DNA of 29,659 nt from a virus: positions 1 through 29,659 of IMG/VR virus record IMGVR_UViG_3300007539_000129. One strand, 5' to 3'. Under the pieces are notes generated by a model. It was not told where the DNA came from. It saw only the letters and a program-made list of their open reading frames with translations, and did no database searches. A program made the position numbers and the translations under genes. Of the stretch, positions 1 through 29,659 are shown piece after piece (the first letter of the stretch is position 1; each line of letters begins with the position of its first letter).

Positions 1-2
1 CT

Positions 3-2948
3 GCTGGCGCTACAGGTGCTGATGGTGCTCAAGGCATTCAAGGTGTTACTGGTGCTGATGGTGCTCAAGGCATTCAAGGTGTTACTGGTGCTGCTGGTGC
101 TCAAGGCGTTCAAGGTGTTACTGGTGCTGCTGGTGCTCAAGGCGTTCAAGGTGTTACTGGTGCTGCTGGTGCTGATGGTGCTACGGGTGCTCAAGGCATT
201 CAAGGTACTACTGGTGCTGCTGGTGCTACGGGTGCTCAAGGTGCTGCTGGCGCTACAGGTGCTGATGGTGCTCAAGGCATTCAAGGTGTTACTGGTGCTG
301 CCGGTGCTGATGGTACTGACGGTGCTACAGGTGCTCAAGGCATTCAAGGCATTACAGGTGCTGACGGTGCTGACGGTGCTACGGGGGCTCAAGGCATTCA
401 AGGTGTTACTGGTGCTACGGGTGCTGCTGGTGCTGATGGTGCTACGGGTGCTCAGGGCATTCAAGGGCTCACTGGCGCTGATGGTGCTACGGGTGCTCAA
501 GGTGCTGCTGGCGCTACAGGTGCTGATGGTGCTCAAGGCATTCAAGGTGTTACTGGTGCTGCCGGTGCTGATGGTGCTACGGGTGCTGCTGGTGCCGATG
601 GTGCCGACGGAGCTACTGGGGCTATAGGTCCTAGTGGTTCTACAGGTCCTCAAGGCATTACAGGTGCTGCAGGAGAATCTTCAGTAACTGGACCTCAAGG
701 GCCTGCTGGCGCTACAGGTGCTACGGGTGCTCAAGGTATTACAGGCCCTGCTGGTACAGGAACAACTGGTCCTGCTGGATCTACAGGCGCTACTGGAGGA
801 GGAAGTTCGGGACTTAGTTTTACAGCAAGCGGCTCTATCTCTGCGGGGAACCTAGTAACATTAAAATCGGGAGATACTGTAGGAACCGTTACTGTAACAA
901 GCCCTCTCAGTGTTCTGCAAACACCCACGGCTATAAGCAGCAGCGATAATAACTATGATTCCCGAGTTGTTTATCATCCTCACACGGATAAATTTATACA
1001 ATTTAACGCCTCAGGTCACTCTGATTATGTCATAGAGTATAGAGTTGGCACCAGAAATGGAAACGGAATGACGTGGGGAAGCCAGAGCCAGATCACTGGT
1101 GTTAATACTGATAATAGTAATGAGTACAGAGTAGCTCTATTACCAGTTTCTGGAAATTTAGCTTTTTTAACAGGCAAAAACGCCGGCGGCACAGGAGAAG
1201 GTCTATTTATTAGAGTAGGAACTTTCAACGGAACTTCTATATCTGTAGGAACTGCTGTACAAGTAGAAAATGCAAGTTCAGGATACACGAGTGCTGATTT
1301 TGAATTATCTTCTGACGAAAATGACAAGCTCCTGTTCTCCTATGAAAGAAATAATAGTAGAAAGTATGTGTGTGCTACTGTCTCCGGAACCACAGTTACA
1401 GTAGGAACCACTCTTGATACAGCTGTGAATACGTCTGATGAAGCACTTACCAATATATCAGCGGATAAATGGGTTGCATCTTATGTAGATAGTTCTGACA
1501 ATAGCGCTGTTTGTTTTGTTTTAAGTACTTCAGGCACTACAATTACTCAAGGAACTACTGTACAGTACGATACAGGCACTTTTCTCAATGCAGAGCTTGA
1601 GCGAATTGACTCTTCTAGCTTCCTAATAAGCAATGCGCGAGCGGCAACGGAAGATCGAGAAACTGTGGCTAGAGTAGGTGTAATTTCTAGCTCTAATACT
1701 ATTACTTTGGGCTCGGGAGTAGCTTTAGATAATTATTATACTACTAATGAAGGGCTAGAACTTATACAACTACCTAGTGGTATATTTATTTTAATAGGAC
1801 TTATGTATAGTGTTAGCTCATCTCGTGGGATAAGATATGTACCCATAAGTGTAGACGGAACAACTCCGATTTGGGGCTCTGTAACTGATATAGAAACCAC
1901 TGACGTTGATAGAGATCATAATCCATGGACTAATGTAGACATCAGACCTTCTGATAATTTTGTAGTTCTAGCCTATCACACCGATCGATCTGGTTCTCCT
2001 ACTTATTATGCGACCTTAGACGCGACTACGATCTCAGATGCGGCTAATTGGATTGGATTTGCTGACGAAACGGTTACTAATGGAGCCACCGTTAGTATAA
2101 CCTCTTTGGGCGGAGTAAATTCTTCTCAATCTGCTTTGATTGTAGATACGGATTATTATGTTAAGGGAGATGGATATCTATCTACCTTAGATAAAGGGTA
2201 TGGATTAATAGGCCGCGCTGTAGATACAGACTCTATTTTAGTTACAGAGGGCTCTGCAACTAATCAGATTGGAGCTACAGGTCCTACAGGTCCTACCGGC
2301 TCTGCAGGGTCTACGGGCGCTCAAGGTGTTACAGGTGCTGATGGTGCTGCTGGTGCTGATGGTGCTGATGGTGCTGCTGGTGCTACGGGCGCTCAAGGTG
2401 TTACAGGTGCCGATGGTGCTGCTGGTGCTACGGGCGCTCAAGGCATTCAAGGTGTTACTGGTGCTGCTGGTGCTACGGGCGCTCAAGGTGTTACAGGTGC
2501 TGCTGGTGCTCAAGGCATTCAAGGTATTACAGGTGCTCAAGGCATTCAAGGTGTTACAGGTACTGCTGGTGCTGCAGGTGCCGATGGTACCGATGGTACT
2601 ACAGGTCCTCAAGGACCTGCTGGAGCTACAGGTATTCAAGGTGCTGCTGGCGCTACAGGTACTCAAGGTGCTGCTGGCGCTACAGGTATTCAAGGCATTC
2701 AAGGCATTACAGGCTCTGCGGGTGCTGATGGAGCCGTCGGCGCTACAGGCCCATCAGGTGCTACGGGCGCTCAAGGTGTTACGGGTGCTGGCGGTACAGG
2801 AACAACTGGTCCTGCTGGGTCTACAGGCCCTGCTGGATCTACAGGCCCTGCTGGATCTACAGGGGCCTCTGGGGTTACATCAATAGATGGGGGATCAGCT
2901 AGCTCCACTTATATAGCGGCACAGATAGTAGATGGGGGAACTGCATAA
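3..2948 (+). CDS. Collagen-like tail fibre/adhesin, 5'-truncated by window edge
   Basis: The frame is open without a stop from the left edge to TAA at 2946-2948, giving at least 981 residues. The first in-frame ATG (1068) lies inside the middle domain and is not the true start. Visible order: Gly-X-Y collagen tract (residues 1 to about 267), a beta-rich middle region (about 268-756), a second Gly-X-Y tract (about 757-957) and a short C-terminus. The middle region repeats a pattern like [21 protein letters not shown] and [10 protein letters not shown] with roughly 50-60 residue spacing, which suggests a beta-propeller or beta-sandwich array. It ends in a [17 protein letters not shown]-like segment familiar from phage tail proteins. 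Pro occurs only in the X position of triplets; Ala, Gln, Thr and Asp fill most other sites. Phage collagen-like proteins usually form trimeric fibres; a fibre role here is inferred. The next gene overlaps by one base (TAATG), so the two are translationally coupled. Confidence 0.88.
221..314 (+). repeat. 94-bp exact direct repeat, copy 1
   Basis: Bases 221-314 are identical to 482-575 (offset 261, a multiple of 3, so the frame is kept). A partial copy of the same unit lies at 1-57. This suggests expansion of the collagen tract by recombination or slippage. Confidence 0.9.
482..575 (+). repeat. 94-bp exact direct repeat, copy 2
   Basis: Second copy of the 221-314 unit. Neighbouring triplets differ, so the duplicated block has clear borders within the collagen tract. 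Confidence 0.9.
2271..2870 (+). repeat. Collagen Gly-X-Y coding repeat tract 2
   Basis: About 200 codons of Gly-X-Y in the same frame as tract 1, starting with [13 protein letters not shown] and ending in repeated GPAGST units. It has the same Gly-Thr-Gly-Thr-Thr phase interruption (from 2793) followed by GPAGST as tract 1, with an identical 26-base DNA segment (2793-2818 against 753-778). The two tracts therefore probably share an origin. Confidence 0.95.
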
Positions 2949-4054
2949 TGGCTACTATTCAATTTAGGAGAGATACCTCAGGTAACTGGACTAGTAATGA
3001 TCCTACTCTACTGATCGGGGAGTTAGGAATAGAAACAGATACCTATAAAATAAAGATGGGAGACGGATCTACTTCGTGGACAAGTCTTGGGTACCTAAAT
3101 ATAAATGCAGGTCCTTATGCTATAGTACCTGTCCAAGGAACTACTAGGGGTTTTTCTGGCGGTGGGTATACTGGGGCTTCTGGACAGAATGCTATAGAGT
3201 CATTTAGCTTTACCACCGATGGTAATGCTTCCGATTGGGGCGATCTAACTGCCGTAGTACCTACCCAGGGTTGCCCTGGAATATCTGATGTAGCAAACTC
3301 GAATGTATATGTAAATCTTGGAAGCTGGCCTGCAACAGTTCCAGGCGGCACAACTGTAAATAAATTCAGCTCTGCATCCTCTTCAAATGCAACTAGTGGG
3401 GACGTAGTTGCCACTAGAAAACATGTTGGTGGTGGCGGTGCGATGAGCACAGAAAAAGGCTATTTTATGGGAGGAAGCGATCCTGCTGTAGGAGGGTACG
3501 ATGGAAAAATTAGCGCCTTCCCCTTTGCTTCAGAAGGAACTATGACCAATGTTGGAGATATGGTAGATCAAGCCCCTTTCAGTGCATATGGTTTTGGAGT
3601 AGCTATGAACCCCACTACCGTATATATGGCCGGAGGTGGTGATAATCCTACTGGTACTCCAGATATGATACAAAAATTTACATTTGCTTCAGAAGGAACA
3701 GCTACCGATAGTGGGGGAAACTTGATTGATACTACCAACGGAAGAGAGATAAAAGGGAATTATGGCCCTACTCACGGATTTGTTGTTGGGGGCCGTCCGG
3801 GTTTCGTGAATGTTATACAAAGCTTTCCATTTGCTTCGGAAGGAGACGGCGCTACTGATGTAGCAGATTTGACCACTAATCTAGCAAACTCTATGGAATC
3901 TTCTTCTACTACTCACGGTTATCAAGCAGGAGGTAGAACTCCTACCACTGTAAATACTATTCAAAAATTTGCTACTACAGGATCAGGAGCGAATGCTACC
4001 GATGTAGGGGACTTAGCCACTACTGCCTATGATGGAGTTAGTGGACAAGTATAG
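2948..4054 (+). CDS. Tail fibre protein, Mtd-N-like domain plus kelch-like repeats (paralogue 1)
   Basis: 368 residues. The first 50 ([14 protein letters not shown]... GELGIETDTYKIKMGDGST) match the short N-terminal domain shared by many phage fibres and the Bordetella phage major tropism determinant. About six repeats follow, each with a core like F-x-F-A-S-E-G-x-x-T-D-x-G-D-L and a Gly-rich strand (YMAGGG, HGFVVGG, HGYQAGG), suggesting a six-bladed kelch-like propeller. Such proteins are frequent in marine phage genomes; their ligand is unknown. The ATG overlaps the collagen gene's stop codon. Paralogues lie at 6562 and 7690, but this copy has diverged from them more than they have from each other. 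A receptor-binding role is inferred. Confidence 0.8.
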   Translation: MATIQFRRDTSGNWTSNDPTLLIGELGIETDTYKIKMGDGSTSWTSLGYLNINAGPYAIVPVQGTTRGFSGGGYTGASGQNAIESFSFTTDGNASDWGDLTAVVPTQGCPGISDVANSNVYVNLGSWPATVPGGTTVNKFSSASSSNATSGDVVATRKHVGGGGAMSTEKGYFMGGSDPAVGGYDGKISAFPFASEGTMTNVGDMVDQAPFSAYGFGVAMNPTTVYMAGGGDNPTGTPDMIQKFTFASEGTATDSGGNLIDTTNGREIKGNYGPTHGFVVGGRPGFVNVIQSFPFASEGDGATDVADLTTNLANSMESSSTTHGYQAGGRTPTTVNTIQKFATTGSGANATDVGDLATTAYDGVSGQV

Positions 4055-4084
4055 CACTTAATAATTTAATAAAGAGAAATAAAA

Positions 4085-5005
4085 ATGACCGATAAAAATG
4101 AAATTGCTATTTATGAGCAGATAAGAAAAGATGTATCCACGGTAGATGGCACAGAGTACACTGTCCCTATGTCAGCGGTATTTGGCAGGGGCACGATAGC
4201 AAAAACACAAAGTTTTGGCAGTAAAAGTTTAGCTGAAAATACTCAGCTAGTCGATAAAGCTATAGAAAATTCCAGAGAACTACAAAACATCTGGAATCAT
4301 AGCCATTCTCAGTGGGACTGGAAACATTTAAATCTGCACTATCATAGTCCTTATAAAAATATGCGACAGATAGGGGCAGAAATAAATAGTAAAAAGGCCG
4401 CTCTAAATGAAGCAAAATGGCGTCAGATAAAAAATGAAGTTAAAATTAGACAAATTGAGGAAAAGCTAGAAAAGGGTAACTTAGAGTATTGGAAAGAAGT
4501 TAAACTTAAAATCAAACTTACTCAGCAAAAAGAAGGAATGGCTGAAGGAATGCTTTATATTGAAGGTGCAATGAAAGATATTCTTGCACTAAATGACTTA
4601 TATGAACAACTTAAGAATAAAGTATCAGATTTTTCAGAAAACGATTATGAACAAGAAGAATCAAAAAATCACTTAAAAAGAAGCATTGTTCAGTGTATTA
4701 GAGATGTAAGACAGTCTGGCTCTATTACGAAGGGAGAACAGGAGTATTTAGAACAAATTGGAGTAAATCCAGGTAAGATGCAACTTTTGATACGACAGTA
4801 TTTGCAAAAAGAGATTGAAGATTCTTGGAGTACAAAAGGACTGCAAGATTTTGTTGCCGATATTGTTAACGATCTAATAGATATAGAAAAAGTTGATATA
4901 CAGAGAATGGAGATGATGGGCTTTGACCCTGATCCCGTACCTACTTACTCTTACGATAAAAAAATAGCACTCTTAAACAACAAAGGCCCAGAAGATAGTG
5001 AATAA
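4085..5005 (+). CDS. Conserved hypothetical tail-region protein with coiled coil
   Basis: 306 residues, no signal peptide or membrane segment. The N-terminal 90 residues hold a short His/Trp-rich stretch (NHSHSQWDWKHLNLHYH). A strongly charged region from about 95 to 200 (Lys, Glu, Gln and Ala rich) is predicted to be long helix or coiled coil. The C-terminus is acidic. I recognise the general type as a hypothetical protein found beside fibre genes in T4-like aquatic phages, but no function is established. A 30-base spacer with a weak purine-rich ribosome site (AAGAGAAAT) precedes the ATG, and the 3' end overlaps the oxygenase start by 8 bases, which argues for co-expression. It could be a structural connector or a fibre chaperone; this is a guess from the coiled coil and location. 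Confidence 0.7.
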   Translation: MTDKNEIAIYEQIRKDVSTVDGTEYTVPMSAVFGRGTIAKTQSFGSKSLAENTQLVDKAIENSRELQNIWNHSHSQWDWKHLNLHYHSPYKNMRQIGAEINSKKAALNEAKWRQIKNEVKIRQIEEKLEKGNLEYWKEVKLKIKLTQQKEGMAEGMLYIEGAMKDILALNDLYEQLKNKVSDFSENDYEQEESKNHLKRSIVQCIRDVRQSGSITKGEQEYLEQIGVNPGKMQLLIRQYLQKEIEDSWSTKGLQDFVADIVNDLIDIEKVDIQRMEMMGFDPDPVPTYSYDKKIALLNNKGPEDSE

Positions 5006-6197
5006 AGTATTAACAGAAGCAGGTAAAAAATTAGAAAAAGATAAGTATATATATACGAAAGGAGTTTTATCAGAAGATGTTTGTAAAAAATTAAGTGATC
5101 ATTTATTTGAATTACACAGTCGAAACGAGCTTGTGCAAGATGATCAGTGTCCTTCTTCTTACTCAGTATATGGAGATGAAAAATTTGAAAAAGTACTTTA
5201 TAATTTAGCATCAAGACTATCCGATACTATAGGTACAAAAGTATTGCCGACCTACTGTTACGCGAGACTATACCAAAAAGGAGAGATACTTCATAAACAT
5301 AAAGATAGACCTTCTTGTGAAATAAGTCTAACAGTAACATTAGACCATGACTCTTCCTCTATTATATGGCCTATAGTGATGGGAGACTCTGGTAATCTTA
5401 TCATAGAAAAAGGGGATGCAGTAGTTTATAAAGGGTGTGAGATTGAACATTATAGAGAGCAGTATAAAGGGAATTGGCAAACACAGGCTTTTTTCCATTT
5501 TGTAGATGCAGAAGGGCCTTTTAAAGACCTCCAGTTTGATGGAAGAGATTCTTTAGGCACTAAAAAGCAGGAGGTTATTGAACAAAAAAATAGGCCTCAT
5601 GTATATTTTAATACTATGATTTCTCAGTGTGACTCCTATCACCCTACACTGGAAGTTAGTGATTTAAAGTTTACGAAGGAAGAATGTTTAAAAATTATAG
5701 ACATTTCATCGAAAACGTATTCTGATAAAGCTAGGGTAGGTTCTTCAGTTCAGGACGCATACGTTCCTGAAGTAAGGGAGGTGAATAGGTACACCATACC
5801 TCCAACACCCGAATATTTTTGGATTTTTGAAAAAATTACTCAAGCAGTGTCTAGATTAAATTCTGAAAAATTTAAATTTGGTTTAACAGGAATAGTACAC
5901 GGCCTTGAATTACTTCATTATTCATCTAGTAATAAAAGCCATTATAATTGGCACTTAGATACAGGGATTGGAGACTCTACTAATAGAAAATTATCGGTAT
6001 CCGTTCAATTGAGTGAAGAAGCCTCTTATAAAGGAGGCGAGTTATTAGTAAATGATGGGAATATACGAGTGGGATCTTTTGAACAAGGATCGATAAATAT
6101 ATTTCCAAGTTACTTATTACATACTGTAACAGAAGTTACGGAAGGAGATAGATGGGCTATAGTAATTTGGATACACGGCTCAGATAGATTTAAATAG
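4998..6197 (+). CDS. Tandem double-domain 2-oxoglutarate/Fe(II) dioxygenase
   Basis: 399 residues starting at GTG, overlapping the previous gene by 8 bases. It has two double-stranded beta-helix oxygenase domains. Domain 1 (about 15-175) shows an H-x-D pair (H101, D103, in HKHKDRPSCEIS) and a distal His (H151), but no clear Arg about ten residues later for 2-oxoglutarate binding. Domain 2 (about 200-397) has the complete set: H319-x-D321, H375 and R385, plus GGELLVND and FPSYLLHTV typical of prolyl-4-hydroxylase-like proteins. These enzymes couple 2-oxoglutarate decarboxylation to hydroxylation of proteins, lipids or nucleotides. Phage members are common and mostly have no known substrate. 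Its place between fibre genes suggests modification of a tail protein or host surface molecule (inference). Confidence 0.85.
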   Translation: MNKVLTEAGKKLEKDKYIYTKGVLSEDVCKKLSDHLFELHSRNELVQDDQCPSSYSVYGDEKFEKVLYNLASRLSDTIGTKVLPTYCYARLYQKGEILHKHKDRPSCEISLTVTLDHDSSSIIWPIVMGDSGNLIIEKGDAVVYKGCEIEHYREQYKGNWQTQAFFHFVDAEGPFKDLQFDGRDSLGTKKQEVIEQKNRPHVYFNTMISQCDSYHPTLEVSDLKFTKEECLKIIDISSKTYSDKARVGSSVQDAYVPEVREVNRYTIPPTPEYFWIFEKITQAVSRLNSEKFKFGLTGIVHGLELLHYSSSNKSHYNWHLDTGIGDSTNRKLSVSVQLSEEASYKGGELLVNDGNIRVGSFEQGSINIFPSYLLHTVTEVTEGDRWAIVIWIHGSDRFK

Positions 6198-6206
6198 GAG
6201 ATAAAA

Positions 6207-6551
6207 ATGCCTGTAATTGAATATAAATTACATAAAGGACAGAATAACATACTAGAGACACCTAGCTTTGTGCAGGATGGAGGTTACTGGAAAAATCCTA
6301 ACAATCATACACTGCTCGGATGGTGCACACCAGAGGCCGATAGAGAATACTGGGTTCCAGATACAGTTACAGAACTTACAAAAGCTGAAGTAGTTTCAAG
6401 AGCTTTATCTATACATTCTGCAACACCCTATAGAGCTGAGGTAGAAGTAAACGGTGCTATAGAGGCTGGAGAAGAAATGACTACCGAACAAGTAACTAAT
6501 CAAATGGAAAATTGGTATGATAGTTTCGTAGCATCCAAAGCTAGTATCTAA
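6207..6551 (+). CDS. Small hypothetical protein of the tail module
   Basis: 114 residues, acidic, soluble, with a good ribosome site (AGGAG, 7 bases before ATG). Features: an aromatic N-terminal half (FVQDGGYWKNPNNHTLLGW), one Cys, and a helical C-terminal half ending in MENWYDSFVASKASI. I do not recognise a domain. Similar small proteins with a QDGGYW-like segment sit among fibre genes in aquatic phages, so a minor virion or fibre-assembly protein is possible. Tight spacing on both sides (9 and 10 bases) places it in the same transcription unit. Confidence 0.65.
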   Translation: MPVIEYKLHKGQNNILETPSFVQDGGYWKNPNNHTLLGWCTPEADREYWVPDTVTELTKAEVVSRALSIHSATPYRAEVEVNGAIEAGEEMTTEQVTNQMENWYDSFVASKASI

Positions 6552-6561
6552 GGAGTTTATT

Positions 6562-7680
6562 ATGGCGGTTCAAGTAAGAAGAGATACGGCAGCTGTCTGG
6601 CAGCTATTAGATCCTACACTAGCTGAAGGTGAGTTTGGTGTGGAAACTGATACTAGTAAGATAAAAATAGGAGACGGCACTAACTCTTGGAAATCATTAA
6701 CCTATTTATCAGATTCTGTAGCGCCATTAAGCCTAATAGTTCAAGGGTCTAATTATAACTATTCTGTTGCTGGTACTGCAAATACAGCTATTAATTCATC
6801 CCCAAGTCTGACTGATATTCAGAGATGGTCAGTAACATCTGATGGTAATGCTTCAGATATAGGCGATATAACAGCTGGAAGAGTAGCAGGAGCATCTGCT
6901 ACATCGACTACTCATGGCTATGTAGCAGGAGGGCTCATTGCTCCCCCAAATGCTCGTAATAACACTATCTATAAGTTTGCTTTCACTTCTCCTTATACAG
7001 CTACTGATGTTGGGGATCTATTAAGCCCTGTCTCTAATAACTTTGGATCAAGCTCTCCTACCGATGGGTACTCCACTGGGGGAAGAACTCCACCCGGATC
7101 TACACGACTTACTACTCACAATAAGTATCCTTTCGCATCTGATACAAACTCTACTGATGACGGAGATCTAGCTGACGGAAGAGAAGCATTAGGAGCAGGA
7201 CATTCTTCTGCTCTTGCTTCATATTTTTGTGGAGGCACCCCTTCTACCCCCACTAATCCCCAAGCTATTATAGACAAAATACCTTTTGCAGCTGGAGGCA
7301 CTTCTACTGATGTTGGAGATATGATAGAGTGGATCTCTCAGCACGCGGCATCTAATAGTCCAGGGACTGGTTATATTATGGGCTTTGCAGGCCAGGGTGG
7401 AGATCCTGAGACTAGTATTAATAGAGTTCAAACATTCTCTTTTGCATCAGACGGTGACGCGGAAGATACTCAAGACTTATTTGCTGGTGTGATATACACA
7501 GCAGGCTCTTCATCTACTACTTCGGGCTATGTTAGTGGAGGTAAGACTTCATATACTTCTCCAACTCCGCGTGTTTTAACTAATATGATTCAAAAGTTTC
7601 CTTTTGCAAATACTACAACGGGAACAGATGTAGGAGATCTTGCTACAGCAGTAACTCACAATCACGGTAATCAAAGTTAG
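6562..7680 (+). CDS. Tail fibre protein, Mtd-N-like domain plus kelch-like repeats (paralogue 2)
   Basis: 372 residues. The N-terminal Mtd-like domain (VQVRRDTAAVWQLLDP, GEFGVETDTSKIKIGDG) is followed by six kelch-like units: IQRWSVTSDGNASDIGD, IYKFAFTSPYTATDVGD, HNKYPFASDTNSTDDGD, IDKIPFAAGGTSTDVGD, VQTFSFASDGDAEDTQD and IQKFPFANTTTGTDVGD. Gly-rich strands such as HGYVAGG and SGYVSGG lie between them. The ribosome site AGGAG is 7 bases before ATG, and the same AGGAGTTTATTATG leader precedes paralogue 3. The first two units are nearly identical in DNA to paralogue 3 while loops between later units differ. A receptor-binding propeller is the likely role; the ligand is unknown. Confidence 0.8.
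   Translation: MAVQVRRDTAAVWQLLDPTLAEGEFGVETDTSKIKIGDGTNSWKSLTYLSDSVAPLSLIVQGSNYNYSVAGTANTAINSSPSLTDIQRWSVTSDGNASDIGDITAGRVAGASATSTTHGYVAGGLIAPPNARNNTIYKFAFTSPYTATDVGDLLSPVSNNFGSSSPTDGYSTGGRTPPGSTRLTTHNKYPFASDTNSTDDGDLADGREALGAGHSSALASYFCGGTPSTPTNPQAIIDKIPFAAGGTSTDVGDMIEWISQHAASNSPGTGYIMGFAGQGGDPETSINRVQTFSFASDGDAEDTQDLFAGVIYTAGSSSTTSGYVSGGKTSYTSPTPRVLTNMIQKFPFANTTTGTDVGDLATAVTHNHGNQS
6814..7019 (+). repeat. 206-bp near-identical block shared by fibre paralogues, copy 1
   Basis: Aligned to 7948-8153 (constant offset 1134) this block has only 3 mismatches, whereas sequence on both sides is clearly diverged. It encodes kelch units 1-2. Confidence 0.9.
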
Positions 7681-7689
7681 GAGTTTATT

Positions 7690-8796
7690 ATGCCAAATCA
7701 AATAAAAATTCGTAGAGATACTGCAAGCAACTTTCGAACAGAAGATCCTACTTTAGCGGCTGGAGAATTTGCTTTAGAGACTGATACTTCAAAAATAAAA
7801 GTCGGAGATGGATCTACAGCGTACAACAGCCTTCAATATATAGATGGAGATGCAGCAATATCTTTTCTTATTGTGCAAGGGTCTAACTATGGGTATGCTG
7901 TCGGCGGAAACACAGGTAATGGGATTGGTTCAACAGCAAGTCTCACCGATATTCAGAGATGGTCAGTAACATCTGATGGTAATGCTTCAGATATAGGCGA
8001 TATAACCGCTGGAAGAGTAGCAGGAGCATCTGCTACATCGACTACTCATGGCTATGTAGCAGGAGGGCTCATTGCTCCCCCAAATGTCCGTAATAACACT
8101 ATCTATAAGTTTGCTTTCACTTCTCCTTATACAGCTACTGATGTTGGGGATCTCACGAATGGGTATTTTAGAGGCATGGGCTCAAGCTCTCCTACCGATG
8201 GGTATCATACTGGAGGCAGGAGTCCTGCACTTTCTCCTCAGTACGCAACAATACATGAAAAATATCCTTTCGCATCTGATACAAACGCTACTGATAATGG
8301 AGATCTAACTGTGGGAAGATATAATACGGGAGCCGGAAACTCGTCGGGTAGTGCCTCCTACTTTGCTGGGGGCTATAGTGATACACAGAGCTTGACTAAT
8401 ATTATAGATAAAATACCTTTTGCAGCCGGGGGTGCCGCTACGGATGTCGGCGATCTACCTCTGTCCCTCTATAACAGTTCATCGTGTAGCAGTATAGATA
8501 ATGGCTATGTAACAGCTGTACAGAGCGACTACTTCTCAATTTTAAAATTTCCTTATGCGTCAGACACTGATGCTACAGATAGCCAAGACTTATATGACGG
8601 TGCTATGGTGGCAGCAGGCTCGTCTTCTACTACTTCAGGATATATTTCTGGAGGTAGACCCGCTGCTAGTCCTACTGGACCCGTAGGTAATGCAGGCAAT
8701 ACAATTCAAAAGTTTCCTTTTGCTAATACTACAACGGGAACAGATGTAGGAGACCTTGTTACATCAGTAACTCATCAGATAGGAAACCAAAGTTAA
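7690..8796 (+). CDS. Tail fibre protein, Mtd-N-like domain plus kelch-like repeats (paralogue 3)
   Basis: 368 residues with the architecture of the gene at 6562: Mtd-like N-terminus (IKIRRDTASNFRTEDP, GEFALETDTSKIKVGDG), six kelch-like units and a C-terminus ending in GNQS in both. Units 1-2 and the last unit are almost the same as in paralogue 2, while units 3-5 and their loops differ most. This is expected if the middle blades carry ligand specificity. The ribosome site overlaps the previous gene's stop codon (TAGGAG). The two genes are separated by 9 bases and probably arose by tandem duplication. Role as alternative receptor-binding proteins is inferred. Confidence 0.8.
   Translation: MPNQIKIRRDTASNFRTEDPTLAAGEFALETDTSKIKVGDGSTAYNSLQYIDGDAAISFLIVQGSNYGYAVGGNTGNGIGSTASLTDIQRWSVTSDGNASDIGDITAGRVAGASATSTTHGYVAGGLIAPPNVRNNTIYKFAFTSPYTATDVGDLTNGYFRGMGSSSPTDGYHTGGRSPALSPQYATIHEKYPFASDTNATDNGDLTVGRYNTGAGNSSGSASYFAGGYSDTQSLTNIIDKIPFAAGGAATDVGDLPLSLYNSSSCSSIDNGYVTAVQSDYFSILKFPYASDTDATDSQDLYDGAMVAAGSSSTTSGYISGGRPAASPTGPVGNAGNTIQKFPFANTTTGTDVGDLVTSVTHQIGNQS
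7948..8153 (+). repeat. 206-bp near-identical block shared by fibre paralogues, copy 2
   Basis: Partner of 6814-7019 with 3 mismatches (one at the ACA/ACC Thr codon, two turning Ala into Val). Consistent with recent recombination or gene conversion between the tandem genes. Confidence 0.9.
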
Positions 8797-8801
8797 TACT
8801 T

Positions 8802-9638
8802 ATGAAAAAAATACATTTTCTAGGAGGATTACCTAGATCTGGATCTACAGTCCTATTAAATATATTGCAACAAAATAGTAGTGTTTTTACTACTTCTTCT
8901 GATCCATTACCTGCAGGAGTTCATAAACATATTTTACAAAATTTTCGCGTCACAGAAAGATTTTTGTCAATGAGTGTAGAAGACGCAGATTGTGCTCTAT
9001 ATGGTATGACGATGGGAGCGATCGATGGGTGGTATAACGGCTTAACTAAAAAGCCTATTGTTATCTCAAAAGCTCGTGAATGGAATAGAATACATCATTT
9101 ACTTCCAGACTCAAAAAAAATAATCTTAGTTAGAGATCTTCGTGATGTGGTAGAAAGTTTTGATAAAATTAACTTTAAACTAAAAGCTCTTCACTCATTT
9201 GAAAAAGAGGGCACTGCATTATACGCTGCAATGACAGAAATGCAAAAATTTAATTATTATTTTAATACTCCTACTGCTCTTTCTGCTACTCTTAAAGAAG
9301 AGCTTCCTGCGGCTATGGAATTTTGGGAGCATGAAGGGAGGAAAGATAGTATTAAGTTTGTTCGCTTTGAAGATTTTGTTCGAGATCCTATACAAACTCT
9401 ATCAGATATAGCAAACTTTTTAGATATACCTGACTATGCCTATGATATCAATAATATATCTCAATCGAGTATGTATGAGCATGATAATAGCTACTACTCT
9501 GAGAGAACCGACCATAAAACTAAACCTGTTTTTATAAAAAATCATAAGACTACAAGAAGACTGAGTAACAGGATACACTCTCGCATACTAGACGAGTATA
9601 GATGGTTTTATGAGGCTTTTTATCCAGAGGAACTATAG
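8802..9638 (+). CDS. Sulfotransferase (PAPS-dependent)
   Basis: 278 residues. The 5'-phosphosulfate-binding loop GGLPRSGSTVLLN (residues 8-20) and the 3'-phosphate-binding segment IILVRDLRDVVESF (R111, S119) are the two signatures of the sulfotransferase fold. The C-terminal KFVRFEDFVRDPIQTLSDIANFLDI is typical of bacterial members. The family transfers sulfate from PAPS to hydroxyl or amino groups of carbohydrates, tyrosines or small molecules. No signal peptide or membrane anchor is visible, so it should be cytoplasmic. It is the last gene of the tail block, 5 bases after a fibre gene, with no good ribosome site, so translation may depend on coupling. The substrate could be a fibre protein, a host polysaccharide precursor or a metabolite; the sequence does not decide. 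Confidence 0.85.
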   Translation: MKKIHFLGGLPRSGSTVLLNILQQNSSVFTTSSDPLPAGVHKHILQNFRVTERFLSMSVEDADCALYGMTMGAIDGWYNGLTKKPIVISKAREWNRIHHLLPDSKKIILVRDLRDVVESFDKINFKLKALHSFEKEGTALYAAMTEMQKFNYYFNTPTALSATLKEELPAAMEFWEHEGRKDSIKFVRFEDFVRDPIQTLSDIANFLDIPDYAYDINNISQSSMYEHDNSYYSERTDHKTKPVFIKNHKTTRRLSNRIHSRILDEYRWFYEAFYPEEL

Positions 9639-9642
9639 AAAT

Positions 9643-9668
9643 AAAAAAGGCCCTTTCGGGCCCTTTTT
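9643..9668. terminator. Bidirectional intrinsic terminator between convergent blocks
   Basis: GGCCC-TTTC-GGGCC stem-loop flanked by an A-tract on the left and a T-tract on the right. The outer A/T runs can extend the stem past one mismatch. It lies between the sulfotransferase stop (9638) and the nrdB stop (9667-9669), which it overlaps. Both strands give a GC hairpin followed by U-rich RNA, so it should terminate both transcription units. Confidence 0.85.
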
Positions 9669-10626
9669 ACTTGAATATATCTTGCCAATTCCCTGTAGTA
9701 CTCGCTCGAGAGTACTCAGTAGCTCGATTCTCAAAAAAGTTAGCGTGCTCAACGCCATTCAACATATAGTCTAACCAAGGTAGAGGATTTTCTTCACTTG
9801 AAAAGATTTTCTTCATTCCTAGTCCAAGTAATCTACGGTCTGCAATATAACGAATATATGCTTTTACTTCCTCTGCTGTCAGTTCCGGTACATCAGCACC
9901 CTCAAAGCAAAGATCAATAAATGCGTCTTCTAACTCTACAGTTCGCTCTGCAGCACAGTAAATTTCATACTTTAAATCGTCATTCCATAGGTCTGGATTT
10001 TCTTTGATAAACGTTCGGAATAGTTGTGACATTCCTTCAACATGAAGGGTCTCATCGCGAACTGACCATGTCACAATCTGTCCCATACCTTTCATCAAGT
10101 TATGTCGAGGAAAGTTTAGTAGAATAGCAAAGCTACTAAATAACTGTACTCCTTCTGTAAATCCAGAATAGATAGCCATGGTTTTTGCAATATCCATCGG
10201 TGTATCCATTCCAAAGTTACTTAAGTGCTCGTGCTTGTCGAGCATTGCCTTATGTTCAAAGAACTTTTGATACTCATTATCCCCAAATCCTAGAGTTTCG
10301 AGAAGTAGCGAGTATGCCTCTTGATGCACTGCTTCCATTGCGGCGAAGGCCGACAACATCATTCGAACCTCTGGCTGCTTAAATGTAGGCAAATAGTGTT
10401 TTGCGTATCCACAGCACACATCTACATCTGCTTGAGTAAAGAAACGGAAGATGCTTGAAAGCAGCCTTCTATTTCCTTCACTCATTTTCTCTCTATAGTC
10501 CTTTAGATCATCAGCTAGATTAACTTCATCAGGAAGCCAATGCATATGCTGTTGAGACTTGTAATGCTCAAAAGCCCAAGGATAATTAAAGGGTTTATAA
10601 TATTCTCTTTCTGTTAATAAATTCAT
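9667..10626 (-). CDS. nrdB: Ribonucleotide reductase class I, beta (radical) subunit
   Basis: 319 residues. Di-iron ligands can be assigned: D67 (FTQADVD), E98 and H101 (MEAVHQEAY), E158 (FTEGVQLF), E192 and H195 (RDETLHVEG). The radical tyrosine position, four residues after the first His ligand, is Tyr (Y105), so this looks like a tyrosyl-radical enzyme. With NrdA it reduces ribonucleoside diphosphates to deoxy forms and supplies dNTPs for phage replication. The Shine-Dalgarno-like GGTGA overlaps the stop codon of the small ORF upstream. It is the last gene of the minus-strand block and ends at the bidirectional terminator. Confidence 0.96.
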   Translation of the reverse strand: MNLLTEREYYKPFNYPWAFEHYKSQQHMHWLPDEVNLADDLKDYREKMSEGNRRLLSSIFRFFTQADVDVCCGYAKHYLPTFKQPEVRMMLSAFAAMEAVHQEAYSLLLETLGFGDNEYQKFFEHKAMLDKHEHLSNFGMDTPMDIAKTMAIYSGFTEGVQLFSSFAILLNFPRHNLMKGMGQIVTWSVRDETLHVEGMSQLFRTFIKENPDLWNDDLKYEIYCAAERTVELEDAFIDLCFEGADVPELTAEEVKAYIRYIADRRLLGLGMKKIFSSEENPLPWLDYMLNGVEHANFFENRATEYSRASTTGNWQDIFK

Positions 10627-10630
10627 ATGC

Positions 10631-10816
10631 TCACCAATTATGTACCACGTTTGCCATAATAAAAAAACAGGTCATAAAGTTGACAATTACTATAGCCGTT
10701 CTAAGAATTGCTACTATATTATCATACTCTGCTGTTTTTTCATCAGAGAAACTGCCTATTGTATACTTCCAAATAGTCCAAATCTTAGCCTTCACAGGCA
10801 AAACAACCATCATCAT
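10631..10816 (-). CDS. Possible small membrane protein between nrdA and nrdB
   Basis: From ATG at 10816 this is 61 residues; the frame stays open to an ATG at 10852 (73 residues). Three consecutive Met codons at 10816, 10813 and 10810 make the exact start uncertain. It overlaps the 3' end of nrdA by 32 bases and stops 4 bases before nrdB, so it fills the gap exactly. The C-terminal half (NIVAILRTAIVIVNFMTCFFIMANVV) looks like one transmembrane helix; the middle is charged (SFSDEKTAEYDN). No homologue is recognised and no strong ribosome site is seen. It may be real by position and composition, or a chance open frame in AT-rich sequence. Confidence 0.42.
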   Translation of the reverse strand: MMMVVLPVKAKIWTIWKYTIGSFSDEKTAEYDNIVAILRTAIVIVNFMTCFFIMANVVHNW

Positions 10817-12554
10817 CCATACTTTCAAATATCTGCCTTCGTAAAGCTTCATCCGAAACGGTTTCTGCTCTTTTATACGCTTCGCTGCGTAGATAATAAA
10901 GGGTTTTTACTCCTTTCTTCCAAGCCATCATATGTGTTGCATGAAGCTCTTGTTTAGAGACATTTGCAGGAAAGAATACGTTTAGTGATTGACTTTGACA
11001 AATATACTGCTGTCTATCTCCCGCCATCTCTATTACCCAGCGCTGATCTAGTTCAACTGCCGTTTTAAAAACGTCCTTGTTCCAATCATCTAGAAAATCT
11101 AAATGCTGTACTGAGCCACCATTAGTTACGATACTCTTCCAGACTTCATCTGTATCCTGCCCTAAATCTTGTAAAATATTTTCAAGATATTCATTTTTAA
11201 GTAAGCTAGAGCCACTTTTAGTTTTTTGAGTAAAAGCATTAGCCCTGTAAGGCTCAATTGAAGGAGAAGTATTACCACAGATAATACTGCTACTGGCGTT
11301 AGGAGCAATAGCAAGAAGGTGAGCGTTACGGACACCATAACCTTCTCCATCAGGGCATTCGCCTCTTTCTTCAGCAAGCTGTCTTGTTGCACGTACTGCC
11401 TCCGATTTAATATGCTGAAACATTTGCATGTTTCTGCTCTTTGCCATAGCACTTTCAAATGGAATGCTGTGGCGTTGAAGATGGGCATGAAAACCCATTG
11501 CACCTAAACCTAAACTACGCTCTCTCATCGCACTAAACTTAGCACGAGACAGTTGATCCGGAGCATGTTGAACAAAATATTCGATAACATTATCCAACAT
11601 ACGAATAAGATCAGGAATAAATTTAGGGTCACTTTTCCACTCATCATATTCTTCTAGATTAACACTGGATAAACAACATACTGCGGTTCGGTCCTTGTCT
11701 GTAGGAAGTGTAATCTCTGAGCACAGATTTGAGTGATGAACACTTAGTCCTAAATTTTGCTGAAACTTTGGAATACCTTTATCTACAGTATCCTTGAACA
11801 TAATATAAGGCTCGCCTGTTTCTACTCGATTTTGAATAAGTTTTACCCAAAGTGTTTTTGCAGAAACAGTCTTTACTACCTTCTGCGAATGTGGGTCTAC
11901 TAGATCCCAAGAATCGTCAAAACCTTCGTGTCTTGTAGCATTCTCGATCAATTCCATAAATTTGTCAGATATAAGGATGCCATGATGAAGATTAACAGAC
12001 TTTCTGTTAATATCACCGCCTGTAGGTTTACGAATATCCAGAAACTCTTCAATTTCTGGATGAGAGATGTCAAGATATGCTGCATAGCTTCCTCTTCGTG
12101 TTACACCCTGGGAGAATGCCAACATTTCAGCATCCACCACTTTTAGAAAGGGAATTACTCCCGTACTTTCGGAGCCATTGCTCGTTTTTGAGCCTACACT
12201 CCTGACTTCGTTCCAGCATCCTCCTACTCCGCCTCCTACAGAAGATAGATAGGCATTTTCAGTATAATGATTTGTAATACCTTCTCTACTATCGTCAACA
12301 TAGTTTAGAAAGCAACTGATAGGCATTCCTCTTTTGGTACCTCCATTCGATAGAATAGGTGTAGAAAACATAAACCACAATTTACTGGCATAGTCATATA
12401 ATCTTTGTGCGTGTGCGTCATTATCCGCAAATGCTTTAGCCGCACGAACAAATGCATCTTGAGGGGAAGATTCCCCGTCTATTAAGTATCTATCTTCTAA
12501 AGTTTTTATACTAAACTCAGAAAGGTACTTGTCCCTAGTATATAAAATTTCCAC
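10785..12554 (-). CDS. nrdA: Ribonucleotide reductase class I, alpha (catalytic) subunit
   Basis: 589 residues from a GTG start with ribosome site AGAGGG. It lacks the N-terminal ATP-cone (activity-site) domain of E. coli NrdA, which explains its short length and implies no dATP shut-off through that domain. Catalytic residues seen: C81 (PISCFLN), the SNLCSE motif with N276, C278 and E280, the partner Cys in CCLSSVNL (C293), the Tyr pair in KTLYYLRS for radical transfer, and the C-terminal redox pair C584/C587 (DGCFACEG). It pairs with NrdB encoded downstream. Reduction by a host or phage thioredoxin/glutaredoxin is expected; none is seen in this window. Confidence 0.96.
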   Translation of the reverse strand: MEILYTRDKYLSEFSIKTLEDRYLIDGESSPQDAFVRAAKAFADNDAHAQRLYDYASKLWFMFSTPILSNGGTKRGMPISCFLNYVDDSREGITNHYTENAYLSSVGGGVGGCWNEVRSVGSKTSNGSESTGVIPFLKVVDAEMLAFSQGVTRRGSYAAYLDISHPEIEEFLDIRKPTGGDINRKSVNLHHGILISDKFMELIENATRHEGFDDSWDLVDPHSQKVVKTVSAKTLWVKLIQNRVETGEPYIMFKDTVDKGIPKFQQNLGLSVHHSNLCSEITLPTDKDRTAVCCLSSVNLEEYDEWKSDPKFIPDLIRMLDNVIEYFVQHAPDQLSRAKFSAMRERSLGLGAMGFHAHLQRHSIPFESAMAKSRNMQMFQHIKSEAVRATRQLAEERGECPDGEGYGVRNAHLLAIAPNASSSIICGNTSPSIEPYRANAFTQKTKSGSSLLKNEYLENILQDLGQDTDEVWKSIVTNGGSVQHLDFLDDWNKDVFKTAVELDQRWVIEMAGDRQQYICQSQSLNVFFPANVSKQELHATHMMAWKKGVKTLYYLRSEAYKRAETVSDEALRRQIFESMDDDGCFACEG

Positions 12555-12557
12555 TCA

Positions 12558-13394
12558 TTACCCTCTTAAAATATTAGCGCATTTATTATTAATGTCTTGA
12601 ATATTTTCCTGTCCTATTGCTTCTCTTGCATAGGTTTTTAAGTCCATCAACTCAAAGTTTCGTAGCAAAGTCTCTTTATTGTCATTCAATGTTTGTATGA
12701 ATTTATACTTACTATCTATAGGGCACGAATCGTAAATATCAAATACATTTCCATATTCTTTAACTAGTGAAGTTGCTCTTTTCTCTCCAATACCTGGGAT
12801 TCCTGGTATATTATCTCCTTTATCCCCCATTAAGCATTTTATAGTAATATAGTCATCTATCGAGAAATCTCTAGTATCATTCCAAGTATCAAATGTAGAC
12901 TCTTTTCTATTTATATAAGAAAACCTAGATACTTTAGGAGATACCAAGAGGTCCCAATCCCTATCAGAACTAATCAACCACATATGTTCAACGTCTGCTT
13001 CGCTTGCAAGATATCCTGCGATATCATCTGCTTCTACTCCCGTATATTGTAGGACAATTTCTTTTTCTGAAAAATAGTCCATAACATTTTTCATTTCTTC
13101 AAAGAACACTTGAAAAGCCTCTTTTTCTTGCTCACTTTGCTTTTCGTATTTTTCTTTTCTATTTAGCTTGTATTCTGGGTAAATTTCTTTTCTGTAAGAA
13201 CTGCTGCCTTTATCCCCCGCTATGATAATTGTACCACAGCTGTATGAGTCTGCTAGGGAGTTTACGGTTCTTACATATTCATCCGTAAAATTTATTTTTC
13301 CTTGATGTTTCCATCTAAACCCCAGATTCAACGAGTCTATAACTATCACACGTTTTTCGCTAGGTTTCTTTAAATTGTTAAACTGTATTGCCAT
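12558..13394 (-). CDS. 5'-3' exonuclease / flap endonuclease
   Basis: 278 residues. PIN-like core with metal ligands D20 (VIVIDSLN), D61 (AGDKGSSSYRKE, with R68 and K69), E121, D123 and D124 (VEADDIAG), and D144/D146 (SSDRDWD). The helix-three-turn-helix DNA-binding segment is GDKGDNIPGIPGIGEKRA (D191, D194). This is the family of T4 RNase H, T5 D15 and the PolA N-terminal 5' nuclease. The phage PolA lacks that 5' nuclease domain, so this separate protein probably removes RNA primers and flaps before ligation. The start overlaps the PDDEXK gene by 17 bases; nrdA follows after 3 bases. Confidence 0.93.
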   Translation of the reverse strand: MAIQFNNLKKPSEKRVIVIDSLNLGFRWKHQGKINFTDEYVRTVNSLADSYSCGTIIIAGDKGSSSYRKEIYPEYKLNRKEKYEKQSEQEKEAFQVFFEEMKNVMDYFSEKEIVLQYTGVEADDIAGYLASEADVEHMWLISSDRDWDLLVSPKVSRFSYINRKESTFDTWNDTRDFSIDDYITIKCLMGDKGDNIPGIPGIGEKRATSLVKEYGNVFDIYDSCPIDSKYKFIQTLNDNKETLLRNFELMDLKTYAREAIGQENIQDINNKCANILRG

Positions 13395-13830
13395 TATTTA
13401 TAAATCTCGGGGTTTCATAGGTTAGCCACTCATCTGCTATCATTACATAGCAACCTAGGTGTGATATATAAAAATATTTATCAACCTTTGTTGGCCTATC
13501 TGTGGTAGCTACAAATATCTTTGACCTGTTATACTTAAAGAACAACAGAGGTTTCTTAGAGGTTAAATCTCCTTGAGATACCGCCTGATTCCACCACCCA
13601 ATGAATTCGTTTGACTTATTAGTGAGTATTTTATCGTCAAAATGAGAGTTTTTGTAAAATTTAACCTCTATACAATAATTCATAGAAGTATCTGGTATGA
13701 ATAAATCTCCTTTCATAAAAGGAAGAGCTCCTGACATAGGAACTCTTTCAAAAGGAAGTTTAGTGTGCTTTCTTAAAAGCTCTCTTACCTGACGCTCTCC
13801 TTCCGCCCCTTTAGCTCTAGAATCCACCAT
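13378..13830 (-). CDS. PDDEXK-family nuclease, Holliday-junction-resolvase-like
   Basis: 150 residues. GAEGERQVRELL (acidic E10/E12), then FERVPMSGALPFMKGDLFIP (D42) and YCIEVKFYK (E55-V-K57) give the E...D...E-x-K arrangement of PDDEXK nucleases, closest in pattern to archaeal Hjc and VRR-NUC proteins. The likely job is cleavage of branched DNA made by recombination-dependent replication, in line with the neighbouring gp46/gp47 pair. AAGGA precedes the ATG. An in-frame open extension exists upstream but has no start codon, so the ATG at 13830 is kept. Confidence 0.72.
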   Translation of the reverse strand: MVDSRAKGAEGERQVRELLRKHTKLPFERVPMSGALPFMKGDLFIPDTSMNYCIEVKFYKNSHFDDKILTNKSNEFIGWWNQAVSQGDLTSKKPLLFFKYNRSKIFVATTDRPTKVDKYFYISHLGCYVMIADEWLTYETPRFINNGNTV

Positions 13831-13927
13831 TATTATATTCCTTGTAGTAAGAAATATACTCTGGCCATCTAAAATATGCTCTTCTGAAAGGGCACCAGTA
13901 GTTACCGGAATAAACGCTATGTGTCAT
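13817..13927 (-). CDS. Candidate 36-residue aromatic-rich small protein
   Basis: A short frame from ATG (13927-13925) to TAG (13819-13817). It bridges the only gene-free gap in this cluster. Its start overlaps the end of the 68-residue gene by 11 bases and its end overlaps the start of the nuclease gene by 14 bases, the packing typical of this phage. The product is strikingly rich in Tyr, Trp and Phe, with a single Cys (SGNYWCPFRRAYFRWPEY in the middle). It is too short for normal gene callers. No function is recognised, and the ribosome site is weak (GAGAA). Confidence 0.5.
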   Translation of the reverse strand: MTHSVYSGNYWCPFRRAYFRWPEYISYYKEYNNGGF

Positions 13928-14123
13928 CTAAATTTCTCAGAACAGAGAGTTTTTCTTCAAACTCAGCAATTTTTGCTATCTCACTCTCTACTGCACCCAT
14001 AATATCTGAGTGCTCACCAATACCTGCAGAATTTTGTAAATAAACCTCTAGGTTTACTCTGTGAAAATCTATTTTTCCAAGAAAATAACTTTCTGCTGCG
14101 GATAAAATCTTTTCTCTCATCAT
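13917..14123 (-). CDS. Small conserved phage protein (GIGEHSD motif)
   Basis: 68 residues, fully helical in appearance: MMREKILSAAESYFLGKID, then LQNSAGIGEHSDIMGAVES and a charged C-terminal helix. Small proteins with a central GI(G/A)EH-D/P motif are common near recombination genes in T4-like aquatic phages, with no known role. The ATGATG start overlaps the TGA stop of the gp46-like gene, so translation should be coupled to it. Confidence 0.75.
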   Translation of the reverse strand: MMREKILSAAESYFLGKIDFHRVNLEVYLQNSAGIGEHSDIMGAVESEIAKIAEFEEKLSVLRNLDDT

Positions 14124-15928
14124 TTTTCTAACCTACTTATATTTTTGTGTTTAATCACTTCAATCTTATCTAATAGAGGATGAGTCCATCCATGGGATAC
14201 CATATAGGTATTCAACTCCTCTTCTGATAATAAAACTTCTACTAGCTTTTCTCTACCTAATTCATCTATAACGTTTATAACTTCGTCTAGAAATAAAACG
14301 TTTAGTCTACTCTTAGAAATACTACTCATTAGTTTTCTTATAGACAATAAAGTAGCTGTATTTACTCTAGCTAATTCTCCACTACTAAGAGCTAGAATAT
14401 CTACTGCGTTACCATTATCTGATAACGAGACATTTAACTTATCTTTTTCTACAACAAATGAAAGACCAAATCTACCGTCACTTAGCTCCGATAGGTATGT
14501 ATTTGTCAAATCTTCCAGTTCTTTAACAAGATTTTCTAACTTATAAGCTAGCAACCCATTAGTAGAAAAAGCCCTTTTTAGTATATCTAAGTTAGAGAGC
14601 TTTTTCTCTTCTATAAACAAAGAATCTGACGCAGTACTTAAATCTGCTTTTAGCTTCTCAGACTGCTCTAGAAAGATACTAATTTTTGTATTGTGTACTC
14701 TTCTTTTTTCATTCTCTGAATGTATTTTATCTATTTCAGCTTTTAGAGTATCAATTTTTTTAGTAGTTTCTTCTATATCTCGTGAGATTTTGTCAGCATC
14801 TAATAGTTCAGTTGAAATATTAGGATTATACTTACTAAGTAAGTCTTCAAATTCTTTTTGCTTTGCCTTCTTTTCTGTTATCCTAGAATTAAGTTCTTTT
14901 ATACTATAAATTCTAAGTTCTAGACTTCTTATGGCCTCCTCTGCTTCTTGGCTTCGTTTTTGGCTTTGGCTTTTTAGGTTTGTAATAAGAGCTTGATTCA
15001 CTTCCTGTTGGCATGTTGGACACTCCTTATCTAGACTACTCAAATGAGCAATCTCTTTATCAGCCTCTCGCATTTCTCTATAATTGGCTCCTACTTCTGA
15101 CATTAAGTTGTCATATGACTGTAAACCTTTTTCTTCTTCTCCTACTAAACTAAAGTCAGACATGGAGATCTTAGACAATAGGTTTTTGTATGTATTATTT
15201 TCTCGAATTTTTTTGTTATTTTGCGAAATATCTTCCAAGTTTTTTCGTAGATGACGCAATTGTTCTTCATCTGTTTCCGATATTTTTGGTAGATTTAACA
15301 AAGGTTGGGCGATAGTACTATCGAGATTATTTCTATCTAACCAACTTTGTATTCTGTCAACGTCTGCTTTCAGACGAATTACATTATTCGATATATCCTT
15401 AGAAGCACTCTTGAATATCTCGTAGTATTTCTCGTACTCATCAATACCGAATAAGTCCGTTAAAAACTTCTTTCTATTAGCATCAGTAGCCGTTAAGAAT
15501 TGTAAGCTAGCGCCAGTATTTTGGTACACTAACTGCGAAAATGTCTTAAAGTCTAGCTTTAAGACGCTTTCTAGTGTTTTGTATGTATTTGTAGCAGTAT
15601 GACTAGAAATATCTTGATTATTTCTTAGTAATTTTACTTTTATGCTTCCTCTGCTACGCCTAACGTCAATACTATAATTATCCGTATCGACAGAAAACTC
15701 AAGTGATATATTATAGCCTTTATTATATTCTCTGTTCTGAATATCTGCTTTTTTGATATTTTTTGAGTTTTTATTGAACAGTACTTCTTCTAGGATCAGG
15801 GGTATAGACGACTTACCAGCACCGTTCTTACCGATTAACTGTGTTAAGTTATTTTCACTAAGATCTATACTATTTCCTGAACCATAACTAAAACAATTAT
15901 CCCATTGCAATGTTTTTAGAGTAATCAT
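14120..15928 (-). CDS. gp46/SbcC/Rad50-like recombination ATPase subunit
   Basis: 602 residues. Walker A GKNGAGKSS (33-41), a long coiled-coil centre, zinc-hook CPTC (303-306), ABC signature LSSGELARVN (514-523), Walker B LNVLFLDEV (D548, E549) and the H-loop His at 579 (MVSHGW). This is the full set of the SbcC/Rad50 family, whose phage member is T4 gp46. With the gp47-like nuclease encoded just upstream it resects DNA ends for recombination and replication restart. The length fits phage gp46 and is much shorter than E. coli SbcC. Its start overlaps the nuclease gene by 32 bases. Confidence 0.95.
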   Translation of the reverse strand: MITLKTLQWDNCFSYGSGNSIDLSENNLTQLIGKNGAGKSSIPLILEEVLFNKNSKNIKKADIQNREYNKGYNISLEFSVDTDNYSIDVRRSRGSIKVKLLRNNQDISSHTATNTYKTLESVLKLDFKTFSQLVYQNTGASLQFLTATDANRKKFLTDLFGIDEYEKYYEIFKSASKDISNNVIRLKADVDRIQSWLDRNNLDSTIAQPLLNLPKISETDEEQLRHLRKNLEDISQNNKKIRENNTYKNLLSKISMSDFSLVGEEEKGLQSYDNLMSEVGANYREMREADKEIAHLSSLDKECPTCQQEVNQALITNLKSQSQKRSQEAEEAIRSLELRIYSIKELNSRITEKKAKQKEFEDLLSKYNPNISTELLDADKISRDIEETTKKIDTLKAEIDKIHSENEKRRVHNTKISIFLEQSEKLKADLSTASDSLFIEEKKLSNLDILKRAFSTNGLLAYKLENLVKELEDLTNTYLSELSDGRFGLSFVVEKDKLNVSLSDNGNAVDILALSSGELARVNTATLLSIRKLMSSISKSRLNVLFLDEVINVIDELGREKLVEVLLSEEELNTYMVSHGWTHPLLDKIEVIKHKNISRLEK

Positions 15929-16853
15929 GAAATGTGCCTAATATATCCTTTACGTTGTCAGATTCTAGCTCTAAAATATAAGTTAGATATTCGACTAACT
16001 CGTCTTCCATACTCATTTCTTTATCAAGTATAAGAGCTGCTTCTGTTTTTCTTTTTATTAACTTTTTATCTAAAAGTTCTGAGTTTGCAACCATCGACAA
16101 GTCGGCTATATCACCCTCTAGTTCATATATGGTATGATGATAGCTTGTCTGTACCATATCTTCCTCCGAAGATACTAGCTTTCTGATTAATTGAGGCAGT
16201 TCAAACTTTTCCCAATTCCAACTGTTATTTTCTGTGTCTATTATAATATATCCAGTATCTACTTCTGTTCTATGGAAAGAGGTAGTCATAGGACTACCTG
16301 GATATACTAAATTTAGTTGGGTATTCTTATGACTATGTAAGTCGCCTGCGAACACCACGGGAAAAGGCTCAAACCTCTTTAAATCTATCTCTGGAGTAAC
16401 ATGGGGAGGGATAGCTCCACGCACATGGGTAAACAACGGTCTTCTTGAGTCAAAGTCTGTAATATGCCAGTTACCGTGTACCTCAGAGTACGGGAGTATC
16501 CCAAAGTGATCTTCATTGTGAATAGAATCAATTATTTCTACGTGATTATTCACCTCCTTACTCGCTTTTTTCAGTTGTGTTAGAAAAGTTTGATGTTTTT
16601 TCGTGGCTTCGTGATTACCGTCGTATATAACTGTACGAACTTCCGTGCCAGAGATAAATTCAAAAAACAACTCTAATTCACCCATGGAGGGAACCCTATC
16701 AAAAAGGTCCCCTCCAATTATATGAAGATCTACATCTTTTTCTATTTCATGTACGTCAGAAAAGAACTTGAGGTATCGCTCACGAGCCCACTGCTCAGGA
16801 ACATTTTTTTGTCCTAATTTTATGTGCCAGTCTGCTGTGAACAATATTTTCAT
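15897..16853 (-). CDS. gp47/SbcD/Mre11-like exonuclease subunit
   Basis: 318 residues. Calcineurin-like phosphoesterase motifs: D8-x-H10 (TADWH), IGGDLFDR (D49), GNHE (80-82), H143 (THVRG) and AGDLHSHK (D171, H173, H175). This is the nuclease partner of the gp46-like ATPase. The ATG overlaps the stop of the ssDNA-binding protein by one base (TAATG). The C-terminal 80 residues form a small capping domain with lower similarity, as in other family members. Confidence 0.94.
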   Translation of the reverse strand: MKILFTADWHIKLGQKNVPEQWARERYLKFFSDVHEIEKDVDLHIIGGDLFDRVPSMGELELFFEFISGTEVRTVIYDGNHEATKKHQTFLTQLKKASKEVNNHVEIIDSIHNEDHFGILPYSEVHGNWHITDFDSRRPLFTHVRGAIPPHVTPEIDLKRFEPFPVVFAGDLHSHKNTQLNLVYPGSPMTTSFHRTEVDTGYIIIDTENNSWNWEKFELPQLIRKLVSSEEDMVQTSYHHTIYELEGDIADLSMVANSELLDKKLIKRKTEAALILDKEMSMEDELVEYLTYILELESDNVKDILGTFHDYSKNIAMG

Positions 16854-17485
16854 TAGTAAGGAAGATCCTCAGTTTCTAATTCATTTGATACTTCGTCAGG
16901 TACACCTGCCATACCTGCTACGCCCTCTAGGAATGTTTTCTGTTGCTCCGTAGTAGGTCGAGGTAAAATTTCATCCATAGATTTCAATTCAGAGACTAGA
17001 GCTTGCTCGCTGTCTGTTAGAGGACGAGGCTTACATTTCAATGCTTGTAGCTGATAGTCAACGTTGTATACATTAGGACCTGTTTTCACTCGTCGAAAGT
17101 GTACATCCCAGCCTGTTTCTGGATCTGTGGGGTCTCCCAAGTCATCCGCGGCTAGCTTAATTTGTTCCATCAAGGTTTTTTTAAGATTGAGAATCTTGAT
17201 TTCACCTTCGTGAATACACTGAATGGCATATGCCCATCCACAGCGTTTTTCAGGGTGATACTTCTTAACCCAATCTGTTTCTACATTATCAAAGGTTTCC
17301 GTTTCTCGATTAAAAGCCAGACACTCCATAGGAATTTGCTTTTTATTTTCGCCTTCTACCCAGTATACATATCGAGGTAGAATATCTCCCACTAAGCGTA
17401 GTTTGTTATCGCCGTCTGCATAAGCGTATTGCTTTAAGCTATTTTTTTGTGCAGAACCCTTTGATTCAGTAAATTTTAATCCCAT
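16853..17485 (-). CDS. Single-stranded DNA-binding protein (phage type)
   Basis: 210 residues from ATG at 17485. A longer frame exists from TTG at 17512, but the AGGAG at 17496-17500 sits 10 bases before this ATG. The N-terminus MGLKFTESKGSAQKN is polar, followed by a likely OB-type core (LRLVGDILPRYVYWVEGENK, RCGWAYAIQCI, DVHFRRVKTGPNVYNVDYQL) and an acidic tail ending NELETEDLPY. Acidic C-termini recruit partners in gp32 and SSB proteins. The pattern matches proteins annotated as ssDNA-binding in aquatic phages, and the position just before gp47/gp46 fits. I cannot confirm the fold from sequence alone. Confidence 0.68.
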   Translation of the reverse strand: MGLKFTESKGSAQKNSLKQYAYADGDNKLRLVGDILPRYVYWVEGENKKQIPMECLAFNRETETFDNVETDWVKKYHPEKRCGWAYAIQCIHEGEIKILNLKKTLMEQIKLAADDLGDPTDPETGWDVHFRRVKTGPNVYNVDYQLQALKCKPRPLTDSEQALVSELKSMDEILPRPTTEQQKTFLEGVAGMAGVPDEVSNELETEDLPY

Positions 17486-17495
17486 CTGTTGTTTT

Positions 17496-17500
17496 CTCCT
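17496..17500 (-). promoter_or_regulatory. Ribosome-binding site fixing the ssDNA-binding protein start
   Basis: AGGAG overlapping the TAG stop of the upstream gene, 10 bases before ATG 17485. It rejects the longer TTG start at 17512. Confidence 0.75.
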
Positions 17501-17870
17501 ATGCGTCTTCAAACATAAAAAATATCTTGCTATCTTGTACTGTCAGAAGTCTGTTATTGTTTGTGTGCTTGTGAATATATGCCGCTAAGCTAGTCTCGCC
17601 GGACACTCTATAATTACTGTAGTTCCTCATACTAGCTAGTCTTATATACTCAATCCACTCGTTTGTGGTATACTGTTTGAAGTAATAAAATATCATCTCT
17701 GGATTAATCAAAAATGAAGACCCAGAGAAATCTTTACCATAAAAAGAATATACTATATCCTTCTTGTTTTTAGGTATTGTTTTAAAAGTAATATGGTGTA
17801 TTATATTAAAGGTCTTCTTAGCCTTACCACCAGATTCCTTAAGTATCTTATTCCAATCAAATAGTAGCAT
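17499..17870 (-). CDS. Conserved hypothetical phage protein (DWNKIL N-terminus)
   Basis: 123 residues with MLLFDWNKILKESGGKAKK, a central FSGSSFLINPEMIFYYF and a C-terminal IYLASMRNYSNY-like helix (IRLASMRNYSNY). Proteins of this outline occur as unknowns in several phage groups; no function is known to me. The start codon is only 2 bases after the -10 box of promoter P1, so a transcript from that promoter would have little or no leader. No other start codon occurs soon downstream. It is followed directly by the ssDNA-binding protein gene, whose ribosome site overlaps its stop. Confidence 0.72.
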   Translation of the reverse strand: MLLFDWNKILKESGGKAKKTFNIIHHITFKTIPKNKKDIVYSFYGKDFSGSSFLINPEMIFYYFKQYTTNEWIEYIRLASMRNYSNYRVSGETSLAAYIHKHTNNNRLLTVQDSKIFFMFEDA

Positions 17871-17872
17871 AT

Positions 17873-17912
17873 ATTATACCAAACCAAATATAAATTGTCA
17901 AGAACTATTTTT
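17873..17912 (-). promoter_or_regulatory. Promoter P1 (sigma70-like with shared upstream element)
   Basis: Read on the minus strand: AAAAATAGTTC, then TTGACA (17901-17896), a 17-base spacer and TATAAT (17878-17873). Both boxes are perfect consensus. The -35 region overlaps the stop codon of the SF2 helicase gene. Confidence 0.88.
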
Positions 17913-19196
17913 ACCCATGTTGAGTATTTTATAGCCTTGTTTTAAGTAATAACCCTTACGGTTATTAGCCTGCTTACGAGCCGTATTACCTGTTAAGTTT
18001 ATATCAATTATTACTGGGTCTTTCTTGTCTTCTCGTACCCGTATAACCCTACCTATAAGCTGTGTAAGTAGAGGCTCGTTATTAACCGGAGTACCTAATA
18101 TTAGACAACTAAGTTCGTCTATAGATACCCCCTCTGAAAAAATAGATTGCGTACCAAAAAGGATTTTTTTATCCTTTTTAATCTCATCCATTAGAGTTAG
18201 CCTGTCTTCTTGAGGAGTTTGTCCTGTTATCACAACTCCTATATCTCCAACTAGATCACAGCATTTTTTAAGTAACTCTACTCTATCTGCAACTACTAAT
18301 ACTTTATGGCCTTTTGTAGCATAAACGCTAGCTAGCAGTGCTAGAAAGTGTTGATATTCCTCATTATATGCCAGATTATTGACTTTCTTAGCCCAAGGAA
18401 TGCCCATTCCATCCATAAACCTAATCTCACTATCAAATATATGAATACTGGGTGGCATATAGTTTTCTTTAGGAGGCATATATACAGTAGGACTAAAAAA
18501 GTCTCTAAATAATACATGTTTTCCATCTTTTCGTTCTATAGTACCAGACAGTCCTATCTTATATCTAGCTTTTGATTTATCAATTATATTTTTAAAAGTC
18601 GGGCTAGACACATGATGCATCTCATCTAGTATAATTGTACCAAATTCATCAATTATGTTGGGTACTCTCTTTGTTAGAGTTTGTACATTACCTATGACGA
18701 TTGGACCAGTTGTATCAAACTTGCCACTACCAATTATGCCTGGATTGATTCCAAAAACTTTTTGAACTTCTTTTTCCCACTGATTTCTTAGGGCTACTGT
18801 ATGAACTATTACTAGAGTTTTTTGCTTTAATTTGGAAGCTATGGCAAGACCTGTAAAAGTTTTACCCCAACTAACCCAAGCATTTATTATGCAGTTATCT
18901 TCTACAGCATCATATACTTCTTGCTGGCTATCTCTCAGGGAAAATTTAAACTCTGGAAAGTCTACTGATCTTTCTACCCTCTTATCTACTATTTCATACC
19001 CTTCTGGAATAAGATCTATCCTACCACATGGTATACTAATTAGTAGTCTCTTAACCCTGCCCATATTTTTAATTATAGTGGGAGGATCCATGGGGTTATA
19101 TGTAGGAATACGATAAGTAAGCTCTTCGTCAATAGCAGAGACTTGCTCATCATTTTCAAGGGATAAATATATTCTATCGGATATAACTGCTTTCAT
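17898..19196 (-). CDS. UvsW-like SF2 DNA helicase
   Basis: 432 residues. Helicase motifs: a Gln before domain 1 (FSLRDSQQEVYDAV), an unusual Walker A WVSWGKT (107-113; Gly-Lys-Thr kept but the first Gly replaced), DEMH box (191-194), SGT (217-219) and motif VI QLIGRVIRVRE (379-387). This resembles T4 UvsW and XPB/RAD25-like helicases, which unwind branched structures and R-loops, drive branch migration and help switch origin use. It overlaps the upstream gene by 4 bases (ATGA). Confidence 0.88.
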   Translation of the reverse strand: MKAVISDRIYLSLENDEQVSAIDEELTYRIPTYNPMDPPTIIKNMGRVKRLLISIPCGRIDLIPEGYEIVDKRVERSVDFPEFKFSLRDSQQEVYDAVEDNCIINAWVSWGKTFTGLAIASKLKQKTLVIVHTVALRNQWEKEVQKVFGINPGIIGSGKFDTTGPIVIGNVQTLTKRVPNIIDEFGTIILDEMHHVSSPTFKNIIDKSKARYKIGLSGTIERKDGKHVLFRDFFSPTVYMPPKENYMPPSIHIFDSEIRFMDGMGIPWAKKVNNLAYNEEYQHFLALLASVYATKGHKVLVVADRVELLKKCCDLVGDIGVVITGQTPQEDRLTLMDEIKKDKKILFGTQSIFSEGVSIDELSCLILGTPVNNEPLLTQLIGRVIRVREDKKDPVIIDINLTGNTARKQANNRKGYYLKQGYKILNMGKNSS

Positions 19197-19708
19197 ATTT
19201 TTCTTTTAGTATCTTTCTTTTTTTCTTCGCAAAATTCGTACAGAATCCAAGGATAACTGCCGTTATATAGAATACCTGCCCACTTCATGTAGGATAGAGG
19301 AGGCCTTAGTACAGTAAAAGGGGAGTTTATTCCCTTTACCCATATTAGGCAGGCAATATCTCTATCTTCTATCTTAACTATTCTATGATATTTTAAGTCA
19401 ACTATTAAGGTCTTATTGTAGAAAAATATATCTCCTGCAGAGTCTATAAATCTTCTGTAACTAGACTTTAACATAGAAGGTATATCGTGGATTGCTTTAG
19501 CAAGAGGAAATTTATTAGGATAAGAAGACCGTAGCCTTCTTATCCCAAGTCTCTCATCCGAAACATTCTTATCATCTAAGCACTGGCCATCCAAAAATAC
19601 TACCCCATCCTTTTCTTCTATAAAAGCATCTTTTGGTAGCACAAATAAAGGAAACTGTGCATTAAATATTTTGGTATTCTTTCTCAAACTTACCAAAACT
19701 GTAATCAT
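19193..19708 (-). CDS. Conserved hypothetical phage protein
   Basis: 171 residues from ATG at 19708; TTG codons at 19720 and 19714 are alternatives. It overlaps the end of polA by 47 bases. The recognisable core is PLFVLPKDAFIEEKDGVVF, then DERLGIRRLRSSYPNKFPLAKAIHDIP and FIDSAGDIFFYNKT, with a Lys-rich tail (EEKKKDTKRKI). I know similar unknowns beside polymerase and helicase genes in aquatic phages, but no domain or function. No membrane segment or Cys cluster. Its position between PolA and the UvsW-like helicase suggests a replication accessory role, which is only inference. Confidence 0.7.
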   Translation of the reverse strand: MITVLVSLRKNTKIFNAQFPLFVLPKDAFIEEKDGVVFLDGQCLDDKNVSDERLGIRRLRSSYPNKFPLAKAIHDIPSMLKSSYRRFIDSAGDIFFYNKTLIVDLKYHRIVKIEDRDIACLIWVKGINSPFTVLRPPLSYMKWAGILYNGSYPWILYEFCEEKKKDTKRKI

Positions 19709-21941
19709 CCCCAATATCAAAGTCGCACCCTACCGGCGCATTTTCAATGTAGCAGCCCGCTCGAGGCTTCTGTACATACTGCATCAATCTTTCACAGTAC
19801 AACTCTACCTCATCTTCAGGTACTTCCGCTAAGATTGAGTCATGAACCAATGCAAATATCCTACTCTTTAAGTTATTAGATTTAATAAACTTGTGCATAT
19901 CTATAGCCCCTAGCAAGTTAATATCACTTGCGGCAGATTGCACTAAAAAGTTAATGCCAGATCTAACTTCATGACTAGCTACTCCTTTATCTGTAGAGAA
20001 TACATTGGGCAGTCGCCTCTTTCTTCCAAATACGGAATAAATATAACCTTTTTGTGCTATTTCCGCCTGTTTGGTAGCTAGCCAATCTCGTAGCTTACTA
20101 AACTGATTGAAGTAGTCATCAATTACTTCCTGAGCTTCTTGCTTAGAAAAATACTTTCCTGAGTCTTTGGTAACTTGAGCACTAATCTTAGATGCCCCTG
20201 CTCCATACATAATCCCAAAAGTAACAGCCTTAGCCGCCTGTCGTTGTGTAGAGTATAGCGAAGCAACCTCATCAACCTCGCAAGGTAGTCTAAATACTAC
20301 TTTTGCAATAGTAGAGTGAAAGTTTCCTCCTGATCTAAATACATCCTGCAGCTTCTTATCCTTTGCTAAAACTGCTGCGACATATACTTCAGCCGTGGTT
20401 AAGTCCATCGCTACAATTTTATGTCCTGCAGCAGCTTTTATACAACCTTTCACTGCAGGATTATCTCTTGGCAACTGCTGCATATTCAGCTTACCTGAGC
20501 TTGTAAGTCTGCCACTAGTTGTTCCATGCAAGCTAAAGTTGGTTCTAAGACGACTATCTCTATCTAGCTGCGGTATAATTTTATCTAAGTAAGTATTTTT
20601 TATCTTGCCTTTCTGTCTTATGCTGAGAATGTGAGCGGGAATCTCATGCTGTTCTGCAAGAGCACCCAAGACTTCTGCATCAGTAGAGTGCGCGCCTGTT
20701 CCAGTTTTTTTACCAGTGGGTTTAAGGCCGATATGATCAAATAACAGTTTTCTTAGTTGAAGCGTGCTATTAGGATTAAACTCTTTTTCTTGAAAAGCTT
20801 CAAACTTAGACACTTCTTTGTAGGAATATAGTCTCTCCATTGCGTGTTCAATATCATTGCTCATTATTTCTTGAGCAAGCAGTAATCTTTGTCTATCGAA
20901 GGGTACCCCGTTTTCCTGTATGTCTGTTAAAAACCTCATGCCTGGGATAAGAAGCTGTCTGTAAACTCTTCGAATATTCTTATCTTCATTCAACTCTTTC
21001 ATTAGTATATCATACAGTAAGAATGTCACTGCAGCATCAATTGCTGCATATACCTGTATGATATCAAACGGAATCATACTAAAATTGAAGTCTCCTCGCA
21101 AAATCCCATTCTTCCTGCAATGATCTTCAATAAAATCATACATCGGCTTTTCATAGTCTCCATACTTAGTATGTTTTATAGCCAGCTGCTTCAACCCATG
21201 GTTGCCAGGAATCTCATTCAACATGTAGTGTATTAACATTGTATCTTCAATATCAGGAAAATCAAAACCAAAGTGATACTCTAACATTGCTAGGTCAAAT
21301 TTAGCATTATGCATAACTACCTTCTTCTTGTTGAATAGTTCTTGCATTTTTTCTGCCACTACATCATCTATGTAGTCTGTATCTATATATACAGCAGTAT
21401 CGGGCTCGCAACACATACTAATCCCAAGAATATGACCGTTTCTTGGGTACAGAGCAGTTGTTTCAGTATCTACTGCAACGTGAGGATAATCACTGTCCAT
21501 AGCTTTGCACACCCACTCATATGCTTCTTGGGTGTCTTGAATTCCATAAAACAGACTTTCATTAATCTTCTCTACTGTTAAATCTCCTGAGATATACCCT
21601 TTTAATTTGCTTACGGAGTCATTCCAAACGGGGCGTGCCTCAGGCTTAAAAGCCAGCATTCCTGGACTAATGATAGGAATAAATTTATCCTGAATAAGTC
21701 TACCCGTATGTTCGGTAATTGAGCGCTCTTTAGTAAAGTACTCTAAGGTCTCTCCACCTACTAAGATAACATAGTCATACTGAGAAGTATCTATGTCTAT
21801 GTCGACATCTCTCCGTAGTACTTTTTTCTTAGATCTATCTGAGCACAAACTATACCTATCAAATTCAAAATCGTTTTCAAACTGTCGTACAAAGTCTGTC
21901 TTGCTTGGAGTCTTTTCAATCAAGGCTACTCTAGCTGTCAT
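19662..21941 (-). CDS. polA: DNA polymerase I family A with 3'-5' exonuclease domain
   Basis: 759 residues. Exonuclease motifs D158-T-E160, HNAKFD (D216) and YAAID (Y298, D302) look active. Polymerase motif A is MDLTTAEVY (D513, E518), which departs from the common DYSQIELR while keeping both acids. The O-helix (R567, K571, F575, Y579) has Phe at the place of E. coli F762. Motif C is LVHDSILAEV, with Ser (S702) where E. coli has E883. There is no 5' nuclease domain; a separate gene supplies it. The first 150 residues are weakly conserved. The start overlaps the primase gene by 11 bases. It is presumably the replicative polymerase of this phage. Confidence 0.96.
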   Translation of the reverse strand: MTARVALIEKTPSKTDFVRQFENDFEFDRYSLCSDRSKKKVLRRDVDIDIDTSQYDYVILVGGETLEYFTKERSITEHTGRLIQDKFIPIISPGMLAFKPEARPVWNDSVSKLKGYISGDLTVEKINESLFYGIQDTQEAYEWVCKAMDSDYPHVAVDTETTALYPRNGHILGISMCCEPDTAVYIDTDYIDDVVAEKMQELFNKKKVVMHNAKFDLAMLEYHFGFDFPDIEDTMLIHYMLNEIPGNHGLKQLAIKHTKYGDYEKPMYDFIEDHCRKNGILRGDFNFSMIPFDIIQVYAAIDAAVTFLLYDILMKELNEDKNIRRVYRQLLIPGMRFLTDIQENGVPFDRQRLLLAQEIMSNDIEHAMERLYSYKEVSKFEAFQEKEFNPNSTLQLRKLLFDHIGLKPTGKKTGTGAHSTDAEVLGALAEQHEIPAHILSIRQKGKIKNTYLDKIIPQLDRDSRLRTNFSLHGTTSGRLTSSGKLNMQQLPRDNPAVKGCIKAAAGHKIVAMDLTTAEVYVAAVLAKDKKLQDVFRSGGNFHSTIAKVVFRLPCEVDEVASLYSTQRQAAKAVTFGIMYGAGASKISAQVTKDSGKYFSKQEAQEVIDDYFNQFSKLRDWLATKQAEIAQKGYIYSVFGRKRRLPNVFSTDKGVASHEVRSGINFLVQSAASDINLLGAIDMHKFIKSNNLKSRIFALVHDSILAEVPEDEVELYCERLMQYVQKPRAGCYIENAPVGCDFDIGDDYSFGKFEKEYQNI

Positions 21942-22770
21942 ATAAATATTCCTCTAATTTTTGTACTCTTCCTAAAGATAAGTCTCCTGGATCGGTTCCT
22001 TTACCAATAGGTATCTTCTTCACTGTTAAGCCAACCTTTTCACCTAATTCCATTACTCTTTCGGTGGCTCTTTCTCCTGCCTCGTCTCCATCAAACATAG
22101 TGTAAACGGTTGTAACTCCTACTACTTTGAGTAAAGACATCTTATAACTGTCAAAGTTATTTGTACCAAATATACAAATAACATTAGATAAACCTTTATC
22201 AATTAAATTCAAACAATCAAATATTCCTTCTACAAGAATAACACTTCCCTGAGTTACCTCAAAGTCTCCTGGAAATAACGGTAGTTTTACACCTCGCGGG
22301 TGTATTCTATACTTAGGAGTAATTGTACTATCTGTAGCTCTTCCGATGAAAGCCCTAATCTTTCCTGTTATATCGTATATGGGAAATACTATTCTGCCTG
22401 CATATTCGGGCTCTACACTAGCAAACGCTCTATACTTTTTTATTGTAGAAGCTGAAATAGTTCTATATCTTCCTATAAAAGGGGTATAGTTACTAGGCAT
22501 TTGCAAACCTATATTATCTGCTCGAATACTCAAAATCTTGTCTTGTAGTCTTTTTCTTTGTAAATCTCTTTGGTTTACCGTTTCTCCAAAGAACTTAAAA
22601 AGACTGCCCTTAAAACCACAACTGAAACAGTTCATTACTCCGCTAACTTTATTAACTCGTAGCGATGGATTTCTATCCTCATGGTCAGGATTTAGACATC
22701 TAATTAAATAGTCCTGACCAGAATGTTTGTGGGGTATTTTCTTTTTTGTTAATAATTCTTGCACTTCCAT
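21931..22770 (-). CDS. DnaG-type primase (zinc finger plus TOPRIM)
   Basis: 279 residues. An N-terminal CHCC zinc finger (C25, H30, C48, C51: CLNPDH, NCFSCGFKG) precedes a compact TOPRIM domain with VILVEGIFDCLNL (E181, D185) and MFDGDEAGERA (D227, D229). It makes RNA primers at the fork with the DnaB-type helicase encoded immediately upstream. It is much shorter than DnaG and lacks a C-terminal helicase-binding domain. GGAGAATAAGC gives a good ribosome site before ATG 22770, only 2 bases after the helicase stop. Confidence 0.92.
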   Translation of the reverse strand: MEVQELLTKKKIPHKHSGQDYLIRCLNPDHEDRNPSLRVNKVSGVMNCFSCGFKGSLFKFFGETVNQRDLQRKRLQDKILSIRADNIGLQMPSNYTPFIGRYRTISASTIKKYRAFASVEPEYAGRIVFPIYDITGKIRAFIGRATDSTITPKYRIHPRGVKLPLFPGDFEVTQGSVILVEGIFDCLNLIDKGLSNVICIFGTNNFDSYKMSLLKVVGVTTVYTMFDGDEAGERATERVMELGEKVGLTVKKIPIGKGTDPGDLSLGRVQKLEEYLYDS

Positions 22771-22772
22771 GC

Positions 22773-24110
22773 TTATTCTCCGTCTTCCAGATCTGAGGCT
22801 AGTTTATCCCGCTGTTTAGGGCTCATAGTGGGAGTAGGCCCGATTTTTAGTGTTTGCCAGTTCATTTCACTGGTAAAATCTGTCATCGGGCCATTCCTCA
22901 TTTTCTTGCACTCGAAAGTTATACAAGCATCTTCAGGCTCCCATGTCTCCAAGGAATAGGCTGAGTCTGCTGCATCTAATATGCCTTTTGCGAAGCGTGC
23001 TTCGCCAGTTGCATCAGTTTGGTACGGAGAAAGAACCAAAATGCTGTGCTCTTGAGCATATTGTTTTAGTGCCTTACTTACTTCTATCTGCTCAGTCCAA
23101 TCATACTGACCATTGCGGCTAGGCATGTTGGACCTTTTTACTTGGTTTAAGTAATCAACTATAACTACAGTGATATCTTGTGTAGATACTCTATGTTCTA
23201 TCTCAGACTTAATTTTAGCCAGAGTTAGTGCAGGATCGTACACGATATCCATTTGAACTTCCCTTCTTAGGGGTAGTCTTGTAACTTCCTTTTGAAACGA
23301 AGCAAAGTCTTTTGAAGACAAATACTTTTCTAGTACCTCCTCGGAGTTTTCAAACCTTCCGGCTTGAAATCTAGCAAGAATATCTAGTTCAGATTTTGTA
23401 ATCATTCGAGAATTAAGTCTCTCTAAAGGAATTTCTGTTGCTATAGACACCATTCGTCTAAACACTTGTTCTTTGGTCATTTCTATACTAAAGTACAAAG
23501 AACTGTGGCCTTGCAGATATTGGTTAACAGCTATGTTACTACAGGTAAAAGACTTACCAGAGCCTCTTCTACCACCTAACAAAACTAGGTCCTGTTTAGC
23601 AAATCTTAGTGCAGTATCATATTCATCATTCAGTCCAAGACTAATGTAGTTTTTAAGTTCATCCTCAGTTTGAAAAAGTTCAATCTTTTGCATACTTACA
23701 GACTCAACATCCAGCTCTACGCTATCTCTGACTGTTAGGATTATATTTTCCATCGCCTCTAGGTTTTCTTCGGCCCTAGACATCGCTACTGACTTATCTA
23801 AGTATTCATCAATCTCTCCCAAAATTAAATCTTGGGTATACTCGTTCTTTAGATATTCCAGCAGAAGGTGGGGCTCAGAGTCTACTTCTGTAGATTCAAG
23901 AGCAGTAATTTTCTCTTTTACTTCTCTACTGGGTACACTAAGTTTGAGATCGTCAAACGAGGGAAGAGCGTTTTCTAAGTCAAAGTGCTTAGAGACAGCT
24001 CGGTAAATTGAATGAAATTCTTTAGGTAAATACTCAAGCCGTAAGCTGCCCCAGGTTTCTATATCCTGTTCTCTGATAATAGAACTGATAAGAGCGGTGG
24101 CAATATTCAT
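22773..24110 (-). CDS. Replicative DNA helicase, DnaB/gp41 type
   Basis: 445 residues. A poorly conserved helical N-terminal domain (to about 150) precedes a RecA-type core: Walker A GGRRGSGKS (179-187), SLYFSIEM (motif H1a), Walker B VVIVDYLNQV (D319), and motif H3/H4 region ILVLSPYQTDATGEARFA. It forms a hexamer on the lagging strand and partners with the primase. No Shine-Dalgarno is visible before the ATG. A hairpin separates it from the upstream gene, so its expression may be set by partial read-through. Confidence 0.9.
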   Translation of the reverse strand: MNIATALISSIIREQDIETWGSLRLEYLPKEFHSIYRAVSKHFDLENALPSFDDLKLSVPSREVKEKITALESTEVDSEPHLLLEYLKNEYTQDLILGEIDEYLDKSVAMSRAEENLEAMENIILTVRDSVELDVESVSMQKIELFQTEDELKNYISLGLNDEYDTALRFAKQDLVLLGGRRGSGKSFTCSNIAVNQYLQGHSSLYFSIEMTKEQVFRRMVSIATEIPLERLNSRMITKSELDILARFQAGRFENSEEVLEKYLSSKDFASFQKEVTRLPLRREVQMDIVYDPALTLAKIKSEIEHRVSTQDITVVIVDYLNQVKRSNMPSRNGQYDWTEQIEVSKALKQYAQEHSILVLSPYQTDATGEARFAKGILDAADSAYSLETWEPEDACITFECKKMRNGPMTDFTSEMNWQTLKIGPTPTMSPKQRDKLASDLEDGE

Positions 24111-24141
24111 ATAGCTGTATACATTATTTAGGCGAAAATAA

Positions 24142-24167
24142 AGGTGGAGTACGAATGCACCCCACCT
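24142..24167 (-). terminator. Probable attenuating terminator upstream of the helicase gene
   Basis: On the minus strand AGGTGG pairs with CCACCT, with two more pairs past a mismatch, followed by TTTATTTT. It lies in the 82-base gap between 24193 and 24110. The stem is modest and the T-run is broken, so partial termination is more likely than full. Confidence 0.5.
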
Positions 24168-24192
24168 CTAAGAGAAAAAAGAAAACAGTGTA

Positions 24193-24906
24193 TTAGTTTA
24201 CTGCTTCTTTCTTGCTTGGGTAGTCTGCTACTTGCAGGCCGCGACGAGTAATCATAGTTTTTACACCACGAACCGTCTTACCAATCTCTTCAGCAATTTG
24301 ATCTACGGTCATTTCACTTAGGTCGCCCAGGGCTTCCAGAGGGTCCGCAGTAGATCCTTTAAGGTCGCGTTGAGGTGGAATAGCTTCAATCTGCTTAGAA
24401 CGCAAAAGAGACAATGCCTTTCCTCGAATAGAGTTTACAGGACGGCTTAGAGCGTCTGCAATATCTTCTACAAAAGCGCCATCTGCAACCATCTCTAAGA
24501 AGGTTGCTTCTTCTTCATCGCTGTAGGTCTTAGTACTAGCAGGCTTTTCCGTAGGACGAACATGCTCTGTAAGTTCCATACTAAGAACCTTACCTTGAAT
24601 AGATTTTGCAGAGTATTTACCTGCCGCAAAAGTCTCTGCGATCTCACCATAAGTATATTCGCCTGAATTACTTACCACGAATTCTCGCAAAGTTTCTTCT
24701 TCTTCTTGATTGAAAGCTCGACTAGCGCCCGTTGCTGCAGGCTCTACGTCAAACCCCATCTTACGAAGTTTACTAGAAACGGAACGAGTGCTAGTTTCGA
24801 GGCTATCTGCTGCTTCCGCAATAGTAGCTTGAGAAACGGGCGATTCATCACCGACAAGATTAGTGAGCGTGTCAGTTCGCTCATCAGTCCACTTAGGTAC
24901 TGCCAT
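24193..24906 (-). CDS. Protein of four repeated HTH/Myb-like units
   Basis: 237 residues made of four related units: about 5-54 (WTDERTDTLTNLV... IAEAADSLETSTRSVSSKLRKMG), 64-116 (FNQEEEETLREFV... SAKSIQGKVLSM), 127-176 (YSDEEEATFLEMV... NSIRGKALSLL) and 190-228 (VDQIAEEIGKTVRGVKTMITRRG). Each has an acidic start helix, then IA-(E/D), then a recognition-like helix with S-(V/I)-x-x-K. This resembles GcrA-, Myb- or sigma-region-4-like DNA binding. A role as transcription factor or DNA-coating protein is possible. GGAG precedes ATG inside the ligase stop region. The hairpin after the gene suggests it is expressed separately from the helicase. Confidence 0.72.
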   Translation of the reverse strand: MAVPKWTDERTDTLTNLVGDESPVSQATIAEAADSLETSTRSVSSKLRKMGFDVEPAATGASRAFNQEEEETLREFVVSNSGEYTYGEIAETFAAGKYSAKSIQGKVLSMELTEHVRPTEKPASTKTYSDEEEATFLEMVADGAFVEDIADALSRPVNSIRGKALSLLRSKQIEAIPPQRDLKGSTADPLEALGDLSEMTVDQIAEEIGKTVRGVKTMITRRGLQVADYPSKKEAVN

Positions 24907-24907
24907 A

Positions 24908-25654
24908 TTAAATCTCCAATAGATCTTTGATATCTGTTACGATACATATTCCCATTGATTCTGCTTTGTGTGTTTTTGCAGAAGCAATATCGCTTTCATT
25001 AACTAAAAAGTCTGTATCTTTAGTAATAGATGTTTTTACTGTATAGCCTGCTTTTTGCAATGCTCCTTTGGCAAGTTCTTTTGTCTTAAAAGAACTTAAC
25101 CTTCCAGATATTACAACTATAGGGCCTCCAGTGGTTAGTTTAGTAGAGGTTTGCCACGTAAAAGGCAACTCTCTATATTTATGCTCAAAGTCGGTTTTAA
25201 ACCAGCGCATAAAACTCTGTATCGTTTTAGAACCTAGACCTGCCTCAAGAAGTTTTTGCTCTGTTATGTCTTGAATACTATTAATATGAGAGCATAGCTT
25301 CTCTGATGCAGTTTTACCAAATAAAGGTATAGAAAACGAGCCTAAAAGGGTTTGAAGATCCGCTGACTTACTATTTTCAATCTGAGTAAGCAGCTTATCT
25401 GCTAGGGCTGTGCTACTAAGTTTGGTAATAACCTCTTCTCTGTTTAGTGCGTAAATATCATTGATATCTGTCAACTCTAACTTAGAAATAGTAGCAGGAC
25501 CTAGTCCCTTGATTTTTAGAGAGGTAGCAAAATGTCCGACAATTTTTTGCGACTTACCCGCACAGGAATCATCCATGCAGTACAGCAAGTCATTAACCCA
25601 AACAAGTTCAGAACTACATTCTGGACAATTAGTGGGCGGTAAAATTTCTTTCAA
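24908..25654 (-). CDS. NAD+-dependent DNA ligase, C-terminal half (zinc finger, HhH, BRCT)
   Basis: 248 residues from a TTG start 30 bases after promoter P2. The zinc finger has four Cys (C10, C13, C26, C31: PTNCPECSSEL, LLYCMDDSC). Helix-hairpin-helix motifs follow (IKGLGPATISKL, FGKTASEKLCSHI, LLEAGLGSKTIQSF), then a BRCT domain (about 175-248, GGPIVVISGRLSSFKTKEL). These are domains 3, 4 and 5 of bacterial LigA, without adenylation and OB domains, which are in the gene just upstream. It should work as a subunit with that protein. T5 ligase is also encoded as two subunits. Confidence 0.9.
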   Translation of the reverse strand: MKEILPPTNCPECSSELVWVNDLLYCMDDSCAGKSQKIVGHFATSLKIKGLGPATISKLELTDINDIYALNREEVITKLSSTALADKLLTQIENSKSADLQTLLGSFSIPLFGKTASEKLCSHINSIQDITEQKLLEAGLGSKTIQSFMRWFKTDFEHKYRELPFTWQTSTKLTTGGPIVVISGRLSSFKTKELAKGALQKAGYTVKTSITKDTDFLVNESDIASAKTHKAESMGICIVTDIKDLLEI

Positions 25655-25683
25655 GTTACTTCTTCCCTAAAAAGTAGACGTAT

Positions 25684-25723
25684 ATTATACAAAAATCAAC
25701 AGATAATGTCAAGATCTATTTTT
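25684..25723 (-). promoter_or_regulatory. Promoter P2 (sigma70-like with shared upstream element)
   Basis: Minus strand: AAAAATAGATC, TTGACA (25712-25707), 17-base spacer, TATAAT (25689-25684). It overlaps the stop codon of the ligase N-terminal half and drives the C-terminal half. Confidence 0.88.
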
Positions 25724-26663
25724 CTATACGTCTTGTAATTCGTGGTATTATGTCACCGGAGCGTATAACCTCTACAGTACAACCTATCTCTAAGTTTAGA
25801 GAACGTATATACTCTATATTGTGTAAAGTTGCCTTAGCAACGTTTGCACCATCAATATTTATAGGGTCTAGTATTCCTACTGGAGAAACTACACCGCTTT
25901 TTCCGGTTTGCCAAATAACATCAATTAATTTAGTTTGAACTCCCTCTTTTCTCTCTTTTAAGGCGTAAGATCCCCGAGGGTGATGGGAAGTTGTACCTTC
26001 GTTTTCATACGCAACATTATTTTCAATACGTAAGACTAGCCCATCTTGAGGGAACTCTTCATAGGTACTTTCTAATATTGTTTGGAACCCTAGCTCGTTT
26101 AGGGCTTTCATATCCTTAGAGAAGGTTTCCTCTACAAAAGGATAGCAGCCATGAACAATGAAAGATAGCTCACGGGAGATAAACTCTGGTATGCTTTTTA
26201 GATTAAGGGAACCTGCAGCATAGTTTCTAGAGTTTGGTATATATTTGGGAGACACTACCTCTCCCGTGAGCTGAATAAGATCAGTGTATTCAATCCTAAT
26301 AGGAACTAATTTCTTTGCGACAAACTTATCAGTAATATCTAAACCTTCTACTCCATTACCTCGTGTTAGTACTTGCACTAATAGCCCTTCGGAATATGTA
26401 ATCGCCACGGACGCACCGTCTAGTTTTGGTGTAGTTATTATACCGCCCATCCCAGAACGAAGCGGGGGGTTACCTTCTCCTTCGTAATGCTTTTGCAGAC
26501 TATATAGTCTGAAGGTATGAGCTACAGTATGATCGTCTTCTAAGGCATAGCCTACGGTATCCCAACCCACATCTTTGGCTAAGGAATCAAATTCCTCATC
26601 AGACATTATAGGGGTACCTTCATAGTACAGCTTGGATGCTTTGTGTAAAAGTTTATGTATCAA
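25716..26663 (-). CDS. NAD+-dependent DNA ligase, N-terminal half (NAD-binding, adenylation, OB)
   Basis: 315 residues from a TTG start with AGGAAA upstream. Domain Ia (LYYEGTPIMSDEEFDSL) binds the NMN part of NAD+. The adenylation domain has catalytic K80 in TPKLDG, RGNGVEG (101-107), GEVV and QDGLVLRI. An OB domain follows (DVIWQTGKSGVVSPVGIL, TVEVIRSGDIIPRI). It stops exactly where the zinc finger would begin. The next Met (residue 20) would remove part of domain Ia, so TTG is preferred. Together with the 248-residue product it makes a shortened but complete LigA set, apparently sealing nicks during phage replication. Confidence 0.92.
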   Translation of the reverse strand: MIHKLLHKASKLYYEGTPIMSDEEFDSLAKDVGWDTVGYALEDDHTVAHTFRLYSLQKHYEGEGNPPLRSGMGGIITTPKLDGASVAITYSEGLLVQVLTRGNGVEGLDITDKFVAKKLVPIRIEYTDLIQLTGEVVSPKYIPNSRNYAAGSLNLKSIPEFISRELSFIVHGCYPFVEETFSKDMKALNELGFQTILESTYEEFPQDGLVLRIENNVAYENEGTTSHHPRGSYALKERKEGVQTKLIDVIWQTGKSGVVSPVGILDPINIDGANVAKATLHNIEYIRSLNLEIGCTVEVIRSGDIIPRITRRIEK

Positions 26664-26699
26664 AAACTAAGTTTCCTAGAATCATTAAAATACAGGAGT

Positions 26700-26739
26700 A
26701 TTATGTCAAATTTTAGGGAAAAAGTCAAGAAGTATTTTT
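26700..26739 (-). promoter_or_regulatory. Promoter P3 (sigma70-like with shared upstream element)
   Basis: Minus strand: AAAAATACTTC, TTGACT (26728-26723), 17-base spacer, CATAAT (26705-26700). One mismatch in each box. It drives the ligase N-terminal half, 37 bases downstream. Confidence 0.78.
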
Positions 26740-26741
26740 AC

Positions 26742-27041
26742 CTATGATTGATATAGTTGGTCAAACGTATCTTTAAAGTACTCTAAAATATTCTCTCTAC
26801 CCTCTGCTAGGGATAGTATCTCTACTAATCCTGCAAATAGTTCATAAGAGTTTGTTAGGTCTAGTGGAATAGATATGCCCTTACTAGAGGGTAGACTATC
26901 GCCTTCAAAACTCAAGTAGTACTGTCTTAAGTGTAAGTATTCTATTCCATTAAACTTATTGATAGTTAGTTTAACCTGTCTACCATCGTCATACTCATGC
27001 ACGATTCTAGAGTATAGTTCTGAAGATTCTGCCTTATACAT
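26742..27041 (-). CDS. PC4-like single-stranded DNA-binding protein
   Basis: 99 residues. RQVKLTINKFNGIEYLHLRQYY followed by SSKGISIPLD and a C-terminal helix matches the PC4/Sub1 (transcriptional coactivator p15) beta-sheet-and-helix pattern: basic strand, F-x-G-x-x-Y, (I/L)R-x-Y-Y, KGIS(L/I). The family binds ssDNA as a dimer. Bacterial and phage members act in transcription or replication. It overlaps the upstream gene by 8 bases and has GGAG at suitable spacing. Whether it acts on phage transcription or on ssDNA at forks is open. Confidence 0.72.
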   Translation of the reverse strand: MYKAESSELYSRIVHEYDDGRQVKLTINKFNGIEYLHLRQYYLSFEGDSLPSSKGISIPLDLTNSYELFAGLVEILSLAEGRENILEYFKDTFDQLYQS

Positions 27042-27312
27042 TCTTTACATCTCCGTTTCTTAGTATCGAAGATAAAGGAACTATACTTGTTATATTTTCA
27101 GGATTTAATAGGCGATAGGAATCTGTATCCCAACAAAATAGCAGGATATTATTATCTGTCTCTTTAGCTCTGTTTTTCTTTTCCTGAATGTACTTAGTGC
27201 TAAAATCTAAAGTACATACATTGTACTTTAACTTTTTAGAGTTAGTACTTCTATACGTTATTATCGCATCGCCATAGCTTTCTATAAGCTCTTTGGCTTC
27301 AAATTTTTTCAT
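27034..27312 (-). CDS. Small conserved hypothetical protein
   Basis: 92 residues from ATG at 27312, preferred over the TTG at 27324 because GGAA lies 6 bases before it. The sequence KFEAKELIESYGDAIITYRS, KKLKYNVCTLDFSTKYI and LLFCWDTDSYRLLNPENITSIVPLSSIL suggests a small mixed beta fold. I know this type only as an unknown in phages. Coupled to the PC4-like gene downstream. Confidence 0.68.
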   Translation of the reverse strand: MKKFEAKELIESYGDAIITYRSTNSKKLKYNVCTLDFSTKYIQEKKNRAKETDNNILLFCWDTDSYRLLNPENITSIVPLSSILRNGDVKNV

Positions 27313-27355
27313 ACGGATTTCCAATATAATTAAAAAATCCGCGACTGGTTAGTTA

Positions 27356-28114
27356 CTATTTATTTGGGGGGTCTAAATCCAGAGCATGATATATTGGGGT
27401 TTTATCCGGCAATTCCGAAGATAATCTAGCATTTAGATCTTCTATACTAACGTAGGTTAGAAAGTCGTTAATTGCTGAGTCTGGACTCATGGAATAAATT
27501 TTTATTCCTAGAGGCTTACACATGAGAGAGAACTTATACAGATATTTACTAAGCTGCTCATACAGGGTTGCATTCCAACGTCTCTGCTTATCGCTTAAGC
27601 TAATATCTGAATTATAGTAATCTCCTTTATCAAGTGTAAAGTCGCATCCTGCTAAATAGATTTCTCGGTGTCCCATCCAAAGAATTATATTTAGCATAGT
27701 TGCAAAAGAGTTCTGGTGCCAAACAAACTTACCTTTTTCTGTCAATTCGGTAAATATGTCGAAAACTCCGGTGGCCTTTTTCAGGGTTGCATAGTACATA
27801 TTATGGGTCTTAAATAATTTAGTTCCATTATATGTTCTATCCTGATACCCTGATCTTAATATTTTTATAAAAGGCTCAAAGAAAACATCTCTGTCATAAC
27901 AGTGAGGATCATCCATTCCTGCCCAAACATTCGGATAAACTCTGGGATAAACATTATTTAATCCAAAGACTACCTTCTTAGGGCCAGGCAATAGAGTACA
28001 ATCTATTTTATTAAGGGAGGGGCCCCCACAGGCGAGTATAGCTACAGAAGAACTATACAGCCTGTGCAGACCAGAATCGTGCCAGCCTCCTCTATTATAA
28101 TAGAGAAGAGACAC
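27356..28114 (-). CDS. DUF115/GT42-like Rossmann enzyme (possible glycosyltransferase)
   Basis: 252 residues from GTG immediately after the stop of the HTH gene. VAILACGGPSLNKID (24-38) and ILWMGHREIYLAGCDFTLDKGDYY (144-167) match the nucleotide-binding loop and central strand of the DUF115 / MptE-like and sialyltransferase 42 (Cst-II) fold. VVFGLNNVYPRVYPNVWAGMDDP and SMSPDSAINDFL are consistent with phage members. Possible activities include glycosyl or sialyl transfer to a surface or DNA target, or pterin diphosphokinase-like chemistry. The sequence does not pick one. An AGAGGAGG lies inside the first codons rather than before the start. It is unusual to find this in the replication block. 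Confidence 0.65.
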   Translation of the reverse strand: MSLLYYNRGGWHDSGLHRLYSSSVAILACGGPSLNKIDCTLLPGPKKVVFGLNNVYPRVYPNVWAGMDDPHCYDRDVFFEPFIKILRSGYQDRTYNGTKLFKTHNMYYATLKKATGVFDIFTELTEKGKFVWHQNSFATMLNIILWMGHREIYLAGCDFTLDKGDYYNSDISLSDKQRRWNATLYEQLSKYLYKFSLMCKPLGIKIYSMSPDSAINDFLTYVSIEDLNARLSSELPDKTPIYHALDLDPPNK

Positions 28115-28558
28115 TTAGTCGTTTACTGCAGTAATTACATTTGCAAAGTATTGCGCTGCTTTACCAGTTAATTTAGTAACAATAGCCTCGTCTACTTCTT
28201 GTCCAGCATCTACCAAAGCTTTTTCTAATGCTTCGATTGCTGCGGCTTTTGATACCCTGCTTGAGGTGCCTCCGGAAGAGGAGGTTGAAGAGGATGTGCC
28301 AGGAGATTTTTTAATATAAACTCCGGCCTTAGTTAGAATCATTCGTACACCGTTAGGGCTCTCTCCCACTTCATCAGAGATTTCTTTTACAATCTCCATA
28401 GAAGTTTCGGCAGAGGGCTCTGCCATCTGGTACATTTCAATCACTTGGGCTTTCTTTTCGTCGTCCCACGCCATTTTTCTTCTCCGTTTCAGTTTTCCAT
28501 TATGTCCTGGGCAGGTGCCCAGAGTCTCTAGCTGTTGTCTATAAAATCGGTCGCTCAT
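28115..28558 (-). CDS. Helix-turn-helix DNA-binding protein with Ser-rich linker
   Basis: 147 residues. A basic leader (FYRQQLETLGTCPGH, KRRRK) precedes an HTH-like unit (about 30-84, WDDEKKAQVIEMY... ISDEVGESPNGVRMILTKAGVYI) that resembles the repeated units of the protein at 24193. A Ser/Thr/Gly linker (86-100) joins it to a C-terminal helical domain ending DEAIVTKLTGKAAQYFANVI, a motif I associate with unknown T4-like phage proteins. ATG 28558 lies 27 bases after promoter P4. A second ATG at 28474, with a stronger GGAGAAG site, would make a 119-residue form without the leader. Confidence 0.72.
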   Translation of the reverse strand: MSDRFYRQQLETLGTCPGHNGKLKRRRKMAWDDEKKAQVIEMYQMAEPSAETSMEIVKEISDEVGESPNGVRMILTKAGVYIKKSPGTSSSTSSSGGTSSRVSKAAAIEALEKALVDAGQEVDEAIVTKLTGKAAQYFANVITAVND

Positions 28559-28584
28559 TGGTTCTCTTAATTTTATAAGTGTAT

Positions 28585-28627
28585 ATTATACATATAATTT
28601 AGAGTGAATGTCAAGAAATATTTTTTT
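28585..28627 (-). promoter_or_regulatory. Promoter P4 (sigma70-like with shared upstream element)
   Basis: Minus strand: an A-rich AAAAAATATTTC, TTGACA (28614-28609), 18-base spacer, TATAAT (28590-28585). It begins at the stop codon of the 63-residue gene and drives the HTH gene. Confidence 0.86.
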
Positions 28628-28817
28628 AAACCTTAAAAGAATTACTCGGCAGATCGGGTCTAGCCAGAGTTTCAGTATCTTCCTTGTGCGTATCAATGTA
28701 CTGCTTTATTATGTCTGTTATAGCACTTTCTAATAAAATAGATATTTCGTAGGAAGTTAATTCTATCTGCAAGGTGCCAGATCCATCCTCGTTTTCTTTA
28801 TAGCTTTCTACTTTCAT
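28626..28817 (-). CDS. Small hypothetical protein
   Basis: 63 residues. N-terminus MKVESYKENEDGSGTLQIELT suggests two short strands, then SYEISILLESAITDIIKQYI looks like an amphipathic helix. Preceded by GGAGAAGTCT, the same leader as the peroxiredoxin. I know such small proteins only as unknowns in aquatic phages. Confidence 0.65.
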   Translation of the reverse strand: MKVESYKENEDGSGTLQIELTSYEISILLESAITDIIKQYIDTHKEDTETLARPDLPSNSFKV

Positions 28818-28820
28818 AGA

Positions 28821-28827
28821 CTTCTCC
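28821..28827 (-). promoter_or_regulatory. Ribosome-binding site GGAGAAG
   Basis: Overlaps the peroxiredoxin stop codon by one base and sits 3 bases before ATG 28817. It is identical, including the TCTATG that follows, to the site at 29409-29415. Confidence 0.75.
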
Positions 28828-29405
28828 TAGATTTTTGAGAGTATGTATTCTGGGTTTGTGTAGAGATATGGATCTTCTTCTACATTGTCACCTTTGCCTT
28901 CTTCGATAAACCAGTCAGTAATATTTCCATTATTTGCAATAACTGCATACCTCCAAGAACGCTCACCAAAGCCAAGATTGTCTTTCTGCACGTTCATTTC
29001 CATAGCTCGCGTAAATTCACCACTTCCGTCTGGAAGCACTGTTACATGCTTCAAGCTCTGAGACTTTGCCCACTGATTCATTACGAAGGCATCATTTACA
29101 GATATACAGTAGATATCGTGAATACCTTTTTCATGAAACTCAGGTGCTAGCTCTTCAAACCTAGGCAGCTGAAAAGTGTCACACGTTGGCGTGAAAGCGC
29201 CGGGCAGGGAGAAGATCAAAACTCGTCCTCCTGAAAAGAAATCCCAGCTAGTGAAATTCTTCCACTCATATGGATTCGGTCCCGCTGCAGCAGCGTTGTA
29301 AACTCGTGTACGAAATGTTACTGCAGGCAACGTGTATGGCAAGGGCCTCCAACTATTGTTGTAGTCTTCTCTTTCTAGTTTGGAACAATGAATGTTAATT
29401 GTCAT
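28827..29405 (-). CDS. Prx5-type peroxiredoxin
   Basis: 192 residues from ATG at 29405; an ATG at 29417 has no ribosome site, while GGAGAAG precedes this one. The peroxidatic Cys is C75 in SLPGAFTPTCD, with P68 and T72 as usual. DIYCISVNDAFVMNQW and GFGERSWRYAVI (catalytic Arg) complete the Prx5/redoxin pattern. A second Cys (C100) is present. It reduces peroxides with a thiol donor. An added N-terminal 40 residues precedes the fold. As a phage auxiliary gene it may limit oxidative damage during infection, or protect the tyrosyl radical and iron of the reductase. It overlaps the upstream gene by 11 bases. Confidence 0.92.
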   Translation of the reverse strand: MTINIHCSKLEREDYNNSWRPLPYTLPAVTFRTRVYNAAAAGPNPYEWKNFTSWDFFSGGRVLIFSLPGAFTPTCDTFQLPRFEELAPEFHEKGIHDIYCISVNDAFVMNQWAKSQSLKHVTVLPDGSGEFTRAMEMNVQKDNLGFGERSWRYAVIANNGNITDWFIEEGKGDNVEEDPYLYTNPEYILSKI

Positions 29406-29658
29406 AGACTTCTCCATAAATTTTATATAACAGGTTCTCTAGGTTTTGCATAATCTGATAATACTCTTTTTCAGGTGCAAACAAAGTTCCGTCTTTGTAA
29501 ATGAACTGATCCATGTCTACCCTTAGCTCGTGAAGAGCTTGAGCAAGATCAATTTTTGGTTCTATTTCTTTGCGTAAATCTTGTAGTTTTAAGTTAAGCA
29601 CAGATACCTCAAGTGCAGTAAGGTCCATTCGTTCTGCATACTCGAGTATGTCTTCTAC
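29395..29658 (-). CDS. Small hypothetical protein, 5'-truncated by window edge
   Basis: ATG at 29628 gives 77 residues, but the same frame is open to the right edge (VEDILEYAERMDLTAL) with coherent helical sequence and no ribosome site before that ATG, so the true start probably lies outside. The visible part is helical and charged (LNLKLQDLRKEIEPKIDLAQALHELRVDMDQF). No domain recognised. Its stop overlaps the peroxiredoxin start. Confidence 0.65.
   Translation of the reverse strand, partial: VEDILEYAERMDLTALEVSVLNLKLQDLRKEIEPKIDLAQALHELRVDMDQFIYKDGTLFAPEKEYYQIMQNLENLLYKIYGEVYDN
29409..29415 (-). promoter_or_regulatory. Ribosome-binding site fixing the peroxiredoxin start
   Basis: GGAGAAG followed by TCTATG, matching the site before the 63-residue gene. 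It supports ATG 29405 over ATG 29417. Confidence 0.75.
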
Positions 29659-29659
29659 C

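What the first reader, a model, noticed from the sequence alone, without database searches (positions are those of the whole stretch)
1..9638. Possible fibre-modification cassette: collagen-like fibre, double 2OG oxygenase and sulfotransferase in one operon
A collagen-like adhesin, three propeller fibres, a two-domain 2-oxoglutarate oxygenase and a PAPS sulfotransferase sit in one tightly packed unit. Seen directly: complete HxD...H...R set in oxygenase domain 2 and both PAPS motifs in the sulfotransferase. Known: such oxygenases hydroxylate proteins, and sulfotransferases act on hydroxyls. Inferred: the phage may hydroxylate and/or sulfate its own fibres, or a host glycan, to tune adsorption. 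Against classical collagen proline 4-hydroxylation: Pro here is only in the X position of triplets, never Y. Thr, Asp or an unrelated target would be needed.
Basis: partly seen in the sequence, partly recalled or inferred. Interest (0 to 1): 0.75.

Follow-up and report, generated by a model that had tools for sequence, protein, structure and literature searches.

The report
Phage cassette that may decorate fibres
In this uncultured phage, and in dozens of related uncultured phages, genes for receptor-binding propeller-like tail fibres travel together with a two-headed hydroxylating enzyme and often a sulfate-adding enzyme, which suggests (but does not prove) that these viruses chemically decorate their own fibres.

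Summary
The gene cluster is real and conserved, but its conserved partner is not the collagen fibre. The window is the end of a T5-like phage contig. On the + strand, packed with gaps of -8 to +30 bases: a 5'-truncated collagen-like fibre, three Mtd_N + repeat (kelch-like) fibres, an unrecognised helical protein (ORF306), a two-domain 2OG oxygenase, a small unrecognised protein (ORF114) and a PAPS sulfotransferase, then a terminator. In 45 non-redundant loci with the fused oxygenase, propeller fibres lie within 5 genes in 36, ORF306 in 35, ORF114 in 32, the sulfotransferase in 17, collagen in only 2 (this phage and its sister). Related sulfotransferases sit directly beside a propeller fibre in 23 of 53 cases (4.8 expected). 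The module occurs in T5-like and T4-like phages; ORF306 and ORF114 have no match in 50,697 phage records. Both oxygenase domains keep all metal ligands; domain 1 is labelled 'ferrochelatase' in cyanophages, apparently wrongly. Best explanation: independent hydroxylation and sulfation of the virion's own propeller fibres (about 50%). Main rivals: host surface glycan modification, and unlinked metabolic genes. An obligate hydroxylate-then-sulfate relay is unlikely. No substrate was shown.

The parts
3..2948 (+). Collagen-like fibre (5' end lost at contig start); two GXY blocks around a globular middle
   Evidence: Pfam PF01391 5.6e-64; GXY composition; near the fused oxygenase only in this phage and sister L002 among 45 loci
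2948..4054 (+). Mtd_N-headed fibre with kelch-like repeats (1)
   Evidence: Pfam Mtd_N 5e-13; repeats
4085..5005 (+). ORF306, helical protein of unknown function, conserved partner of the oxygenase (35 of 45 loci)
   Evidence: no match in 50,697 phage records
4998..6197 (+). Fused double 2OG-Fe(II) oxygenase: domain 1 about residues 1-190 (phrog_2954, labelled 'ferrochelatase'), domain 2 about residues 201-399 (PF13640)
6207..6551 (+). ORF114, small conserved protein of unknown function (candidate fibre-assembly factor, inferred from position only)
   Evidence: homologue has no match in phage records
6562..7680 (+). Mtd_N-headed fibre with kelch-like repeats (2)
   Evidence: Pfam Mtd_N 1.7e-12
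7690..8796 (+). Mtd_N-headed fibre with kelch-like repeats (3)
   Evidence: Pfam Mtd_N 3.1e-13
8802..9638 (+). PAPS-dependent sulfotransferase (Sulfotransfer_3)
   Evidence: Pfam PF13469 1.3e-15; PAPS motifs
9649..9662 (+). Probable intrinsic terminator closing the unit

Best explanation
The unit is a virion-decoration cassette. Shown: the fused double 2OG oxygenase is a regular neighbour of propeller-type receptor-binding fibres, together with ORF306 and ORF114; the sulfotransferase is an optional addition usually placed beside a propeller fibre; the enzymes keep their catalytic or cofactor motifs; the module is shared by T5-like and T4-like phages. Inferred: late in infection the oxygenase uses Fe(II), O2 and 2-oxoglutarate to hydroxylate side chains repeated in each blade of the fibres, and the sulfotransferase, using host PAPS, independently puts sulfate on Tyr/Ser/Thr or other hydroxyls of the same fibres, changing charge and chemistry of the receptor-binding surface. 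ORF306 and ORF114 may serve the enzymes or fibre assembly (inferred from position only).
For: Fibre within 5 genes of the fused oxygenase in 36/45 non-redundant loci, against 1 of 39 loci with the unfused form (Fisher p 5e-14) and 1 of 32 when at least 3 genes are held on each side. Sulfotransferase directly beside a propeller fibre in 23/53 loci against a mean of 4.8 and a maximum of 12 in 2,000 draws of other genes from the same loci; this includes two repeat types, kelch-like and RCC1 (RCC1 confirmed by Pfam). Same module in T5-like contigs (window, L002, L098, L192) and in T4-like contigs close to neck genes gp13/gp14. Structure search of the double oxygenase: best solved matches include the tandem-domain ribosomal prolyl hydroxylases Tpa1 and OGFOD1, the P. 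putida EF-Tu prolyl hydroxylase and PHD2, all protein hydroxylases. Best solved sequence matches of the sulfotransferase profile are protein-tyrosine sulfotransferases. Operon layout and end terminator.
Against: No direct evidence of modification. Fibre composition does not differ between loci with and without the sulfotransferase after correction for 20 tests. The catalytic Glu known for tyrosine sulfotransferases is not conserved here. In one phage type (L227-L229; records up to 102,699 bases) sulfotransferase + oxygenase + ORF306 stand together with no kelch-like fibre in the record. Some cyanophage-type clusters add glycosyltransferases, which fits glycan work too. PiuC, an iron-uptake factor and not known here as a protein hydroxylase, is also among the close structural matches. 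The loci are related by descent, so counts are not fully independent.
Confidence: 0.5

Rival explanations
1. Host-surface glycan modification: the sulfotransferase (and perhaps the oxygenase) changes the host's surface polysaccharide during infection, for example to stop re-adsorption of progeny or superinfection; the genes lie by the fibres because that region is where host-recognition functions are swapped.
For: Glycosyltransferases of host-recognition clusters of pelagimyophages, in the same genome position before gp14, were interpreted this way (PMC7029224). Related clusters around sulfotransferases hold GT25, GT9-like and group-1 glycosyltransferases; sulfotransferases act on sugars in many systems (own knowledge).
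Against: The window cassette itself has no glycosyltransferase; the genes sit inside the fibre operon; the oxygenase's best structural matches are mostly protein hydroxylases.
Confidence: 0.27
2. Ordinary metabolic genes parked in a variable region: the oxygenases tune 2-oxoglutarate or act on other cell targets, and adjacency to fibres is a hotspot effect with no functional link.
For: This is the published guess for cyanophage 2OG oxygenases, which can number 24 in one genome (PMC9602691); the unfused family is usually away from detected propeller fibres.
Against: The fused form keeps the same partners (fibres, ORF306, ORF114) at about 38-69% identity to the window protein, in rearranged orders and in two phage lineages.
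Confidence: 0.17
3. One reading: collagen fibre hydroxylated and then sulfated by the pair in series.
For: All genes are in one unit here and in L002; [quoted passage not shown]
Against: Collagen in 2 of 45 loci; the enzymes often occur apart; no Pro in the Y position.
Confidence: 0.05

Closest known systems
Cyanophage / pelagiphage 2OG-Fe(II) oxygenases and 'ferrochelatase' genes (phrog_2954, phrog_61; e.g. P-RSM4, HTVC033P)
   Same: Homologous domains; the two are often neighbours there and lie near fibre or tail genes in P-RSM4 and HTVC033P
   Different: About 28-35% identity, usually as separate genes; no ORF306/ORF114 match in phage records; published role is metabolic
Tpa1 / OGFOD1 tandem-domain ribosomal prolyl hydroxylases
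   Same: Two oxygenase-fold domains in one chain; top structure match
   Different: Low overall superposition (TM about 0.3); here both domains keep metal ligands, whereas one domain is inactive in Tpa1/OGFOD1 (own knowledge); about 10% identity
Protein-tyrosine sulfotransferases TPST1/2
   Same: Closest solved relatives by profile, shared PAPS motifs
   Different: Catalytic Glu not conserved
Pelagimyophage/cyanomyophage host recognition cluster
   Same: Same genome region (before neck genes) in T4-like carriers, fibres mixed with modifying enzymes
   Different: Described for glycosyltransferases; the paper does not mention sulfotransferases
Phage virion glycosylation (mycobacteriophage glycosyltransferases)
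   Same: Phage enzymes thought to decorate the phage's own virion proteins (titles and abstracts only)
   Different: Glycosylation, not hydroxylation or sulfation

Membership tests
2OG-Fe(II) oxygenase superfamily (domain 2) | HxD...H metal triad plus 2OG-binding Arg/Lys, double-stranded beta-helix | tested here: met
   H319, D321, H375 in 97/97 aligned, R385 in 95 + K in 2; PF13640 2.2e-14; model and fold match
2OG-Fe(II) oxygenase superfamily (domain 1) | HxD...H triad, basic residue for 2OG, beta-helix | tested here: met
   H101, D103, H151, R153 in 103/103 homologues; strand-rich model and tandem-domain fold match; not recognised by Pfam; the role of R153 in 2OG binding is inferred
Ferrochelatase (database label of domain 1) | Match to the ferrochelatase family | tested here: not met
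   No ferrochelatase match in Pfam at E<=1; oxygenase motif instead
Collagen prolyl 4-hydroxylase system | Collagen substrate with Pro in Y position, conserved with the enzyme | tested here: not met
   Pro only in X; collagen in 2/45 loci
PAPS-dependent sulfotransferase (Sulfotransfer_3) | 5' and 3' PAPS-binding motifs | tested here: met
   PF13469 1.3e-15; R12, S15, R111, S119 conserved
Protein-tyrosine sulfotransferase | Catalytic Glu after the first PAPS motif | tested here: not met
   Aligned columns are T/S/N/D/C, not Glu
Mtd_N fibre with beta-propeller body | Mtd_N head and 6-7 repeated blades | tested here: inconclusive
   Mtd_N met; six 46-47-aa repeats in L002 fibres; no Pfam Kelch match and no structure model made

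The most novel reading that the evidence does not exclude
A phage-encoded system that hydroxylates and sulfates its own receptor-binding propeller fibres, passed as a module between T5-like and T4-like phages; no phage fibre hydroxylation or sulfation was found in the literature searched.
Probability: 0.4. Interest if true: 0.82.

Novelty: new variant of a known kind. Interest (0 to 1): 0.62.

Why it matters
Cyanophages and other aquatic phages carry many 2OG oxygenases whose purpose is unknown and usually called metabolic. A conserved fibre-linked module gives a concrete, testable substrate and a chemical route to change host recognition without changing the fibre's protein sequence. It also flags a probable annotation error ('ferrochelatase') that spreads through cyanophage genomes and auxiliary metabolic gene lists.

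Tried and rejected
Single-sequence scans of viral contigs for the sulfotransferase (nothing) and oxygenase (one locus) were too narrow; alignments solved this. ORF306 by structure: model pLDDT 70, no match below E 0.001 in the viral library, no convincing solved relative. Fibre composition as a pointer to the modified residue: nothing after correction. Tyrosine sulfotransferase membership: closest solved relative, but catalytic Glu missing. Collagen as the conserved substrate: rejected. Obligate hydroxylate-then-sulfate relay: unlikely because either enzyme occurs alone. Literature searches for phage fibre hydroxylation or sulfation found nothing to the point in an open-access library.

Full report
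What the window is. The record is a 29,659-base virus contig with nothing longer held. The minus strand 9,667-29,659 carries ribonucleotide reductase, flap nuclease, recombination nuclease pair, helicases, a family A DNA polymerase, primase and a split NAD ligase (some of these names from own reading of the translations). The polymerase matches T5-like phages over its whole length at about 42-43% identity, so I call the phage T5-like. The cassette is on the plus strand, converging with the reductase genes, and ends at a good terminator candidate at 9,649-9,662.

The observation. Corrections: the collagen frame is cut by the contig start; domain 1 of the oxygenase is also a complete oxygenase by motif; and two further genes, ORF306 and ORF114, belong to the unit. 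Triplet composition confirms that proline is only in X positions: 13 times in X, none in Y.

Is it conserved? A sister contig (L002) carries the same gene order, with oxygenase 69%, sulfotransferase 68% and ORF306 78% identical. Wider scans with alignments gave 80 loci each for the sulfotransferase, domain 1 and the fused oxygenase. After removing sequences over 85% identical, 45 fused-oxygenase loci remained: propeller fibre within five genes in 36, ORF306 in 35, ORF114 in 32, sulfotransferase in 17, collagen in 2. The two collagen loci are the window and L002. A control set, homologues of domain 1 not fused to domain 2, had a propeller near in 1 of 39, or 1 of 32 when at least three genes are held on each side. 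Fisher's test on 36/45 against 1/39 gives 5e-14, with the caution that loci are related and contig lengths differ. Sulfotransferase genes lie directly next to a propeller fibre in 23 of 53 non-redundant loci; choosing other genes from the same loci gives 4.8 on average and at most 12 in 2,000 trials. The fibres are of two types, kelch-like repeats and RCC1 repeats; RCC1 is confirmed by Pfam at 4e-61. The kelch-like assignment and the propeller shape are inferred from the repeats.

Two phage lineages. T5-like carriers are the window, L002, L098 and L192; the last two share the reductase small subunit at 91% identity but lack the sulfotransferase in the records held. In T4-like carriers the module lies near neck genes gp13 and gp14 or near gp17-gp19 (gene names from own reading of the translations). 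The window's sulfotransferase is 65% identical to that of T4-like L016 while the oxygenases are only 45% identical, so the parts have probably been exchanged separately. ORF306 and ORF114 have no match in 50,697 phage records, so the full module is known here only from uncultured viruses. Partial versions exist in cultured cyanophages: a sulfotransferase beside propeller-like genes in S-SKS1 and S-SRM01.

What the enzymes are. Both oxygenase domains keep their metal ligands in all aligned homologues. The model of the double protein is good (mean pLDDT 80). Its best matches among solved structures are Tpa1 and OGFOD1, then single-domain enzymes, mostly protein hydroxylases; superposition over both domains is poor, so this speaks for the fold and at most hints at the kind of substrate. 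Domain 1 is labelled ferrochelatase in PHROGs and in many cyanophage records; neither its motifs nor Pfam support that. In several loci a third oxygenase (PF13759) lies between sulfotransferase and fused oxygenase. The sulfotransferase profile finds protein-tyrosine sulfotransferases first, but their catalytic Glu is missing.

How it probably works. I favour modification of the propeller fibres, because they and not collagen are the constant partner. The two enzymes are unlikely to be an obligate relay: 28 of 45 oxygenase loci show no sulfotransferase within five genes, and about eight or nine fibre-adjacent sulfotransferases have no detected oxygenase within five genes. Contig ends can hide genes, so these absences are upper bounds. 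No residue could be singled out: Tyr in the GYxxGG motif is conserved in fibres with and without the sulfotransferase, and composition does not differ after correction. The counter-example L227-L229, with three module genes but no kelch-like fibre in records up to 102,699 bases, and the glycosyltransferases in some clusters keep the glycan explanation alive. A host that makes PAPS is needed (own knowledge).

Literature. The library holds only open-access papers. It gave the metabolic explanation for cyanophage oxygenases (PMC9602691), the glycan explanation for genes in the host recognition cluster (PMC7029224) and a remark that viral prolyl hydroxylases and collagen fibres may be linked (PMC9301287). 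None of the papers read describes this module.

Noticed in passing
phrog_2954 and cyanophage records such as P-RSM4 (L007:8525-9115): The annotation 'ferrochelatase' is attached to a 2OG oxygenase domain with an invariant HxD...H...R set; probably a propagated error.
   Followed up: partly
L054, L057, L059, L061, L066, L074, L091: Sulfotransferase carries about 310 extra C-terminal residues (weak TPR match) and directly follows an RCC1 fibre.
   Followed up: partly
window 27356-28114 (-): Weak sialyltransferase-like (CST-I) match in a gene among the replication genes; possible glycosyltransferase.
   Followed up: no
window 28827-29417 (-): Peroxiredoxin/redoxin gene in a phage.
   Followed up: no
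L246 1-207 and 1856-3094: Contig in a Bacteroidetes MAG with the same reductase genes (80-89% identity): the fused oxygenase lies next to the reductase, and the protein end at the contig start is rich in Pro, Thr and Tyr.
   Followed up: no
L228 (102,699-base record): Sulfotransferase, fused oxygenase and ORF306 together away from recognisable fibre genes, without kelch-like fibres in the record.
   Followed up: partly
L004, L030, L032, L035: RCC1 fibres, several 2OG oxygenases and a sulfotransferase in one cluster, with GT25 or other glycosyltransferases; GT25 also includes enzymes that glycosylate hydroxylysine in animal collagen (own knowledge).
   Followed up: partly
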